A stretch of 64,000 nt of DNA from Legionella busanensis (GTDB taxonomy: Bacteria; Pseudomonadota; Gammaproteobacteria; Legionellales; Legionellaceae), in contig NZ_UGOD01000001.1 in assembly GCF_900461525.1 (NCBI RefSeq), positions 589,001 through 653,000 of the forward strand, given 5' to 3'. Under the pieces are notes generated by a model, which saw only the letters and a list, made by a program, of their open reading frames with translations, was not told the DNA's origin and ran no database searches. Of this stretch, positions 1-64,000 are shown one piece after another. Position numbers and translations under genes: made by a program. Each line of letters begins with the position of its first letter. The stretch's first letter is position 1.

Positions 1-17
1 GTGCTAATCCAACTAGT

Positions 18-1226
18 TTGCGCCTAACAAAATCAATTATTGATAAACTCGAACCGATTCCAGGAAAAGATCAATCTTTCTATCGCGATGAGAACCTAAA
101 AGGTTTTGCATTAAGAATTACCAGCAGTGGCATGAAAAGCTTTATTGTCGAAACACGTATTAATGGCAAAGTAAAACGAGTCACGATTGGTAAATACGGT
201 AATATTACGGCTAAGGAAGCGAGAAAGCAGGCTAAAAGCCTTTTGGGTAGTGTGGCTAAAGGTGATGATCCTATTGCTGAGAAGAAGACTAAACAAGTCC
301 AAGCAATGACGCTACAGCAAGTACTTAAAGATTATCTAAAAGCCCGTAAAGATTTAAAACCAAGAACTTTAACTGACTATCATTGTGTGCTGCATGAAGT
401 CGTACCTGACTGGCTTAATAAACCCCTTACTAAAATCACTCGCGAAATGATTGCTAAACGTCACGCAGAGCATGGTAAAACCAATAGCAAAGCACGTGCT
501 AATAATGCTATGCGAGTTTTAAGGGCACTCTTTAACTTCGCCATGTATGAATACCAAACGGGTGATGGCCAACCCATTATTGTAGTGAATCCAGTAAAAT
601 ATCTCTCGCATACTCGTGGATGGTTTCGTGTCGATCGCAAGCAAACAGTCATTAAACCGCATCAGCTAGCTAATTGGTATAAAGGCTTAAAACAGTTAGT
701 AGAAGGAGAGGATTATCGCAATGCGCTACTATGGCATGATTACTTTCTCTTACTACTATTTACCGGAATGCGTAAAACGGAAGCGGGTTCCTTGCGTTGG
801 TGTGACATCGATCTAAAAGCCAAAACTATTACATTACAAGATACTAAAAATAGAGAAGTGCATACACTGCCTATGTCTGATTTTATTTACGAGCTACTTA
901 AGCGTAGAAGTCGTCAGAAAACCAGCGAATTTGTTTTTCCAGCTAATAGTAAAACAGGTTATATCTATGAGCCTAAAAAAGCAGTGTTAAAGGTAGTTGA
1001 ATTATCAGGTGTACCATTTACGTTACATGATCTACGTCGCACTTTTGCAACTATTGCTGAAAGTCTTGATTTACCAGCTTACGCTTTAAAGCGATTGCTA
1101 AATCATAAAATGAATAATGATGTAACGGCAGGTTATATTATGAAAGATGTTGAGCGGCTACGTAAGCCGATGCAACAAGTAGCCAAATTTTTGCTTGAAC
1201 ATATGATGGAGACGGCTGAGTTATGA
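18..1226 (+). CDS. Tyrosine-recombinase integrase, DUF4102 type (5' end uncertain)
   Basis: A site-specific tyrosine recombinase of the P4-like group, which usually inserts islands at tRNA genes. The N-terminal ~85 residues look like the DUF4102 arm-binding domain, then a SAM-like core-binding domain (about 95-190), then the catalytic domain with FTGMRKTE (first Arg), HDLRRTFAT (His-x-x-Arg), LLNHKMNN and a GYI tyrosine near residue 375. Length (402 aa) is normal. The start given is a TTG at 18, but the frame stays open to the window edge, so the true start may lie upstream. It probably belongs to an island extending left of the window. It differs from the integrase at 15223-16290, which lacks DUF4102. 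Confidence 0.88.
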   Translation: MRLTKSIIDKLEPIPGKDQSFYRDENLKGFALRITSSGMKSFIVETRINGKVKRVTIGKYGNITAKEARKQAKSLLGSVAKGDDPIAEKKTKQVQAMTLQQVLKDYLKARKDLKPRTLTDYHCVLHEVVPDWLNKPLTKITREMIAKRHAEHGKTNSKARANNAMRVLRALFNFAMYEYQTGDGQPIIVVNPVKYLSHTRGWFRVDRKQTVIKPHQLANWYKGLKQLVEGEDYRNALLWHDYFLLLLFTGMRKTEAGSLRWCDIDLKAKTITLQDTKNREVHTLPMSDFIYELLKRRSRQKTSEFVFPANSKTGYIYEPKKAVLKVVELSGVPFTLHDLRRTFATIAESLDLPAYALKRLLNHKMNNDVTAGYIMKDVERLRKPMQQVAKFLLEHMMETAEL

Positions 1227-1431
1227 AATCAATGAACTAACAGAACACTGGAAATATATCTCACCGGTAATTCGTGAACCTCAAAATGGAGATGAATACG
1301 AGCAGTTAGCTAGTGTCCTCGATCAGTTATTAGATATAGTTAAGGATGATGAATCTCATGAATTAATCGGATTGGTAGACGTTATTAGTCACCTGATTTC
1401 TACGTATGATGAAACTCATGATGATCAATAA
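1207..1431 (+). pseudogene. HigA-like antitoxin N-terminal fragment, no start codon, no HTH
   Basis: An open frame that begins inside the integrase stop region reads YEINELTEHWKYISPV, then a DEYEQLASVLDQLLD stretch and a DDESHELIGLVDVISHLIS stretch, ending at TAA 1429-1431. I recognise this as the acidic N-terminal region common to HigA-type antitoxins and related HTH regulators. There is no ATG in frame; only a CTG at 1216 could serve. The ATG at 1223, which overlaps the integrase stop as ATGA, is in another frame and closes after five codons, as a one-base frameshift would produce. The DNA-binding HTH half is absent. Most likely a decayed antitoxin; a CTG-started short protein is the alternative. 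Confidence 0.5.
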
Positions 1432-1460
1432 CTTGGCTAAATTAAGACTATAGGTCTCTT

Positions 1461-2438
1461 ATGCGTAGAATTCTATTAATCAGCGATACTCATGGTAATT
1501 TGGATATCATTAATGAAAAAGCGAACCAGACAAAAGCAGATATGGTTATCCATGCTGGAGATTTTGGATTTTATGATGAACAGAGTATTTATCGACTCAG
1601 TCCAAGGGAATTACGTTTATTAATTTCTCACTCACCAATTTGGCGTCAATATAATGTTGATAAGCAGACTAATCGTGACAAGCTAATAGAGATCGTCAAA
1701 GAAAATCGATTATTAGGTGATTTCCCTGATTATATCTCAGGTGAGAAAAAGTTTTCAGTTCCTGTTTATGCGGTTTGGGGAAATCACGAAGATGTACAAG
1801 TTTTGAGGCAATTAAATAGCAATCTCAGCGTTGAAAACCTGCACATGCTTGATGAAAACCACTTTTATCAATTCCAAAATGGTGAAAATAAACTTGAATT
1901 TTCTCTTTACGGCTTGGGAGGCAATTTTCTGGTTAGTAAGAAGTTATTCGATAAACCAATTGCAGGCAATGGGGGTAAGGTTTGGACTGTACTACATCAA
2001 TTTGGAGCTTTGTATCAGCAGGTTAAAAATAAGAGCAAACCATCAATATTTGTATCTCATGTCAGCCCGGGAAAAGAGCCTCTTTTATCTCGTTTAATCA
2101 TGCATTTTATGCCCAATTTTTGGATCAGTGGACATATGGGTGCACCGTTTACCTGCACTTGGAATCAATTTACTATCCGTGAAATGAATGAATCCTTAAG
2201 TTGGTTAGAGACAAATATTGATTTAATAGAAGAACAATACCAGCAAGGCCATCTTACAGATGAGGCCGCATTGGCTTATGAGTTAATTAAAAAACCTATT
2301 TCTAAGGATGATTCTTGGTATAAAAAATTATGGAATATTAATCTTCCTGATGTAATTGACGGACATACACTTTTAGTTTTGAAGGAGAATAAATTTTCAT
2401 TAGAGACCTATTCAAATGGAATTAAATTCATTAATTGA
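1461..2438 (+). CDS. Metallophosphoesterase (calcineurin-like), 325 aa
   Basis: A calcineurin-like metallophosphoesterase. The dinuclear-metal motifs are present in order: SDTHGN at residues 8-13, HAGDFGFY near 31-38, WGNHED near 110, SHVSPG near 200 and GHMGAPF near 225. The last motif has Gly-His-Met instead of the usual Gly-His-Thr/Ser-His. An insert of about 50 residues between the GD and GNHE motifs and a C-terminal extension of about 90 residues make it longer than minimal family members. The substrate cannot be read from the sequence. It stands alone 29 bp after the HigA-like fragment and is unrelated in detail to the second phosphoesterase at 3969-4775. Confidence 0.82.
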   Translation: MRRILLISDTHGNLDIINEKANQTKADMVIHAGDFGFYDEQSIYRLSPRELRLLISHSPIWRQYNVDKQTNRDKLIEIVKENRLLGDFPDYISGEKKFSVPVYAVWGNHEDVQVLRQLNSNLSVENLHMLDENHFYQFQNGENKLEFSLYGLGGNFLVSKKLFDKPIAGNGGKVWTVLHQFGALYQQVKNKSKPSIFVSHVSPGKEPLLSRLIMHFMPNFWISGHMGAPFTCTWNQFTIREMNESLSWLETNIDLIEEQYQQGHLTDEAALAYELIKKPISKDDSWYKKLWNINLPDVIDGHTLLVLKENKFSLETYSNGIKFIN

Positions 2439-2470
2439 ATACTTTTAGGCGTAGACATGTAAAAAATACC

Positions 2471-2557
2471 TGGGGCAAAGGGGACAAGTGGGCATCCGCG
2501 TCTTTACTGGGCTAGACTCGTCCCTACCTCTTTTTATAATTTTGGGACTAGGGGACA
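2471..2557. repeat. Pair of GGGGACA-type repeats, possible integrase arm sites
   Basis: Two blocks, TGGGGCAAAGGGGACA at 2471-2486 and GGGACTAGGGGACA at 2544-2557, each contain two closely spaced G-rich boxes. Similar paired TG(T/C)CCC boxes occur at 8220, 16424, 27488 and 31071, in intergenic DNA next to mobile modules. They may be arm-type recombinase sites of a present or former element. This is pattern inference only. Confidence 0.3.
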
Positions 2558-2599
2558 TGAATAATTCGCATGCTTAAATAATGCCTAAAAGATATAGAC

Positions 2600-2636
2600 G
2601 ATTCGCGAATCTCGATTCGCGAATCGCAAATTGCGA
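2600..2636. promoter_or_regulatory. Triple palindromic operator upstream of wHTH/NTase operon
   Basis: Two identical perfect palindromes, GATTCGCGAATC, lie at 2600-2611 and 2614-2625 with centres 14 bp apart. A third imperfect one, TCGCAAATTGCGA, follows at 2624-2636. A TATACT -10-like box at 2645-2650 comes directly after, so a protein bound here would cover the -35 region. The position 45-80 bp before the ATG at 2681 fits autoregulation by the encoded wHTH protein. Confidence 0.6.
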
Positions 2637-2680
2637 ATTTATGCTATACTTTATTTACGCTGATGAACTGATCATATGAA

Positions 2681-3283
2681 ATGTTAAAGCCACAAGATAT
2701 CGTAATGCTTCTAAAAATTATTGCAAATAAACATCCCGCTCAATTACTTCAAAAAGATTTGGCGACATACCTTTGCATGAGTGCATCTGAAATTCATGAA
2801 GGGATGAAGCGTCTAGAATTATCAGGGTTATTAGGTCCTGTTTATCGTAAATCCTTAATGTCTGTACTTCATAAATCTAAAGATTCCACTTCCAATCAAA
2901 TAATCCGAATGCCTATAAAGTCTGCATGTGAAGAGTGCTTAATATATGGTGTAAAATACTTCTTTCCTGTGGAGTTAGGATCCTATACGCGAGGTATTCC
3001 CACAAGTTATGCAGCGCCTTTATTTAAAAAGCATCTCATGTTGGGTGATGATCCTATACCGGTATGGCCATATGCTGAGGGAGAGTGTCGAGGATTAGCT
3101 TTAGAGCCTTTATACCGATCAGTACCTCAAGCTATATCTAAGCACCCAGATCAACTGTTTTACGAATTGTTGGCTCTGATTGACGCAATACGCATAGGAA
3201 GAGCAAGAGAACGGAATATTGCAATTAAACTATTAAGAGAGAAGTTATGCTTCAAAGAAACCAGCGTGCAACCTCAAATTTAA
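2681..3283 (+). CDS. Winged-HTH protein, probable antitoxin/repressor of NTase operon
   Basis: A 200-residue protein. The first ~70 residues look like a winged helix-turn-helix (QKDLATYLCMSASEIHEGMK followed by LSGLLGP). The remainder is an uncharacterised domain with a short cysteine pair in ACEECLIYG and a PVWPYAEGE segment. I do not recognise a named family with certainty. It overlaps the start of the nucleotidyltransferase gene by 37 bp and sits behind a triple palindrome, an arrangement typical of toxin-antitoxin operons in which the first gene is a DNA-binding antitoxin. Antitoxin function is inferred from context. The start ATG at 2681 is the first workable one; the ATG at 2676 closes within four codons. 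Confidence 0.68.
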   Translation: MLKPQDIVMLLKIIANKHPAQLLQKDLATYLCMSASEIHEGMKRLELSGLLGPVYRKSLMSVLHKSKDSTSNQIIRMPIKSACEECLIYGVKYFFPVELGSYTRGIPTSYAAPLFKKHLMLGDDPIPVWPYAEGECRGLALEPLYRSVPQAISKHPDQLFYELLALIDAIRIGRARERNIAIKLLREKLCFKETSVQPQI

Positions 3284-3951
3284 AGATGTTGGAATTTGTC
3301 GCGCGAAAACTTGGAGAGTTAAACGATGAAGTCGTTTATCTAGGTGGCTGCACCACTGCACTTTTTATCAATGATCCGCTTTCTCTGGATGTTCGGCCAA
3401 CACTGGACGTGGATTGCATTATTGATGTCTTATCTTTAGGACAGTATTACAAGTTTGAGGAAAAAATAAAAGAGAAAGGCTTTCACCGTTCGCTACAAGA
3501 TGATGTTACCTGTCGTTGGCATTACGACGATATTATACTCGATGTAATGCCTACTGATGAAAAAATCCTGGGTTGGGGAAATTTCTGGTATAAAGAAGCA
3601 ATTAAACATGCTGTCATTCATCAAATTACAGATGATATCAAGATTAAATCGGTGACAGCCCCGTATTTTTTAGCCACTAAAATTGAGGCATTTAAATCAA
3701 GAGGAAACAATGACTTTCTTGGCAGTCATGATCTTGAAGACATTATAACGGTAATATCCGGCTGTGTTGATATTGGCGAACAAGTACAAGCTTCTAAAGA
3801 TGATTTAAAATCTCATTTGAAATTAATATTCAATGAATTTTTAAAGAACGATCAATTCATGTTGTCACTACCTGGCCATGTCAGTGACGGGCCAGTGACA
3901 ATGCAACGCGTTCAAACTCTCATAGAGCGAATAGAAAGGCTTGCACAATAA
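3247..3951 (+). CDS. Nucleotidyltransferase-fold protein, candidate toxin
   Basis: A 234-residue protein with the DNA polymerase beta-type nucleotidyltransferase signature: YLGGCTTALF near residue 32, then VRPTLDVDCIID with the Asp-x-Asp metal pair, and a third acidic position in the ILDVMPTD strand near 97-104. This resembles the AbiEii/MenT group of NTase toxins, which transfer nucleotides onto tRNA or other targets, but the subfamily is not certain. It is translationally coupled to the upstream wHTH gene (37-bp overlap) and followed after 17 bp by a phosphoesterase. An alternative start is the ATG at 3286, just after the upstream stop codon. The GG...DxD motif is seen; toxin function is inferred. 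Confidence 0.7.
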   Translation: MLQRNQRATSNLKMLEFVARKLGELNDEVVYLGGCTTALFINDPLSLDVRPTLDVDCIIDVLSLGQYYKFEEKIKEKGFHRSLQDDVTCRWHYDDIILDVMPTDEKILGWGNFWYKEAIKHAVIHQITDDIKIKSVTAPYFLATKIEAFKSRGNNDFLGSHDLEDIITVISGCVDIGEQVQASKDDLKSHLKLIFNEFLKNDQFMLSLPGHVSDGPVTMQRVQTLIERIERLAQ

Positions 3952-3968
3952 TAAATAAGGCATCCAAA

Positions 3969-4775
3969 ATGAAATTGGCGTGGTTAACAGATATTCATCT
4001 CAATTTTCTAGAAGTTGAAGCTCGTCAAAAATACTATGAGAACATTCTAGTTACCGGCTGTGATGCAATACTAATTAGTGGTGATATTGCCGAAGCAACT
4101 TCGTTGATTAATATTCTAAAGGAAATGGTTGGACAAATTAAAAAGCCTATCTACTTTATTGTTGGAAACCATGATTACTATCGAGGAAACATTAATGATG
4201 TTCGCAAGGCCCTAACAGAATTAAGCACAGCGAATGCCAACTTATTTTGGTTGCCAGCGTCAGGGTTACAACAACTTCCCAATAATACAGTTTTATTAGG
4301 TCAAGACGGTTGGGCTGATGGTCGGCTGGGCGATTATCAAAATAGTCCTGTTTCACTTAATGACAGCCGAATGATTGCTGATTTATTTCAGGAAAAAATG
4401 TTGGGCCGACAGCATCTATTACAAAAAATGCAGGGATTAGCTGACCAAGATGCTAATGCTCTGAAAAATGATCTAACTCAAGCGGTTAAGCAACAACCCA
4501 CAAAGATCATCATTTTAACCCATGTCCCTCCATTCAAAGAGGTTTCTCAGCATATGGGTCAAATAAGTGATGATAATTATCTGCCTTATTTTAGTTCTAA
4601 AGCGATAGGCGATATATTGATGCCTTTTGCAATTGAGAATCCTTTAATCGATTTTTTAGTTCTTTGTGGGCACACGCATAGTGGTGCTGAATATCAGCCA
4701 AGAACTAACTTAATTGTGAAAGCTGGTAAAGCTGAGTATTACAAGCCCGGGATACAAGAAATAATAACTATATAG
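3969..4775 (+). CDS. Metallophosphoesterase, third gene of wHTH/NTase operon
   Basis: A 268-residue calcineurin-like phosphoesterase with a complete motif set: LTDIHLNF at residues 6-13, SGDIAE near 38, VGNHDYYRG near 66, LTHVPP near 180 and CGHTHSGAEY near 237. The gene begins 17 bp after the nucleotidyltransferase stop on the same strand, so the three genes are probably co-transcribed. A phosphoesterase beside a nucleotidyltransferase suggests an opposing or processing reaction, which is inference only. It is more compact than the phosphoesterase at 1461-2438 and shares only family-level motifs with it. Confidence 0.82.
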   Translation: MKLAWLTDIHLNFLEVEARQKYYENILVTGCDAILISGDIAEATSLINILKEMVGQIKKPIYFIVGNHDYYRGNINDVRKALTELSTANANLFWLPASGLQQLPNNTVLLGQDGWADGRLGDYQNSPVSLNDSRMIADLFQEKMLGRQHLLQKMQGLADQDANALKNDLTQAVKQQPTKIIILTHVPPFKEVSQHMGQISDDNYLPYFSSKAIGDILMPFAIENPLIDFLVLCGHTHSGAEYQPRTNLIVKAGKAEYYKPGIQEIITI

Positions 4776-4827
4776 AGTTGGAAAGACTCGCACATGGTTG
4801 GAAGGATAAATAGACTGCCAACGTTAA

Positions 4828-4850
4828 ATTTATCTATTTTGTAGATAAAT
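4828..4850. terminator. AT-rich hairpin between convergent operons
   Basis: ATTTATCTA-TTTTG-TAGATAAAT forms a perfect 9-bp stem between the phosphoesterase gene and the convergent higA gene. It is AT-rich and has no clear T-run, so a terminator role is possible but weakly supported. Confidence 0.3.
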
Positions 4851-4877
4851 GTCTCTTATTAGGCGACATTCATTATT

Positions 4878-5240
4878 TTATAAGTAGTGTCTTTCTTCAA
4901 TCAAACTTTCATAGGGAATATGTAATTCCTTATGTAGTTTAACGATTTGAGGTAGGGTTAAACTGCGTTTTCTATTTAGAACATCACTGACGCGGCTTCT
5001 AGGGCCAAGAAACGGTTCTAAATCTTTCCTGGTTAAATTCATTTGGTCCATTAAAAAGAGAATTGCATCTACGGGATCAGAGGGTGGCATAGGATAATGT
5101 TTATTTTCATATGCCTCTACTAAAACAAGCAGGATATCAAGCTCATCACCTTCAGGCGTATCTTCTTTTGCACCCCATAGTGATTCAATGCGTTTAAGAG
5201 CTTGTTGATAATCAGTCTCATTATGTATAGGTTTAATCAT
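4878..5240 (-). CDS. higA: HigA-family antitoxin
   Basis: A 120-residue antitoxin of the HigA (COG5499) type. The N-terminal half has the typical TPEGDELDILLVLVEAYE and KHYPMPP signatures. The C-terminal half is a Cro/C1 helix-turn-helix (NLTRKDLEPFLGPRSRVSDV, then NRKRSLTLPQI). It would neutralise the HigB toxin and repress the operon. It is encoded directly downstream of higB with an 8-bp overlap, the reversed toxin-first order usual for HigBA. Confidence 0.9.
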   Translation of the reverse strand: MIKPIHNETDYQQALKRIESLWGAKEDTPEGDELDILLVLVEAYENKHYPMPPSDPVDAILFLMDQMNLTRKDLEPFLGPRSRVSDVLNRKRSLTLPQIVKLHKELHIPYESLIEERHYL

Positions 5241-5547
5241 TTAGTTCTACCTCCGCGGCATTAACTCGATCATATTCTTTATGAGTGCCGACAAACTTAA
5301 TAAACATAGCCATTCTAGGATAGTCCACAGCACAAATAATACGATACTCATTTCCCTTAACATTAAAAACAACCCTTTCATTAGCAATAAATGAGGCATT
5401 TCTTAGCATGTCTTTAATATCTTGAGGCGTCCTCCAATTTTGTTTTAAACAAAAATGGTACCATTCATTTAAGTAAGGCTTAGACTTCTCATTACCAGGC
5501 TGTTCCCAATACTTCTTTAATTGGCTTTTTGCTATTATTCTCATCAT
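5233..5547 (-). CDS. higB: HigB-family mRNA interferase toxin
   Basis: A 104-residue protein of the HigB_toxin family (PF09907 type). Seen are MRIIAKSQLKKYWEQ at the start, WRTPQDIKDMLRNASF in the middle, and the core FNVKGNEYRIICAVDY and FIKFVGTHKEYD strands. Family members are ribosome-associated endoribonucleases that cut mRNA. It precedes and overlaps higA by 8 bp. A palindrome 13 bp upstream of its start is the likely operator. Length and motif order are normal, so it is probably intact. Confidence 0.9.
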   Translation of the reverse strand: MMRIIAKSQLKKYWEQPGNEKSKPYLNEWYHFCLKQNWRTPQDIKDMLRNASFIANERVVFNVKGNEYRIICAVDYPRMAMFIKFVGTHKEYDRVNAAEVELND

Positions 5548-5559
5548 TACAAATTATAT

Positions 5560-5576
5560 GTTACCAAAATGGTAAC
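5560..5576. promoter_or_regulatory. Palindromic operator upstream of higBA
   Basis: GTTACC-AAAAT-GGTAAC is a perfect 6-bp inverted repeat centred about 20 bp before the higB start codon. Its place fits binding by HigA or the HigBA complex for autoregulation. Confidence 0.55.
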
Positions 5577-5675
5577 GTCAAGGGTGATATAAAGCTATAC
5601 ATCTAAAGCAAAGTAGATCCCAGTCAAATGCTACAATTGAGCTAATCAAGGTTTAAAGAATAATGTTATCCCATT

Positions 5676-5713
5676 GGGGCCAAGCCCCGATTTATATTCG
5701 CACGATATGCGAA
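5676..5713. other. Two small palindromes in the higB/HEPN intergenic region
   Basis: The 249-bp gap between higB and the HEPN-like gene holds a GC-rich hairpin GGGGC-CAA-GCCCC at 5676-5688 without a T-run, and an inverted repeat TTCGCA-CGATA-TGCGAA at 5697-5713. The latter shares its TTCGC half-site with the operator at 2600-2636. Role unknown. Confidence 0.35.
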
Positions 5714-5796
5714 ATAAACGAATTGCAAAAGTGATTTATTGAATGAAAAGCTTGATTACGCGTTGCTGCATCAAGGCTACACTGGCTTAGCCTAAC

Positions 5797-6543
5797 CTAC
5801 TTTTGTTGAATTTTTTCTAGAATTACTTCATCAATGTGAAATACTTTGTTCCTTTTAACTAAATTCCAAAGCTTTACAGGATCTAGATTTTCTAGCCCCA
5901 ACTTTTCTTGAATTTGGGAAATTTTTTTATCAAGACTATTACGTAGTTCATTTAATAATGATAAAACAGTGCCGTCATTGAACTCAATAGTAGACGTTGT
6001 TTGGAATAGTTGTTGTTCTAAAATAATCTTTCCCTTTACATTTTTACCCCTTAAAACCTTGTTGACTTCTTTTGGAGGAGGACAGAGTAATGACAGGCAT
6101 ATTTTTTCATGAATGGATTTGCCTGCATGGGCGACATATTGATTTCTCATTTCCATTAAAAGTGCATGTATTTCTTGGTTCGTTTTAGTTTTAATGAACT
6201 TTTTATCTAGTCTGATCTTCCTTCCATCAGCATCTGTAAAGCATTTCCCATAAGTGATAACAATAGCTCTTGTCAGACCTTTTAATATAATATTTTTTCC
6301 AATATTATCACTTGTTTGAACAAGTTTATTATGCTCTTGAATAAATAGAATCGTATCTTTAATGTCTTTTTTTATTAAAATATACCCACATAAATTTTGT
6401 GCTAATTTGGTTTTTAATAGAATTGTAGGAGTTGGTGAGGCTGACTTTCTTTTATAATGATAAGTAAAAACTGGAACTCTTTGTTCATTTATGGTTTTTT
6501 TTTCATACCAATCATCATCCACTTTTTTCCATTCAGTTTTCAT
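5797..6543 (-). CDS. HEPN-like protein of unknown function, 248 aa
   Basis: I do not recognise this protein as a named family. An alpha-helical stretch around residues 125-140 contains MRNQYVAHAGKS, which fits the Arg-x(4-6)-His catalytic signature of HEPN domains (often RNases in toxin-antitoxin and defence systems). The preceding helices (KGLTRAIVITYGKCFTDADG) are also reminiscent of HEPN-type folds. The N-terminal ~40 residues are rich in charged and aromatic residues. It stands alone between higBA and an insertion sequence, with no partner gene visible on its strand. A solitary defence ribonuclease is possible but unproven. Confidence 0.55.
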   Translation of the reverse strand: MKTEWKKVDDDWYEKKTINEQRVPVFTYHYKRKSASPTPTILLKTKLAQNLCGYILIKKDIKDTILFIQEHNKLVQTSDNIGKNIILKGLTRAIVITYGKCFTDADGRKIRLDKKFIKTKTNQEIHALLMEMRNQYVAHAGKSIHEKICLSLLCPPPKEVNKVLRGKNVKGKIILEQQLFQTTSTIEFNDGTVLSLLNELRNSLDKKISQIQEKLGLENLDPVKLWNLVKRNKVFHIDEVILEKIQQK

Positions 6544-6705
6544 GAGACATTCAATATCGGAAGCTTTGTATAATTTTCATTAATAATAGACTATAAATAG
6601 TGATTGAAGTTTATAGTTTTGATGTCTAAGACTGGGATATTAGGTTTTAAAATTTGAAACAAAAAATATATTGAATTCCAGAAGGGCTCAATAATTAAAA
6701 AATTT

Positions 6706-7994
6706 GGCTCTACACCATTTGAGGGGGCACTTTAATCAGGTTAGGATAAACTAACCCCTTGATTTAGCGATCAAAAAGGAGATTAAAGTGCCGAAGTTTA
6801 ATGTTATCTTAAATTTACCGGGATTTACAGTACAAAAAGTAAGCGGTTATCAACCGTTATTATTAGATATCAGATATATGCGTTTAGCACGTTGTGGACA
6901 TTGTGCTAGTAAATCAGTGCGTAAGAAAGCCGCCTACGAGCGGTTAGTTCATCATGAATTGATTGGCCATAGACGAAGTATTCTACGATTCAGAGCCTAT
7001 AAGCTTTATTGCAACGATTGTGGTCGCTACAGTAATCAGCAATTCCCCGGCATTAACAAACATCAAAGGTCGACATGGCGTTTGCAAGCCGCGGTTTTCC
7101 ACGAGCATACCCGCGGTGTTTCACAAAAGGAGCTTGCAAACCACTATAAGAAAGGGAAAGCCACCATTGAGCGCTGGTATCACAAGCATTATCAGGAGCA
7201 ACATCAAGAACGTAGCAATCAGGCTTGCCCCCGTATTTTAGGGATTGATGAGCATTTCTTTAATCGCAAACAAGGGTTTGCAACAACGCTTTGTGACCTT
7301 CGTCATCACAAAATCTTTGATATTGCTAAAGGGCGTAAAGCAAGTGAGTTACACGTTTACCTCAATGCACTTCAACAAAAAGAACGCGTTAGAGTTGTTT
7401 GTATGGACTTAAGCACCACCTATCGGGCCATCGTTAAAACCTATTTCCCTAACGCGTTAATCGTGGCTGATCGCTTTCATGTTATTCGCTTAATCCAACA
7501 TCAGTGCATGATGACTTATCGTGAATTAACCAACAACCTGAAATACAATCGAGGGCTACTAAACCTATTACGTACTCGACCCCATAAGCTTCCTGCTGCA
7601 GCCCTAGCAAAGCGTGATTGCTTCTTAAACGATAATCCCGTCATCGAAGCCGTTTATCAATTTCAACAACAGCTTCATGACATCTTAATGCATAAAATGC
7701 TAGATAAACATCGCTGTCGAGAGCTCATTCCTATTTTCTTGGACATGATTAAACAACTTAAGAGTAGCCCTTTTAAAGCCTTAAAAGCCCTTGGCAAAAC
7801 CTTGTTTGCTTGGAAAGAGGAAAGTGCACGTATGTGGCGATTCACTAAGTCAAATGGTATCACTGAAGGCTTCCATCGTAAGATGAAGCTCATTCAACGA
7901 CGTGCCTATGGCTTTAGAAATTTTGAAAACTACAGAACCCGTGTTAAGGTCCTCTGTGGATGATTAAAGCTGCCCCCGTAAATGGGAAAGACCC
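6706..7994 (+). mobile_element. Complete ISL3-family insertion sequence with 8-bp target duplication
   Basis: The element is 1289 bp long. Its left end begins GGCTCTACACCATTTGAGGG, and the complement of its right end begins GGGTCTTTCCCATTTACGGG; both continue into GGGGCA and CTTTAATCA, giving imperfect terminal inverted repeats of about 33 bp. An identical AAAAATTT flanks both sides (6698-6705 and 7995-8002), matching the 8-bp duplication typical of ISL3. It contains one transposase gene (6788-7963). Ends, duplication and intact ORF together suggest a recent, possibly active copy. It sits just left of the tRNA-derived repeat at 8047. Confidence 0.92.
6788..7963 (+). CDS. ISL3-family transposase
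   Basis: A 391-residue DDE transposase. The N-terminus has two zinc-knuckle-like cysteine pairs (CGHCASKS near residue 37 and CNDCGRYS near 75), followed by an HTH segment (GVSQKELANHYKKGKATIER). The catalytic core holds GIDEHFF near 155, ADRFHVIRL near 228 and SNGITEGFHRKMKLIQRRAY near 360, the DDE positions and C-terminal signature of ISL3 enzymes. It starts at a GTG preceded by AAGGAG with good spacing. No frameshift is visible. Confidence 0.93.
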   Translation: MPKFNVILNLPGFTVQKVSGYQPLLLDIRYMRLARCGHCASKSVRKKAAYERLVHHELIGHRRSILRFRAYKLYCNDCGRYSNQQFPGINKHQRSTWRLQAAVFHEHTRGVSQKELANHYKKGKATIERWYHKHYQEQHQERSNQACPRILGIDEHFFNRKQGFATTLCDLRHHKIFDIAKGRKASELHVYLNALQQKERVRVVCMDLSTTYRAIVKTYFPNALIVADRFHVIRLIQHQCMMTYRELTNNLKYNRGLLNLLRTRPHKLPAAALAKRDCFLNDNPVIEAVYQFQQQLHDILMHKMLDKHRCRELIPIFLDMIKQLKSSPFKALKALGKTLFAWKEESARMWRFTKSNGITEGFHRKMKLIQRRAYGFRNFENYRTRVKVLCG

Positions 7995-8046
7995 AAAAAT
8001 TTGTCTACATAACTTTTTTGAATTTTTCTGAAACTTACGTAACTAC

Positions 8047-8102
8047 TTGATTTTATTGGTGGGCCCACTAGGACTTGAACCTAGGACCAACGGATTATGA
8101 GT
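8047..8102. repeat. attL-type direct repeat, 3' tRNA remnant
   Basis: Identical over 56 bp to 31126-31181. It includes the tRNA 3' end, T-arm and the anticodon-loop bases as far as the CAT complement, then diverges (TATATGTG instead of CCGCTGCT). It cannot fold as a whole tRNA, so it is an attachment-site scar and not a gene. Confidence 0.88.
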
Positions 8103-8219
8103 TATATGTGATTAACAAGTGGCTGCCAATGTCAACAAATAACAATAATTTTATCAAAAGGTTAACTTAAAACTATTATCTCTGTCTATTGTAGATTATT
8201 GCTATTTTTTATTTTTAAA

Positions 8220-8238
8220 TGTCCCACCAGTGTCCCAT
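8220..8238. repeat. Paired TGTCCC boxes next to left att repeat
   Basis: TGTCCCACCAGTGTCCCAT lies 118 bp inside the left attachment repeat. A near match, TGCCCCGTGAGTGTCCCAT, lies 37 bp inside the right repeat (31071-31089). The symmetrical placement inside both ends is what integrase arm-binding sites would show. Confidence 0.4.
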
Positions 8239-8254
8239 AAAATCTAACTTATAG

Positions 8255-8500
8255 TCAAGAAGAACTATCAAGCTCAGAAATTAATTCTTTTTGCAAGTCG
8301 AAAGTACATCCCTCATTAAAATATATTTGCCAACTGCCAGTGTTGTTTTTTTCCTGAATTTTATTAATTAGCCAATCTTCGGTATTATCTTCGATAATTT
8401 CTTCACTAAAAATTTTTTTGCTTTGTTTGTTATAATATATGTGCCGGACAAAATGGTATTGAAAGCCATTTGAATTCAAAATTCCTGTTTTAGTTTCCAT
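8255..8500 (-). CDS. Hypothetical protein, ~81 aa
   Basis: A small uncharacterised protein at the left end of the island. The frame opens at 8521, but an ATG at 8498-8500 (METKTGILNSNGF) is preceded by GGAAAGG and is the likelier start. The sequence is hydrophilic with aromatic-rich strands (FQYHFVRHIYYN, GSWQIYFNEG) and an acidic C-terminus. No signal peptide, membrane segment or known motif is visible. The gene is short and isolated; it is reported because the frame is clean and has a plausible ribosome-binding site. Confidence 0.45.
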   Translation of the reverse strand: METKTGILNSNGFQYHFVRHIYYNKQSKKIFSEEIIEDNTEDWLINKIQEKNNTGSWQIYFNEGCTFDLQKELISELDSSS

Positions 8501-8619
8501 AACCTTTCCATTGCAGTGCACTTTTCCTTTATTATGATTATAGATAATAAAAAGTAGGCAAGTAGCTTAAAAGACTTATATTTATCCAATCATTGATCAG
8601 TTTTGAGAGACATAGATTA

Positions 8620-9417
8620 TCAAGGGTTATAAATTTTGTTATAGATAGGAAGATAAGTAACTTCAATATTAACAAAGTATTTAAGTACACTGTCATCTAT
8701 TCTACTTCTTACAGAGAAAAAAATATGCTGTTTTTCTTGTACCCAACCAATAGCTACGATTTCATTCTCATTTCCAGAAACTTTTTTAAGTACAATCCCC
8801 TTGCCATATTTATCTCTGAGCTTTTCCAAAATATCTTTAATTTCTTTTATACTTTCTGTCGAATAGGTCAAGTCATATCCATATAAGTGATTATCTAAAA
8901 AATAATAACCTACGATAAAATTTTTGCTATATTCTGGTAAAAACAATTTATCTTGGGATATCATTACAACCTTTTCAGCATTGTGAATTGAGCTTGGAGC
9001 TGGTTGTATAACTCCTCTTTCACCATCAAAATCCAGCGGGATATGACTATCACCCCAAATCGAGTCGCTTTCACTATTAGCATGTTTTACTTCATTTTCA
9101 GACATTCCCCATGTTGCATTTAAGAGAGCTTTTGAAGCATCATTAAATATATAGGCATAGCAAAAAATTACTAAAGATAGGGTTATAATTACACTGAGGG
9201 TGATAATTAATTTGTTCTTTGTCCAGCTTACTCCTTCCAGTATCCACCAGAGGCAACTTATTATAATTACTGGCAAAATGCCCAATATTAAAAATATAAC
9301 TACCCCTGTCATTACACTTTCAAAATTTGAGAAAAATAGGGAAACAAGTATAGAAATTAAAAGCCATAAAATTCCGAAAGATATACCTATCCTTTGTCTT
9401 AAAGGTAAACCTCGCAT
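8620..9417 (-). CDS. Hypothetical membrane protein, 265 aa
   Basis: No family recognised. The N-terminal ~100 residues form three hydrophobic segments (about 10-30, 35-58 and 70-92). They are followed by a soluble domain of about 165 residues with an NATWGMSENEVK segment near 100 and alternating beta-strand-like stretches. A WGMS-x-x-E-V pattern occurs in assorted small bacterial proteins of unknown role, so the soluble part may be a substrate- or stress-sensing module, but this is weak. The start ATG is preceded by AGGA at good spacing. It is island cargo with no obvious partner. Confidence 0.6.
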   Translation of the reverse strand: MRGLPLRQRIGISFGILWLLISILVSLFFSNFESVMTGVVIFLILGILPVIIISCLWWILEGVSWTKNKLIITLSVIITLSLVIFCYAYIFNDASKALLNATWGMSENEVKHANSESDSIWGDSHIPLDFDGERGVIQPAPSSIHNAEKVVMISQDKLFLPEYSKNFIVGYYFLDNHLYGYDLTYSTESIKEIKDILEKLRDKYGKGIVLKKVSGNENEIVAIGWVQEKQHIFFSVRSRIDDSVLKYFVNIEVTYLPIYNKIYNP

Positions 9418-9594
9418 AATTAATTCCTTTTATATAAATTTTATTCCTATACTTTTTATAAAATATAGTAGATAGGCTTGTATAATGATTTAGAGCAACC
9501 AATGAATCTGAATATGGTCTCAAGCAATGAAGGGTGACGCTACACACGCGCACGTCATGGGGTCTGGATTTAATTAGGAATAGGAGACGTAAAT

Positions 9595-9867
9595 ATGGTT
9601 GCATTATATTTTGATAAAAACTTTAATATCCACATTTCATTATTTGCTAATTCTCCGAAGACTCGGCGATCTGAAAGAGGAACATGCAGCGCTAAAACTA
9701 GAAAAAAAACTTTATGTCAGGCTCCACCTGTTTGGGACAACTTTAGAGATAATGCAATAAATGGACGCTGTAAATTGCATGGTGGCTTGTCAACAGGACC
9801 TAAAACAAAAGCAGGTCGAAACGCAATTAGTGAAAGTAACCGTAGACGAAAAAAGCAAAAAGGTTAA
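9595..9867 (+). CDS. HGG-motif small protein, phage-associated
   Basis: A 90-residue protein, the only plus-strand gene of the satellite module. It has cysteines in GTCSAKTRKKTLCQAP and a terminal CKLHGGLSTGPKT followed by a basic tail. The HGG-x-STGP(K/R)T box is a recurrent motif in small phage and mobile-element proteins, and the Cys-Cys-Cys-His arrangement suggests a zinc-binding knuckle. The biochemical role is not known to me. The start follows AGGAATAGGAGACG, a strong ribosome-binding region. Confidence 0.62.
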   Translation: MVALYFDKNFNIHISLFANSPKTRRSERGTCSAKTRKKTLCQAPPVWDNFRDNAINGRCKLHGGLSTGPKTKAGRNAISESNRRRKKQKG

Positions 9868-9887
9868 ATGCTACCTACAATAAAATA

Positions 9888-10346
9888 CTATGTATTTGTT
9901 TCTTCTTGATATGACGTTGTAACATTTAATAACTCACCTATTTTATCGATTGCGTTTGAGATCTCAATTGGAAGATGTATTTTAAGATTACATGATTTTA
10001 TATGTTCTTTATATCCTTCTAACATATAAGAATGGATTAAGTTAAGGTTGCGAGCGGCTTCTAGTAGCTCTGTATAGGAGGGTAAATAAAATATTTTATA
10101 AAGATAACGATAAAGAGGTATAGTGCTATATATAGCGAGAAGTTTGGAAGAGCACGTCTTAACTTCTTTTGAAACTTCATTATCAGCCACAGCATTAGTT
10201 AGCTTGCTGCGGAATAAAAGAAGCGTATAGCTAATAAGTCCCATAATTTTTTTTAATTCGAAGATTGGTTCTAAAATTAACTTTAAAACAAACTGGCTTA
10301 AAATAAATATAATAATTGCTGAAAATATAGTTAGTATAAAGCTCAT
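9888..10346 (-). CDS. Hypothetical membrane-anchored protein, 152 aa
   Basis: Unrecognised. One N-terminal hydrophobic segment (residues 2-27) is followed by an alpha-helical cytoplasmic or periplasmic domain with no known motif. It contains CSSKLLAIYSTIPLYRYLYK and an acidic C-terminus. The start has AGAGGAAAA at good spacing. It lies between the HGG-motif gene and the TerS-like gene, so it may be satellite cargo, for example a phage-interference or immunity factor. That is context only. Confidence 0.55.
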   Translation of the reverse strand: MSFILTIFSAIIIFILSQFVLKLILEPIFELKKIMGLISYTLLLFRSKLTNAVADNEVSKEVKTCSSKLLAIYSTIPLYRYLYKIFYLPSYTELLEAARNLNLIHSYMLEGYKEHIKSCNLKIHLPIEISNAIDKIGELLNVTTSYQEETNT

Positions 10347-10456
10347 TAATTTTCCTCTTAATGGACTATGAGACTATAGAAGATATCTTTATTTTCTTAA
10401 TCAAAATAGACTCTGTTTATTAAAAAGAGGCGAAATGCTCGCCTCTTAAGGCTGGT

Positions 10457-10876
10457 TTAAAATAGATTTTCTTCATCAATAGCCTTGGCATTGGTAACTG
10501 TTACTTCAGAAACTGCTGGTTTCACACTAAAATTTATTGTTAATGGCTGGGCTTTTTCAGAACCTAAAACTGAATTAGCAATAAGTTCTGAATAATTAAA
10601 CTGCGTCTTTAAGATAAAACAATAAAGAGCAGTATCAATTTTAATTTTGCCATTAGAAAGTAGAGCCATGCGACCTAGGCTGATAATTTTAGCAAAAGCA
10701 GCTTCTTCTGCAATTTCAGCAGCATCATTAAACTCCTTATGTTCCATTTTCCATTCATTGTAAGTTTTACGGGTAATACCTAGCGCTTGACAGACTTCAA
10801 TTACAGAGCGACCGTCTTTAAATAGGGGTAATAATTGTTTGCATAACTCCCTCGAATATTTTGGTCTCTTAACCAT
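10457..10876 (-). CDS. Small terminase subunit (TerS)-like protein
   Basis: A 139-residue protein resembling Sf6-type small terminase subunits. An N-terminal HTH (SVIEVCQALGITRKTYNEWK) is followed by a helical oligomerisation segment (FNDAAEIAEEAAFAKIISLG) and an ALYCFILKTQFNYSE region. In phages TerS recognises the packaging site. Here there is no large terminase, portal or capsid gene nearby. A lone TerS beside an integrase and a primase is characteristic of satellites such as PICIs, which redirect helper packaging. A general HTH regulator is the alternative. Confidence 0.66.
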   Translation of the reverse strand: MVKRPKYSRELCKQLLPLFKDGRSVIEVCQALGITRKTYNEWKMEHKEFNDAAEIAEEAAFAKIISLGRMALLSNGKIKIDTALYCFILKTQFNYSELIANSVLGSEKAQPLTINFSVKPAVSEVTVTNAKAIDEENLF

Positions 10877-10964
10877 AATAATTTTCCAAAAAAATAGCGA
10901 TTAAATAGATTATAGAACTCTAAAAAACTAACAATATCGTACGTTCTATCTCGTTTAAAATGAT

Positions 10965-12788
10965 TTAGTCACCACAACTTGAATATTCAACAAACCTATA
11001 GGGCTTTTTTTCTGGTCTACAAAGATATTGTAGTGAAAGTTTATCAAACCAAAAAGAAAAACCACCCTCCCAATCACCGTTACGTTGTTTATCGCAGCCC
11101 CAAACGCAATCCACTTCACTTTCTAAGTTAATAACCTTGTCTGTAGTGTTTTGTTCACTAAAGGATTGCTCTCGTATTAATTTCTCTTTATCCTTATTTC
11201 GCCAAATACTAAAGCAGTTATCTGCTAAATCACTAATTGCCCCCGTGCCTTTCGTATCTAATTTACCAGGAGGTTTTGATTCATCCTGCCCCTTTCTTGG
11301 GTGAACAACAATATGAACATGACAGTTGTGCTCATTTTTGAAATCGCATAATTTCTCCATGAGGGCTTTCTGGGCTTTCAAATCATCCTCAGCAATATCA
11401 AGTTTCATGAAGGAATCAATTACAAAAACATCAATTCCATAGCGCTGGCGCGCATAAAGAAACACATCTAGTAAACGTTGAGCTTTTGTTGTACCAAGTA
11501 AATCAAATATCCAAAGCTTATTTTCATACCACTTATGAATCGCTCGAATATATTCTTTGGTGGGCTGCGAAAGTGCTCCAGCTTGTTTAGTTAGTCGCAT
11601 TAACATTCGGCCGGGCTTTAATTCAAGACTTGCAATACAAACTTTAGCCCCTTGTGTTATACAGCCTAAAATTATCTGTCCTAGAAATTGGCTTTTTCCA
11701 TGGCCATTTATACCTGTCCAAACAGAAAGTTCGGCAGGTCGGAAAACAATTTTGCCTTTAGTTTTTTCCCAAGGTGGTTGATACCCTAGATTTGCATTTG
11801 GCGGGGGGTAAAAGAATTCGATTACCTGATCAACAAATTGAGTTGCTGATTTAAGTTCGTCAGGATCACAAGTTTTTGCTTCTTTAAAACATCGGTATAT
11901 TTTATCGGGATCGATATTAGCAACAAGACATTCATTTGCATCCTTGTAAGGTAAATTTACAATTCTGCATCGGTGTCTTCCCAGTCGCTCAATTAACTCC
12001 AATGTAGCTAGTAATCCTTCCTCATCATTATCTAGACATAAATATATTTCATCAAAAATACTTAACCTATCAAATTCATATTCAATCCAACGATGCTTAT
12101 TTCCGGTTCCACCTCCAAAGGGCACGGAAAGGGCTGGAAGCCCATATTGATATAAAGTCATGGCGTCAATTTCACCCTCGCAAATAATTACTGATCTTGC
12201 AGCATCAGGCATTAAATCCCAGCCAAATAAACATGGTTCGCAGTTTAATTCTACTGACATTATTTTCTTGCCTTCAGGGCGATCTAGATTGAGATACTTA
12301 ATAAAAATAAGCTCATTATTACGCCAGTATGGGAAAATTGTTTGTCGGCCTCGCTCACCGATTTTAAAGGCCTTAATAGTTCCCAAAAGTAGTTTTCTTT
12401 TTTCAATTAAATACTGCATTACTGGTGAGGAAGACTGTCCAATAGCTCTATATTTTTGTTTGGGCTTTGCAAATTTTTCGGGTTTGTAGGATATAAATCG
12501 AGGTGAAAATATACCTAGATGAGTAGCTGCTTCTTTTATTGCCTCATGTAGAGACAGATTTTGAGTTTTTGCCCAGAGATCTAGTAAGTCTCCTTTATCA
12601 CCATTGGCAAAATCAGCCCATACTCCTGCTTTTTCACCTGTAAGGTGAACACCTAAAGATTTCCCTGCTTCACCATTTACACTTCCTGCGCGCCATTCAT
12701 CACCTTCTTTCTTACCATTCGGTAATAGTAATCTCGCAATATCTTCTGCATTTTGTGCCAACAAATTAGATATTTCTCTGGCCATCAT
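10965..12788 (-). CDS. Phage-type primase-helicase (Toprim + DnaB/Twinkle-like)
   Basis: A 607-residue fusion. The N-terminal part (1-105) is a primase-like domain without an obvious CHC2 zinc finger. The Toprim region has VIICEGEIDAMTLYQYG near 200 and IYLCLDNDEEG near 250. The helicase part has Walker A WTGINGHGKSQFLGQ near 362, Walker B IDVFVIDSFMK near 445 and VVHPRKGQDESKPPGK near 490. This matches T7 gp4/Twinkle-like replicative proteins of phages and satellites. Its start is 2 bp after the replication-protein stop, indicating translational coupling. It probably drives autonomous replication of the excised element. Confidence 0.87.
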   Translation of the reverse strand: MMAREISNLLAQNAEDIARLLLPNGKKEGDEWRAGSVNGEAGKSLGVHLTGEKAGVWADFANGDKGDLLDLWAKTQNLSLHEAIKEAATHLGIFSPRFISYKPEKFAKPKQKYRAIGQSSSPVMQYLIEKRKLLLGTIKAFKIGERGRQTIFPYWRNNELIFIKYLNLDRPEGKKIMSVELNCEPCLFGWDLMPDAARSVIICEGEIDAMTLYQYGLPALSVPFGGGTGNKHRWIEYEFDRLSIFDEIYLCLDNDEEGLLATLELIERLGRHRCRIVNLPYKDANECLVANIDPDKIYRCFKEAKTCDPDELKSATQFVDQVIEFFYPPPNANLGYQPPWEKTKGKIVFRPAELSVWTGINGHGKSQFLGQIILGCITQGAKVCIASLELKPGRMLMRLTKQAGALSQPTKEYIRAIHKWYENKLWIFDLLGTTKAQRLLDVFLYARQRYGIDVFVIDSFMKLDIAEDDLKAQKALMEKLCDFKNEHNCHVHIVVHPRKGQDESKPPGKLDTKGTGAISDLADNCFSIWRNKDKEKLIREQSFSEQNTTDKVINLESEVDCVWGCDKQRNGDWEGGFSFWFDKLSLQYLCRPEKKPYRFVEYSSCGD

Positions 12789-12790
12789 AG

Positions 12791-13663
12791 CTAAATTACT
12801 CCCTTTAAAAATTGGCGTCTGTTAGACCCATTCACAGAATGATTGTTATTAGTTTGAGAATTATTTATAAAGCGTTCAATATGTGTTGAGTCGCGAAAAA
12901 TTAATTCAATATCGTTATAAACCTGATTCCTATCATTCTGTCCCATATTGTATGGGGTGTTAGCACAGCCATCTATCGCACTTTTAAGTTCTTCTTTGCT
13001 ATAAAGCGCCAAAGCTTCTTTAATCCTTTTTCTACGTTTTTTATCCAATTTGGCTCTAGGATATTTCATTGTAGTTTGCCAATATTTAAAAATTTCCTGT
13101 ATTGCAGGCACTGATTCTTCTTTGGAACACTTAAACGAAGAAGTATTGTCTTTAACATCTTGTAATGATGTGTATTTAGTGGAGTTATTAATATCGTTAT
13201 TTGAGGTGCTATCAGCACTTAGGGTTAAATCAGCTTGCTCTCGGTTGGTAGAGCTATCAGGATCTAGTAGCTGGGAGCGCTTAGTCGAGTCAGCACTTAG
13301 CTCTTCAAATAGTTTTAAGTTAAAAGAATAGTGATTATTACAACCAGATTTTCTTATGACGTAAAGTAGTTCTTTTTTTTCAAGTGATTTGATTGCTCTT
13401 TTAATTGAGGCAATGGACAAACTACAATCATTAGCTAAAGATGAGATTGAAGGATAGCACACGGATTTTTTTCCAATGTAACTGGCTAAAATAAACAGCA
13501 TCAATTTCTCGTGCGCATTTAGATATTGTTTAGCAAATTTTCCTCGGCGAATAAACCGATCTACAATAATTTGAGATTGTATATACATAAATTTATCATC
13601 CATGAAAGTTTGCAAGTGAATAAAGTGTTTATCCACTTGCAAACATAAATTGTTATTGTTCAT
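12791..13663 (-). CDS. HTH replication initiator-like protein
   Basis: A 290-residue protein. A winged HTH (HTH_36 type) spans roughly residues 45-110: LNAHEKLMLFILASYIGKKS, then CYPSISSLANDCSLSIASI. It is followed by a low-complexity Ser/Asn/Thr linker (about 120-175) and a helical C-terminal part. This architecture is common in phage O-like or DnaD-like replication proteins that load a helicase at the origin. It is followed directly by the primase-helicase gene. Alternative internal starts exist at MDDKFMYIQ. It overlaps the upstream gene by 11 bp. Confidence 0.72.
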   Translation of the reverse strand: MNNNNLCLQVDKHFIHLQTFMDDKFMYIQSQIIVDRFIRRGKFAKQYLNAHEKLMLFILASYIGKKSVCYPSISSLANDCSLSIASIKRAIKSLEKKELLYVIRKSGCNNHYSFNLKLFEELSADSTKRSQLLDPDSSTNREQADLTLSADSTSNNDINNSTKYTSLQDVKDNTSSFKCSKEESVPAIQEIFKYWQTTMKYPRAKLDKKRRKRIKEALALYSKEELKSAIDGCANTPYNMGQNDRNQVYNDIELIFRDSTHIERFINNSQTNNNHSVNGSNRRQFLKGVI

Positions 13664-14120
13664 ATGTTTTTATAATTTTCTTAAGCCCCTCGATGTTTCG
13701 TCTTGCGAGTCTAATTCCCGGATTATTCTTGGAATATAAACTAGCGATAGAAACTGATTGCGTAAGGCTCTCAGCGCAGGATCTCAAACGATTAATATCC
13801 GTGAGATTTATTGTGATTCTAGAAGTGCTGGCTATGCGTTCTCTTTCTCTCCAGCCATATATAAAGCTTATTAGATAATCTAGCCAGTCATTGTCAGAAT
13901 TATATATAAACAGGGTTTCAATTTTATAAACAAATTTCGTTGGCTCCTTGGTTCTTTTCCGTGGATAATTGGTTTCGTAGCTTTTAACAGTTTTAAAAGC
14001 TGATGTAGGAGTAGCATTGTAACCCGTTAATATTTTTTTACTGAGTGTAAATAATAGGTTGTCATAAGAAAAAACCTTTTTCAAACTGCCTAGATTTGCT
14101 GGACTGTTTCTATCATCCAT
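13653..14120 (-). CDS. Hypothetical protein of satellite early operon, ~155 aa
   Basis: Unrecognised basic protein. I place the start at ATG 14120 (MDDRN) because AAGGGAGA lies at proper spacing and the upstream gene stops 2 bp before. The frame itself is open to 14153. A WLDYLISFIYGWRERERIAS segment and a C-terminal LARRNIEGLKKIIKTYEQ helix are visible. It is co-oriented and coupled with the AlpA-like gene (upstream) and the replication gene (downstream), so it probably acts in replication or its control. No catalytic motif is seen. Confidence 0.6.
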   Translation of the reverse strand: MDDRNSPANLGSLKKVFSYDNLLFTLSKKILTGYNATPTSAFKTVKSYETNYPRKRTKEPTKFVYKIETLFIYNSDNDWLDYLISFIYGWRERERIASTSRITINLTDINRLRSCAESLTQSVSIASLYSKNNPGIRLARRNIEGLKKIIKTYEQ

Positions 14121-14122
14121 GA

Positions 14123-14350
14123 TCATTCTCCCTTGCTGTGGCTTGCAACCCATTCAAAAAATGCGGCTTCGTTAATCAAAACGCGCTTTCCAAGCTTTAT
14201 TACCACCTTTTCGAAGCCATTTGTTTTTTTATTGAAAATATAACTACGTAAAGCAGCTATCGTAGGCCAGTGATGATATTTATCCCAGTCGGGAACAGGA
14301 ATATAACGAGGGTTCTTATCTGCAAATATGGGTTTTTCTTTTGTCTTCAT
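14123..14350 (-). CDS. AlpA-like DNA-binding excisionase/regulator
   Basis: A 75-residue protein with the HHWPTIAALRSYIFNKKTNG signature and KRVLINEAAFFEWV at the end. This is the compact winged-HTH type found beside integrases of gammaproteobacterial islands and satellites and annotated as AlpA-like or excisionase-like. Such proteins activate integrase expression and/or assist excision. It has an AAGGAG ribosome-binding site. Repeats in the 186-bp gap upstream (14437-14515) are candidate binding sites. It is first in the early operon that includes the replication genes. Confidence 0.75.
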   Translation of the reverse strand: MKTKEKPIFADKNPRYIPVPDWDKYHHWPTIAALRSYIFNKKTNGFEKVVIKLGKRVLINEAAFFEWVASHSKGE

Positions 14351-14436
14351 ATTGACTCCTTAGAGTTAAAGGTTATGTGGCTTAATCGCCACTAGTCATT
14401 ACGATGACATACTCTTTTCTGTAAAAAAATTAGGTT

Positions 14437-14515
14437 AATAGGGTCAAAAAATTAATAAAAAAATAACCCTATTTTAGATCCTAGAAGACTCTGATGTTTT
14501 TAGGAAAATAGGGTT
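14437..14515. promoter_or_regulatory. AATAGGGTT iterons with 11-bp inverted repeat upstream of alpA-like gene
   Basis: AACCCTATTTT at 14465-14475 and its exact complement AAAATAGGGTT at 14505-14515 form an inverted repeat separated by 29 bp. A further AATAGGGTC lies at 14437-14445. The region is AT-rich and lies between the alpA-like early operon and the 3' end of the integrase operon. It may be an operator for AlpA/Xis or an origin-like iteron set. Confidence 0.5.
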
Positions 14516-14536
14516 AAAAAAAATTTATATATTTAC

Positions 14537-15211
14537 TTATTTTAATCCGACCAGGTCTCGTAGTTGCTTTATTGTAGAGCATGGTTTGCTAGGCCTACCT
14601 CGTTGGAATTTTAATTTCATCTTTGTAAAATACTTAGATAGCCTGGCAAGGGATTGTGTAAAATGCTCCGGAGCGATATGTTTTAGAATATTAACAAATT
14701 CAGCTTTGGTTCCAGGCATTTTATTTTTATTGATGATAATATTTTTAGTAGCTGCTTCGGCTATCAATTTATCAATGGTTGTTAACATATCACATTGTTT
14801 CTGTATCACTCCTTTTTCCTTAATTTCTTCATTTTCTTCTTTGAGTTTTTTTGTATCAGAATTTTTATTAAGAGAGTCTTCTGATATTATTTTAGGAAAT
14901 ATATTCACCTGAATAGGCCTCTCTTTTTTAGGCTCTTGTTGTTTAAGAGGAACAGAGGCGAGGCTAAATGGAGGGATATCTGTTAGGTTGAATGATAATT
15001 GTTGTTTTTTAAGGGCCTGTATTTCATATTTTTTCAACCACGATAGTGTATCTTTTATGCCTTCTATCATCTTAAAGTCGGCTAAAATGTGACTGTCAAT
15101 ACTTATATTATTGGCTAATAACAATGAGTCTAAATTTTTTTTTGTCTCTATAGTGGTATTACTGAATTCCTGCAATTTGTTTACAGATTTTACTATTTCG
15201 CTAATGAGCAT
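14537..15211 (-). CDS. Hypothetical protein downstream of integrase, 224 aa
   Basis: Unrecognised. The N-terminal third is helical; a central Lys/Glu-rich coiled-coil-like segment (about 115-140, SDTKKLKEENEEIKEK) follows, and the C-terminus is basic (KMKLKFQRGRPSKPCSTIKQ) and might bind DNA. It starts 11 bp after the integrase stop with AAGGAT upstream, so the two are probably one transcript. A role in recombination control or replication is possible from position alone. Confidence 0.6.
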   Translation of the reverse strand: MLISEIVKSVNKLQEFSNTTIETKKNLDSLLLANNISIDSHILADFKMIEGIKDTLSWLKKYEIQALKKQQLSFNLTDIPPFSLASVPLKQQEPKKERPIQVNIFPKIISEDSLNKNSDTKKLKEENEEIKEKGVIQKQCDMLTTIDKLIAEAATKNIIINKNKMPGTKAEFVNILKHIAPEHFTQSLARLSKYFTKMKLKFQRGRPSKPCSTIKQLRDLVGLK

Positions 15212-15222
15212 AATAAATATCC

Positions 15223-16290
15223 TTATCTATTATTGTTAAAAATTTTTTCGTTCATGCTAGCAACAACTTTGCTGGTATGGGAGTCAGATAGGTGAGCGTA
15301 GCGTTTAACCATTTGAAGAGTTTTATGTCCTAAAATTTCAGCAATTTCTGCTAGGCTTGCGTTATTCATCGCTAGGTAAGAAGCACAGCTATGACGTAGA
15401 TCATGCCAGCGAAAATCATTAACTTGCGCACGCTTTAAGGCATTCTCGAAAGGAGTACGAAGATCAACTGGTTTAGTAAAGTCCTGATTAGGAAATACTA
15501 AGTCGCAACTAAGATGGCGAACTTTTGATAATTGATTAATTAATTCGAAAGCATGTCCTGTTAAAGGTAATAACCGCCTTTCACCATTTTTAGTTTCGTG
15601 TAAAATAATAACTTGTCGATTGAAGTCAATATCTTTCCAGTGCAATCCCATAAGTTCCATTTTTCGAGCTCCAGTTGAAAGAGCAAGAACGACTGCAGTG
15701 TAAAGATATTGACTTTCACTTTTTCTACACTCAGCTAACAAGCGGTTACGTTCATCATCCGATAGAAAGCGAACCCGGCCACGTGGTTCTTTAGGTTTTG
15801 TAACTCGGCGCATAGGTGAGTCTTCAAGCCATCCCCATTCTTTTACTGCCATAGTAAATGCATGAGACAGAGCTGCCATATATCGAACGACAGTAGAGGG
15901 AGAGCGTAATTTATTGCGGGTCGTTATTCCAGATAATAGCTTGTCTCTTTTTTCAGCTATAATAGATGGAGAAATATCTGCTAAGCTATATTGCCCTAAT
16001 TCCTCTTGCCACCATTTAAGATGGAGAATAGTGTTTCTACTGTTTTTAGGTTTATGAGGGATAACGTCTCTTATATACCGATCAAGCATTTCGCCAAGTG
16101 TTCTTTTTTTAGCCTCAGTAGTTTTGAAGTGTTTACGATTACGGATATCTACTTCGGTTTGTTGCGCCCATCGCGTAGCATCAGTTTTTCTGGCAAAGGT
16201 TGCCTGCTGGCTTGGGAAGCCTTTAATTCTTACTTTAACTCTGTAGCTAACTTTACCTTCTTTATTAATTCTTTCTTCAATACTGGCCAT
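15223..16290 (-). CDS. Phage-type tyrosine integrase
   Basis: A 355-residue tyrosine recombinase. The N-terminal ~60 residues look like an Arm-DNA-binding domain (KVSYRVKVRIKGFPSQQATF). A core-binding SAM-like domain spans about 65-165. The catalytic domain has STGARKMEL (Arg), HDLRHSCASY (His-x-x-Arg), ILGHKTLQMVKRYAH (His and nucleophile Tyr). All catalytic residues are present. It is the only integrase inside the 56-bp repeats and is the likely enzyme for tRNA-site insertion. Unusually it is about 7 kb from the left repeat and 15 kb from the right repeat. Confidence 0.92.
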   Translation of the reverse strand: MASIEERINKEGKVSYRVKVRIKGFPSQQATFARKTDATRWAQQTEVDIRNRKHFKTTEAKKRTLGEMLDRYIRDVIPHKPKNSRNTILHLKWWQEELGQYSLADISPSIIAEKRDKLLSGITTRNKLRSPSTVVRYMAALSHAFTMAVKEWGWLEDSPMRRVTKPKEPRGRVRFLSDDERNRLLAECRKSESQYLYTAVVLALSTGARKMELMGLHWKDIDFNRQVIILHETKNGERRLLPLTGHAFELINQLSKVRHLSCDLVFPNQDFTKPVDLRTPFENALKRAQVNDFRWHDLRHSCASYLAMNNASLAEIAEILGHKTLQMVKRYAHLSDSHTSKVVASMNEKIFNNNR

Positions 16291-16680
16291 AGGAAAACAA
16301 CATAAAAACTAATGGTAGTATGCTATAACAAATGGTAAAAAATAACAACATAGGAATTTTAATCCTATGGGTTAATTGTAAATCTATATATAGAACCTCA
16401 ATATTTATTTTATACTATAGCCTGAGGGGCATTTATGGGGCACTGTAATTTTATTAGACACCGATCACTGTTGGCCATTGCAGTTCAAAGTTCAAATATG
16501 GTATAACTTTTCGCAAATGTGTCCTTATTTCTGCTTTACAAATTTTACTGCAAATTAAGGCTTAAGTCTGGTTTTGATAATTTTTAATCTTTAAAATAAT
16601 ACGCTTCTTGTATAGCTTGTGCTTTTGTTAATGACAAAATTATAAAATCAGGCAAGAAGTTCGATAACCTACATGATGTT
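16291..16680. promoter_or_regulatory. Divergent intergenic region between integrase and thrS-like gene
   Basis: About 390 bp separate the divergent integrase and ThrRS genes. Visible are a 21-bp palindrome CATAGGA-ATTTTAA-TCCTATG at 16349-16369, suited to be an operator for the integrase promoter, and a GGGGCATTTATGGGGCACT block at 16425-16443. That block is a reverse-oriented relative of the TG(T/C)CCC pairs near the island ends. No tRNA fragment is seen here, so no third att copy marks the junction between the satellite and the biosynthetic cluster. Confidence 0.45.
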
Positions 16681-16806
16681 AAAGAGAAATATATGCAAAC
16701 AAATTTAATGGATGGAAGTGTCATTGAAACAGAAGTTGGATCAAAAGAGAAATATATGCAGATAAATTTAATGGATGGAAGCGCCATTGAGATAGGAGTT
16801 GGAGCA
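16681..16806 (+). repeat. 63-bp tandem duplication at the 5' end of thrS-like gene
   Basis: Copy 1 (16681-16743) and copy 2 (16744-16806) both begin AAAGAGAAATATATGCA and differ at only several positions. The duplication is in frame, carries the ribosome-binding region and start codon, and so provides two start ATGs (16693 and 16756). It adds 21 residues to the N-terminus if the first is used. Confidence 0.85.
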
Positions 16807-18663
16807 AAGGGCTTTGATTTGGTGCGCCAAGTAAAAAAATCTCTTAATGGTCATCAGGCTGTAGCGCTTAAGGTAAATGATATATTTAAAGATCTTAATA
16901 CTGAGCTTCAAGACGGTGATACGATTCAAGTACTGACTTTTGATGATCCAGAAGGTAAGGAAATATTCTGGCATTCTTCAGCGCATTTACTTGCTCAAGC
17001 GATAGCGCGTTTATATCCTGAAGCAAAGCCTACTATAGGGCCCGCCATTGAATCAGGTTTTTATTACGATTTTGCTGATTTGTCGATTTCTGCTGATGAC
17101 TTTCCACAAATTGAGGCTGAAGTTCAAAAAATTATTCAAGAACGATTTGAGCCTAAACGTATTGAATATTCTGATAAAGAAGAAGCAAAAAGGGTGTTTA
17201 ACCATAACCCTTTTAAAATTGAAATGATTGAAAAACTAGATGAGGGTTTAAGCGCTTATTCTCAAGGTGAATTTATTGACTTATGTAGGGGCCCGCATAT
17301 TCCTCATCTCGGGATAGTACAAGCATTCAAGCTTATGAAAACTTCTGGTGCTTATTGGCGTGGTGATAAGAATAATCCGCAATTGACTCGGATCTACGGA
17401 ATTTCTTTTCCAGATAAAAAATTATTAAAGTCCCATTTGAATTTCTTAGAAGAAGCAGCAAAGCGTGATCATCGTATCATTGGCAAACAACTTGGTTTGT
17501 TTTCTTTTCATAAAGAAGGGCCCGGTATGCCTTTTATCCATCCTAAAGGGATGATTGTTTGGAATGAATTGATGCGATATTGGCAGGAACAGCATGATAG
17601 AGAAGGCTATAAGCAGATTAAAACGCCAATACTTATGTCTCACGAATTATGGGAAACATCAGGTCATTGGGATTTTTATCGAGAAAATATGTACCTTAGT
17701 GTAGTTGATGAAAAAACCAGTGTTTTAAAGCCTATGAATTGCCCTGGCGGCATGTTGTTTTATAAAGAAGATATGTATTCTTATCGTCAGCTTCCTCTAC
17801 GTATTGCTGAAGTAGGCGTAGTGCATCGACATGAGTTTAGCGGTGCACTATCTGGTTTATTCCGAGTGCGTTGCTTTCACCAAGATGATGCTCATATTTT
17901 TATGAAACCTACAGATATTGCTGATGAAATTCACAAGGTTTTATCATTAGCAACATCGATGTATAAATTGTTTGGATTAGATTATCACTTAGAGTTATCG
18001 ACAAGGCCTGAGCAATCTATTGGAACTGATGAACAATGGCAATTGGCAACAGATGGTTTAATCGAATCTTTAAATCGCTGCGGCTATACTTATAGGCTCA
18101 ATGAAGGTGATGGTGCATTTTATGGGCCTAAAATTGATATTCATATCCGAGATGCAATCGGTAGAACTTGGCAATGTGGAACCATTCAGCTGGACTTAAA
18201 TTTACCAGAGCGATTTGATTTAAATTACATTGACGCGAATGGTGAAAAACAACGTCCTGTTATGATTCATCGTGTGATTTATGGATCAATAGAACGGTTT
18301 TTTGGCATTCTTATTGAACATTATGCTGGTAAGTTTCCGCTCTGGCTAGCACCTATTCAAGTAACAATATTGCCTGTCGCCGAGAGCCATCATAATTATG
18401 CTGAGAGCGTATTAGAGCAATTTTTAGAAGCTGGATTACGAGCAGAAGTTGATTTTGATAATGAATCAATTAATAAGAAAGTGCGTAAAGCCCAGCTTAA
18501 ACAAATTAATTACATTATTGTAGTTGGGGATAAGGAGCTGACAGAGGGTACTTTAAGCGTAAGAGCAGCTAATAATCTTGTCGGTACTAAGCCTATTGCT
18601 GAGGTAATTAATAGTTTAAAAGATGAGTATCAAAGTCGCTCGCCTCGACGCAATACAGTTTAA
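16693..18663 (+). CDS. thrS: Threonyl-tRNA synthetase, probable second (immunity-type) copy
   Basis: A full-length ThrRS (656 aa; 635 from the second start). Domains: TGS (to ~80), editing domain with HSSAHLLAQA and DLCRGPH intact, class II core with MNCPGGM (zinc Cys), HQDDAHIF and MIHRVIYGS (zinc His), and a C-terminal anticodon domain. Editing and catalytic residues look functional. Housekeeping thrS is normally followed by infC-rpmI-rplT; here it lies inside a mobile island, followed by biosynthetic genes. ThrRS duplicates are known self-resistance genes in the obafluorin and borrelidin clusters, so an immunity role is inferred. Catalytic use in biosynthesis is the alternative. Confidence 0.9.
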   Translation: MQTNLMDGSVIETEVGSKEKYMQINLMDGSAIEIGVGAKGFDLVRQVKKSLNGHQAVALKVNDIFKDLNTELQDGDTIQVLTFDDPEGKEIFWHSSAHLLAQAIARLYPEAKPTIGPAIESGFYYDFADLSISADDFPQIEAEVQKIIQERFEPKRIEYSDKEEAKRVFNHNPFKIEMIEKLDEGLSAYSQGEFIDLCRGPHIPHLGIVQAFKLMKTSGAYWRGDKNNPQLTRIYGISFPDKKLLKSHLNFLEEAAKRDHRIIGKQLGLFSFHKEGPGMPFIHPKGMIVWNELMRYWQEQHDREGYKQIKTPILMSHELWETSGHWDFYRENMYLSVVDEKTSVLKPMNCPGGMLFYKEDMYSYRQLPLRIAEVGVVHRHEFSGALSGLFRVRCFHQDDAHIFMKPTDIADEIHKVLSLATSMYKLFGLDYHLELSTRPEQSIGTDEQWQLATDGLIESLNRCGYTYRLNEGDGAFYGPKIDIHIRDAIGRTWQCGTIQLDLNLPERFDLNYIDANGEKQRPVMIHRVIYGSIERFFGILIEHYAGKFPLWLAPIQVTILPVAESHHNYAESVLEQFLEAGLRAEVDFDNESINKKVRKAQLKQINYIIVVGDKELTEGTLSVRAANNLVGTKPIAEVINSLKDEYQSRSPRRNTV

Positions 18664-18683
18664 TCAGTTTTATAGGAAGTTGT

Positions 18684-19112
18684 ATGAAAGATAAAACGCA
18701 GGTAATTGAAGAAAAGAAAGAAAGAGTATGGTATGTAGGGCAATGCCATTGTGGTAATGTTAAATTTGAAGCTTCGGCTACTCGTAATTTAACAATCACA
18801 CTCTGTAACTGTGGTATTTGTTTTAAATCGGGTCACCAAGAGTTAATGGTTAAGGAAGAACACTTCAAATTGCATTGCGGTCAAGAATTTTTAAAGCCCT
18901 ATAGATTTGGGAACTGCATTGCTGATCACACTTTTTGTGTAGTATGTGGAATAATGCCTTTTTATAGGCCGCGTTCTCATCCGACAGGGTACTTTAGTGT
19001 AAATGCTCGGTGCCTTGAGTTAGATCAAGCAGAGCACATTGAATATGTAGAGTTTGATGGGCAAAACTGGGAAGAAAGCATAGCTGCTGGTAAACACAAG
19101 CTTACAGAATAG
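18684..19112 (+). CDS. GFA-domain protein (glutathione-dependent formaldehyde-activating-like)
   Basis: A 142-residue zinc protein of the GFA/Mss4-like fold. Cysteine clusters are GQCHCGNVKF near residue 20, LCNCGICFKSG near 40 and HTFCVVCGIMPF near 90, the pattern that binds two zincs in this family. GFA members act on or bind glutathione adducts of small aldehydes, but many are uncharacterised. It begins 20 bp after the ThrRS gene with an AGGAAG site and precedes the PLP-enzyme gene. A scavenging role for formaldehyde or another aldehyde by-product of the pathway is plausible but inferred. Confidence 0.8.
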   Translation: MKDKTQVIEEKKERVWYVGQCHCGNVKFEASATRNLTITLCNCGICFKSGHQELMVKEEHFKLHCGQEFLKPYRFGNCIADHTFCVVCGIMPFYRPRSHPTGYFSVNARCLELDQAEHIEYVEFDGQNWEESIAAGKHKLTE

Positions 19113-19162
19113 ATCGATAAAGTAAGTTAATTTAATTTTTACTTAAGTTGTAGTGCAGTTTA

Positions 19163-20296
19163 ATGAGTGATGATGAAGTAGAATATCACCAACCTAATCT
19201 AAGCAATATAGTACAAAGCAGTTGGCAATTTGCTAATCCTCCTATCTATCGAGGATCGACCGTTTTTTTCGATAGCTATGAAGCAATGAGCGATGAAAAC
19301 GTGCCTTATGTTTATGGAAGATGGGGGACGCCGACTGCTGATGCTTTTTGTAAAGCAATGACCGAACTTGAAGGTGGCGCGGGTACTATTGTTACTTGCT
19401 CTGGGCTGGCTGCGATTTCTACTATACTTCTTGCACTTACTTATCCAGGCTCTCATGTACTAATTGGTGAATCTTCTTTTCCTGCAGCACTGCGGTTCTG
19501 TGATGAAGTACTTAAGAAATTTGGCGTTATAGTCGAGAAATTTTCAGGTACAGATATAACGAAAATCAATGAGAAAATTTTACCAAGCACCGTCTTAGTA
19601 TATATCGATCTTCCAGGAAGCTATGGGGCAAATTTTTTTAATTTATTATCCATTAAAAAAAAATCAGATAAGACTTATATTTTAGTAGATAACACTTGGG
19701 CGACGCCTTTATTTTTTAATCCCTTAAAATATGGAGCAGATATCGTTGTTCATAGTACTTCTAAATACATAGCTGGCCATTCAGATTCTATTATGGGTTG
19801 TATTACTGTAGCTAATTTGAATTTATTTCAAGAAATTCAAAATACAAGTAGAGCATTGGGACAATATGCGGGCGCTGATGACTTAAGCCTTGCTATTAGA
19901 GGATTAAAGACACTTGAGCTAAGAATGAGACAACATTTTGATAGTGCTTTAAAAATTGCAACCTGGCTAACAAATCATACTGCAGTTGAAAAAGTTTTTT
20001 ATGCGGCTTTATTATCAGATGAAAATTACCAGGTTTGGAGTAAACATTTTAAAGGTGCAGGTGGAGTATTAACCTTTTTCTTTAAAAGGGCAATCGAAAA
20101 AAATTATCCGAACTTCTTAAATAAATTAAAAATAATAAAATTAGGTTGGGGATGGGGCGGATATGAAACTTTAGCATCAGCTTCTACTATCAATTTTGGT
20201 GAATATTTAGGTAGAATTGCAATACGATTAAGTGTTGGTTTAGAATCAACGGATAATATTCTTAAAGATCTAGAATTAAGTTTAAAAACTTTATAA
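19163..20296 (+). CDS. PLP-dependent enzyme, cystathionine beta-lyase/gamma-synthase type
   Basis: A 377-residue fold-type I Cys/Met-metabolism PLP enzyme. Seen are YGRWGTPTADAF near residue 52, LEGGAGTIVTCSGLAAI near 72, VDNTWATPLFF near 175 and the PLP lysine in VHSTSKYIAGHSD near 198. Closest in look to MetC-type beta-lyases, which also carry a Y-x-R-x-GTPT motif. Related enzymes in secondary metabolism catalyse beta/gamma-elimination or replacement, including alkyne formation by BesB. It is third in the thrS transcript and converges with the SDR gene (6-bp 3' overlap). The clustering argues for a biosynthetic role, not methionine metabolism. Confidence 0.88.
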   Translation: MSDDEVEYHQPNLSNIVQSSWQFANPPIYRGSTVFFDSYEAMSDENVPYVYGRWGTPTADAFCKAMTELEGGAGTIVTCSGLAAISTILLALTYPGSHVLIGESSFPAALRFCDEVLKKFGVIVEKFSGTDITKINEKILPSTVLVYIDLPGSYGANFFNLLSIKKKSDKTYILVDNTWATPLFFNPLKYGADIVVHSTSKYIAGHSDSIMGCITVANLNLFQEIQNTSRALGQYAGADDLSLAIRGLKTLELRMRQHFDSALKIATWLTNHTAVEKVFYAALLSDENYQVWSKHFKGAGGVLTFFFKRAIEKNYPNFLNKLKIIKLGWGWGGYETLASASTINFGEYLGRIAIRLSVGLESTDNILKDLELSLKTL

Positions 20297-21046
20297 TAAA
20301 AGATCAGCTCCGTTTATATCTATAGTAGCTCCATTTATATATGAGGATTGATCTGATGCGAGAAAAGAAATTAAATTGTAAATATCATCAGTAGTACCTA
20401 ATCGCCGCATTGGAATTTTTTCTGATTCCATATTAATTTTTTCTAACGTTGCCGAGTCACGTAATAATTCGGTATCAATTGTGCCAGGAGCAATTGCATT
20501 GATATTAATATTATATGGAGCGTATTCAAAAGCAGCGTGACGAGTAAGGCCTAAAATACCCGCTTTAGCTGCAGTATAGTGTGCGCCTGCAAAGGTACTG
20601 ATAGAGCGCCCGGCAGATGATGAAACATTTATAATCTTTCCATATTTATTTAATTTCATATGAGGCAGCACCGCGCGCATACAATAAAAAACACTATTTA
20701 AATCTATGCAAATAGTATCATTCCACTCAGCATCATCAATGAGCTCTAAAGGCCGAGTCAAGGGTGCTATAGCAGCGTTATTAATTAAAATATCTATTCT
20801 ATTAAACTTTTCTAGGGCTAAATTAATTATTTTATTACAATCAGCCGAATTAGCTACATTTCCTGGTGCCTCCACAAACGAAGGATCAAAAGGACTAATG
20901 ACTTCTACTGTTTGTTTCAATCGAGAACTATCGATGTCATTAAGTACTAGATTTGCACCATTTTGGGCAAAATTAATTGCAGCTTGGCAGCCTATCCCTC
21001 TACCAGCACCCGTAATAATTACAACTTTATCAGCAAATAATTTCAT
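20291..21046 (-). CDS. Short-chain dehydrogenase/reductase
   Basis: A 251-residue classical SDR. The Rossmann motif is VVIITGAGRGIG at residues 8-19, with NNAAIAP near 88, the catalytic Ser in INVSSSAG near 138 and Tyr-x-x-x-Lys in HYTAAKAGI near 155. An IAPGTIDTELL segment follows. It resembles FabG-like oxidoreductases with NAD(P)H. It is last in the six-gene minus-strand operon and overlaps the dioxygenase gene by 17 bp, so it probably reduces or oxidises a hydroxy/keto group in the same pathway. Confidence 0.88.
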   Translation of the reverse strand: MKLFADKVVIITGAGRGIGCQAAINFAQNGANLVLNDIDSSRLKQTVEVISPFDPSFVEAPGNVANSADCNKIINLALEKFNRIDILINNAAIAPLTRPLELIDDAEWNDTICIDLNSVFYCMRAVLPHMKLNKYGKIINVSSSAGRSISTFAGAHYTAAKAGILGLTRHAAFEYAPYNININAIAPGTIDTELLRDSATLEKINMESEKIPMRRLGTTDDIYNLISFLASDQSSYINGATIDINGADLLL

Positions 21047-21725
21047 TTTCTCTTCTTATGTTTGTTGAGGCTGGGTTATGACCTATTAAATTTTTGGAGC
21101 AAGCGGTAATGAGAACAACATCTCTATAACCATAATTCGCGTTTATGCTAGGGACTATTGGGGTAGAATAATGAAGAACTTCAGTATCACTAAGAATTAA
21201 TAAATTTCCTTCTGGGATAATTTTATCAAATATAATTTGGCCTAAACTATCTTTAACTTGGGTTTTTGCACCCGTTATATTCGTTCTTGAAACCACAAAA
21301 ATTCCTAACCAATCTATTCCGTCCCTATGAAATCCTTCTAGAGCAGTTAAACCTTGTTGATTAGAATGGCAATCTATTCGTTGCAATTGTACTAAAATAA
21401 CTTCCTCGCTTTTTAGTCGACATATAGTTGAGAATTTATAAAGGAGATTATAAAAGTCCTCTCTTTGATGTAGCTCATTGTCAATTGGCGAGTAATCTCT
21501 AACAATATTTCCATGAATCTGATTGTATTTTTTTTCTTGGAAAAGAGGATAGTGAGGTAAAAGCTTAAAGTTTTTGTCTTCTCCACAATGCCATGAAATA
21601 CTTTTATATCTAAATCCTTCCTGTACATAGGGATCTTTAGGGGAATTAGAAAAAAATTTACCCCATTCTTTTATTTTTACAATGTCGTTTAGATCAAAAA
21701 TACAGTACTTCATTTTTACAGCCAA
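21030..21725 (-). CDS. 2OG-Fe(II) dioxygenase (PF10014-like amino acid hydroxylase family)
   Basis: A 231-residue protein matching the 2OG-Fe_Oxy_2 group that includes bacterial isoleucine/leucine dioxygenases. Visible are VQLQRIDCHS near 118, the metal pair His-x-Asp in GFHRDGIDWLG near 135, a distal His in LILSDTEVLHYSTPI near 183, and GYRDVVLITA near 205 with the Arg that would bind 2-oxoglutarate. Family members hydroxylate free aliphatic amino acids. It lies between the SDR and an ATP-grasp gene, with overlap and 7-bp gap respectively. A hydroxylated amino acid intermediate is the natural inference. The start may alternatively be the Met at residue 5. Confidence 0.83.
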   Translation of the reverse strand: MAVKMKYCIFDLNDIVKIKEWGKFFSNSPKDPYVQEGFRYKSISWHCGEDKNFKLLPHYPLFQEKKYNQIHGNIVRDYSPIDNELHQREDFYNLLYKFSTICRLKSEEVILVQLQRIDCHSNQQGLTALEGFHRDGIDWLGIFVVSRTNITGAKTQVKDSLGQIIFDKIIPEGNLLILSDTEVLHYSTPIVPSINANYGYRDVVLITACSKNLIGHNPASTNIRRENEIIC

Positions 21726-21732
21726 TTATAAA

Positions 21733-23058
21733 TTATACTTCAACTAAAGACTGAGCTTTTTCGCCAATCTCTAGCATCAACGCGTCTCTTTCTTGTAATG
21801 AAAGGGGAAAAGCCCAGCCAACTTTGGCCCCGTGTGTTACATTGACAATACTATCTTCAATTGAACCTCTTACCACCAGGCCCGCAAATTGATCTAATAT
21901 TTGAAATAAACCTAAGACTATTTTATTTTCTATTCGTTCGAATTTTTCATTATCTGGCAAGTCAATCACTTCACATTGAATATATTCCTGAGCTGTTCCG
22001 CCTTTCATATTCTTTAAAGTGGTTGCTACATAATTGTCGTTGTGTTCTGAACCTACGCATACAGCTTCTCCACCATAAGAGCGATTAGCTTTAAACACAA
22101 AGTTATTCTTATTCTCTATAAGATAGCTAATATTATCTTGACGAATGGATATTGTGTAAGGGACGTATTTTAATATGGCTTGACGCTCTGCTTCGGTTAA
22201 TATTGACTGATATTGTTTATCATAAAATAAAGCAAACCATTTTTTATTACTTCGAATCTCTGTTTCAAAAGTATTAATAATAGTAGCGCCGCTAGCAAAC
22301 ATTTTTAAAAATAATGAATGACAATTTAAATCATCATATAGGGCAAGTCGATAAATAAGGGTTTTCTTTCCAGCATTTAAGTTGAGGAACTCTTCAGGAT
22401 AGTCTTCTTCTGTGGCGATAGAGATAGGGACCTCAGAAATAGTTTCTTTTACACTGTCTAAAAGACTTTTTACTGTGCCGCTTCCTTCTAATAAATATTT
22501 CTTTAAAGAAAAAATAATTACTCTCTCAAATTTGTTCTCTAAAACTAATTTATGTAAATATTTAGCTATAATTTTCCTTGGCGAGGCATAGGTGCTGATA
22601 TCACCTCCTATTGCGCTAAAATAACTACTAAAACAATCAAAAAACTTAATACCTCCAAGTGATGATTCAATATTTAGTTCACAAAATTTGTAGCCTTGAT
22701 TTGAAGGAATAATATCAGGTCTAGCAATAATTTTATTGCCTACTTTTAACTCATCCCAATCAATAAAAACCTTTGCCTCTTTAGGTAAGTCAAACATTTC
22801 TAGAATGTGATCTTGAGGGTATGTAGACAATAAAAAACTAAGAATTCTAGTTTGTGCTTGAATTAATAATTTACTAGCCTCACAAAGCTCTTCGTAGACA
22901 TATTTTTCCATAATTAGAGGTATCGGAAAAGTTGGATATTTCGCGCCATAATTTTTTAAAAAATTACTAACCTTTTGAATAGAACTATGGCTCTCGATAT
23001 TCGCTGCGTGAGAGAGAAAATTATCTACCCAAGGTTTATTGAATGTAGCAAATGACAT
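21733..23058 (-). CDS. ATP-grasp-type ligase, 441 aa
   Basis: A putative ATP-grasp carboxylate-amine ligase. The centre has NFVFKANRSYGGEAVCVGS (nucleotide-binding lysine and Gly-rich loop, near 315), AQEYIQCEVIDLP near 358, and GLVVRGSIEDSIVNVTHGA near 400, which carries the Arg and Asn expected for magnesium binding. The N-terminal half (FCELNIESSLGGIKFFD near 148) is reminiscent of glutathionylspermidine-synthase-like proteins. I cannot place it in a named subfamily. It is in tight operon with the dioxygenase and a second ATP-grasp gene, consistent with dipeptide or amide formation. Confidence 0.7.
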   Translation of the reverse strand: MSFATFNKPWVDNFLSHAANIESHSSIQKVSNFLKNYGAKYPTFPIPLIMEKYVYEELCEASKLLIQAQTRILSFLLSTYPQDHILEMFDLPKEAKVFIDWDELKVGNKIIARPDIIPSNQGYKFCELNIESSLGGIKFFDCFSSYFSAIGGDISTYASPRKIIAKYLHKLVLENKFERVIIFSLKKYLLEGSGTVKSLLDSVKETISEVPISIATEEDYPEEFLNLNAGKKTLIYRLALYDDLNCHSLFLKMFASGATIINTFETEIRSNKKWFALFYDKQYQSILTEAERQAILKYVPYTISIRQDNISYLIENKNNFVFKANRSYGGEAVCVGSEHNDNYVATTLKNMKGGTAQEYIQCEVIDLPDNEKFERIENKIVLGLFQILDQFAGLVVRGSIEDSIVNVTHGAKVGWAFPLSLQERDALMLEIGEKAQSLVEV

Positions 23059-23098
23059 AGTTCATTTCCCATAAAAAATTTTAGTCACATAAAAAATC

Positions 23099-24445
23099 TT
23101 AATTTAACAGTAAATTTAAGAACTCTTGTTCAAGCGTAACAGCATAAGACTCCGATTTTGCATACACCATATAATCAATAATCCCCCAGTTATCGATATC
23201 CTCATTCATAATAACTATTCCTGAGTGATTAGTTGTTGAGAGTTTTTCAGCCAAGTTAATAGCATGCGATAAATCACAAGTAGCGACATGATTACGAGTT
23301 AAAATGCAATGTGTATTTAAATAATTTGAGCCTAACAATTTTTCTGCGATAGGTTGTATGTGTGAGCATCCGCCTAAACGACCATTAATCTCGGTAAATA
23401 AGACTTTATTATCTTCAGTAACTATTGCATCGAAATTAATAAGCCCAACATACCCAAAGTTTAACAAAAGTTGCTTTAAAATTTCGCAACCATCTAAAAA
23501 TTGCTGGGTTATATTGGAAGGTAAATTACCTGGGATCTGAAATCCGATCCAATTTACTATGTCTTTTCCTTTGGCATCTTCAGTTTCGTCCATTCGAACA
23601 ATGCCATAGTTTTTAAGCTGGCAATCTTCTATTTTTTTTCCAATATAATATTCTGCATACAGGGTGTGCTTAGAGGGAAGGTATGATTCCACTACAATTA
23701 GATTGTTTCCTAATGAATCAACTAAGCTGTACCATAGCTTTTCTGATAATTCATAAGTAATATCTTTTATGCTACCTAACTTTAGAACTTCTCTGACTCC
23801 AGCATAACTTAAACGGTCAGATAAAGTGATCGCGATATTTCCTTCACCATTAGCTGCAAAATCCTTTTTGATGATAATCGCACCCACATTATTTATTTGT
23901 TGACGCATGACGTAATACAGCTCTTTCACAGAACGACATATATTTCCAGGGGCGATGGTAATATAGGGCGCAGCCAAAGCTCTAAAAGTAGCTTTACTAT
24001 TAAGCAAATTAATGCCAGATTGGTTCATAAAACTAGGCGTTTGAAACTTATCGTATGACAAACCTAATTCATTAGAAAAGCAAACAATAGAAGAACTAAA
24101 TATATAAGGAATTAGTTCCCACGTTTTATCAGAAATATGAGCTTTAAGCTCACAAATTAGTTTATCGTTAAGGAGGACTTCACTAGTTAAGATGCTAGAG
24201 TTATTCGAAGAAGCCATTAAAGGAAAAAAGTTTTTTGATGTAATGTTTTTATTCTTAATATGAGAAATATAGTCAATCATATATTTAGAGGGCATGGATG
24301 GAAGTATTAAGAGGTCATCTTCTTCTAACAGCCAAGCTAATCTTTTTGCGTAAACAGCTGCTGCTTGACGAGTAAAAATTGGCAGCTTAGAAACATCGCC
24401 AACCACAGCTTCACTATATACATTTCCTATCAACAATTTTGGCAT
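23099..24445 (-). CDS. PreATP-grasp/PGM1-like peptide ligase
   Basis: A 448-residue ATP-grasp protein. The N-terminal region has DDLLILPSMPSKYMIDYIS near 42, the look of a PreAtp-grasp domain as in the pheganomycin peptide ligase PGM1. The core has IIIKKDFAANGEGNIAIT near 193 (ATP-binding Lys), VVESYLPSK near 250 and FTEINGRLGGCSH near 355 (Glu-x-Asn metal motif). PGM1-type ligases join amino acids or short peptides through an acyl phosphate. It overlaps the desaturase gene by 16 bp. With the first ATP-grasp protein it suggests two successive amide bonds, or ligation by one and modification by the other. Confidence 0.76.
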   Translation of the reverse strand: MPKLLIGNVYSEAVVGDVSKLPIFTRQAAAVYAKRLAWLLEEDDLLILPSMPSKYMIDYISHIKNKNITSKNFFPLMASSNNSSILTSEVLLNDKLICELKAHISDKTWELIPYIFSSSIVCFSNELGLSYDKFQTPSFMNQSGINLLNSKATFRALAAPYITIAPGNICRSVKELYYVMRQQINNVGAIIIKKDFAANGEGNIAITLSDRLSYAGVREVLKLGSIKDITYELSEKLWYSLVDSLGNNLIVVESYLPSKHTLYAEYYIGKKIEDCQLKNYGIVRMDETEDAKGKDIVNWIGFQIPGNLPSNITQQFLDGCEILKQLLLNFGYVGLINFDAIVTEDNKVLFTEINGRLGGCSHIQPIAEKLLGSNYLNTHCILTRNHVATCDLSHAINLAEKLSTTNHSGIVIMNEDIDNWGIIDYMVYAKSESYAVTLEQEFLNLLLN

Positions 24446-25320
24446 GAGTTCATTTTTCCTGTATTGCTAATATTAATTAATTTTTTTATCAGCCTAATAT
24501 GCCAATGGAGGTATGACTTTTCTTGATAAAGAACAGAATCGGAATTTTTTTTAAATATTTGCTGTAAGCTTGAGCCAGCAAGGCCAGGATGCAGATGATG
24601 CTCTGCATGAAAGTTTCCGTTCCATAGAAAAAGGCGTACTAAATGATTAGATAAAATACTTCTTGACTCTGAATAGAAATTTGCGACTGGATTACAGTCT
24701 AAATGCTCTGGTAAGCCAAAAAATAAGATCCACATATATGAGAAGGACAGCGGAAGCCAATAGTAGTTAAGCATGGTAAGTGGGAATAAGCTGGTAAAAA
24801 TAGAAAATAAAATCAAGAGGAAGCAGATAAATAGGGTATCTAACATCGCCCTCCTTTTCTTACTTGGGCTATTAAGATAATAAGGGTAAACTTGCCATAA
24901 GACTTTTAAAGTTTTTGAGATTTTTGCAAAGGCTACGGGAAGCCCTGTCATAAAATAAAGATATTGTGTTAATGATTTGAATTGAATTTTTGTTTCTGTA
25001 TCTTTCTCAGTTCCAACATACTTATGATGTTGTAAGTGATGTTCTTTATAGATGGTAAAATTTATTAACAATAGGCTTGTAAAGAATCTCCCAACATACA
25101 TATTAATAAGCCTATTTTTTAGATATGTCTGATGCAGGCATTCATGAGCTAAATTCAAACCTCCAGCTAAAATAAATCCTAACGCTAAAGCAATGAATAG
25201 ACTAATTAGTAGGCTATGGGAGCGTACTAGAATAAGTGAAATATATGTAAAAAGAATAAGAGTTAATTTAAGAAGAGGGTATGAGGTTCTTACTCTTTTT
25301 CTACAATAACTCATTTGCAT
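24430..25320 (-). CDS. Membrane fatty-acid-desaturase-like diiron enzyme
   Basis: A 296-residue integral membrane protein of the fatty acid desaturase superfamily. The three histidine boxes are present: AHECLHQTYL near residue 68, HHLQHHKY near 103 and NFHAEHHLHPG near 243. Four or so hydrophobic segments (about 15-32, 37-55, 160-178, 183-205) surround them. Members desaturate, hydroxylate or make alkynes in acyl chains; some act on amino acids or carrier-bound peptides in biosynthetic clusters. It is second in the operon. The substrate may be an acyl tail or the amino acid scaffold; the sequence does not decide. Confidence 0.85.
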   Translation of the reverse strand: MQMSYCRKRVRTSYPLLKLTLILFTYISLILVRSHSLLISLFIALALGFILAGGLNLAHECLHQTYLKNRLINMYVGRFFTSLLLINFTIYKEHHLQHHKYVGTEKDTETKIQFKSLTQYLYFMTGLPVAFAKISKTLKVLWQVYPYYLNSPSKKRRAMLDTLFICFLLILFSIFTSLFPLTMLNYYWLPLSFSYMWILFFGLPEHLDCNPVANFYSESRSILSNHLVRLFLWNGNFHAEHHLHPGLAGSSLQQIFKKNSDSVLYQEKSYLHWHIRLIKKLINISNTGKMNSCQNC

Positions 25321-25353
25321 ATTACTCTATCCTTAAAGCTTATTTATAAATAA

Positions 25354-26106
25354 TTAATGTTCTAGGTTACGCCAACCAGATACTTTTGAAATTGAAGCAC
25401 TCCAATTTAAGCTTTCATATAGCGCTGTCATGGCATGGTGTTGAAATTTATCTTCTTCTTCTTTACCAACTACTAGTTCTAACATTTTATGTACCATTTC
25501 AATATGGTAGGCTTCAGCTGGATCATCCTCACCTACGTGAGTTTTAAAATAAATTAATTCGTTAGAATTGTGATTAAAATTTCTTCTAATTCCAGCCCAT
25601 AAAGATTCAATAATTGTATGGGCATGCATTTCAAATGCAACCATATAAGCACATCTAATCACAGCATCTCTATTACTTAAGCCGTCAATAAGCGATAGTA
25701 AATAACTACGAGTTGGCTCTGAAAAATCAGGAGTAACAGCTTTGCCAGTTAGAGTCTCAATATCATGCCTTAACAAGTTAGAATGGAACCATTTTTTTGT
25801 ATCTAATATATTCTGAAGTCCAGCTTTACCGAATCTCTCAATTATGTACTGGCCTCCTGTTTCATCCCAACAGAGAAAGTTACCCACAACACTTGTCATT
25901 TCTACATGAGAAGGGATATCGTGATTAGATTTTATAGAATCAAGAATAAGTGATAATTGAGAACCTGCCTGTATATAGGGGAAAGCTAGAGAAATTCCTA
26001 GAAAATGGGGAAATAAAGTAATTATTTGATCACGGGAATGTAGCTGATTAAAGGGATGCTTATTAAGCATTTTCATCGACTTATGCTTAAATAATTCATA
26101 TAACAT
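25354..26106 (-). CDS. Heme-oxygenase-like putative diiron oxidase (HDO / iron-containing redox family)
   Basis: A 250-residue all-helical protein. Candidate metal ligands are the Glu and His residues in AFEMHAHTIIESLW near 158 and the His, Asp and His residues of FKTHVGEDDPAEAYHIEMV near 190, matching the H...D..(x)H helix of HDO enzymes such as UndA, BesC and SznF. An earlier CWDETGG near 79 may give another Glu. HDO enzymes perform oxidative C-C cleavage, N-oxygenation or desaturation. First gene of the six-gene operon. TenA-like proteins are the alternative family, but the acidic/His ligands and context favour HDO. Confidence 0.76.
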   Translation of the reverse strand: MLYELFKHKSMKMLNKHPFNQLHSRDQIITLFPHFLGISLAFPYIQAGSQLSLILDSIKSNHDIPSHVEMTSVVGNFLCWDETGGQYIIERFGKAGLQNILDTKKWFHSNLLRHDIETLTGKAVTPDFSEPTRSYLLSLIDGLSNRDAVIRCAYMVAFEMHAHTIIESLWAGIRRNFNHNSNELIYFKTHVGEDDPAEAYHIEMVHKMLELVVGKEEEDKFQHHAMTALYESLNWSASISKVSGWRNLEH

Positions 26107-26490
26107 GTTTCACCACCGATACTGATTAGATTATCACTGTTTTTATTATTCATCTTCCTTAATGTTGTACAGCACCAGTTTGGAATTCTACTTATATCTG
26201 ACTTATTGTCAATAAAATTTCCCAGAAGGATTATACTTAAACAAATCTATTAAAAATCAGTGGCTTAGTTAAAAAGCTCTTTTGTAAAAAGAGTTATCTA
26301 ATTTTCAGGTAAAGGATGAATTCTCGATAAGTTGATTATTTTATTAGTCTTTTAAGAGCGTTATATAAACAAAGAAACATATTGATATTTGTTTTTATCT
26401 TGATACGCTAACTAAATTAGTGGACCTAGTTAAAAGAAGTGGCCCAGTTAATATAAAGAAACATCAATATAGACTTATCTGGATGATAAA
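26107..26490. promoter_or_regulatory. Divergent promoter region with AGTGGC-CAGTTAA repeats
   Basis: This 384-bp AT-rich gap lies between the divergent HDO operon and the methyltransferase gene. Three similar blocks occur: AGTGGCTTAGTTAAAAAG at 26259, AGTGGACCTAGTTAAAAGA at 26419 and AGTGGCCCAGTTAATA at 26438, the last two in tandem with a 19-bp period. They are candidate binding sites for a regulator of both sides of the cluster. No gene is seen in the gap. Confidence 0.42.
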
Positions 26491-27252
26491 ATGACTCAGA
26501 AGAATCCCAGCACTTACCTTGACCTTTGCACAGAAGTCTATGAGCTAAGCAAGCCCAATATAACACTAGATGCTTATCAGTTTTATCGAAGCTATGCTAT
26601 AGAGGCAGGAGGCCCTATTTTAGAACCAATGTGTGGTACAGGTCGTTTTTTATTGCCTTTATTTGAAGAGGGATTCGATATTTATGGTTTTGATGCAAGC
26701 GAGTCTATGTTAAAAAAATTACATGAGAAAGCAGCATCTAAAAATCTTAAACCTACTGTTTGGAAAGGGTTTATAGAAGAGCTAGAAAGAAAAGAAAAAT
26801 ATAAATTAATTTTTATTCCTACTGGTTCATTTGGCTTAATAACTGAGCCTCAAATTATTCAAGACACAGTAAAATTAATTTACGATCATTTAGAGCCAAA
26901 CGGTCTTTTTGTATTTGAAGTGGAAACTTCAACTGCTATTGGCAAGGAGCTAGGTATTTGGCATGGCTCTAGATGGCCCTTAGTAGATGGTAAAATTATT
27001 TTAATGAGCCAACTTATTGCACTGGAGGATGAAATCTGCTGCGCAATTGCTAAATATGAACTGGTTGAGGGTAATCAAGTTATCCAGACAGAAATTGAAG
27101 ATTATAAGATTCGCCTTTATAATGAGCCCGCATTTTTAGTTAATTTGTTAGATTCAATTGGATTTAGTAATTTGCGTCTGGTTAAAGCCTTCGATCGGTC
27201 TGCTTCTCCGAAAAAGGATGATATGAGCATTGTGTTTGAATGTAGAAAATAA
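26491..27252 (+). CDS. Class I SAM-dependent methyltransferase
   Basis: A 253-residue methyltransferase. Motif I is ILEPMCGTGRFLLPLFEEG near residue 37, followed by YGFDASESMLKKL near 62 (acidic residue after beta 2), FIPTGSFGLI near 108 and GLFVFEVETS near 143. The substrate is not evident; small-molecule O- or N-methylation is likely. It is transcribed divergently from the six-gene operon and shares its regulatory gap, so it may belong to the biosynthetic cluster. Independent cargo is the alternative. Confidence 0.82.
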   Translation: MTQKNPSTYLDLCTEVYELSKPNITLDAYQFYRSYAIEAGGPILEPMCGTGRFLLPLFEEGFDIYGFDASESMLKKLHEKAASKNLKPTVWKGFIEELERKEKYKLIFIPTGSFGLITEPQIIQDTVKLIYDHLEPNGLFVFEVETSTAIGKELGIWHGSRWPLVDGKIILMSQLIALEDEICCAIAKYELVEGNQVIQTEIEDYKIRLYNEPAFLVNLLDSIGFSNLRLVKAFDRSASPKKDDMSIVFECRK

Positions 27253-27619
27253 TTAGAGTTAGGTATTAAAATTGAATTTTATTATCATCCTTACCTAAGA
27301 GCATCGACCTTACTTGATCGCAAAGCTAATCTTACCATCTTTCCCGCTACTTTGTTCAATACTTACCATTTTAATAGCTATAAATCAATACAAGCCACAC
27401 TGTACAAGACTAAACATAATAGTTAATCCCCTAATAATTTATGATAAGATTATGATAAATAGTAATATATTTGTATACAAGAAGCCCTGGGGCACTAGTG
27501 GACAGTGATTTAAAAGACTCAATATTTCTTAATTTCAATTTGTGTATTAAATTAACAAATTAGAGCAATTGGGTTTTATTTTATCTCGGACTAAAAATCT
27601 TTTAATAATCGGGGTTGAT
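27253..27619. other. Intergenic region with TGTCC/GCCCC block at module junction
   Basis: The 367 bp between the methyltransferase and PIN genes contain no convincing gene. At 27488-27504 the sequence TGGGGCACTAGTGGACA is a reverse-oriented relative of the paired boxes at 8220 and 31071 and may mark the left border of the PIN/helical-repeat module. Nothing else notable is seen. Confidence 0.35.
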
Positions 27620-28600
27620 ATGCCATTATTAGGGAATTGTCTAATTTTCTTAGATACTGGTTTTTTCACAAATTACAAACCTAACGATAACCTTTATGAT
27701 GAAGTATGGAAACGTGCCAAAAATGATGGTTTGAAATTATGCACTTCTTGGATATGTATTGAAGAATGGAAAAGCCAAAAAATCAAGCACCTCACTAAAT
27801 TCTTAAAAGATATGAGAGACCAGCAGATTTATCATTGTAGGCAAAATTTCTTTTCTCAAAAGTTAATTTTAGAACCATTATATGCTGAGTTCGAGAACGA
27901 GGCCTATGTGCGTGATAAAGTAGAATATTTACTTCAAGATTTCTTAAAATCAAACAAAATTAAAATATATCCTGCAAAAGACGAACATATTCCTTCAACT
28001 TGGAATGGATATTTCACGGGGGCTCCTCCTTTTCAGAAAATAAAAAATAAAGAAGATTTACCTGATGCTTGGGTATTTGAAGGTGCGAAAAACGCACTGA
28101 ATGATCCTGAACACAATGCATTTGAATTAAAATACTGTATTTCTACTGATGGTGCATTGTCCAAATATCTCAGTGAATTAGGTTATACCTCTATTAAATT
28201 GAATGAATTAATTGAAATCTTGCGGAAAGAAGAACTCGAAGTTGTCGACGAGCCAGTAGTTCAGCCTCAACAGCAAGTGATATTAGTGAATGATGAAATT
28301 GAAATGGGACCTCTTGATAAGCTCTTAACAAAAACGGTTCTTATACAAGATAGTGAAATTTATTTGCGACTATTAGGCTATTTAGTAGCATTAGATGCCC
28401 CAACCCATGAGACTCTCTTAACCATGGTAAGTTCAAGAGGGTACGACTCTAAACGTGTAGAAGCTTGTGCAGTAATGCTTTCAGGAGAGCCTAATCCTTA
28501 TATTAAAGATCTTGGAACACATTATATTGTTGGGAATAAAGAAGTTTGTCATGCTGCTAGTGAAAGAGTGATGGATGAAATCATTGGAATGTTGGAGTAA
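27620..28600 (+). CDS. PIN-domain ribonuclease-like protein with C-terminal extension
   Basis: A 326-residue protein (the frame also opens with a TTG at 27569, but ATG 27620 fits better). The PIN active-site acids can be followed in order: LIFLDTGFF (Asp), CIEEWKSQK (Glu), KEDLPDAWVFEGA (Asp) and YCISTDGALSKYL (Asp), over the first ~200 residues. This resembles the PIN-like DUF4935 group. A ~110-residue helical tail (LDKLLTKTVLIQDSEIYLRL and after) follows. PIN enzymes are metal-dependent RNases. The gene is 8 bp upstream of a large helical-repeat gene. Both form a two-gene operon next to the island's tRNA end, a usual place for defence cargo. Confidence 0.76.
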   Translation: MPLLGNCLIFLDTGFFTNYKPNDNLYDEVWKRAKNDGLKLCTSWICIEEWKSQKIKHLTKFLKDMRDQQIYHCRQNFFSQKLILEPLYAEFENEAYVRDKVEYLLQDFLKSNKIKIYPAKDEHIPSTWNGYFTGAPPFQKIKNKEDLPDAWVFEGAKNALNDPEHNAFELKYCISTDGALSKYLSELGYTSIKLNELIEILRKEELEVVDEPVVQPQQQVILVNDEIEMGPLDKLLTKTVLIQDSEIYLRLLGYLVALDAPTHETLLTMVSSRGYDSKRVEACAVMLSGEPNPYIKDLGTHYIVGNKEVCHAASERVMDEIIGMLE

Positions 28601-28608
28601 GAGTAATC

Positions 28609-31029
28609 ATGGATCTTAAACAAAAAAAGAAAATTATTGGTTTTCTTATTACTAAGGCAAATAAAGACCCGCGTGCTCTTAATGCAATTAAAAGTGAGCT
28701 TAAAAAAGCTGATGGAGAGTTAAAATCGAGTATTGAATTCGATGCTATATCAGAACAAATTGCAATCCTAAAGATTATAGCCCGGCTCTTTCCTAAAGAG
28801 GTTGTGTCAATATATCTTGAACTCCTTCCTCGCTTAAATTCCATTGAGTTAAGTTATACAGAAATTTCTAATATTTCATTAGATGGTTTTAAAAGCATAT
28901 ACACTAAGGAAAAATTAATCATTCAAATATTTAATGCCTTAGAAACTGTACGTTATCATGACATTGAAAAAATTCTAAATATTCTTTTTGAATATACTAT
29001 TCATGAAGATGAAGAGGTTAGGAAGCAAGCAACTAGAGGGCTTGAAGCCATTGCTCAATATAATTTAGAAGTCTTTTCTGGTGATGGAAAAGAGTTTCAT
29101 GGTTTAGGATGGTGGCCACAAGAAAAAACTGTTGAAAAAATTCAATCTTTTTCTAAAAAGGAATGGAAAATATATTTAAATACTATTTTTTCGTGTATTC
29201 AAAAAATTCTATCTCCTTCAATTAAAGGAGCTTCGTGGGGATACGATACTGTCACACTTAAAACAGCGTCGGTACCCCCAGAAGAAGGTCTAATCAAATT
29301 ACGGCAAAATGCTTTAAAACTTTTAAAAGAAATTTACTTCGAACTGGCTAATCCTGAGACCAAAAAAAAATTATTGGATGTGATGCTAACAGCCACAAGG
29401 TTTTCTAGTGCCTCCCAACGAACCAAACAAATAGAACAAATGATAATATGTAATACAACGTTTGTTCTGCAATTTATGAGTGACTGTATTGTTGAATCAG
29501 AAGACCTCCAAGTACTACAGACTATAGAGCATGATGCCTACTGGCTTTACTATCATTTAGGGAGCTTGAGTCCCGATATAAAAAAAGCGGGATTAGTAGT
29601 GAAAAAGAAACTGGATGATAATGAGGAATTTCAAATATTTCGTGTACTCATTGGGTTTGAAAGTATTTTTCATGACTGGGAAGGAGAACGAAAAAAAGAG
29701 CATTTTGAACAGGAAAGAAAAATAAGGGAAGAAAAGATTATTGAGCTTGTTCGAGATATTAATGACCAAAATTATGAAGCCTGGAAAGGCCGTATTTTTC
29801 AATATGCTGCTATTCGCTCAAATGATATGGCGACTTTTCCTTATTTTGGGAAGTTCTTAGAGTGTTTGGGAAAAGAATCGTCTGAAATCGCGATACAACT
29901 GCTATCAGAGTTTCCCGAAGAACTTGAATGGTTTATTGTTCCAATTCTACGAGGAGTTGAGCAAAGCCCTAAAAAAAATGTGCTTTCTAGTCTTATTTCC
30001 TCTTGGATTAGAGATGGTATTTTTTTTCTTGCTGTTGCAAGGTTCTTACAATTTACCACCAGCTTTAAAATATCTACTCTAAAAAAATTATTTGATAAAG
30101 CTAAGCCATCAGAAAATACTCATTTTTTAAGTCAAATAATTGTTACTTCAGCTGCACAACATACAAACAGTGATAATAAACTTATTAATGAAGTTATGAT
30201 ACCTGCTATTGAGAAATGCACAGAACTACGATATCCAAACTGGATATTTGATTTGTGGTTCAGTAAAGAGTATGTCAGTGTATTCCATAAAATGAATGAA
30301 GGTAACTATGATGTTATTTTAACAAATCTACTTTGGCTAAAAAATATTGGTCATGAAGCTGAAGAGATCTTATTACCCATTGCTGAACATGTCCCTCAAA
30401 GGATAGTGCGATTCTTCTGTGAACGAATCATTCTGCCTCAGGAGAAGTCTGATGATAGATTTGAGGCTCTTCCATTTCAATTTAGCTCGCTTTCTGAGCC
30501 TCTTTCTAAGGTTCCAGAGCAGATAATTAAATTGATTCTATCCTATAAGAAATTTGACGATAGATTGTTTACTTATAATGCTGCGAGGTTATTAAATTTA
30601 ATTTTTCCAAAACTTGAAGAGCAACCTGCTTTTGAAAAATCACTGATTCAGCTTGTGAATAAGGGTGGTGACCTTACTCTCTTTTTTATTGCCGATATAT
30701 TACGTGGTTATGACGGTAATAAGTCCATATATCCAATATGCAAAGAGTTGATCAAGGTTGCGAATAGCAACGAGGATTTACTTAATGCTGTAGCCATTGC
30801 TATGCAATCAACGGGAGTTGTTGAGGGTGCAGAAGGTTTTATATTTATCTATGAAGAGAGAAGGAAAGAAATCGAAATGTGGTTAGACGATCAAAATCGT
30901 GAAGTCGTTCTTTTCGCTAAAAATTACATAGTAATGCTTAAGAGGCAAATTGAGGCAGAAAAACAACGTATATCAGAAGATGAAGCACTGAGAAGGCATC
31001 AATATGGTTTAGATGATGAGCAAAGGTAA
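28609..31029 (+). CDS. Large alpha-helical (HEAT-like) repeat protein, 806 aa
   Basis: Almost entirely alpha-helical, with HEAT-like segments such as DEEVRKQATRGLEAIAQYN near residue 140 and others spread to the C-terminus. There are no transmembrane segments, no Walker motifs and no recognisable catalytic site. A coiled-coil-like charged stretch lies near 360-385 (EGERKKEHFEQERKIREEK) and another at the C-terminus. Such proteins commonly act as sensors or scaffolds. It is coupled to the PIN gene (8-bp gap), so it may recognise a trigger and control the nuclease. I do not recognise the exact pair as a named defence system. Confidence 0.68.
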   Translation: MDLKQKKKIIGFLITKANKDPRALNAIKSELKKADGELKSSIEFDAISEQIAILKIIARLFPKEVVSIYLELLPRLNSIELSYTEISNISLDGFKSIYTKEKLIIQIFNALETVRYHDIEKILNILFEYTIHEDEEVRKQATRGLEAIAQYNLEVFSGDGKEFHGLGWWPQEKTVEKIQSFSKKEWKIYLNTIFSCIQKILSPSIKGASWGYDTVTLKTASVPPEEGLIKLRQNALKLLKEIYFELANPETKKKLLDVMLTATRFSSASQRTKQIEQMIICNTTFVLQFMSDCIVESEDLQVLQTIEHDAYWLYYHLGSLSPDIKKAGLVVKKKLDDNEEFQIFRVLIGFESIFHDWEGERKKEHFEQERKIREEKIIELVRDINDQNYEAWKGRIFQYAAIRSNDMATFPYFGKFLECLGKESSEIAIQLLSEFPEELEWFIVPILRGVEQSPKKNVLSSLISSWIRDGIFFLAVARFLQFTTSFKISTLKKLFDKAKPSENTHFLSQIIVTSAAQHTNSDNKLINEVMIPAIEKCTELRYPNWIFDLWFSKEYVSVFHKMNEGNYDVILTNLLWLKNIGHEAEEILLPIAEHVPQRIVRFFCERIILPQEKSDDRFEALPFQFSSLSEPLSKVPEQIIKLILSYKKFDDRLFTYNAARLLNLIFPKLEEQPAFEKSLIQLVNKGGDLTLFFIADILRGYDGNKSIYPICKELIKVANSNEDLLNAVAIAMQSTGVVEGAEGFIFIYEERRKEIEMWLDDQNREVVLFAKNYIVMLKRQIEAEKQRISEDEALRRHQYGLDDEQR

Positions 31030-31070
31030 TACTGAATAGTTGTGAGTGATTGGTATTTGTTATTTCCAAT

Positions 31071-31089
31071 TGCCCCGTGAGTGTCCCAT
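31071..31089. repeat. Paired TGCCCC/TGTCCC boxes next to right att repeat
   Basis: TGCCCCGTGAGTGTCCCAT lies 37 bp inside the right attachment repeat and shares AGTGTCCCAT with the block at 8220-8238. Candidate integrase arm-type site. Confidence 0.4.
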
Positions 31090-31125
31090 GGAGGTCATAA
31101 TTTTCTTGAGATTACTCGTAACTAA

Positions 31126-31181
31126 TTGATTTTATTGGTGGGCCCACTAGGACTTGAACCTAGGACCAACGGATTATGAGT
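31126..31181. repeat. attR-type direct repeat overlapping the tRNA 3' half
   Basis: Identical to 8047-8102 over 56 bp. It begins 10 bp downstream of the tRNA 3' end and extends through the T-arm and into the anticodon loop, so insertion preserves an intact tRNA gene on this side. Confidence 0.9.
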
Positions 31182-31212
31182 CCGCTGCTCTGACCAACTG
31201 AGCTATGGGCCC
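31136..31212 (-). tRNA. tRNA with CAT anticodon (tRNA-Ile2 or elongator tRNA-Met)
   Basis: A 77-nt cloverleaf with encoded CCA. The acceptor stem is GGGCCCA/TGGGCCC, the D-arm is GCTCAGTTGGTCAGAGC, the anticodon stem-loop is GCGGACTCATAATCCGT and the T-arm is CCTAGGTTCAAGTCCTAG. The anticodon is CAT. The GACTCATAATC...TTGGTC...GTTCAAGTCC pattern looks more like tRNA-Ile2 (lysidine-modified) than elongator tRNA-Met, but I cannot decide without comparison. It is the integration site of the island. Confidence 0.92.
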
Positions 31213-31274
31213 CGAAAGAAGGTGTATTGTAATCTTAAATTTAGAAGAAAACCATAATAATTTTACATTAAATT

Positions 31275-31331
31275 ATTAAAAAAGGTGCTCTGGTTAGCCT
31301 TTTTGCAAATTGTATTTAAGGCTAACCAGAG
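31275..31331 (-). terminator. Rho-independent terminator of the rpoD operon
   Basis: On the minus strand, 12 bp after the rpoD stop codon, CTCTGGTTAGCCTT and AAGGCTAACCAGAG form a perfect 14-bp stem (31288-31331). The transcript then runs into ACCTTTTTT. A strong terminator shielding the tRNA and island from rpoD read-through. Confidence 0.88.
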
Positions 31332-31342
31332 TAGGGCGATGA

Positions 31343-33223
31343 TTAATCATCGTCTCCTTCTAAGAAGCTGCGTAACTTCTCTGAGCGAGAAGGGTGGCGT
31401 AGCTTTCTTAAGGCTTTTGCTTCAATCTGGCGAATACGTTCACGTGTTACGTCAAATTGTTTACCCACTTCTTCAAGCGTGTGATCCGTATTCATTTCGA
31501 TACCAAAACGCATACGTAGTACTTTCGCTTCTCGCGGAGTCAATGTTTCTAAGATTTCTAAGGTTGCTTCGCGTAAGCCTTCTGCTGTTGCCATGTCAAT
31601 TGGTGAGTCAATATTATTGTCTTCAATAAAGTCACCTAAATGAGAGTCATCATCATCGCCTACAGGCGTTTCCATAGAGATGGGCTCTTTAGCAATTTTT
31701 AAGACTTTACGAATTTTATCTTCACTTAAGTCCATTTTCTCAGCAAGCTCTTCAGGCGTTGCTTCGCGACCTGTTTCTTGCAGAATTTGGCGAGAGATGC
31801 GATTAAGTTTATTAATCGTTTCTATCATATGCACAGGTATGCGAATAGTACGCGCTTGATCGGCAATAGAACGGGTGATAGCTTGGCGAATCCACCAAGT
31901 AGCGTAAGTAGAAAACTTATAGCCACGGCGGTATTCAAATTTATCAACTGCCTTCATTAAGCCAATATTGCCTTCTTGAATTAAATCTAAGAACTGCAGG
32001 CCACGGTTAGTGTATTTTTTAGCAATAGAAATAACGAGGCGTAAATTTGCTTCGACCATTTCCTTTTTAGCACGTCTAGCTTTCGCTTCGCCAATAGACA
32101 TTTTCTTATTAATATCTTTGATTTCGCTAATTGTTAGGCCATATTCTTCTTCAAAGGAAGCAAGTTTTGCTTGGATACGTTTTATTTCATCTTGGTAGCT
32201 TTCAATCCGCACTAAATCTAATTTTTTGCCATGTTTAGCAATAATGGTATCAAGCCATTTTGGATCAGTTTCTTGACCTGGGAATGTATCGATAAAGAGT
32301 TTACGTGGAATACGTGCTTTTTCGATGCACAAACGCATAATATTGCGCTCAAATTCACGAATATGATTACGTAGCTGGCGGAAATGCCGAGTTAATTTAT
32401 CCACTTGTCGTGAGGTTAATTTAAGCTTTAAAAAGGACTCTGACATCGCTTCAAGTAGTTCGACTGTGTCAGCGTTATGACGTCCGTTGGCTCGCAAGGC
32501 AAGCATAGCTTTCTCATAAGCTTCACGTAATTCATCAAAATAAATCTTGGCTTGCTCAGGATTAGGGCCATCATCTGCCTCAGTAATACCACCTTCGCCG
32601 TCTTCATCTTCCTCGACTTCATCTAAAGCCACGTCATCGAGTATATCAGGGTCCGCTTGGACTTCATCTAACATAGAACCAATGCTTGATGCAGGCGCTT
32701 CTTCATCACTATCGGAAAAGCCGCTGATAATTTCACTTAAGCGCATTTCTTCACGCAATACGCTGTCATAATCATCTAAAACTAATTGAACGGTTTCAGG
32801 ATAATGTGCGAGTGATTTAAGGACTTGATAAATACCTTCTTCAATTCGCTTGGCAATGCGAATTTCACCCTCACGAGTTAATAATTCGACAGTACCCATT
32901 TCACGCATATACATACGAACAGGATCAGTCGTTCGACCTGTTTCTTTATCCACAGAAGCGAGAACAGCTGCTGCTTCTTCAACGTCTTCAGGTACTTCCT
33001 CGGTGTTACCTAAAAGAGCTAATTCATCATCGCTAGGAGGCGTTTCAAATACTTTAATATTCATGCCTTCTAACATGCTAATAATGACATCAAAATGTTC
33101 AGTATCAACAATATTAGGTAATAAGTCATTAATTTGGGCGTAGGTTAAGTAATTTTGTTCTCTACCCAAACTAATCACTTTCGTGATTTGGGAGCGCTGT
33201 TGCTCTTGTTCGTTTGTAGTCAT
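31343..33223 (-). CDS. rpoD: RNA polymerase sigma-70 factor RpoD
   Basis: The primary sigma factor, which directs RNA polymerase to housekeeping promoters. Region 1.2 is [20 protein letters not shown]. An acidic non-conserved insert follows (about 175-225, [12 protein letters not shown]). Region 2 has [20 protein letters not shown] and [10 protein letters not shown]; region 4 has [20 protein letters not shown] chose ATG 33223 (MTTNEQ) because the frame's earlier opening codon is ATT. About 626 residues, normal for gammaproteobacteria. Last gene of the rpsU-yqeY-dnaG-rpoD operon. Confidence 0.98.
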
Positions 33224-33311
33224 AGGCAATATCAGTCAGATGAGTAATTAAATATAAAAAAAGTTTTTGATTATAAACCTGCAGCTCCAAACTTGCCAGT
33301 AAAAAATTGTA

Positions 33312-35045
33312 TTATTTTTTATCAGTTGCCGTTCGATGCCGTTGTTGTAACAACTTTTGCAAGAGTAATCGTTCTGTTTCAGTTAAGCCTTGTTTTCTAG
33401 ATTTTTCAATATATTCATTAATTTTATGCTCTAAATTTTGTTTTTGCATAAAGTTAAGTATATCAATAAATTCAGTAGTAAGGGCATTTTCTGCTATTTC
33501 AAGCTCCCAACTTGCTAATTTATTAAAGGAATCAAAAACAGCGGTATTACGCCACTGTTCAATTAGTGTAGCAGTATTTGTATTAGGATTGGCAGCAATT
33601 TGTTTTATTAATTGTTGTAGTAAATGCTGTTCACCTGTGTCTAGGGCTGCTAAATCAATGTAATCTTTACACAAAGAATAAATTTCTGGATGCTGTAATA
33701 GTAGAGCAATCGCTAAACGTAATGGTGAGCGATGAATGGTTGTTTGAATCTTAGGTGAAGGTATTGATTCAGCTGTTAATATCTGGCTTAAGCGATGATT
33801 TTCTATTCGGGTACGCAAGGCCAGTTCATCTAATAATAATTGCTTATAAGTGCTTTCTGGCATAATTGATAGAAAGGGCTTTGCTTCACTAATTAATTGG
33901 CTTCTGCCAGCGACACTTTGCATATCAATAGTTTGAGCTAAGGTATCGAAAAAATACTGGCTTAGAGGAATAGCATGGCTTAAGCGCTCTAAGAATTTTT
34001 CTTTACCCTCACTGCGCACTAAGCTATCTGGATCATGGCCCTCCGGTAGAAAAACGAAGCGCGCATCAAGATTATTATCTAGAAAAGGTAAACTATTTTC
34101 TAAAGCGCGCCAGGCAGCTTGTCTACCCGCTTCATCACCATCAAAACAAAATATCACCTGTTTGGTGTGCTTACTTAATAATTGAATGTGATAGCTGCTT
34201 GCGGCTGTTCCAAGCGCTGCAACAGCATTGGAAATACCAAATTGAGCAAGGGCAATTACATCTAAATAACCTTCAACAATTAAAATAGTACTGATCGGTA
34301 CTTTTTGCTGTAAAACTTGGTGCAAGCCATATAATTCACGGTTTTTTTGAAAAATAATAGTTTCAGGTGAATTTAAATATTTAGGTTTTTGTTCTTTATC
34401 AATTGCTCTGCCACCAAAACCAATGATGCGTCCGTTTCTATCGTGAATAGGAAACATAATCCGATGGCGGTAACGATCATAGGTTTTGCTATCTTCTTTT
34501 TTGACCAGCATGCCTGTTGTAATCAAGTCAGCTTTATAATCTTTAAATTCTTGTTCTAGTGTATGCCAGCCAGAAGGGGCATAACCGAGTTGAAATTGTT
34601 TGGCTATCTCACCTGTTAAACCGCGGTTGCGTAAATAATCAATGACTTCATTAGGCGCATTTTTTAAGGATTTTTGATAATATTGGGTAACTTTAGTTAA
34701 AAGTTGATACAAACTTAAAGATTGCTGAATTTTTTCCTGGTTTTGCTCACGAGGTACTTGCATACCTAATCGTGCCGCTAACGTTTCAACAGCGTCGATA
34801 AATCCTTGATTTAAATAACCCATCACAAAACTAATTGCATTACCACTCGCCCCGCAACCAAAGCAATGATAAAACTGTTTTTTAGCAACAACATTAAATG
34901 AAGGTGTTTTTTCGTTATGAAATGGGCAGCAAGCGGTGTAGCTATTACCTCTCTTTTTTAGAGGCACATAGCTATCAATTAATTCTACTAAATCAGTACG
35001 ATGAAGTAATTCATCAAGAAAAGGTCTCGGTATTAAGCCGGACAT
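33312..35045 (-). CDS. dnaG: DNA primase DnaG
   Basis: Synthesises RNA primers at the replication fork. The CHC2 zinc finger is CCPFHNEKTPSF with FYHCFGCGASG (residues ~40-65). The Toprim core has ILIVEGYLDVIALAQ near 262 and VIFCFDGDEAGRQAAW near 308. The C-terminal DnaB-binding helical domain fills the last ~130 residues. The length of 577 aa is standard. It is 7 bp downstream of yqeY and 88 bp upstream of rpoD within the macromolecular synthesis operon. Confidence 0.98.
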   Translation of the reverse strand: MSGLIPRPFLDELLHRTDLVELIDSYVPLKKRGNSYTACCPFHNEKTPSFNVVAKKQFYHCFGCGASGNAISFVMGYLNQGFIDAVETLAARLGMQVPREQNQEKIQQSLSLYQLLTKVTQYYQKSLKNAPNEVIDYLRNRGLTGEIAKQFQLGYAPSGWHTLEQEFKDYKADLITTGMLVKKEDSKTYDRYRHRIMFPIHDRNGRIIGFGGRAIDKEQKPKYLNSPETIIFQKNRELYGLHQVLQQKVPISTILIVEGYLDVIALAQFGISNAVAALGTAASSYHIQLLSKHTKQVIFCFDGDEAGRQAAWRALENSLPFLDNNLDARFVFLPEGHDPDSLVRSEGKEKFLERLSHAIPLSQYFFDTLAQTIDMQSVAGRSQLISEAKPFLSIMPESTYKQLLLDELALRTRIENHRLSQILTAESIPSPKIQTTIHRSPLRLAIALLLQHPEIYSLCKDYIDLAALDTGEQHLLQQLIKQIAANPNTNTATLIEQWRNTAVFDSFNKLASWELEIAENALTTEFIDILNFMQKQNLEHKINEYIEKSRKQGLTETERLLLQKLLQQRHRTATDKK

Positions 35046-35052
35046 AAAATAG

Positions 35053-35496
35053 TTAGCTCAACCTAGCCTTTATGAGGGCACTTACTTTACTCATATCAGC
35101 ACGGCCCTGGAGAGAGGGTTTAAGCGAATTCATCACTTTCCCCATATCGCTGATATGTTTTGCATCATTGTTGGCAATGGCCTCATCAATTAATAAATTA
35201 ATTTCTGTTTCCGATAAAGGTTCAGGCAAGTATTTAGAGATAATCTCAAGCTCATATTGTTCTTGAGCTACTAAGTCATCACGACCTGCGTTACTAAATT
35301 GAGAAATTGATTCTTTTCGCTGTTTAGCAAGTCTGTCTAGAATGACAAGCATACGGTCATCGGCAACCGTTATACGCTCATCAACTTCAACTTGTTTAAT
35401 TGCAGCTGTAATTAAGCGTAGCGTACCAACCAATTTTTGATCTTTAGCACGCATTGCTTCTTTGAGGTCATTATTAATGCGCTCTTTAATCGACAT
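35053..35496 (-). CDS. yqeY: GatB/YqeY-domain protein
   Basis: A 147-residue YqeY family protein, related to the tail domain of the GatB amidotransferase subunit. Typical segments are RINNDLKEAMRAKDQKLVGT at the start, LAKQRKESISQFSNAGR in the middle and YLPEPLSETEI near 95. Its cellular role is unsettled; a tRNA-related function is suspected. It sits 2 bp after rpsU and 7 bp before dnaG, the arrangement common in gammaproteobacteria. Confidence 0.95.
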   Translation of the reverse strand: MSIKERINNDLKEAMRAKDQKLVGTLRLITAAIKQVEVDERITVADDRMLVILDRLAKQRKESISQFSNAGRDDLVAQEQYELEIISKYLPEPLSETEINLLIDEAIANNDAKHISDMGKVMNSLKPSLQGRADMSKVSALIKARLS

Positions 35497-35498
35497 AA

Positions 35499-35726
35499 TT
35501 ATTTTCGTCTGCGTTTAGCATTACGTTGGTTAGAGACGTCACGTGCTATTTTCTTTAAGTGTCGTTTAACAGCAGCTGCTTGTTTACGTTTACGCTCAGC
35601 AGTAGGCTTTTCATAAAATTCACGACGACGTAATTCAGTCAAAATTCCTGCTTTTTCGCAAGAACGTTTAAAACGACGCAATGCGTATTCTGGATTTTCA
35701 CCTTCTTTCACACGAACGGTGGGCAT
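35499..35726 (-). CDS. rpsU: 30S ribosomal protein S21
   Basis: A 75-residue S21: [20 protein letters not shown] followed by [20 protein letters not shown] and a basic C-terminus. S21 helps mRNA anchoring on the 30S subunit. First gene of the macromolecular synthesis operon, behind a good sigma-70 promoter at 35767-35795. AGAGGAC lies upstream of the ATG. Confidence 0.98.
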
Positions 35727-35766
35727 TAATTAGTCCTCTGGTATAATTAAACACAATAAGCTGGCA

Positions 35767-35795
35767 ATTCTAGTGCCACTTGTTAAACTCGTCAA
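35767..35795 (-). promoter_or_regulatory. Sigma-70 promoter of rpsU-yqeY-dnaG-rpoD
   Basis: On the minus strand TTGACG is followed after exactly 17 bp by TAGAAT, close to the TTGACA/TATAAT consensus, about 40 bp before the rpsU start codon. The most convincing promoter in the window. Confidence 0.75.
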
Positions 35796-35940
35796 GTTAT
35801 TGTTAGATTGCGAGTGCTTTTTGCAACTTTAAGCTTAAATTTTAGCAGTATAAGCAGCGAAAGATTAAAATTATAAGCTTATTAGTAGATAAGACTTGGT
35901 TTATTATAACGTATTTAGTTAGTTATTAGTAGAGGTAGAA

Positions 35941-36957
35941 ATGCGAGTATTGGGAATAGAATCCTCCTGTGATGAAACAGGCATTGCTATTTATGATTCA
36001 GAAAAAGGATTAATCGCCCAAGCCTTATATTCGCAGATTAAGATGCATCAACAATATGGTGGTGTTGTTCCTGAATTGGCATCACGTGACCATATTAAAT
36101 GGCTTATCCCTTTAATTAATCAAACATTAGCAGAAGCAAATTTAAAGAAAAGTGATTTAAATGCAGTTGCCTATACGGCAGGCCCAGGATTAGTAGGAGC
36201 ATTATTAGTTGGCGCCTGCTTTGCTAAAAGCTTAGCATTTAGTCTAGGCATACCCACCATTGCGGTTCATCATTTGGAAGCCCATTTATTAGCGGCTTTA
36301 TTAGAAACAAATGCTTTGCATTTCCCATTTTTAGTTTTACTCGTTTCTGGTGGTCATACCCAATTAATAGAGGCAAAAAGCTTAGGTAATTATCAATTAT
36401 TAGGCGATACGTTAGATGATGCCGTAGGCGAGGCTTTCGATAAAATAGCAAAATTAATGGGTATTCCTTATCCAGGTGGTGCCTTACTTGCAAGTCTTGC
36501 TGATGAATTTGCTCTCAAAAAGTTAACGCCTGGCTTTCCACCCTTTCCACGGCCAATGACAGATAGGCCTGGCCTCGATTTTAGTTTTAGTGGCTTAAAA
36601 ACCCATGCTTTAACTGTTTGGCGAAAAAGCAAACAAGACGATCAGGCCCGAGCCGCAATAGCTTATGCCTTTCAACAAGCTATTGTGGATACTTTAATTA
36701 TTAAATGTAGCCGAGCCGTCAAACAAACAAATTTGCAGCAATTAGTGGTAGCTGGAGGCGTTGGTGCAAATCGTACTTTGCGTACAGCACTAACAACATT
36801 AATGAAAGATAATCAAGGAGAAGTTTTTTTTCCACGCTTCGAGTACTGTACAGACAATGGTGCAATGGTTGCTTTTGCTGGCAGCTTACATTTAGAGCAG
36901 GGTAAACGAGATTTAGATTTAGCAGTTAATGTAAAAGCACGTTGGCCGCTAACTTAG
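35941..36957 (+). CDS. tsaD: tRNA N6-threonylcarbamoyladenosine transferase TsaD
   Basis: Transfers threonylcarbamoyl to A37 of ANN-decoding tRNAs. Family marks: [18 protein letters not shown] at the start, [13 protein letters not shown] near residue 110 (the two metal His), [12 protein letters not shown] near 133, [20 protein letters not shown] near 158 and [13 protein letters not shown] near 270. The length of 338 aa is normal. Divergent from rpsU, as in many gammaproteobacteria. The threonylcarbamoyl-AMP synthase partner gene tsaC is at 52727 in this window. Confidence 0.98.
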
Positions 36958-36976
36958 AATCTGCCTTCAAATTAGA

Positions 36977-37428
36977 TTGGCATTGTTGCGTGGATAAATT
37001 TTAGAGTTAATTATAACTAAAAGTAATCCTATGTTATTCCCGCACCCGCGTAGGTGGGGATCTATCCTTCAATGAACACTGAAGTTAACTTGTAGATGGA
37101 TTCCCGCCTGCGCGGGAAAGACATTCATTATCTAAGCAACAAAGCTATATTAGGTACTTTGTTATTCCCGCATATTTTGTCATCCCCGCGTAGGCGGGGA
37201 TCTATCCTTCAATGAACACTGAAGTTAACTTGTAGATGGATTCCCGCCTGCGCGGGAAAGACATTCATTATCTAAGCAACAAAGCTATATTAGGTACTTT
37301 GTTATTCCCGCATATTTTGTCATCCCCGCGTAGGCGGGGATCTATCCTTCAATGAACACTGAAGTTAACTTGTAGATGGATTCCCGCCTGCACGGGAAAG
37401 ACATTCATTATCTAAGCAACAATGCCAA
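36977..37428. repeat. Three 140-bp palindromic repeat units flanked by inverted repeats
   Basis: The 511-bp tsaD-plsY gap holds three tandem units with an exact 140-bp period (the same GATCTATCCTTCAATGAAC at about 37059, 37199 and 37339). Each unit has CCCCGCGTAGGCGGGGATC and, about 40 bp later, GGATTCCCGCCTGCGCGGGA, which can pair or fold separately. The first unit lacks about 14 bp and has a few changes. TTGGCATTGTTGC (36977-36989) and its exact complement (37416-37428) flank the whole array. GC-rich hairpins in AT-rich DNA resemble REP/MITE elements. No protein is encoded. Confidence 0.88.
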
Positions 37429-37468
37429 GTAGATTTCATAGACAGACTCTTAAAGGCTTTACAAGCAG

Positions 37469-38347
37469 CTAAGATGGTTCATTATCACTCTTTTTTTTCT
37501 TTTTCTTCGGGGTTCTTACCGTTTCAGGCGTAGCAGGATCAGTGAAGATAGGTTGTTCAGCAGCACTTGGAGGCTCTGATGCTGAATCCTCTTGCTGATC
37601 TGCGGTTGCATAGATTGGCTCTTCTGTAGGCTTATTAGCAGATTCATCTTCTATAATGATATCGGCTGTTTTTTCTTCTTCTTCAAATGCTTGATTAACT
37701 TGCTCGTCAACAACGATATCCTCAGTAACATCACTAAAACGGTGTTTAGAAAAGCTTAATTTAGGCTCGTCTCGATCAATTAACCGATTAATGTTATTAC
37801 GATGTTTATAGATAATAAGAAACGTCATAAAAAATAAAGGAATAAAAACATCCACACTACCAAAGCCTAAAATACTATAAAGAGGCGCAAAAATTAGTGC
37901 AATTATAGAAGCTAGAGAGGCATAACCTGTGAAATTAGCAACAATAAGCCAAATTACTATCGTTGCAATACCGGTCACAAAGCTTAATCCCAATAGACCA
38001 CCTAGTGCGGTAGCTACGCCTTTGCCACCCTGAAATTTAAAAAATACTGGATACATATGTCCTACCACTGCCGCAAGACAAGTAAAGCTGGTAATGATAG
38101 GGCCTAAACCTAGCGATCTAGCTAAAATAACAGGAATAAAACCTTTAAGCATATCCCCAACTAAAACTAAGGCTGCGTATTTCTTACCGGCAAGTCGCAA
38201 AACATTTGTTGCGCCGGGATTTAAAGAACCCTCTAATCGAGGATCAGGCAGAGAAAAAAGTCGACTTACAATAATAGCTGAACAAAAAGAGCCACAGATA
38301 TAACCAAAAATGACAAAAATTATAAAAAGTAAAAAACCTAGCATCAT
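37469..38347 (-). CDS. plsY: Glycerol-3-phosphate acyltransferase PlsY with long C-terminal tail
   Basis: An inner-membrane enzyme that acylates glycerol 3-phosphate using acyl-phosphate. Seen are GSFCSAIIVSRLF near residue 15, GSLNPGATNVLR near 38, GHMYPVFFKFQGGKGVATAL near 98 and several membrane segments. I placed the start at ATG 38347 because GGAGG lies just upstream within the longer frame (open to 38359). Family members are about 200 aa; this one has an extra ~90-residue acidic, Pro/Glu-rich, disordered tail ending in PKKKKKKSDNEPS. Confidence 0.94.
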   Translation of the reverse strand: MMLGFLLFIIFVIFGYICGSFCSAIIVSRLFSLPDPRLEGSLNPGATNVLRLAGKKYAALVLVGDMLKGFIPVILARSLGLGPIITSFTCLAAVVGHMYPVFFKFQGGKGVATALGGLLGLSFVTGIATIVIWLIVANFTGYASLASIIALIFAPLYSILGFGSVDVFIPLFFMTFLIIYKHRNNINRLIDRDEPKLSFSKHRFSDVTEDIVVDEQVNQAFEEEEKTADIIIEDESANKPTEEPIYATADQQEDSASEPPSAAEQPIFTDPATPETVRTPKKKKKKSDNEPS

Positions 38348-38554
38348 GCCTCCAAGCAATGATTAGATTTCTTTGGAAACTCTACTTTTGCAGCGAGTTT
38401 TTAAAGAAGTCTACTTAATTTAATCCGCTTATTCTCACAAGTTTTTGTATAAATCTTACAAGAAAAAATAATTTTTTAAGCTCAAAAAAAGAGAAGGATA
38501 TTATTATCTGTGAAAGTTAATTATTTGTGAAGGGCGATAATTAATTTAGTAAGT

Positions 38555-39694
38555 TTAAGCAGGCAAGAATAGGGCTTGTAAATTATTAGTATAACGTCGA
38601 CCTAGTTCACTTACTTGCCAAAAATCCTTCGATAATTTAATTAAACCTTTACTTTCAGCCTCGTGTAATTTAGCTGCTAAAACGTTAAATGAAAGGCCCG
38701 TTCTTTCAGTAAAAAGGTTATTAGGTATAGGTTGTTGTAAGCGAGTAGTATTTAACATAAATTCAAATAATAAAGTTTCAGCCGATACTTTTTCTTTACC
38801 TACTAAAAATACTTTATCAGGATCTAGATAATCTTTAGGTTGCCGGTATTTTTGTGTACGGTAAATAATAGGCTCTGTATTAAACGTTAATTTACCATGC
38901 GCACCCGCACCTATCCCATAATAATCGCCAAATAACCAATAATTAAGATTATGGCGTGCTGTTTTGTTATGTTTGCTAAAGGCCGAGATTTCGTAACGTG
39001 TTAAGCCTTGTTCGCTGAGTAACTGAAACCCTGCCTGCTCTAATTCTTCAGTCACTTCTTCGTTAGGTAAATTAGGCTGTTTTTTATAGAAAACAGTATT
39101 AGGTTCGATAGTTAATTGATACCAAGAAAGGTGTTCTGGCTGATATTTAAATGCTTGTTCTAAATCATCCATACCTTGTTTTATTGTTTGATTTGGCAAG
39201 CCATACATTAGGTCAATATTAATATTTTCAAAACCAGCCAGTCTTGCCGCTTCAATAGCATGGTGAGCTTGTTTATCATTATGGATTCGCCCAAGGGTAC
39301 GTAAATGATTGGGGTCGAAACTTTGAATGCCAAGTGATAAGCGATTAATACCAAGTTGCCGGTACGCTTGAAAGCGTTTTTGCTCAACTGTTCCTGGATT
39401 AGCTTCTAAGGTAATTTCAATGTCTGGCGCGAATGACAGGTATAATTGCAGTTGTTCAAGTAATTCGTTATAAGCATCTGCTGAAAATAAACTAGGCGTT
39501 CCGCCGCCAATAAAAATAGATACTATTTCTCGCTTGGGGAAATAAGTTAAGTCATTTTTTAAATCAGCAATTAATGCATCGATATAATTTTTTTCAGGTA
39601 AAATTTCCGGGCTTTTATGGGAATTAAAATCACAATAAGGACATTTACGAATACACCAGGGAATATGAATATAGAGCGAAGTAGGTAACATCAT
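38555..39694 (-). CDS. hemW: Radical SAM heme chaperone HemW
   Basis: A 379-residue HemN-like radical SAM protein now known as the heme chaperone HemW. The iron-sulfur motif is WCIRKCPYCDFNSH near residue 13 (Cys-x3-Cys-x2-Cys, lacking the extra Cys typical of HemN). IFIGGGTPSLFS follows near 60, EANPGTVE near 97 and INIDLMYGLPNQT near 160. A HemN C-terminal domain ends the protein. Start ATG 39694 or the adjacent 39691. It stands alone, divergent from nudE. Confidence 0.95.
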   Translation of the reverse strand: MMLPTSLYIHIPWCIRKCPYCDFNSHKSPEILPEKNYIDALIADLKNDLTYFPKREIVSIFIGGGTPSLFSADAYNELLEQLQLYLSFAPDIEITLEANPGTVEQKRFQAYRQLGINRLSLGIQSFDPNHLRTLGRIHNDKQAHHAIEAARLAGFENINIDLMYGLPNQTIKQGMDDLEQAFKYQPEHLSWYQLTIEPNTVFYKKQPNLPNEEVTEELEQAGFQLLSEQGLTRYEISAFSKHNKTARHNLNYWLFGDYYGIGAGAHGKLTFNTEPIIYRTQKYRQPKDYLDPDKVFLVGKEKVSAETLLFEFMLNTTRLQQPIPNNLFTERTGLSFNVLAAKLHEAESKGLIKLSKDFWQVSELGRRYTNNLQALFLPA

Positions 39695-39797
39695 TTACAG
39701 GATACTGGCTTGTTAAACGCTGCAATAGTATCATGAGTTGCATTAGCTGTCCTAATTTGGACTTATAGATTTAAATTAATTTTAAAAAAGAGATAAA

Positions 39798-40367
39798 GTG
39801 ACAGTAGAAAAAAGACAAAAACCTATTTGTAAAAAAAGAACAATAGTAGCTAAAACGAAAGTGTTTACTATTGAGCAACTACAATTACATTTTTCAAATG
39901 GTGAAGAACGTATTTATGAGCGTGTTGGAGGTCAGAATAGTGCAGGAGCAGTTTTAATTGTTGCTATCACAGCTGATGATAATCTTTTATTAGTACGGGA
40001 ATATGGCGCCGGTGTAGATGACTATACACTTGCATTTCCTAAAGGCGTTATTGAGCCAGGTGAAGAGGCGATCGTTGCAGCTAATCGAGAATTACAAGAA
40101 GAAGTTGGTTTTGCAGCAAAAGAACTTTGTTGGCTAAAATCAATGTCGTTATCTCCTGGCTACTTTACCTCCCATACTGAATTGGTGTTAGCGCGTGATC
40201 TTTACTTAAGTTCATTACCGGGTGATGAGCCTGAGCCTATTGAAGTAGTTAAATGGCCATTAGCTGATTATGACAAGCTATTAAATGATCCAACTTTTTC
40301 AGAAGCGCGCAGTATTGCTGCGTTATTTTTAATTAAACAATGGTTAGAAAGGAAAAACAATGACTAA
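39798..40367 (+). CDS. nudE: ADP-compound Nudix hydrolase NudE
   Basis: A 189-residue Nudix hydrolase with the box [20 protein letters not shown] continuing to VGF, residues ~79-101. The N-terminal [20 protein letters not shown] and the [19 protein letters not shown] segment match NudE, which cleaves ADP-ribose, NADH and Ap3A. The start is GTG at 39798 after AAAAGAGAT. It overlaps mdh by 8 bp, so the two are probably co-translated. Confidence 0.92.
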
Positions 40368-41352
40368 TCGAGTTAAAGTTGCCGTAACCGGCGGAGCTGG
40401 CCAAATTGGCTACGCTTTATTATTTCGTATTGCTTCAGGCCAAATGTTTGGGCCTAATACTGAAGTTGAATTGCAACTACTTGAACTTGAGCAAGCACTG
40501 CCTGCTTTAAATGGAGTGGCAATGGAACTTGATGACTGTGCTTTTCCTTTATTAAAACGTATCGTTTGCACAGCAAATTTAAATGAAGCAATGAATGGTG
40601 TTAATTGGGCTTTATTGGTTGGCTCAGTACCCCGTAAACAGGGTATGGAGCGATCAGATTTACTACAAATAAATGGTGGTATTTTCACAAAACAGGGCCA
40701 AGCGATTAATGATAATGCCGCTGATGATGTACGCGTGTTTGTGGTTGGTAACCCTTGTAATACTAATTGCCTAATTGCCATGCATCATGCAAAAGATATT
40801 CCTAATGATCGTTTTTTTGCTATGACTACCTTAGATGAATTAAGGGCAAAAACACAATTAGCGAAACGTGCTAATGTTGATGTTACCGCAGTTACTAATA
40901 TGACTATTTGGGGTAATCATTCATCAACCCAATATCCGGATTTTTATAATGCTAAAATTAATGGCCAGTCAGCTGCTACTGTCATTAATGACGAAGCCTG
41001 GTTAAAAGAAACATTTGTTTCAACAGTGCAACAGCGGGGCGCTGCTATCCTCAAAGCGCGAGGCCTTTCTTCAGCTGCTTCTGCTGCAAATGCTGTTATT
41101 CAAGGAGTAAGTAATTTAATTAATGATACCAATTCAAATGATTCATACTCGATGTGTCGCAGCTCGCAAGGTGAATATGGCGTAGATAAAGATTTAATTT
41201 TCTCTTTTCCATGCCGCACAGAACAAGGAAAATCAATTGTAGTTGAAGGGCTTGAACATAATGATTATGGCCGTAGTAAATTTGATGCTACGCTAAATGA
41301 ACTACGTGAAGAAAGAGAAATGGTAAAATCACTAGGTTTATTGGATGATTAA
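40360..41352 (+). CDS. mdh: Malate dehydrogenase
   Basis: NAD-dependent malate dehydrogenase of the TCA cycle. Nucleotide-binding [20 protein letters not shown] at residues 7-26, substrate loop [16 protein letters not shown] near 90, NPCNTNC near 130 and the catalytic His in [12 protein letters not shown] near 187. The length of 330 aa fits the cytosolic-type (Mdh group with VPRKxGMER). Preceded by AAAGGAAAAAC. A hairpin terminator follows at 41402-41430. Confidence 0.96.
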
Positions 41353-41401
41353 TATTTCTCCAATTGAAAGTTAATCCAACCCTTTAATGCTTTTAATTTG
41401 C

Positions 41402-41430
41402 TTGCCTAGATTAATTAAAAATCTAGGCAA
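41402..41430 (+). terminator. Hairpin terminator after mdh
   Basis: TTGCCTAGA and TCTAGGCAA form a perfect 9-bp stem, extended by TT/AA pairs, about 50 bp after the mdh stop. The following ATATATTATATTT is only moderately T-rich. Confidence 0.6.
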
Positions 41431-41551
41431 ATATATTATATTTATGAATGTTATAGACAAAGTGTAAGAGTCCCTTTAATCTAGAAAAACTAGCTGGCTC
41501 GCTTAAAGTTAATTAAATGGATCTAATGCCAAGGATAACAGGCTAAATTAT

Positions 41552-42844
41552 ATGTATGTTTCAGTAAAATTAAAATTTTTAATCTGTCTTATTATTGCTC
41601 TTGCCTGGTTAATACTTTGTTTTTGGTTGTCCTTACCCTGGATAGCAGATTTAGCTGTATATATATCAATTATCCCATCTTTAATTATTGTTTTTTCTAT
41701 AGCTCTTATTCCTGGTTTCATGTTTATGTTTTTGCTTACAAGTTATCTTTTGGATCAACGTGAAAGTAAAAAAATTAATAATTATTATCCGCCCCTCACA
41801 ATTCTTATTGCCGCTTATAATGAAGAAGAAATAATAAAATCTACTTTGATGGCAATTAAAAACCAAGTTTATCCCAATTATATAGAAACTATTTTAATTG
41901 ACGATGGCTCGGAAGATAGAACAATAAAATATGCAGAGACGGTTGGTTTAGAAAACATACATATAATACAAGCGCAACATAATGGGAAGGCTGCTGCTTT
42001 AAATGTAGGTTTAACCAAAGCTAAGTTTGATTGGATAATTACTTTAGATGCAGATACTTATTTATTACCTAATGCAATTAAAGAACTTGTGAATAAATTA
42101 TTTAGTGGTCCTGAGGGAACTATCGCTTGTGCTGGCTCAGTCTATGTAAAAAATTCTCGCCAAACATTAATGACTAGAATCCAAGAATGGGATTATTTTC
42201 ATGCAATCGCTGTGATTAAACGATCACAAAGTCTTTTGCAAGGCACGTTAGTAGCTCAAGGTGCATTTTCTATTTATAAAAAAACTGCTCTAGAAGAAAT
42301 AGGTGGCTGGCCATTATTAGTTGGTGAAGATATTGTACTCACTTGGGCATTACTCAATAAGGGGTATCGTATTGACTTTGCTGAGAAAGCTATTTGTTTT
42401 ACGAGCGTTCCCACTACCTATCGTCAGTTCTTTTATCAGCGAAGTCGATGGGCTCGAGGCTTAATAGAAGCATTTTATCATCATATTAGAACATTAATAA
42501 GACCCCGTTTAGCTACTTTCTATGTTTATTGGAACTTAGGCTTTATTCTCTTTGATACAATATTCTTTTTCGTTTTTATTCCGGGTTTAATAGCTGCATT
42601 ATTTGGTTATTACTTTATTGCAGGCCCGATGACATTAGCTCTTATCCCTCTAGCTCTTCTGAACAATCTTATTTTTTTCATAGGTCAAAAAGATTTGTTT
42701 AAATTAAGTGGATTACGAGTAAGAAAAAATATAATGGGTTTTATTCTATATCTTTTGTTTTACCAATTTTTAATGAACCCTGCGGTTATTCACGGTTATT
42801 TTTCAGAATTAATAAGAATTAAAAAAACCTGGGGAACAAAATGA
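41552..42844 (+). CDS. Membrane family-2 glycosyltransferase (PgaC/BcsA-like polysaccharide synthase)
   Basis: A 430-residue processive GT2 enzyme. Two N-terminal membrane segments (about 5-28 and 34-68) precede the catalytic domain: ILIAAYNEEEII near 85, LIDDGSEDR near 117, TLDADTYL near 166 (D-x-D), VGEDIVLTW near 260 and FFYQRSRWARGL near 300 (QxxRW). Three or so C-terminal membrane segments follow. This layout is that of PgaC-like synthases that polymerise and export a beta-linked polysaccharide. It overlaps the next gene by 4 bp (ATGA), so the two work together. The sugar is unknown; no PgaB or PgaD homologue is adjacent. Confidence 0.86.
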   Translation: MYVSVKLKFLICLIIALAWLILCFWLSLPWIADLAVYISIIPSLIIVFSIALIPGFMFMFLLTSYLLDQRESKKINNYYPPLTILIAAYNEEEIIKSTLMAIKNQVYPNYIETILIDDGSEDRTIKYAETVGLENIHIIQAQHNGKAAALNVGLTKAKFDWIITLDADTYLLPNAIKELVNKLFSGPEGTIACAGSVYVKNSRQTLMTRIQEWDYFHAIAVIKRSQSLLQGTLVAQGAFSIYKKTALEEIGGWPLLVGEDIVLTWALLNKGYRIDFAEKAICFTSVPTTYRQFFYQRSRWARGLIEAFYHHIRTLIRPRLATFYVYWNLGFILFDTIFFFVFIPGLIAALFGYYFIAGPMTLALIPLALLNNLIFFIGQKDLFKLSGLRVRKNIMGFILYLLFYQFLMNPAVIHGYFSELIRIKKTWGTK

Positions 42845-45800
42845 AGCGCATATTTTATACTCTAGCCCTTTTAATATTTGTTATCTCAGTTAATGGCATC
42901 GTTTCGACTTGGGCTGCGGAAGATAATACTATAGAGCAAAAATATTCCTTAGCACAAAAGCTTATTGCAGAACGAAGATATCAAGAAGCAATTAAGCTTT
43001 TGGAAGAAGTAAAAGTTAATAATAAAAAGCCAGACGTAGATATTACTTTAGGCGACACTTATGTCATGTTAGATAATTTACAGATGGCCCTATATTATTA
43101 TAAATCTGCTCTTGATAAAGCGAAGTTAAGCAACAATGAAGTCATGGCCCGCATTTCTCTCTTCCGTATCGCCCGTATGCAGATAAGTTTAGATCAGGTT
43201 CAAGAAGCTATTATAAATTATGAATTGTTATTGAATATGAATTTATCCTCAGAAGATAGAGGCATTGCTGAAGAAGGTTTACAAAAAGCTCAAGCTATCT
43301 TATTGGGCAAGAAACTACAACAAGCCGCTACTTTTATTGAACAAGGGAAAGGGACAGTAGCTTTTGATCTTATCAAAAATGATTTGGAAAAAAATAAAGA
43401 TAATTACCGTTTACAAATTATTGCTGGCCAAAGCTTAGCTTTAATGAATAAACCTCAAGAAGCATTAATACATTTTCAGCAGGCTCTTGATTTAAGCATT
43501 TCTAATGATGAGAATAATACTGCACTTTTAAATATAATTAAAATGCAATACTGGTTAGGTGATAATCAAGCAGCCCAAAAATCTTTGGTAGAACTGCAAA
43601 AGTTACCTTTATCTGAGCAAAATAAACAGCAGCTTAATAATATTATTGAACAATCCGTGGCTACTCCTAAAGCTCTTGAACAAAAAAGCGCTGAGGAAGC
43701 TCAAGAGGTTTTACTTGGTGATAAGTTACAAAAAGCTACAGTGCTTATAAAACGAGAGAAAGGTAAGGCTGCTTACACAATTATCAAAGATGAGTTAGAA
43801 AAAAATATAAGTAGTTATCGTTTACAATTTGTGGCTGGACAAAGTTTAGCGATGATGGGAAAACCAGCGGAAGCGTTAGATCATTTTCAACGCGCTCTAG
43901 CGTTAAGTCAGACCAATGAACAAAAAATAGCAACGCTTTTAAATATACTTAAAATGCAATATTGGTTGAAGAGTAATTCAGCGCAGCAGACGTTAAATCA
44001 ATTACAAAAACTATCATTATCTACGCAAGATAAACAGCAGCTGGATAAAATAATTACTAATTCAACAATAGTGCTTGGATTAAATACAGATGATACAAAA
44101 ACTGAGGTTAATGAGACACTATTAGGGGAAAAGTTACAGCGTGCTATTGTTCTTATTGAGCGAGGGCAAGGTAAGGCTGCTTATGCAATTATTAAAGATG
44201 AATTAGAAAAAAATGATAAAAGTTATCGTCTGCAATTTGTGGCTGGACAAAGTTTGGCAATGATGGAAAGGCCACAAGAAGCGTTAAGGTATTTTCAACG
44301 AGCTTTATCACTAAGCCAAAATGAAGAGCAAAGAGTATCGACTCTTTTGAATATCCTTAAAATGCAGTATTGGTTGAAAGATAATTCAGCACAGCAAACT
44401 TTAAATCAGCTGCAAAAATTAAATTTATCTGCGCAAGAAAGGAGGCAGTTAGATAAGATAGTTAGTAACTCAAAGGCAGCGCCTGGAACGAATCCAGATA
44501 AAAATGAAATGAATGAGTCACTACTAGGGGAAAAGTTACAGCGCGCCATTGCCTTTATTGAGCAAGGGCGAGGTAAGGCTGCTTACGCAATTATTAAAGA
44601 CGAATTAGAGAAAAATAATAAAAGTTATCGCCTACAATTTGTGGCTGGACAAAGTTTGGCAATAATGGAAAAGCCAAAGGAAGCATTAAATCATTTTCAA
44701 CTTGCTTCTGAATTAAGTGAAAATGATGAGCAAAAAATCGCAACTCTCTTAAATATACTTAAGATGCACTATTGGTTATTAAATTTAAAAGCTGCTGAAA
44801 ATACTTTAAAAGAGTTACATGCATTACCATTAACACCAAAAGATAAAAAGGAAATTATTGAATTAACTATAAAATCTAGACTTAAAAAAGCAAGTCGTGT
44901 TGGTAAAAATCCTACTGATTTAGCGATGGAACGAATTCGACTAGCCCTTAAAAAGGAAAAACCGCGAGAGGCTTTAGCTCTTTTACTTAAATACCCGAAT
45001 AAAACATCTTACCTTTATTATTTAACTGCCGGTGATGTATTATTTTTACTTGAGGATCCCCGTAACTCAGAAGATTACTATATAGCTGCTTATAAGAAGG
45101 CAACAAACCAAGAAGAAAGAAAAGCTGCACTTTTTGGTATTGGTAAAACGACATTATGGCTTGAAGAATATGAAAAAGGGCTAGCCGCTTATAGAGAATT
45201 ATCAACCTTCTCCTTAACAAAAGATGATAAAGAGATCGTAACTACTGGCTTGGTTATTTCCATTACTAACTTAGATTTTCCCCGTAAAGCACTAACATTA
45301 GTAGAGAACACACCTAGTTTTAATTATCCTATGAGTGTTATTGCTGCTACTAGAGCTGCTCTGTATTCGGGCTTAGCTTATAAAGCTCAGGCTATTTGGT
45401 TAGGAAATCTCAAAACGTTACAAAAAATTCCTCCTGGACATTTTCTCCAACGGCAAATAAGAGAAATTAATTGGCTCTTATTACAAGAAACTTCTACTGC
45501 AGCGCTCGGCACTAATTATTATACTGTTAAAGATACAGACGACTTTGTAATAACGCGACAATCTGCGGATTATAGTTACAGAACTTTTGGTATCAATTCA
45601 AATACAATTTCCGTTGTAGGCCAGAATTTTTATACCGATCCTCAATACAAAATTAAAATGAATTATTTCTCTATTCGTCAAATATTTACAAATATTGAAG
45701 ACGATCTAGATTTAGATTTTACAGCAACCGCGGCCGAGCTTCGCTATGGATACCCTCTAGATCAATCACCATGGCGACCTATGTTATGGCGGGCCGGATT

Positions 45801-46395
45801 ATTTTATCATCCTAATGATTATTTAGTATTTAATACTTACAATAGTCAAGAAGTTGTTGAAGCAATTCCGGCTCTGCAAGAAGGCATTCTTATCAATACA
45901 ACAGAAGGCGGATTCATTTTTCATCCCATAACTCGACTTTATACCCGTTTTGCTTTTTTTCATAACCGTTTCACTGATGGTAATAGACGTAATGGTAAAT
46001 CAATGGCATTTAGCTATCAGCTTATCCGTCAACTTGCACTATTTGTTGAATTACGTTATCGAGGTTATCGTAATTCTCTTTATAGTAATGGTAATTATTT
46101 TAGTCCTGCTAAATTAGAAGAAAAAACAATTAATGTTATTCTTAAAAGACGTTTTACGGCAACTTGGGCTATTTATGCTGAAGGCGGGGTGGGTGATCAA
46201 ACTATATTGCCAACGCCATTCGATCAAGAAAGTAAGGCACCTGTACTTTCTTATGATATAAACTTAACCGGTGCATTAACAGATAATCTACGACTTAATT
46301 TAGTTTATGGCTACAGTCGAAATGCGTTTGGTTCCTTTATGGGAAGCTATGCTCGAACTTATTTTGCTGCAAATTTAAAGCTCTTTATCCTCTAA
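42841..46395 (+). CDS. TPR-rich outer-membrane exopolysaccharide exporter (PgaA/PelB-like)
   Basis: An 1184-residue protein with a signal peptide (MKRIFYTLALLIFVISVNG, cleavage likely after STWAA), TPR-like helical repeats to about residue 880 and a C-terminal region of alternating strands ending in FAANLKLFIL, typical of an outer-membrane beta-barrel. This is the architecture of PgaA and related exporters. Four near-identical internal units of about 135 residues begin near residues 150, 290, 425 and 560 (LLGEKLQRAI... KAAYAIIKDELEKN...). It is coupled to the GT2 gene by a 4-bp overlap. Confidence 0.83.
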   Translation: MKRIFYTLALLIFVISVNGIVSTWAAEDNTIEQKYSLAQKLIAERRYQEAIKLLEEVKVNNKKPDVDITLGDTYVMLDNLQMALYYYKSALDKAKLSNNEVMARISLFRIARMQISLDQVQEAIINYELLLNMNLSSEDRGIAEEGLQKAQAILLGKKLQQAATFIEQGKGTVAFDLIKNDLEKNKDNYRLQIIAGQSLALMNKPQEALIHFQQALDLSISNDENNTALLNIIKMQYWLGDNQAAQKSLVELQKLPLSEQNKQQLNNIIEQSVATPKALEQKSAEEAQEVLLGDKLQKATVLIKREKGKAAYTIIKDELEKNISSYRLQFVAGQSLAMMGKPAEALDHFQRALALSQTNEQKIATLLNILKMQYWLKSNSAQQTLNQLQKLSLSTQDKQQLDKIITNSTIVLGLNTDDTKTEVNETLLGEKLQRAIVLIERGQGKAAYAIIKDELEKNDKSYRLQFVAGQSLAMMERPQEALRYFQRALSLSQNEEQRVSTLLNILKMQYWLKDNSAQQTLNQLQKLNLSAQERRQLDKIVSNSKAAPGTNPDKNEMNESLLGEKLQRAIAFIEQGRGKAAYAIIKDELEKNNKSYRLQFVAGQSLAIMEKPKEALNHFQLASELSENDEQKIATLLNILKMHYWLLNLKAAENTLKELHALPLTPKDKKEIIELTIKSRLKKASRVGKNPTDLAMERIRLALKKEKPREALALLLKYPNKTSYLYYLTAGDVLFLLEDPRNSEDYYIAAYKKATNQEERKAALFGIGKTTLWLEEYEKGLAAYRELSTFSLTKDDKEIVTTGLVISITNLDFPRKALTLVENTPSFNYPMSVIAATRAALYSGLAYKAQAIWLGNLKTLQKIPPGHFLQRQIREINWLLLQETSTAALGTNYYTVKDTDDFVITRQSADYSYRTFGINSNTISVVGQNFYTDPQYKIKMNYFSIRQIFTNIEDDLDLDFTATAAELRYGYPLDQSPWRPMLWRAGLFYHPNDYLVFNTYNSQEVVEAIPALQEGILINTTEGGFIFHPITRLYTRFAFFHNRFTDGNRRNGKSMAFSYQLIRQLALFVELRYRGYRNSLYSNGNYFSPAKLEEKTINVILKRRFTATWAIYAEGGVGDQTILPTPFDQESKAPVLSYDINLTGALTDNLRLNLVYGYSRNAFGSFMGSYARTYFAANLKLFIL

Positions 46396-46432
46396 AAAGT
46401 AAGACTAGGATCAACCCCCCTTACCTAAAAAT

Positions 46433-47089
46433 TTAGTTAGATAGACTTTGACTTGATATTACAATTTCATTTTCTACTTTATATTTACTTTCAAAAAACA
46501 TGTGCCGACTAAAATCATTTGGCCCTGACTTAAATATAGGTAATACATAAAAATTAGGATTAAAATTAAATTGTTTACAAGTCTTTTCAACTAATTTGGC
46601 AAGATAGATGTCTGTAGATAACGCTTTTTTATAATAAGGAAGTCGAGATTCAAAATAGTTTTTTAGCTCTTTTTTAGAAATTGGATCAACAAGTTCTAAT
46701 TTTGAGGTAAACAATTTATCTAAAGCTTCAATCTCAAATATATAAGCATTAGTTTCAGTATTTTTTATATTTGCTGCAACATTAAAGGCGTGCCCCACTT
46801 CATGAATAATAGCGCCGATAATTTCAATCCTAGGTTGACTTAAGAAACTTTGTTTAATAGCAATGGTTTGATTCATTATCCAGTTTGGATGATGTCTACT
46901 TAAAAGCTGATAAGTATTTTTATTAATAAAAATAGCTGGATTTTTACAAGCTCCTGTAAAATCCTTAGGCGGTTGTAGTATATCAATAACTAATTTAGGT
47001 ATTTGAGCACATACTCCATTATTAAGGCCAAGTTTACCAATTAATTGACAGATTGCGATAAGTTGCTGAATTTCTGTTTCTGTAAGCAT
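46433..47089 (-). CDS. HEXXH-motif zincin-like protein of unknown function
   Basis: A 218-residue protein not placed in a named family. It contains IIGAIIHEVGHAFNVAANIK near residue 88, a metalloprotease-type HEVGH, and a candidate third ligand in NAYIFEIEALD near 112 (Glu). No signal peptide or membrane segment is seen, so it is cytosolic or exported by a route not visible here. It lies alone between convergent neighbours. In a Legionella-like host a secreted effector is conceivable but not shown. Confidence 0.68.
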   Translation of the reverse strand: MLTETEIQQLIAICQLIGKLGLNNGVCAQIPKLVIDILQPPKDFTGACKNPAIFINKNTYQLLSRHHPNWIMNQTIAIKQSFLSQPRIEIIGAIIHEVGHAFNVAANIKNTETNAYIFEIEALDKLFTSKLELVDPISKKELKNYFESRLPYYKKALSTDIYLAKLVEKTCKQFNFNPNFYVLPIFKSGPNDFSRHMFFESKYKVENEIVISSQSLSN

Positions 47090-47253
47090 TATGAACCTCT
47101 TCGTAATCTAAATTACATTTGCAAATGACACAAAAATTAAATGATTAAATTTAGTGACCAATGATTATTCTTCGTGCTTATTCATTAGTCAATAAGTTTA
47201 ATAATTTTTTTTGCTCAATGAGGTTCGCTGCTTACTACAATAAAAATTTAACT

Positions 47254-48837
47254 TTAATGCTTAAAATGTCTCACTCCGGTAAATATCATAGCAATATTGG
47301 CTGCATTAGCGGCTGCTATAATTTGTCCATCGCGGATTGAACCACCTGGTTGAATAATTGCCGTAATGCCAGCTTTGGCAATTAGCTCAATACTGTCAGG
47401 AAAAGGGAAAAAAGCATCAGATGCTAAAATTGAACCTTGACTAGAGAAGCCTGCTTGCTCTGCTTGCCATAATGCAATACGGGTACTCATTACACGACTT
47501 GTTTGTCCTGCGCCTATCCCAATAGTTGCTAAGTCCTTAGCTAGTACAATGGCATTTGACTTGACATATTTAACAGCTTGCCAGGCAAAGAGTAAATCTT
47601 GCTGCTGCTCTTTTGTAGGCCTTTTCTCAGTAACGATCATAAACTTATTGATATCAATAGGAAAATTATCATGTTCTTGAACTAAGAATCCGCCGTCAAT
47701 ATGTCGCATATCAAGTTTGAATTGATCATTTACAGGTAAATTGCCGGTTTCTAAAACTCGAATATTGGGTTTAGTTGCTAAAACTTTTCTCGCAGCATCA
47801 CTAATAATTGGCGCAATAATCACTTCAGCAAATTGAGTTGCCAATAAGGTGCTTGCCGTGTCTTCTTCTAGACAATGATTAAAGGCTAAAATACCGCCGT
47901 AACTTGACACAGGATCAGTTTGATAGGCGCGTTGATAAGCTTGAAGTTGATTGCTTGCTAAAGCGATACCACATGGATTACCATGTTTAACAATAACGCA
48001 GGCCGCAGTAGTTGATGCGAAAGCGCGTACACAATCTAGCGCTGCATCAGCATCCAATAAGTTATTGTAAGAAAGTGCTTTGCCTTGAATAACCTTAGCA
48101 AGAGCGAGAGAGCCTGGTAGTGCATTTTTATCTGTATAAAAAATAGCTTGTTGATGAGGATTTTCTCCATAACGCAAATCATATTGTTTGTTAAATTGGC
48201 AAGTTAGCGTAGTAGGAAAACCACTAGGCGTTTTTTCGTCATTTAAAGCATTGAGATAATTGGAAATAGCCGCATCATAAGCAGCCGTATGTGCAAATGC
48301 TTTTTTTGCCAGGTTAAAGCGCCAGTCTTTAGGCATTTTCTTTAAATTAATATATTCTGCTAATTCTTGATAATCGTGAGGGTTAACAACAACTATAAGA
48401 TGGGCATGGTTCTTTGCTGCTGCTCGAACCATAGCAGGACCGCCGATATCAATATTTTCAATTGCTTCAGAAAATTTACAATCTGGATCACTAATAACTT
48501 GTTCAAAAGGGTAGAGATTAACGATCAAAATATCAAACGGCTTAATGGCATGTTGTTTTAAGACATGCTGATCTTGTTTTCCACGCGCTAGTAAACCAGC
48601 ATGAATAGCTGGATGCAGTGTTTTAACACGCCCATCTAATATTTCAGGAAAATGGGTACAATCACTCACTTCAGTAACAGGAAGTTTCGCTTGACGTAAT
48701 AAGGCGGCAGTATTTCCTGTGGCAACTAATTCAATATTATGCTCATGAAGTGTAGTGGCTATGTCAATTAAGCCATTTTTATTAGAAACACTTAATAACG
48801 CTCTTTTAGGGCTAAAAGGGAGCATGTACTTCTCCAA
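47254..48837 (-). CDS. purH: Bifunctional AICAR transformylase / IMP cyclohydrolase
   Basis: Catalyses the last two steps of purine synthesis, AICAR to FAICAR to IMP. The IMP cyclohydrolase part has RALLSVSNKNGLIDIATTL at the start and GRVKTLHPAIHAGLLA near 68. The transformylase part has KALSYNNLLDADAALDCV near 255, VKHGNPCGIALA near 283 and DAFFPFPDSIELIAKAGI near 473. The length of 527 aa is standard. The typical partner purD is not adjacent. Confidence 0.97.
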   Translation of the reverse strand: MEKYMLPFSPKRALLSVSNKNGLIDIATTLHEHNIELVATGNTAALLRQAKLPVTEVSDCTHFPEILDGRVKTLHPAIHAGLLARGKQDQHVLKQHAIKPFDILIVNLYPFEQVISDPDCKFSEAIENIDIGGPAMVRAAAKNHAHLIVVVNPHDYQELAEYINLKKMPKDWRFNLAKKAFAHTAAYDAAISNYLNALNDEKTPSGFPTTLTCQFNKQYDLRYGENPHQQAIFYTDKNALPGSLALAKVIQGKALSYNNLLDADAALDCVRAFASTTAACVIVKHGNPCGIALASNQLQAYQRAYQTDPVSSYGGILAFNHCLEEDTASTLLATQFAEVIIAPIISDAARKVLATKPNIRVLETGNLPVNDQFKLDMRHIDGGFLVQEHDNFPIDINKFMIVTEKRPTKEQQQDLLFAWQAVKYVKSNAIVLAKDLATIGIGAGQTSRVMSTRIALWQAEQAGFSSQGSILASDAFFPFPDSIELIAKAGITAIIQPGGSIRDGQIIAAANAANIAMIFTGVRHFKH

Positions 48838-48916
48838 TTATATAGTTTTTAATATATAGCTTTACCCATTGCTGCCTTTTCTAAAGCTGAGTAGGTAAGA
48901 GTATAGATGTTTTGAT

Positions 48917-49786
48917 TTAACGACATGTAAATACAAGTAATGACCAATCTGCCAAAGTATCCGTTTGCTGATGAACAAAATCAGATTGATAAGCCTCTAT
49001 TAAGCTAGCTGTTTGTTCATTTAAAATACCTGAAACGACCAACATGCCTTGTTTATTAAGTAATTGTTTAAATTTGTCTTTTAATTGCAGTAAAGGTGTT
49101 AAAAGAATATTGGCAATAAGTAAATCAACTTTAACAGTCAGTTTATCAGGCGAAGTTATAATTAATTGTTGTGCATTAATTTTATTAACTTCAGCATTAC
49201 TTTGGGTGGCTTGTAATGCTTGTGGGTCAATGTCAACAGCATGGACAAGTTGAGCGTCTAATTTTAAAGCAGCTAAAGCTAGGATCCCTGAACCACAGCC
49301 GTAATCAATCATTACTTTAGAGGACAGGTCTGCTTTAGCAAGCCAAGTTAAGCAAAGTTGCGTAGTAGGATGAGTCCCTGTACCAAAGGCAAGTCCTGGA
49401 TCTAAGATTAAATTGATTTCTTTAGGGCTTGGTGGTGTAAGCCAAGATGGGCAAACCCATAAACGGTCACCAAAGCATTGCGGTTTAAAATCGTCCATCC
49501 AGGCTCTTTCCCAATCCTGATCAGGTAGTTTAGAAATAGTTACCTGCAAATGTGTATACAACTTAGATAAATTACGGGCAATTTCTTGAGCTAGTTCTTC
49601 ATATAGGAAGAGTGCTTTTATTGTTACTTCGGGCCATAAAGGTGTTGCACCTGGTAGGGGCTCTAGAACGGGGTCATCATTTTTATCGCTTAAAGTAATT
49701 GATAGCGCGCCACTTGTTTCAAGAATATCGCTTAAATTCTCAACTTCATCAGGGCGACATGCTTCAATTTCTAACTGATACCACAC
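48917..49786 (-). CDS. prmA: Ribosomal protein L11 methyltransferase
   Basis: Trimethylates ribosomal protein L11. Family marks: the N-terminal MWYQLEIEACRPDEVENLSD, DPGLAFGTGTHPTTQLCL near residue 128, VMIDYGCGSGILALAALKL near 158 (SAM motif I) and LLIANILLTPL near 222. The length of 289 aa is normal. It follows accC by 3 bp in the aroQ-accB-accC-prmA operon, a common gammaproteobacterial order. Confidence 0.96.
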   Translation of the reverse strand: MWYQLEIEACRPDEVENLSDILETSGALSITLSDKNDDPVLEPLPGATPLWPEVTIKALFLYEELAQEIARNLSKLYTHLQVTISKLPDQDWERAWMDDFKPQCFGDRLWVCPSWLTPPSPKEINLILDPGLAFGTGTHPTTQLCLTWLAKADLSSKVMIDYGCGSGILALAALKLDAQLVHAVDIDPQALQATQSNAEVNKINAQQLIITSPDKLTVKVDLLIANILLTPLLQLKDKFKQLLNKQGMLVVSGILNEQTASLIEAYQSDFVHQQTDTLADWSLLVFTCR

Positions 49787-49789
49787 AGT

Positions 49790-51139
49790 TTAAGATTCCT
49801 TTAACATCGATTCTAAATAATGAATATTGGTTCCACCCTCGACAAAGCTTTTATCATGCATAATTCGCTGATGCAACTCAATATTGGTTTTAATGCCTTC
49901 AATAATAATTTCATCTAACGCATTACGCATTCGACCAATAGCTTCTTTACGTGTTTTACCATAACTAATTAATTTACCAATCATAGAATCGTAATTAGGC
50001 GGTACGGTATAGCTACTATAAATATGAGAGTCAAATCGAATACCTGGTCCACCTGGCTGGTGTAATAAGCGAATAGTGCCAGGCGAAGGCATGAATGTGC
50101 GTGGATCTTCTGCGTTGATACGACATTCAATAGCATGACCAGTTAATTGAATATCTTCTTGTTTTAATGTGAAAGGTACTTCACTGGCAATTTTAATTTG
50201 CTCTTTAATTAAATCAATACCGGTAATCAACTCGGTAACAGGATGCTCTACCTGAATACGGGTATTCATTTCGATGAAATAAAAGCAGCCATCTTGATAG
50301 AGAAATTCAAACGTTCCTGCACCTCGATATTTTAATTCTGAACAAGCCTTTACTACTCGATCTCCAATTTCTTTCCGTAATTCTGGCGATATTCCAGGTG
50401 CTGGCGCTTCTTCTACTACTTTTTGGTGCCGTCTTTGCATAGAGCAATCACGCTCCCCTAGGTGTATAGCTTTTCCTTTGCCATCGCCTAACACTTGAAA
50501 TTCAATATGGCGTGGATTTTCTAAGAATTTTTCCATATATACGGTAGGATTATTAAAAGCGGCTTTAGCTTCACTACGTGTTAAAGCAATTGCATTTAGT
50601 AAGTTTGATTCACTATGAACAACACGCATACCACGGCCGCCACCACCGCCAGCCGCTTTAATGATAATTGGATAACCAATTTCTCTAGCAAGTTTTATAT
50701 TTTCCTGATCATTTTCTGAGAGTGGGCCATCTGAACCTGGAACACAAGGAACGCCAGCTTTTTTCATTGCAGTAATGGCTGATACTTTGTCACCCATTAA
50801 ACGAATGGTGTCACTATGAGGGCCAATAAAGGTAAAGCCGCTTTGCTCAACAATATCGGCAAAATCAGCATTTTCTGATAAAAAGCCATAACCAGGATGG
50901 ATAGCAACAGCATCCGTTATTTCAGCAGCTGAAATAATAGCAGGAATATTTAAATAGCTTTTTTGAGAAGGTGCAGGGCCAATACAAACTGTTTCATCAG
51001 CCAGTCGTACATGTAATAAATCTTTATCGACGCTTGAATGAACAGCAACTGTTTGTATACCTAGCTCTTTACAGGCACGCAAAATACGTAAAGCGATTTC
51101 ACCACGATTAGCAATCACAATTTTGTTAAGCATGCACAA
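49790..51139 (-). CDS. accC: Acetyl-CoA carboxylase biotin carboxylase subunit
   Basis: Carboxylates the biotin of AccB in fatty acid synthesis. Seen are [20 protein letters not shown] at the start, [15 protein letters not shown] near 80, [16 protein letters not shown] near 158 (ATP-grasp glycine loop), [16 protein letters not shown] near 225 and [14 protein letters not shown] near 288. The length of 449 aa is typical. Downstream of accB by 5 bp. Confidence 0.98.
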
Positions 51140-51144
51140 CTTCC

Positions 51145-51621
51145 TTACTCAATAATAAATAACACTTGGTCATATTCAACCGGATCACCATTGTTTGCGC
51201 AGATATCGATAATTTTACCTGCTCTATCAGCTTCAATTTCATTAAACATTTTCATCGCTTCAACAATACACAATGTATCGCCTGCTTTGACTTGTTGGCC
51301 GACAGTTACAAAAGCGGGTGCATCAGGTGAAGGGGAAGTATACATTGTACCAACCATAGGAGAACGAATTTGATGACCTGATATTGAATTCTCTGTGGTT
51401 TTTACTTCAGTTATATCTGTGGTTGGTTGAATTTGAGGTGGTATATGAGTTGGCAAATTAGGCTGGGAGGGGGCCGTAATGTAGCGAGGTGGCGCTATCT
51501 CAGTGGGAGGATAGCTATAACGACTTAGACGAACGGACTCTTCACCTTCCTTGATTTCTATTTCTGAAATACCTGTTTCTTCCAACAATTCAATAAGTTT
51601 TTTGATTTTGCGGATATCCAT
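51145..51621 (-). CDS. accB: Biotin carboxyl carrier protein of acetyl-CoA carboxylase
   Basis: A 158-residue biotin carrier. The N-terminal helix has [20 protein letters not shown], a Pro/Thr-rich linker spans about 38-78 and the biotinyl domain carries the biotin lysine in [13 protein letters not shown] near 120, with the thumb loop [13 protein letters not shown] before it. Partner of AccC, encoded immediately downstream. Confidence 0.98.
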
Positions 51622-51636
51622 TAATATAGCTCTCTC

Positions 51637-52074
51637 TCAATTAGATTCTTCTAAAATGGCTTGTAGGGCTAATCGATAGCCTCTAACACCAAATCCTGTT
51701 ATGACACCTTGAGCAATATCAGACAAATAAGAAAAATGTCTAAAGGGCTCACGCGCATAAATATTGGAAATATGTACTTCAAAGAAAGGTATAGCCACGG
51801 CACTTAATGCATCGCGAAGCGCAACACTCGTATGGGTAAAAGCAGCAGGATTAATAATGATGTAATCAATACTAGCATCAGCAGCTTGATGGATAGCATC
51901 AATTAATGCTGCTTCGCTATTGCTTTGAAAACAACTTAAATCCCAGCCCTTATCTGTTGCTAGTTTGCGCAAACTATTATTAATATCTGCCAGATTTGTT
52001 GAACCGTATACAGAAGGTTCACGTGTACCTAGTCTGTTTAAATTTGGTCCATGTAAAACTAAAATTTTTTTCAT
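51637..52074 (-). CDS. aroQ: Type II 3-dehydroquinate dehydratase
   Basis: Third step of the shikimate pathway. Typical type II marks are [20 protein letters not shown] at the start, [15 protein letters not shown] near 48, [18 protein letters not shown] near 73 and [20 protein letters not shown] near 96, with catalytic Tyr, Asn and His. I prefer ATG 52074 (MKKILVLHG), giving the usual 145 aa; the frame also has an ATG at 52095. First gene of the operon with accB, accC and prmA. Confidence 0.95.
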
Positions 52075-52427
52075 TTTGGGTGAAATAAACAACATTTTTG
52101 CGATTCTGCCTGAAGTTAAAGCTAATGTCTAGAACTAAGATGATATCGGCAAGATCAAAGCATAATTGTTACCAGGTTTTAGAAAAATTTATTTGGCAAC
52201 CTACTTTATTGCCAAAGATATAAAGCATAAATTCACTTCAAATTGTAAATTAAGTTTTGTTGGAATAAATTTTGAGTTGAAGTAATCTAGCCCGGGGAAA
52301 AGAATATATGAACTCTACTTGACCAAGGTAGCTAGAAAAGATAAACAAGCTATCCTGGTCTAATAATTTAGAAAAGCGGCTAATAACTGTATTTTTTAGA
52401 TAATTTGCCTTTGTTAGCAAAATTAAT

Positions 52428-52664
52428 TTAAGGCTTCCAATCTCCAGTGGGAGGCAATATGGTTGGTTCAAGCGGCATAAGAAGCCATAAAATAATATAG
52501 ACTAAAAACGCAGACCCACCCACCAGAAAAAAGAGGACAAACAATAGCCTTACCCACAGGGGATCCATATTAAAATAAGCTGCTAACCCACCACAAACAC
52601 CAGCAATCTTTTTGTCAGTACGTGAGCGATATAATTTTTTATAAGGTTTCTGTAATTCAGTCAT
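52428..52664 (-). CDS. PspC-domain membrane protein
   Basis: A 78-residue protein made up of one PspC domain: LYRSRTDKKIAGVCGGLAAY, then FNMDPLWVRLLFVLFFLVGG and a second hydrophobic stretch VYIILWLLMPLEP. PspC proteins are inner-membrane stress sensors or regulators; stand-alone copies are common and poorly characterised. No psp operon partner is adjacent. Confidence 0.86.
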   Translation of the reverse strand: MTELQKPYKKLYRSRTDKKIAGVCGGLAAYFNMDPLWVRLLFVLFFLVGGSAFLVYIILWLLMPLEPTILPPTGDWKP

Positions 52665-52726
52665 TGCTATTCCATTTAATCTATATATTTACTATTTTAC
52701 CATTTATTTTCGTTAATGTAGGTAAA

Positions 52727-53704
52727 TTATTCAATTTTTAAGCCATTCACTGAGTGATTAACCATTTTTAATAGGCGTTCTGTAATGCCTGCCCAACTCT
52801 TTCCTAGTGGAGGAAGCTCGACAAGAATGGTAGAGGCAGATGAGTTATCTGCCTGACGAAGCTGATAATAAAGCTCGTAAGCAACTTCACGCGAGTTTAA
52901 TGAAAATTGATAATAAAGGTTTTTATTTAAATTTAATTTTTTGCTAAATGAAAAAATATAGGCATTAGGATATAAATCTAATAAGCGATTTAACTCTTTA
53001 GCCGTCCTAAAGCAATAAAGTGGTTTTTCGGGTTGATAATGGGTCAATAAGCGGCCAGATACACGTATGTTGCTCTCATTTTTTGCTGTTTCTATTGCTA
53101 TAGTCGTTTGAATAGATTGCTCATCGATTAAGCCATGTCTTAATACTTGATAGTGAATAGGTGAGGTAGCATCAATAATAGTTGATTCAATGCCTATTTC
53201 ACAGCGCCCTCCATCTAATATTAATAATGGTTGATTACTAAAACTTTGTTGCACATGCAACGCTGTGGTAGGGCTAATCTTGCCAAAGGGGTTTGCTGAA
53301 GGAGCCACTAGAGGAAAATTTAAAGCTTGCAGTAATGATTGGGCAACTGGATGTTTAGGACAGCGGATAGCAACCGTATTTTGGCCGCCTGTAACTAAAG
53401 GGTTAACCATATTCGGTTGGCAATTAAAGACAATGGTTAAAGGACCTGGCCAAAAAGTATCAATTAATTTTTGAGCATACGGGGGTATAGAGGTAACCCA
53501 TCTAGTTAAATCACAGTCTTTAGCCACATGCATAATTAACGGATGATTAATAGGTCGGTTTTTGAGAGCAAAAATTTTTAAGATAGCTTCTTCATCTTCC
53601 GCATTACCTGCTAAACCATAAACGGTTTCAGTTGGTATGGCGACCAGATTCCCTACGTTTAGTTCAGTAATTGCTTCATTAATATTTTGTGTAATAGTAC
53701 TCAT
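52727..53704 (-). CDS. tsaC: L-threonylcarbamoyladenylate synthase (Sua5 type)
   Basis: Makes threonylcarbamoyl-AMP for the tRNA t6A modification completed by TsaD. Seen are VAIPTETVYGLAGNAEDE near residue 21, IFALKNRPINHPLIMH near 44, FWPGPLTIVF near 89, VAIRCPKHPVAQSLL near 111, and APSANPFGKISPTTALHV near 133. The C-terminal ~120 residues form the extra Sua5 domain, so this is the long form (325 aa) and not the short YrdC form. Confidence 0.95.
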   Translation of the reverse strand: MSTITQNINEAITELNVGNLVAIPTETVYGLAGNAEDEEAILKIFALKNRPINHPLIMHVAKDCDLTRWVTSIPPYAQKLIDTFWPGPLTIVFNCQPNMVNPLVTGGQNTVAIRCPKHPVAQSLLQALNFPLVAPSANPFGKISPTTALHVQQSFSNQPLLILDGGRCEIGIESTIIDATSPIHYQVLRHGLIDEQSIQTTIAIETAKNESNIRVSGRLLTHYQPEKPLYCFRTAKELNRLLDLYPNAYIFSFSKKLNLNKNLYYQFSLNSREVAYELYYQLRQADNSSASTILVELPPLGKSWAGITERLLKMVNHSVNGLKIE

Positions 53705-53937
53705 AATTTAAGTAACTTAACTTGGCTAGTTCTAGCGCTTTTTATTAAGTTCCTATAATGATAAAGGTACATACAGTTTGGTTGTTGTATGTGATTTGAA
53801 CCTAATATTGCGCTATATCTGCAAATGAAAGATTTTATTGTACTAAAAACAAGCATAAAGAGTCTAAGATTTCTTATTAATTTATTTCCGTTTTGCAGAT
53901 ATTCTAGGTAAACGGTATAACATTTACAAATTTTAAT

Positions 53938-54270
53938 CTATGAAGGTAGCCAAAACCAGGAACAAATAATGAGTATATTTTGAGAGTTATTAAATAACTG
54001 ATGTTTTTTGTAAGAATCAAAATAAAACATATCTTGCTCAGACAAAGGATAAGGCGTACCTGCGTACGTTAAAATGCCACTACCTTGTAAGACAAGCCAG
54101 CACTCATTTTCAATATGACAATCTAGGGGCGTTTCTCCACCAGGCTGCAAGTGAAAAAAAGTCGCTTCGAAAGGAGGTTTGGCATTAAATTGGATAGGAT
54201 AAATTTGTAAATCATTATTAACTGTTTCGACTTTTTTAAAGCTTAATTTTGGGTTATACATAGCTAACAT
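53938..54270 (-). CDS. Single-domain cupin, likely partner of MetRS-like enzyme
   Basis: A 110-residue cupin. Motif 1 is LQPGGETPLDCHIENECWLV with candidate metal ligands His and Glu; motif 2 is GTPYPLSEQDMFYFDSYKKH with a third His. I place the start at ATG 54270 (MLAMYNPK), preceded by GAGGAAAA; the frame is open to 54354, but this would overlap the N-hydroxylase by 100 bp instead of 17. Cupins fused to a MetRS-like domain catalyse the N-N-forming rearrangement in hydrazine synthetases such as Spb40. Here the cupin is separate but in the same operon. The hydrazine role is inferred from this three-gene combination. Confidence 0.82.
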   Translation of the reverse strand: MLAMYNPKLSFKKVETVNNDLQIYPIQFNAKPPFEATFFHLQPGGETPLDCHIENECWLVLQGSGILTYAGTPYPLSEQDMFYFDSYKKHQLFNNSQNILIICSWFWLPS

Positions 54271-55576
54271 GATTATTTTCCTCATAAAATTTATTGGCCG
54301 AATTAATATCAAAGACGCAATTTTCAGACGATAAATCGTAGATTTCTTTTTCACTGATACTGTTAATAATGGTTGCGCTTCGCCATGCCATCAAACAGAA
54401 ATTAGGATCAGCTAACCCATGCATATGTCGAGATGCATTTTGTACATAAATTCGGTTGGATTTTGGCCCATCCCATTGAAGGGAGAAGTCTTGATTAACG
54501 ATATAATGGTCGTTTTGCAAAGGAATTCGGTCTGCAAGTGATTCTAAATAGGAGGGATATGCCCATTTATAACCCGTACATAAAATAATAATATCTGCTG
54601 AAATGACTTGAGCGTATTTGGAATGAAATTCCTGAATAGCTAAATTGTAACCGTTACTGCTTTTGGTAATTTTTTTGAGTTCATGATTAAAAATTAGTTT
54701 ATAGAAACGTCCCTTATTTTCTAAAAATTCTAAAATATACATCTTACGATAAATTGAATTTAAAAGGCTTAAAGAGATGCCATCGCTTACGAGTTTATGT
54801 TGATTGAGAAAAGAAATTTTTTGTTCTTCGGACAAATTAAAAAAATAATGATTAAAAGAAGGAGTAAATAAATCATTAGTAAACGTTGAATCATCAAGTG
54901 GGGCAAACAGATTGCGCCGTGTTATCCAAATTAATTTCTGAGGTAAATTTGAGGTATCTGATAAAATATCATGGATTATTTCAGCGCCACTTTGCCCACC
55001 TCCGATGATTGCAACTTTTTTCCCTTGTAGGTTATGTTTATATTTTAAAAAGTCTTTATTATGAAAAACAGAATGACTTAAATAATTCTTTGCTGCATCC
55101 GGAATATGAGCAGATAAACCATTTCCTAATACTAAATGCTGAGATTGAATGATTCTTTTTGATGTTCGCATAGTAAACAATGCTTTCGTAAATTGAATAT
55201 CTTCAACTTGTTCTTTAAATATTAGATTAGGTAGCGAGCGGCTAACCCAATTTAGATAATGATTAAATTCCATTCTGAAAACATGACTAAATTGCGCATT
55301 CATAAATCGATACAGGCGTTTATGTTTAGCTAAATAGGAAATAAAAGAGTAAGGATTAGTTGGATCAACTAAGGTCACTAAATCTTTTAAATAACTTACT
55401 TGAATTTCGGCCTCTTTAATGAGCATACCTGGGTGCCAAATAAACGCTGGATTTTGATCAAAGAAATAACTTTTTAATGATTTTATTGGGGATAAAAGTG
55501 CGGCTAGACTTAAGTTAAAGGGGCCTATACCTACGCCTAATAAATCTACTACAGACGTTTGATTTCCTTTAATCAT
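54254..55576 (-). CDS. L-lysine/L-ornithine N-monooxygenase family flavoenzyme
   Basis: A 440-residue FAD- and NADPH-dependent amine N-hydroxylase of the IucD/SidA/PvdA class. The FAD loop is DLLGVGIGPFNLSLAALLSP near residue 12; WHPGMLIKEAEIQVSYLKDL near 48 is the conserved substrate/FAD region; VAIIGGGQSGAEIIHDIL near 185 is the NADPH loop; and IILCTGYKWAYPS near 330 closes the FAD site. Such enzymes supply N-hydroxylysine or N-hydroxyornithine to siderophores, but no siderophore synthetase is nearby. Instead a MetRS-like gene (12 bp upstream) and a cupin (17-bp overlap) flank it, as in hydrazine-forming pathways (Spb38 with Spb40). Confidence 0.88.
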   Translation of the reverse strand: MIKGNQTSVVDLLGVGIGPFNLSLAALLSPIKSLKSYFFDQNPAFIWHPGMLIKEAEIQVSYLKDLVTLVDPTNPYSFISYLAKHKRLYRFMNAQFSHVFRMEFNHYLNWVSRSLPNLIFKEQVEDIQFTKALFTMRTSKRIIQSQHLVLGNGLSAHIPDAAKNYLSHSVFHNKDFLKYKHNLQGKKVAIIGGGQSGAEIIHDILSDTSNLPQKLIWITRRNLFAPLDDSTFTNDLFTPSFNHYFFNLSEEQKISFLNQHKLVSDGISLSLLNSIYRKMYILEFLENKGRFYKLIFNHELKKITKSSNGYNLAIQEFHSKYAQVISADIIILCTGYKWAYPSYLESLADRIPLQNDHYIVNQDFSLQWDGPKSNRIYVQNASRHMHGLADPNFCLMAWRSATIINSISEKEIYDLSSENCVFDINSANKFYEENNHVSYV

Positions 55577-55587
55577 ATTATCTCCTG

Positions 55588-57120
55588 TTAATGAATGATC
55601 GAATCTGCGGTAAGGGGCGTTTGATTAATAGTTAATTTTCTATGAAAAGGTAGTGAGGGTTTAGTGAATAATTGATGAATAGACGGCTGATTTGGATAGC
55701 CAAGTGCTTGCCAAAGCCCCTGACCTAGTTTTGGCATAAAAGGTGATATGAAAAGAGAAAAAGCTTGTAGCCACCAAAAATTAGAAGAGGCATAAGGAGG
55801 TAATTGATTAGCAAGTTTTAACCATAAGCTAATATTTTTAATTGCTTGATGAGGAAAAAAATGATTAGGTTGTAAAACTTGTTTATTTACATCTAAAAGC
55901 TTTTGTAAGTGATCTTTTAAATCTGAATCACAAGAATTAGGTTGTGAATCTGGTAGCATTGCTTGCATTTTAAGAACTAATTGGTTTTGCCAATCAAGTG
56001 TTTGATTATAAAAAATTGAAAAGTCTTGTGAAGAAAAGTTGCCTGAACTTGTATGTATATCTATCGATGCTAAATAAAGCCTAATAATATCACTAGAAAG
56101 TTGCTGATGATTAATAACATCATCTACCCAGATAGCATGACGACGACTGGTAGAAAATTTTAAGCCATTTAAATTAAAAAAATAATTTATCAAATAGAAA
56201 TCAAAAGGCTTATACTCAGGAAGATAGGAGCTGATACCTAAGATACTACTAATAAATGGTATAAAATTATCATGACCAAAGCTAGCAATAGTAATAGTGG
56301 AAGAGTCAATAGCGAACGCATTAAGGTTATTACCTTCAATTTTCCCCTGCAATTCTCCTAACATTAAAGCGTAAGCAAATACAAAACCATAACTAAAAAA
56401 AGTACTGCTCTGATTACACTTTAATCCCCATGCAGCTTGCGTGGTTAATCGGAACAAGTAATTCTGCTTATGTAAAAATTGATGATAAAGCTGCTCAAGC
56501 TTTAAGTTAATTCCTTTATTTTTTAAAGGTGGCGGTGATTTTAAACAAAGAAAAATATTTTCTACTTGCTTAATAAGTTCTTGGTTATTTTGTTGAATAA
56601 TTTCTTCTGGACGATAATGAGTCCCACAGGCCTCACAAAAATAGCTTTCTGTTTTTTCTTTGCATGATGGGCAAAATCCGATTTGCCAACAACCAACTTT
56701 AAAGCGTTGATTAATGCTATCCCAAATCATATTCTCTTTTAATTTTTGGCAAGCATTCTTATTTTGCAATGTCTGGAAAATTATTTCATGCCATCGAAGA
56801 TACGTTTGCATCAATAGGGGATGGCTAGGTTGTACAAAATGGGCAATTTCAATATCCATTGCCTTTAAATCTGCAGCAATTAGGGGATTATAAAAACTAC
56901 AAATGTATTCTGGTGTTGTCAGTTTTTTAGCCGCTTGCAGCATAACATACGATTCAAAATCATCAGTTCCGGTTAGTATTGTGGCTTGATGACCCGATAT
57001 ACGTAGATGCCGAGCAAGAATATCCGCACTTAAATAAGGGCCACCGATATGGCCTAGGTGTAATCTGCCATTGGGTGTAGGAAAAGCAGGTATTAATAAA
57101 TATTTTTTTTGATTTAACAT
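55588..57120 (-). CDS. Methionyl-tRNA-synthetase-like amino-acid-activating enzyme
   Basis: A 510-residue class I aminoacyl-tRNA-synthetase-like protein closest to MetRS. The HIGH-type motif is GRLHLGHIGGPYL near residue 18, a zinc knuckle CPSCKEKTESYFCEACG lies near 148, and the KMSKS-type loop is degenerate, GLKFSTSRRH near 315. It is shorter than a full MetRS with a dimerisation tail and stands in an operon with an amine N-hydroxylase and a cupin, not among translation genes. In hydrazine synthetases a MetRS-like domain activates an amino acid and loads it onto N-hydroxylysine. That role is inferred; a second MetRS cannot be excluded on sequence alone. Confidence 0.84.
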   Translation of the reverse strand: MLNQKKYLLIPAFPTPNGRLHLGHIGGPYLSADILARHLRISGHQATILTGTDDFESYVMLQAAKKLTTPEYICSFYNPLIAADLKAMDIEIAHFVQPSHPLLMQTYLRWHEIIFQTLQNKNACQKLKENMIWDSINQRFKVGCWQIGFCPSCKEKTESYFCEACGTHYRPEEIIQQNNQELIKQVENIFLCLKSPPPLKNKGINLKLEQLYHQFLHKQNYLFRLTTQAAWGLKCNQSSTFFSYGFVFAYALMLGELQGKIEGNNLNAFAIDSSTITIASFGHDNFIPFISSILGISSYLPEYKPFDFYLINYFFNLNGLKFSTSRRHAIWVDDVINHQQLSSDIIRLYLASIDIHTSSGNFSSQDFSIFYNQTLDWQNQLVLKMQAMLPDSQPNSCDSDLKDHLQKLLDVNKQVLQPNHFFPHQAIKNISLWLKLANQLPPYASSNFWWLQAFSLFISPFMPKLGQGLWQALGYPNQPSIHQLFTKPSLPFHRKLTINQTPLTADSIIH

Positions 57121-57158
57121 CGTTTACATCCCTTTAACTTCGATTTATTTATTAAGTT

Positions 57159-57890
57159 TTAGTCCATATTTTGCAATGAATTAACGAATGGTTTATGAGG
57201 CAATAAATGGATATGTTTTTTTAATTCAGTAGACATAATTTGAATAGAAGATTGCCAAGCTCTATTTGAAATTTCTAGGGATTTTATTTTATCCCTAGCA
57301 ATGACAGCATTCACCAAATCCTGACAGTCATGAATGTATGCAAGAATAGTTTCTCGGTTAGTATTATGACGGCTTAAGCACAAAAAATGATAACGAGCAG
57401 CATTTTCATAAAGAATATCCTTCATTTTAAGTAACCAAGGTGATTTGCATGCCTTAATCAATGTAGAGCTAAATTCTTTTTCCATAGCATGCCAGGTATA
57501 CGAATCGAGAGTATCATTGGTTTTCATAAATTTTGAATATCGATACCAGCAAGCTATGATTTCTGCTTCCCAATGGTCATCACCATTTTCAATGGCTAAC
57601 TCTAATGCTATGTTTTCAATACGCATTCTGTTTGTGTAAATATCATATAACTCGTCTAAGGAGAGAGTTGGTACACAAAAGCCGCACTGTTCTTTAAAAT
57701 GAACGAGTCCATTTGTTATTAAGCGAGATAGTGCCTCTCGCAGTGGGCTAAAGCCAACACCATATTTTTGTTTTAAGTTCTCTAACTGTAATTTAGTGCC
57801 TGGCGCAAAATAACCCCTCAGTATGTCTTGACGTAACTTCTCTGTAATTTGCGATGCTTTAGTTTGTTTTCTTAATTTATTTAGCATCAT
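57159..57890 (-). CDS. GntR/FadR-family transcriptional regulator (FCD domain)
   Basis: A 243-residue regulator. The N-terminal winged HTH has ILRGYFAPGTKLQLENLKQK and GVGFSPLREALSRLITNGLV (residues 24-70). The FCD-type ligand domain follows from about 85 with YDIYTNRMRIENIALELAIE and metal-site candidates in CLSRHNTNRE near 183 (His) and AYIHDCQDLV near 195 (His). It lies 38 bp upstream of the MetRS-like gene in the same direction and probably controls the operon in response to a small carboxylic or amino acid ligand. Confidence 0.87.
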   Translation of the reverse strand: MMLNKLRKQTKASQITEKLRQDILRGYFAPGTKLQLENLKQKYGVGFSPLREALSRLITNGLVHFKEQCGFCVPTLSLDELYDIYTNRMRIENIALELAIENGDDHWEAEIIACWYRYSKFMKTNDTLDSYTWHAMEKEFSSTLIKACKSPWLLKMKDILYENAARYHFLCLSRHNTNRETILAYIHDCQDLVNAVIARDKIKSLEISNRAWQSSIQIMSTELKKHIHLLPHKPFVNSLQNMD

Positions 57891-58262
57891 CTGGCCTGGT
57901 AAAATTAATAAAACTCAATTATGCATGATTTTCGAAAATTTTAAAATAATCGAAAATATTTATTTGTATTTTTTCTAACTTTTGTTCCATTAAATATTTG
58001 ATTCTTGTGTTGTTAACAAAAAAGCAGACTGAATACCTAATAGCCTGAAAATTAAGTTACTGATTTTAAAATTTAAAAAATTATGGTAGTTTGATTGTTA
58101 CCTGTTAGAATTACGTCCTTGAATTCGAGAGTAAGGCCAACCTCTTAGTCTTAAATTCTACGATGCAATTAAAATAGGCACTCAATAATTGCTTTTGTTA
58201 CCATGCTTGTTCATAGCTAGGATGTTATGAATCAACCATTTTAATAAAAAAGTAAGCTTATT
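57891..58262. other. Intergenic region upstream of protease leader
   Basis: Between the GntR-family gene (minus) and the protease leader (plus) lie about 370 AT-rich bases. They must contain promoters for both directions, but I see no convincing consensus promoter, operator or small gene. Stretches of A and T dominate (57930-57980). Confidence 0.3.
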
Positions 58263-58308
58263 TTGTTGTACCTATTATCTCTAGCGGTAAAAAGGAATAG
58301 TACAACAA
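58263..58308 (+). promoter_or_regulatory. Long-loop inverted repeat in the protease leader
   Basis: TTGTTGTAC (58263-58271) and its exact complement GTACAACAA (58300-58308) enclose a 28-base loop about 115-160 bp before the protease start. As RNA it could form a stem just before the leader ORF; as DNA it could bind a dimeric regulator at two half-sites. Confidence 0.5.
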
Positions 58309-58341
58309 TCAAAGGACTTTGTTTTAAATGGAGGATTAGTT

Positions 58342-58371
58342 ATGCGCACATGGATTAGATTAACGACGTGA
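58342..58371 (+). CDS. Candidate leader peptide MRTWIRLTT upstream of protease gene
   Basis: A nine-codon ORF with a near-perfect Shine-Dalgarno, GGAGG at 58330-58334, 7 nt before ATG 58342, and a TGA stop at 58369-58371. It ends 51 bp before the protease start codon, which has its own AAGGAG. Such strong initiation signals in front of so short a frame are unusual by chance in this AT-rich DNA. It may be a regulatory leader peptide (two Arg, one Trp, two Thr). Chance occurrence remains possible. Confidence 0.4.
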   Translation: MRTWIRLTT

Positions 58372-58422
58372 GCATTCTAAATGGATTTGCTTCATGTGTA
58401 TTAACTGAAGGAGTTAAGATTA

Positions 58423-60045
58423 ATGCACTCAAATTTTTATTTATCACCTGTTGCAGCAGCTTGCTTAGCGCTTAGTGTAGTTTCTTCTGTTCAAGCAGCC
58501 GAATCTGTTTCTTTAAATAAGGCTTCTCTAGATACTATTAAGAAACAATTTACTCTTAATATATCATCAGAGATGACACTGTTTAGTACTAATAGCTTGA
58601 ATTTTATTAAGCAGCATACAGATAAAAATAAAATTAGTCATATTCGTTTGCAGCAACAATATGAAGGGTTCGTAGTGATTGGTGGTTATGCGATTATCCA
58701 TGCCCCACAGACAGCCCAGTCGATTCTAGCAAGCGGAAATAATACTGATGTAAAAATGAATGGTATTGTTTATCGAGGTTTACAAGGCGATCTAGGTAAA
58801 CCATCACCAACTTTTGTGAAAAATGCCAAAAATGCATTACAGCAGTTTAAAGCGCAGTTTGCTAATCACTTAGTAAGTGAAGAAACAGTTAAACCAGTCG
58901 TTTACATTGACAAGGATTCAAAAGCGCATTGGGCTTATAGAGTTAGCGTATTTGTTACTTATCAAGATAAAATTCCTGAGAGACCAACTGCTATAATTGA
59001 TGCCGCAACTTACCGACCTTTTATTCAGTGGAATGATGTAAAAACTGAGCGTTCCGCAGTAAAGGGTAAAGGTTATGGTGGTAATAAGAAAGTAGGTCGT
59101 TTTTCATATGGTGATGAATTAGCTTATCTTGAATTAACACGTGATGCAGATTCTGCTAAATGTTATATGGAAAATGATGGCGTACGTGTAGTAGATATGG
59201 AACATCGTTATTCTTCTAGAAATAACCCTATGGCATTTGATTGCAAAGACACAGTAGGTGAAGATGGTATCTACTGGACAGGCTATAAAGCGGATGGCTA
59301 CGATAAAGAAAACGGTGCTTATTCTCCTACCAATGATGCTCACTATGCAGGTTATGTAATTAACCATATGTATAAAGACTGGTATGGCATTAACGCACTT
59401 TCTAAATCTGATGGTTCACCAATGCAATTAGTCATGCGTGTTCATTATGGTAATGGCTATGAAAATGCTTATTGGGACGGCCGCCAAATGACCTTTGGTG
59501 ATGGCGAAGATATGATGTATCCGCTTGTCTCACTTGGCGTTGGTGCTCATGAAATTAGCCATGGTTTTACTGAACAGCATTCTAATCTAGAATATTATGG
59601 CCAGTCAGGCGGTATGAATGAATCCTTTTCTGACATGGCAGCTCAAGCTGCTGAATTTTATTCAGTAGGAAAAGCAAGCTGGCAAATTGGTGCAGAGATT
59701 ATGAAAGAAGGCAGTGGCTATGAGGCATTACGCTTCATGGATGAACCAAGTCGAGATGGTACTTCTATTGACACAGCCGATGATTATTATGGTGGTTTAG
59801 ATGTTCACTATTCAAGTGGTGTATTTAATCGATTATATTATCTCATAGCTAATCTTCCAGGCTTTGATGCTCGTAAAGCTTTCGATGTGATGGTTAAAGC
59901 GAACATGGATTATTGGACACCTTACACAACTTTTGCTGAAGGCGGATGCGGTGTATTAAGCGCGGCTCAAGATCTTGGTATTGAGTTAGAAGGGGTTAAA
60001 AAATCATTAAAGAAAGTAGGCATTGATGCTAATTCTTGTGATTAA
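58423..60045 (+). CDS. proA: Secreted M4 zinc metalloprotease (ProA/Msp-like)
   Basis: A 540-residue thermolysin-family preproprotease. The signal peptide is MHSNFYLSPVAAACLALSVV with cleavage near VQAAES; an FTP/PepSY-type propeptide covers about 28-200. The catalytic region has VGAHEISHGFTEQHSNLEYY near 378 (zinc His, catalytic Glu, second His) and GGMNESFSDMAAQAAEF near 403 (third zinc Glu), then the active-site His in LDVHYSSGVFNRLYY near 465. Length and organisation match the Legionella major secreted protease ProA, a type II secretion substrate. Start preceded by GAAGGAG. Confidence 0.95.
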   Translation: MHSNFYLSPVAAACLALSVVSSVQAAESVSLNKASLDTIKKQFTLNISSEMTLFSTNSLNFIKQHTDKNKISHIRLQQQYEGFVVIGGYAIIHAPQTAQSILASGNNTDVKMNGIVYRGLQGDLGKPSPTFVKNAKNALQQFKAQFANHLVSEETVKPVVYIDKDSKAHWAYRVSVFVTYQDKIPERPTAIIDAATYRPFIQWNDVKTERSAVKGKGYGGNKKVGRFSYGDELAYLELTRDADSAKCYMENDGVRVVDMEHRYSSRNNPMAFDCKDTVGEDGIYWTGYKADGYDKENGAYSPTNDAHYAGYVINHMYKDWYGINALSKSDGSPMQLVMRVHYGNGYENAYWDGRQMTFGDGEDMMYPLVSLGVGAHEISHGFTEQHSNLEYYGQSGGMNESFSDMAAQAAEFYSVGKASWQIGAEIMKEGSGYEALRFMDEPSRDGTSIDTADDYYGGLDVHYSSGVFNRLYYLIANLPGFDARKAFDVMVKANMDYWTPYTTFAEGGCGVLSAAQDLGIELEGVKKSLKKVGIDANSCD

Positions 60046-60048
60046 TCT

Positions 60049-60894
60049 CTAAATACTTCTATAAAAATTATCCAAGTGTTGTGCTACAACACTTGGATTT
60101 TCCATATGTAAATGATGTCCGCCTCTTACTTTCATAATCTTTAAATTTTTAACGGCTGCAATTCGCTGTTGAATATCATTTTCATTAAATAATGATCCTT
60201 GCTCAGTAAGTATTAAGCATGTTGGCGATGTAATGCCTGAGAGACAAGAAATAACTTGTGCTTCTGTAAGACGTAAAGGACTTGGGTAAACTAAGCGACG
60301 ATCATGATGCCAGTAAAATTTACCATTGCTTTCACTTAATCCACGTGAGCATAAAAGTCGTACCAGTTCAAGGGAGAGAAACCCACGTGCAGCTCTTGCT
60401 TGAGCTGCTAGCTCTAGAGAAGAATATAATTTAGGTTTTGAATGTTTTTTCTCAATGCCTTTAAATAGATAAGATGATAATTGTTCAAGACAAGTATCTT
60501 CAGGGCGAGAAAGGGGGCCAAGTCCTTCAATTAAAGCGACAGTAGAAATACGTGTTGGAGCAATACCTGCTAATATACTCGCTAAACAAGCGCCTAGCGA
60601 GTGACCCAGTAGGTTAATTTTTTTAATATGAAGCGCATCAATAATATTAATTAAGGTAAAAACGCCATCAATAAAATGGTAATAACCCCCTTCATATAAA
60701 TGAGAGGATAATCCATGGCCTGGTAAGTCAATGGCAATAACGTAAAAATCTTTAGCAAGATAGGGCGCCAGAAGTTCAAAAGAATTAGCGTTATCTAACC
60801 AGCCATGAATAGCTAGCAGCGGCGGTAAATCATTCCTTCCCCAGGTTCTAGCTGCAATAGTAAAGCCTGGTATAGTTAATTTGAGCTCATCCAT
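60049..60894 (-). CDS. Alpha/beta-fold hydrolase
   Basis: A 281-residue alpha/beta hydrolase. The oxyanion segment is LLAIHGWLDNANSFELLAPY near residue 25, the nucleophile elbow is LLGHSLGACLASILAG near 97 (Ser), and the catalytic His is in VRGGHHLHMENPSVVAQHL near 260. The pattern resembles serine-hydrolase-like (SERHL/MhpC-type) esterases. The substrate is unknown. It converges with the protease gene with only 3 bp between stop codons. Confidence 0.88.
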   Translation of the reverse strand: MDELKLTIPGFTIAARTWGRNDLPPLLAIHGWLDNANSFELLAPYLAKDFYVIAIDLPGHGLSSHLYEGGYYHFIDGVFTLINIIDALHIKKINLLGHSLGACLASILAGIAPTRISTVALIEGLGPLSRPEDTCLEQLSSYLFKGIEKKHSKPKLYSSLELAAQARAARGFLSLELVRLLCSRGLSESNGKFYWHHDRRLVYPSPLRLTEAQVISCLSGITSPTCLILTEQGSLFNENDIQQRIAAVKNLKIMKVRGGHHLHMENPSVVAQHLDNFYRSI

Positions 60895-61203
60895 AATATT
60901 ATCGATTTTATCTAAGATAATTAATTTTGTAACAAATACGATGTTTTTACCAATTAAAATAATTCACTTAAGTTATGGTGATAACAAGTGAATGGACTTC
61001 CAGCTTATAACCTTTAGTGAGTCAATAATATTACTTCTTCCTTAAATCGCTATTTGACTAAATAATTTAAATAGATCTTTCTAGAAGACCTTATTTTTAT
61101 CAGCATAGACTTTCATTTAAAAATAGCCCGATCCAGAGTATTGATCATTTTATGTTAATTCAGTAAAATAAATTATCAATAGGTATAATTATTGAGTTAT
61201 GAT
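60895..61203. other. Intergenic region, nothing notable
   Basis: About 309 AT-rich bases between divergent genes. They presumably hold promoters for the hydrolase and the hypothetical gene. I see no strong consensus, repeat or small gene. Confidence 0.3.
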
Positions 61204-61680
61204 ATGAAGATTAAGTATCATTTAAATGATTGCCCATCTATTAGTATTCAACTTAATTGGAATGAGCCAGTTTTTTATTATCCGGCGTGCCCCATCGTTT
61301 CTCAAACAATAATAGGCTATTTCAAAGTAAATAATGAGTATGAGCTAGGCAAGCTTTACTGGGAAGGCGCTCTTGAGCTTCCCTTTATCCAGCAACCGGT
61401 TCAGTATCCTCTTTGTATAGAAGTGAAACAGCCAGTGGCAGCTTACTATCCTACCGTTAAGAATTATGATGAAATCTCGCCGCTTTTAAACAGAGGGTTT
61501 TTTAAACCTATTTCTGCTGAACAACGTATTGCTTTACGTGAGCATAATATTAACAATTATAAAAAGTCAGCTAAGGTCTTAGGATATGGGCCTGATGTAA
61601 ATTGTAGAGCACTAGAATTAATGGCTGATGAGATAGAAGAAATGACAGCAAAAGGAATTGCTTTTCAAAGTGAGAGTTAA
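61204..61680 (+). CDS. Hypothetical protein, ~158 aa
   Basis: Unrecognised soluble protein. The frame opens at a TTG (61192), but ATG 61204 (MKIKYHLNDC) is the better start. Visible are Tyr/Pro-rich segments (EPVFYYPACPI, VKQPVAAYYPTVKNYD) and a C-terminal helical, acidic part (ALELMADEIEEMTAKG). No signal peptide or known motif. Its stop codon lies within the hairpin shared with the convergent gene. Confidence 0.65.
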   Translation: MKIKYHLNDCPSISIQLNWNEPVFYYPACPIVSQTIIGYFKVNNEYELGKLYWEGALELPFIQQPVQYPLCIEVKQPVAAYYPTVKNYDEISPLLNRGFFKPISAEQRIALREHNINNYKKSAKVLGYGPDVNCRALELMADEIEEMTAKGIAFQSES

Positions 61681-61698
61681 GCCAGACTTAACTCTCAC
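61670..61698. terminator. Bidirectional hairpin terminator
   Basis: GTGAGAGTTAAG-CCAGA-CTTAACTCTCAC is a perfect 12-bp stem with a 5-base loop, located between two convergent genes and overlapping the stop codon of the left one. The flanks are only moderately T-rich on either strand. Confidence 0.7.
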
Positions 61699-61708
61699 TA
61701 TACAACCA

Positions 61709-62098
61709 TTAAGTAATCTGACTTTGTCGCGCTCGACAAAGTTGTTTGTCAACAGGGACTTCAAGGATTTTTTTATCTTGAATCCAATAAACAAAATTTA
61801 CATGAAAGTCCTTGCAAAATAAATCTTTAATTTGTTCATCATTACAAGCATTCTGCTCAATAATAGCTTTATTATCCTCTTTTATTTTTACTGCTTGATC
61901 AACATTAATATCTTTAATTTGATAGGTAAATGTTACAGTATCATCTTTTAAATGAATATCATTTAGTTGAGTCCTACTATCAACCATAATGGGTAAGCCA
62001 TCGTTCAAACTTAGTTCGTCTTTGGAGGCCTGAATGAGTCCGCTAAATACCATTGCACTAGCAAGACATATAAGTTTCTTAAACCAGGATTGCTTCAT
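61709..62098 (-). CDS. Hypothetical exported protein, 129 aa
   Basis: A small secreted or periplasmic protein. The N-terminus MKQSWFKKLICLASAMVFSG with IQASKDE after it is a classic signal peptide. The mature part has beta-strand-like DDTVTFTYQIKDINV and four cysteines (NACNDEQIKDLFCKDF, KQLCRARQ), which may form disulfides. A family is not recognised; hypothetical proteins of this layout are common in Legionella-type genomes. The start has AAGGAG upstream. Confidence 0.72.
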   Translation of the reverse strand: MKQSWFKKLICLASAMVFSGLIQASKDELSLNDGLPIMVDSRTQLNDIHLKDDTVTFTYQIKDINVDQAVKIKEDNKAIIEQNACNDEQIKDLFCKDFHVNFVYWIQDKKILEVPVDKQLCRARQSQIT

Positions 62099-62352
62099 AG
62101 CTTTCTCCTTATATTACATCACGATCTGTATTTAAATTTGACTCATTTTTATTGGCAATTATTTTAAGATAACATAATTTAAAATTTATCTCAAATTTTG
62201 TGACAAATTATAACTTTTATTTTGTGACGAAATTAGGAATCCTATATTTATAGACGTCATTCTAATAAACTAAACTATTAAATTAATACTTACTACTTTA
62301 AAAAGAAATTTTTAATGTTATGCTTATTAAATCTGTTTATTGAAGGTTATTA

Positions 62353-63114
62353 ATGATGAAGCAACCGCGACAAAGTGTGTCGCTGGTAACTTATAATATT
62401 CATAAAGGTTTCGGCGTTGGCAAATTAAGATTTTTGCTGCCTGAAATGCGCTATGCTTTATCTAATTTAAATCCTGATTTTGTATTTTTGCAGGAAGTTC
62501 AAGGTTTCCATCAGCGGCGTGCTCAAAGAATTCAAACTTGGCCTGATTTACCACAATTTGAGTATATTGCTGAGAAAGATTGGCCACATTATCTTTATGC
62601 TAAGAATGCTATTTATCAATCTGGACACCATGGCAATGCTATATTAAGCAAATATCCTTTTGTAAGCTTTGAAAATATTAACTTATCAAGACAAAATCGT
62701 GCTTCTAGGAGCATATTACATGGACAAATTAAATTAGATAATAACCAAATTCTACATTTATTATGTGTACATTTAGGGTTATTTAAAGCAGAACGGGCAT
62801 CCCAGTGTCGGGCTTTAGTTAATCGGATTATAGAAGTAATTCCTGATAATGAGCCTCTTTTAATGGCCGGTGATTTTAATGACTGGCAGATGCATCTATC
62901 TAAACCTCTAGCAGATGCTTTAGGTATTCAAGAAGCGTTTAAAGTTCTAGAAGGGCAACATGCGCGTTCTTTTCCAGCCTTAAAACCAACCCTATGTATT
63001 GATAGAATCTATTTTCGCGGTTTACAGGTAGAAAAAGCACAGTGTTTTAGCAATAAGCCTTGGCGAACTTTATCAGATCATTTACCTTTATTTGCCAAGT
63101 TTACTATTGCTTAA
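62353..63114 (+). CDS. Endonuclease/exonuclease/phosphatase-family protein
   Basis: A 253-residue EEP-fold metal-dependent hydrolase. Motifs in order are SLVTYNIHKGFG near 10, DFVFLQEVQGF near 40 (metal Glu), SGHHGNAILSKYPF near 92, LMAGDFNDWQ near 175 (Asp-x-Asn) and TLSDHLPLFAKF near 240 (catalytic Asp-His). The group includes DNases, phosphodiesterases and sphingomyelinase-like enzymes; there is no signal peptide. The start may be either of two consecutive ATGs (62353, 62356). Confidence 0.88.
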   Translation: MMKQPRQSVSLVTYNIHKGFGVGKLRFLLPEMRYALSNLNPDFVFLQEVQGFHQRRAQRIQTWPDLPQFEYIAEKDWPHYLYAKNAIYQSGHHGNAILSKYPFVSFENINLSRQNRASRSILHGQIKLDNNQILHLLCVHLGLFKAERASQCRALVNRIIEVIPDNEPLLMAGDFNDWQMHLSKPLADALGIQEAFKVLEGQHARSFPALKPTLCIDRIYFRGLQVEKAQCFSNKPWRTLSDHLPLFAKFTIA

Positions 63115-63406
63115 TAAAGTTACTTAATTTAACAAGGTAACGTCTCTAAATTTTTTTGTATACAATCTAGCTTTAATTTTTGCATGAAACTTTAATCTTA
63201 TGTCGTTCTGTGCCCTCTCCGATGCAAGGAGCTTGAGTAGGATAATGCCTTTCGATAGGGGGCAGAGTGACGTAAGTTTAAAGAGCTGGGTAAGAATTGA
63301 GCTTAAATTTTATACAAAAAACTTTAGGATCGTTGCCTAGCAATTTGAGAGGAACACTATCAAGCTATAACTTTAAAAGCAATAGCTTGATAGGTCATTG
63401 ATTATA

Positions 63407-64000
63407 TTATTCTTTTTCCATGCTAGGCTCATAATCACCGAAACATGCTAAGCTATTTAAACGAGCTCTTTTAAGTAAAGCAGCTTGGGCGGCTTCAATG
63501 TTTTCCGGATTTCCCTGCCAAATTTTTAGACAATCTTCTTGTAAGGCTCGACCATAGGAAAAACTTAAGTTCCAAGGTTGATAACCAATTTGGTTAATCG
63601 CATTTAGATTAGCTGTCGCTTGTTCAGAAGTTTGGCCACCTGACAAGAAATTGATACTAGGTACTGCAGCTGGCACCATATTACGAAAAACACCAATTGT
63701 ATAGTCAGCTATATCTTCGGGTGAACTGAAAGGTTGCACTTCTTTACCACTAGTCACCATGCTTGGTTTAAGGATAATATTTTCTAATTCAACCTGATGT
63801 ATAAATAAGGATTTAAAGACTTCATGAAGTACCATTTCAGCCACTTCTGCGCATAAATCAATGTTATGGTTACCATCAATTAAAACTTCCGGCTCTACAA
63901 TGGGCACAATACCTACAGATTGGCAACAAGCTGCATATCGAGCTAGGTTCTCAGCGCCCGCTCGCATGGCAGTTAAGCTTGGAGTTGATTGGGTAATTGA
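63407..64000 (-). CDS. Class I fructose-bisphosphate aldolase, C-terminal part (runs off the right edge)
   Basis: The C-terminal ~197 residues of a eukaryote-type class I aldolase of glycolysis. Recognisable are GIVPIVEPEVLIDG, the region of ILKPSMVTSG, INFLSGGQTSEQATANLNAI and LSFSYGRALQED, all diagnostic for the Schiff-base family. The frame continues without a stop to position 64000, so the 5' part with the start codon lies beyond the window; the internal Met at 63967 is not the start. Confidence 0.93.
   Translation of the reverse strand, partial: SITQSTPSLTAMRAGAENLARYAACCQSVGIVPIVEPEVLIDGNHNIDLCAEVAEMVLHEVFKSLFIHQVELENIILKPSMVTSGKEVQPFSSPEDIADYTIGVFRNMVPAAVPSINFLSGGQTSEQATANLNAINQIGYQPWNLSFSYGRALQEDCLKIWQGNPENIEAAQAALLKRARLNSLACFGDYEPSMEKE

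What the first reader, a model, noticed from the sequence alone, without database searches (positions are those of the whole stretch)
16681..27252. Island-borne biosynthetic cluster with a duplicate threonyl-tRNA synthetase
A complete ThrRS gene lies within a tRNA-bounded island, without infC-rpmI-rplT, followed by GFA-like and PLP-enzyme genes and facing a six-gene operon of SDR, 2OG-Fe dioxygenase, two ATP-grasp ligases, desaturase-like and HDO-like enzymes, plus a divergent methyltransferase. Extra ThrRS copies are known immunity genes for the ThrRS inhibitors obafluorin and borrelidin. None of the enzymes of those two pathways (NRPS, PKS) is here, so a chemically different, small ThrRS-directed or threonine-mimicking product is suggested. 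I know of no described system with this gene set.
Basis: partly seen in the sequence, partly recalled or inferred. Interest (0 to 1): 0.92.

Follow-up and report, generated by a model that had tools for sequence, protein, structure and literature searches.

The report
Mobile biosynthetic cluster with spare ThrRS
A phage-satellite-like island in a Legionella carries a small enzyme cluster of unknown product next to a second, foreign-type threonyl-tRNA synthetase, which looks like the resistance gene for that product and also occurs by itself in related species.

Summary
The window is from a Legionella close to L. gresilensis. Its genome has a housekeeping thrS beside infC-rpmI-rplT and a second complete ThrRS (ThrRS2, 42% identical) at 16693-18663, followed by GFA and Cys/Met-type PLP genes and facing a tight six-gene operon. 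The nine genes are colinear in L. drozanskii; a variant lies in a third lineage. Among Legionellaceae genomes ThrRS2 is in 6 of 143; the two enzymes scanned genome-wide (HDO, ATP-grasp g6) are in the same 4 of 140, always beside ThrRS2. Two genomes have ThrRS2 without them, one copy nearly identical to that of L. drozanskii (dS 0.16 against 2.6 for housekeeping thrS), under purifying selection. This asymmetry is what a self-resistance gene should show. ThrRS2 groups with clostridial ThrRS and lacks the obafluorin-resistance substitution. The island has a 65-bp tRNA-Met repeat at both ends and satellite-type genes; its 15-kb cargo is 99.4-100% identical in L. gresilensis although the backbones differ. 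GFA, PGM1-type ligase and PF10014 dioxygenase recur together on Rhizobium, Kocuria and Rhodococcus plasmids, with no ThrRS seen. ThrRS as target is inferred; product and resistance are untested.

The parts
8038..8102 (.). left attachment-site copy (3' end of tRNA-Met)
   Evidence: direct repeat, 98% over 65 bp, 56 bp of it exact
10457..10876 (-). small terminase subunit-like protein
   Evidence: phrog_309 E 3e-9 and 6 other terminase families; but the best Pfam hit is HTH_Tnp_1 1.3e-6, with Sf6_terminase only at 0.0061
10965..12788 (-). phage-type DNA primase/helicase
   Evidence: phrog_239 E 5.1e-121; Toprim, AAA_25
12791..13663 (-). phage-type replication initiation protein
   Evidence: phrog_16167 E 3.9e-24
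14123..14350 (-). AlpA-like small DNA-binding protein
   Evidence: by eye; no family search run
15223..16290 (-). tyrosine integrase
   Evidence: PF00589 1.1e-33, phrog_1
16693..18663 (+). ThrRS2, second threonyl-tRNA synthetase (a second possible start at 16756 after a short N-terminal tandem duplication)
   Evidence: TIGR00418 673 bits; start region
18684..19112 (+). GFA-family protein of a narrow subfamily found with PGM1-type ligases
   Evidence: PF04828; homologues of 60-65% on 3 of 184 matching plasmid records
19163..20296 (+). Cys/Met-metabolism PLP enzyme (cystathionine-lyase type)
   Evidence: PF01053 3.2e-89; STSK motif
20291..21046 (-). SDR oxidoreductase
   Evidence: PF13561 5.7e-58
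21030..21725 (-). 2OG-Fe dioxygenase, PF10014 family, HxD motif present (hydroxylase type rather than halogenase)
   Evidence: PF10014 7.1e-45; HRD at residue 133
21733..23058 (-). g6, probable ATP-grasp ligase of circularly permuted / glutathionylspermidine-synthase type
   Evidence: CP_ATPgrasp_2 weakly in 3 of 3 members, GSP_synth 4.8e-8 in one
23099..24445 (-). g7, PGM1-type ATP-grasp peptide ligase
   Evidence: PF18604; PDB 8ynd 1.2e-34, 3wvq (PGM1) 3.7e-24
24430..25320 (-). membrane di-iron desaturase/hydroxylase-like enzyme, three His boxes
   Evidence: PF00487 2.2e-33; His boxes; GntB best NCBIfam but far below cut-off
25354..26106 (-). haem-oxygenase-like (HDO-fold) enzyme
   Evidence: profile match 95.4%, E 1.8e-8, 7 controls under 1%
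26185..26212 (-). promoter-like site in front of the six-gene operon (11 of 12 consensus matches)
   Evidence: consensus match only
26491..27252 (+). methyltransferase; travels with the cargo, no match at the L. drozanskii locus
   Evidence: PF13649
27569..28600 (+). PIN-domain protein, cargo passenger
   Evidence: PF16289; identity profile
28609..31029 (+). 806-aa protein of unknown family, cargo passenger
   Evidence: no Pfam, PADLOC or PHROG hit
31117..31181 (.). right attachment-site copy inside the 3' part of tRNA-Met (31136-31212, minus strand)

Best explanation
A mobile cluster makes a small product that attacks ThrRS, and ThrRS2 is its self-resistance gene. The operon oxidises one or more amino acids (HDO-fold enzyme, desaturase-like hydroxylase, PF10014 dioxygenase, SDR), reshapes the side chain with a Cys/Met-type PLP enzyme, and joins or caps the result with two ATP-grasp ligases into a hydroxylated amino acid or di/tripeptide. 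The product, or the amino acid freed from it in the cell, occupies the threonine site of ThrRS or is charged in place of threonine. ThrRS2, a clostridial-type enzyme with its own motif-2 changes, goes on making Thr-tRNA. Shown: gene content, colinearity in L. drozanskii, presence pattern, horizontal transfer of ThrRS2 alone and of the whole cargo, purifying selection. Inferred: ThrRS as target, resistance, chemistry of the product.
For: Housekeeping thrS also present. Enzymes always with ThrRS2 within the family: HDO in 4 of 140 genomes and g6 in the same 4, all among the 6 of 140 and 6 of 143 with ThrRS2; ThrRS2 lies beside the enzymes at all four loci. ThrRS2 without enzymes in G457 and G025: none of the cluster enzymes in the stretches held (G457 only a weak SDR hit), and no HDO or g6 in the whole genomes. 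The G457 copy is 99.1% identical to that of L. drozanskii, dS 0.16 against 2.62 for housekeeping thrS; dN/dS is 0.02-0.07 in the 9 pairs with an orphan. In G025 the gene after ThrRS2 is a GFA cut short next to transposase-like sequence (by eye), so a production locus probably decayed while ThrRS2 stayed intact. ThrRS2 is 90% identical between own and G001 although five shared enzymes are only 41-53% identical (GFA 73%): one ThrRS serves two enzyme sets. Foreign origin: the tree groups ThrRS2 with the two clostridial rows, support 0.956. Threonine, zinc and catalytic residues read unchanged (by eye). Threonine analogues such as beta-hydroxynorvaline are good ThrRS substrates (PMC10250548, passages). 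Extra ThrRS as immunity is established for ObaO (PMC11252418, passages).
Against: No product, target or resistance has been measured. ThrRS2 shows no known resistance substitution (Gly463 and Leu489 unchanged), and several residues that looked unusual against gammaproteobacteria are present in two clostridial enzymes. Related clusters on Rhizobium, Kocuria and Rhodococcus plasmids show no ThrRS in the stretches examined, so the kernel does not always need one nearby. Own and gresilensis hold the same cargo, so the 4 producers are 3 independent lineages, and there are only 2 orphan cases. The contrast between ThrRS2 and enzymes in G001 may partly reflect different evolutionary rates. Five of the 17 ThrRS2-specific positions are in the anticodon-binding domain, which immunity at the amino-acid site does not explain. 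I identified no exporter in the cargo.
Confidence: 0.6

Rival explanations
1. ThrRS2 is a biosynthetic enzyme: it supplies threonyl-tRNA (or a mischarged tRNA) to a tRNA-dependent step of the pathway.
For: It is always next to the enzymes where they were found in the family; its anticodon-binding domain has its own substitutions at otherwise conserved positions.
Against: No tRNA-dependent transferase of a known kind among the ten genes, both ligases look like ATP-grasps, and the orphan ThrRS2 genes stay under purifying selection without the enzymes.
Confidence: 0.1
2. ThrRS2 is a general auxiliary ThrRS (for zinc limitation, stress, or inhibitors made by other microbes) that moves on islands, and its link with these enzymes is passenger association.
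For: Anabaena T2 is a second ThrRS induced by low zinc (PMC4787780, passages). ThrRS2 moves alone. thrS is also found on plasmids (67 records), in one Bacillus next to a heavy-metal ATPase gene.
Against: Adjacency to the enzymes in three independent lineages that cover two rather different enzyme sets; enzymes not found without it in 140 family genomes. The editing motifs (HxxxH, CxxxH; positions recalled) read intact, whereas Anabaena T2 is impaired in editing, but intact motifs do not prove activity.
Confidence: 0.2
3. The cluster makes a product unrelated to ThrRS (for example a metal-binding or signalling amino acid) and ThrRS2 protects against a threonine analogue from elsewhere, both being ordinary cargo of the same island type.
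For: Kernel clusters elsewhere show no ThrRS in the stretches examined; the cargo also holds apparently unrelated genes (27569-31029).
Against: In L. drozanskii and G001 the enzymes and ThrRS2 are adjacent with no hit to the satellite backbone in the stretches held, so shared cargo of this island type does not explain the adjacency there.
Confidence: 0.1

Closest known systems
obaO in the obafluorin cluster (Pseudomonas fluorescens)
   Same: second ThrRS tied to a natural product, housekeeping copy elsewhere
   Different: no NRPS among the ten genes here; the G463S change of ObaO is absent; ThrRS2 groups with clostridial ThrRS and also occurs alone
Borrelidin-associated extra ThrRS
   Same: as recalled, an extra ThrRS beside a biosynthetic cluster as self-resistance
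   Different: no polyketide synthase among the ten genes
bes pathway (beta-ethynylserine, Streptomyces cattleya; enzyme roles partly recalled)
   Same: HDO-fold enzyme, Cys/Met-type PLP enzyme, ATP-grasp ligase and an Fe/2OG enzyme around an amino acid; its product is a threonine antimetabolite (reference title seen)
   Different: the one 2OG enzyme has HxD, so no BesD-type halogenase was seen; plus desaturase-like enzyme, second ATP-grasp, SDR and GFA; no ThrRS recalled in bes; orthology of single enzymes not tested (no bes sequence at hand)
PGM1-type peptide-ligase clusters (Rhizobium leguminosarum WSM1689, Rhodococcus sp. AQ5-07, Kocuria sp. TGY1120_3 and Paraburkholderia aromaticivorans plasmids)
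   Same: PGM1-type ligase with a PF10014-type dioxygenase in all four; GFA of the same subfamily in three; desaturase in Rhizobium, Cys/Met PLP in Kocuria, HDO in Paraburkholderia
   Different: no ThrRS hit in the stretches examined; other enzymes differ; products unknown to me
PICI / P4-type phage satellites (features recalled)
   Same: tRNA att repeats, integrase, replication genes, small-terminase-like gene, no capsid gene identified
   Different: about 15 kb of cargo with a biosynthetic cluster and an aaRS; induction by a helper phage untested

Membership tests
Biosynthetic cluster with duplicated-target self-resistance | second copy of an essential target gene, housekeeping copy elsewhere | tested here: met
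   two full ThrRS, one beside infC-rpmI-rplT
Biosynthetic cluster with duplicated-target self-resistance | extra copy conserved with the enzymes | tested here: met
   4 of 4 enzyme-bearing family genomes (3 independent lineages) have ThrRS2 adjacent
Biosynthetic cluster with duplicated-target self-resistance | extra copy insensitive to the product | not testable with these tools
   no product known
Obafluorin-type ThrRS immunity (ObaO) | Ser in place of Gly463, Met in place of Leu489 | tested here: not met
   FYGPK and LNLP read in all six ThrRS2, compared with PMC11252418
bes pathway | lysine halogenase (no Asp/Glu in the Fe motif; recalled) | tested here: not met
   the PF10014 enzyme keeps HRD; no other 2OG enzyme among the ten genes
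bes pathway | HDO-fold enzyme of the BesC kind | tested here: inconclusive
   HDO fold supported; kinship to BesC itself not testable, no PDB hit
bes pathway | Cys/Met-type PLP enzyme and ATP-grasp ligase | tested here: met
   superfamily level only
Phage satellite (PICI/P4-like) | tRNA att repeats, integrase, replication module | tested here: met
Phage satellite (PICI/P4-like) | own small terminase, no capsid genes | tested here: inconclusive
   terminase small subunit in PHROGs but transposase HTH first in Pfam; no capsid family among the island proteins scanned, not every small ORF was scanned
Phage satellite (PICI/P4-like) | mobilised by a helper phage | not testable with these tools
   needs an experiment
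Stress-type auxiliary ThrRS (Anabaena T2) | impaired editing | tested here: inconclusive
   editing-site HxxxH and CxxxH read in the sequence (positions recalled); activity not testable
Stress-type auxiliary ThrRS (Anabaena T2) | zinc-responsive promoter or metallochaperone neighbour | not tested
   no Zur-site search made

The most novel reading that the evidence does not exclude
A new family of small, ATP-grasp-ligated threonine antimetabolites is made by a cluster that travels as cargo of phage satellites in Legionella, and its immunity enzyme, a clostridial-type ThrRS, spreads separately to non-producing species, giving a producer / resistant-non-producer system inside one bacterial family. 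The GFA protein of the kernel would be a dedicated pathway enzyme used across phyla rather than a formaldehyde scavenger.
Probability: 0.4. Interest if true: 0.87.

Novelty: new variant of a known kind. Interest (0 to 1): 0.77.

Why it matters
Target-duplicated ThrRS is one of the few sequence signs that tell what an unknown natural product hits. If the reading is right, this gives a chemically different route to a ThrRS-directed compound, made without NRPS or PKS and so probably overlooked by cluster finders built on those enzymes. It would also show a biosynthetic cluster moving as cargo between different phage satellites, and a resistance gene spreading apart from production in natural Legionella populations. 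The recurring trio GFA / PGM1-type ligase / PF10014 dioxygenase would be a handle on a pathway, undescribed as far as I know, in several phyla.

Tried and rejected
Structure prediction of the HDO-like protein and of g6 failed (mean pLDDT 37.7 and 32.6, two-row alignments), so no fold search was made. PDB sequence search gave no relevant match for the HDO-like protein or g6, and none at all for the desaturase.

I first took MNCPGG, HRHE and IFM in ThrRS2 as resistance-like changes because the gammaproteobacterial ThrRS looked at have other residues there, mostly or always. Two clostridial ThrRS have the same residues, so I dropped that claim. The positions that remain specific are those.

The upstream region of ThrRS2 was aligned for five loci: all five share only the last few tens of bases before the start, and three (L. 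drozanskii, G457, G025) share more. No systematic search for a leader peptide or leader RNA was made beyond the Rfam scan of the window (only the tRNA). Outside Legionellaceae the HDO relatives in G312 and G211 and the g6 relatives in G355, G256 and G257 do not sit in this cluster; G400 and G168, with weak g6 hits, were not examined. Simple formaldehyde clean-up for the HDO as the role of GFA was weakened: GFA recurs beside PGM1-type ligases in three plasmid stretches where tblastn gave no match to this HDO; other HDOs were not searched there, and 2OG enzymes may also release formaldehyde, so it is not excluded. The first hhalign run for the HDO used a wrong-frame protein (L113: 81.8%); I replaced it. 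Ten paper searches around the topic listed no paper that I recognised as describing such a cluster; I read only listings and passages, and many subscription papers are not held.

Rows dropped: L043 gave no ThrRS frame that passed my filter; the tree used 7 of the 24 Legionella housekeeping rows; one search left out L051; one search used 17 of the 20 loci; of the 18 plasmid records that hit g7 I looked at the surroundings of 9; of the 67 plasmid records that hit ThrRS2 10 were listed and 5 fetched.

None of these required a change of odds.

Full report
What is there. The window is part of a 3.93-Mb genome. A pattern scan of named species genomes with the HDO alignment returned two relatives: Legionella gresilensis, whose cluster is nearly identical, and L. 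drozanskii. The housekeeping thrS lies elsewhere, beside infC, rpmI, rplT and pheS (named by eye); the window copy, ThrRS2, is 42% identical to it. ThrRS2 has TGS, editing, catalytic and anticodon-binding domains. The six minus-strand genes are spaced by 33, -16, 40, 7 and -17 bases, as in one operon, with a promoter-like site in front (32 such sites in the region against a mean of 48 in shuffles, so this is weak).

What the proteins are. The PLP enzyme belongs to the Cys/Met family (best PDB matches are cystathionine beta-lyases). The 2OG enzyme is PF10014 with its HxD motif. The desaturase-like protein keeps three histidine boxes. g7 is a PGM1-type peptide ligase. g6 is probably an ATP-grasp of the circularly permuted or glutathionylspermidine-synthase kind: weak CP_ATPgrasp_2 hits in 3 of 3 members and one GSP_synth hit at 4.8e-8. 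The HDO-like protein has no direct hit, but its five-row profile matches a set of 17 proteins found by PF14518 at 95.4% (E 1.8e-8), while two unrelated profiles and five column-shuffled versions gave 0.1-0.9%. Structure predictions failed.

Where it occurs. Among 143 held Legionellaceae genomes 6 have ThrRS2. Among 140, the HDO is in 4 and g6 in the same 4: own, gresilensis (G008), drozanskii (G466) and G001. These 4 are a subset of the 6. L. drozanskii has nine genes in the same order at 74-91% identity, with no match to the methyltransferase. G001 has ThrRS2, PLP, g6, HDO, desaturase, g7 and GFA, plus another methyltransferase and an MFS transporter, but no SDR or 2OG dioxygenase at the locus. 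G457 has ThrRS2 with none of the enzymes in the 18 kb held, apart from a weak SDR hit; G025 has ThrRS2 followed by a GFA gene that stops early next to transposase-like sequence (transposase identified by eye). Outside the family, 3 of 369 class genomes matched the HDO: own and two distant relatives, which lack the cluster. A further second ThrRS in G475 is of another kind (40.8% identity).

How ThrRS2 has moved. Between L. drozanskii and G457, ThrRS2 is 99.1% identical in protein and dS is 0.16, while their housekeeping thrS differ at dS 2.62; L. drozanskii and G025 differ at dS 0.38 in ThrRS2 while housekeeping dS is saturated. The nine pairs that include an orphan show dN/dS of 0.02-0.07, so the orphan genes are kept working (own NG86 script). 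Between own and G001, ThrRS2 is 90% identical and GFA 73%, while the other five shared enzymes are 41-53% identical. For own and G001 ThrRS2 dS (1.22) is close to that of housekeeping thrS (1.32), so this pair gives no sign of recent transfer; the enzymes' dS is mostly saturated, but GFA (142 codons) saturates also between own and drozanskii, so I rely on the protein contrast only. The tree of 48 ThrRS places ThrRS2 with the two clostridial rows (support 0.956) on a long stem, away from Legionella housekeeping enzymes. The best plasmid-set matches are also Bacillota, 52% and 51% for the first two of 67 records, against 43-50% in the class sample; the difference is small.

Is ThrRS2 specialised? 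Zinc, threonine and catalytic residues aligned to E. coli ThrRS are kept (by eye; residue roles from PMC9880928 passages, and partly recalled). The ObaO change at Gly463 is absent. Seventeen positions are invariant in the 6 ThrRS2, absent in 41 others, and at least 80% conserved there. They include S387 and F390 in the motif-2 region (E. coli His371, Met374), D408, L429, and five in the anticodon-binding domain: F588, D589, S592, N594 and N606. His396, next to the equivalent of the threonine-binding Gln381, is also seen in all six. The anticodon-domain changes are not explained by my best reading.

The island. The tRNA-Met 3' end is repeated over 65 bp at both ends, and another copy lies just before the window, so this tRNA seems to hold tandem elements. 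Between the repeats are an integrase, a phage replication protein, a primase/helicase and a small-terminase-like protein, the gene set of a phage satellite as I recall it; Pfam puts a transposase HTH first for the terminase-like protein. The AlpA-like gene is named by eye. I compared it with L. gresilensis in 500-bp pieces. Of the 17 pieces from 8.0 to 16.5 kb, 9 match in part at 67-89% and 8 do not match. The pieces from 16.5 to 31.0 kb are 99.4-100% identical. The core genome beyond is 89-99%, with one piece unmatched. By protein the backbones differ strongly (integrase 83%, primase 65%, terminase 60%), whereas the ten cargo proteins are 99.4-100% identical and housekeeping thrS differs at dS 0.38. 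So a cargo block of about 15 kb was shared recently between two species that carry different satellites. No satellite backbone hit was found in the stretches held around the L. drozanskii, G001 and G457 copies; G025 gave one weak terminase-like hit that overlaps transposase-like sequence.

A wider kernel. On plasmids, g7 has matches in 18 of 72,556 records and GFA in 184, but only 3 of these are above 60% identity, the next listed being 33.6%. Those 3 records (Kocuria, Rhizobium leguminosarum WSM1689, Rhodococcus) are all among the 18. Of the 9 g7 surroundings examined, 4 have a PF10014-type dioxygenase nearby (Pfam run for three, annotation for Rhodococcus) and 3 have GFA; one has a desaturase, one a Cys/Met PLP enzyme, one an HDO. 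No ThrRS match was found in the six plasmid stretches compared by tblastn. The window's own HDO gave no match in the plasmid set. GFA therefore looks like a pathway enzyme of a narrow subfamily.

How it most likely works. I read the cluster as making a small oxidised amino acid or short peptide, assembled by ATP-grasp ligases, that acts on ThrRS. BesC, an HDO, cuts chlorolysine to an allylglycine with release of ammonia and formaldehyde (PMC13108848, passages), and the bes product is incorporated at threonine positions, presumably through ThrRS (PMC10250548, passages). That is precedent for a threonine mimic from enzymes of these superfamilies, not proof of kinship. The presence pattern separates the readings best: a biosynthetic ThrRS should be lost with the enzymes, a resistance ThrRS may stay or spread, and the second is what is seen, though with only two orphan cases. 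I put immunity at 0.6.

What is known. Of papers, I saw passages of PMC9880928, PMC11252418, PMC13108848, PMC10250548, PMC4787780 and PMC5126622. The last is a Legionella secondary-metabolism paper whose main text does not hold the terms threonyl, tRNA synthetase, ATP-grasp, drozanskii or gresilensis. Other papers were seen in listings only. Ten searches listed no paper that I recognised as describing this gene set; that is not proof that none exists. I file it as a new variant of clusters with a duplicated target, with an unusual vehicle.

Noticed in passing
window 8038-31181: Phage-satellite-like island at tRNA-Met next to rpoD; the backbone differs from that of L. gresilensis while the cargo is almost identical, which suggests cargo exchange between satellites.
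   Followed up: partly
G000:C1:588745-588821, just before the window, and window 8038-8102: Further copies of the tRNA-Met 3' end: apparently a tandem array of elements at one tRNA; similar fragments occur in other genomes of the genus.
   Followed up: no
window 28609-31029: 806-aa protein after a PIN-domain protein, no match in Pfam, PADLOC or PHROGs, part of the transferred cargo.
   Followed up: no
window 16693-16760: Short tandem duplication gives ThrRS2 two start codons and a repeated N-terminus; no such duplication in the G001, L. drozanskii, G457 and G025 copies.
   Followed up: partly
window ThrRS2 residues 588-606: Five ThrRS2-specific changes at conserved positions of the anticodon-binding domain, not explained by resistance at the amino-acid site.
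   Followed up: no
L140 8010-9935 (Priestia sp. J2 plasmid pA): Plasmid-borne thrS beside a cyclodipeptide synthase, its P450, an MFS transporter and a ketoacyl synthase; possibly another thrS-cluster association.
   Followed up: no
L018 9750-12877 (G211): HDO relative upstream of a protein that looks like the MNIO/DUF692 family (by eye) and a glycosyltransferase-like protein (by eye).
   Followed up: no
L009 330-5135 (G001): Just before ThrRS2 of G001 lies a run of UbiA, dehydroquinate-synthase-like, unknown and phosphodiesterase proteins, resembling Ebo-type operons (recalled).
   Followed up: no
L141 7789-15131 (Paraburkholderia aromaticivorans plasmid): HDO, PGM1-type ligase, PF10014 dioxygenase, dehalogenase, aspartyl-hydroxylase-like and MFS genes together: a related cluster not known to me.
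   Followed up: partly
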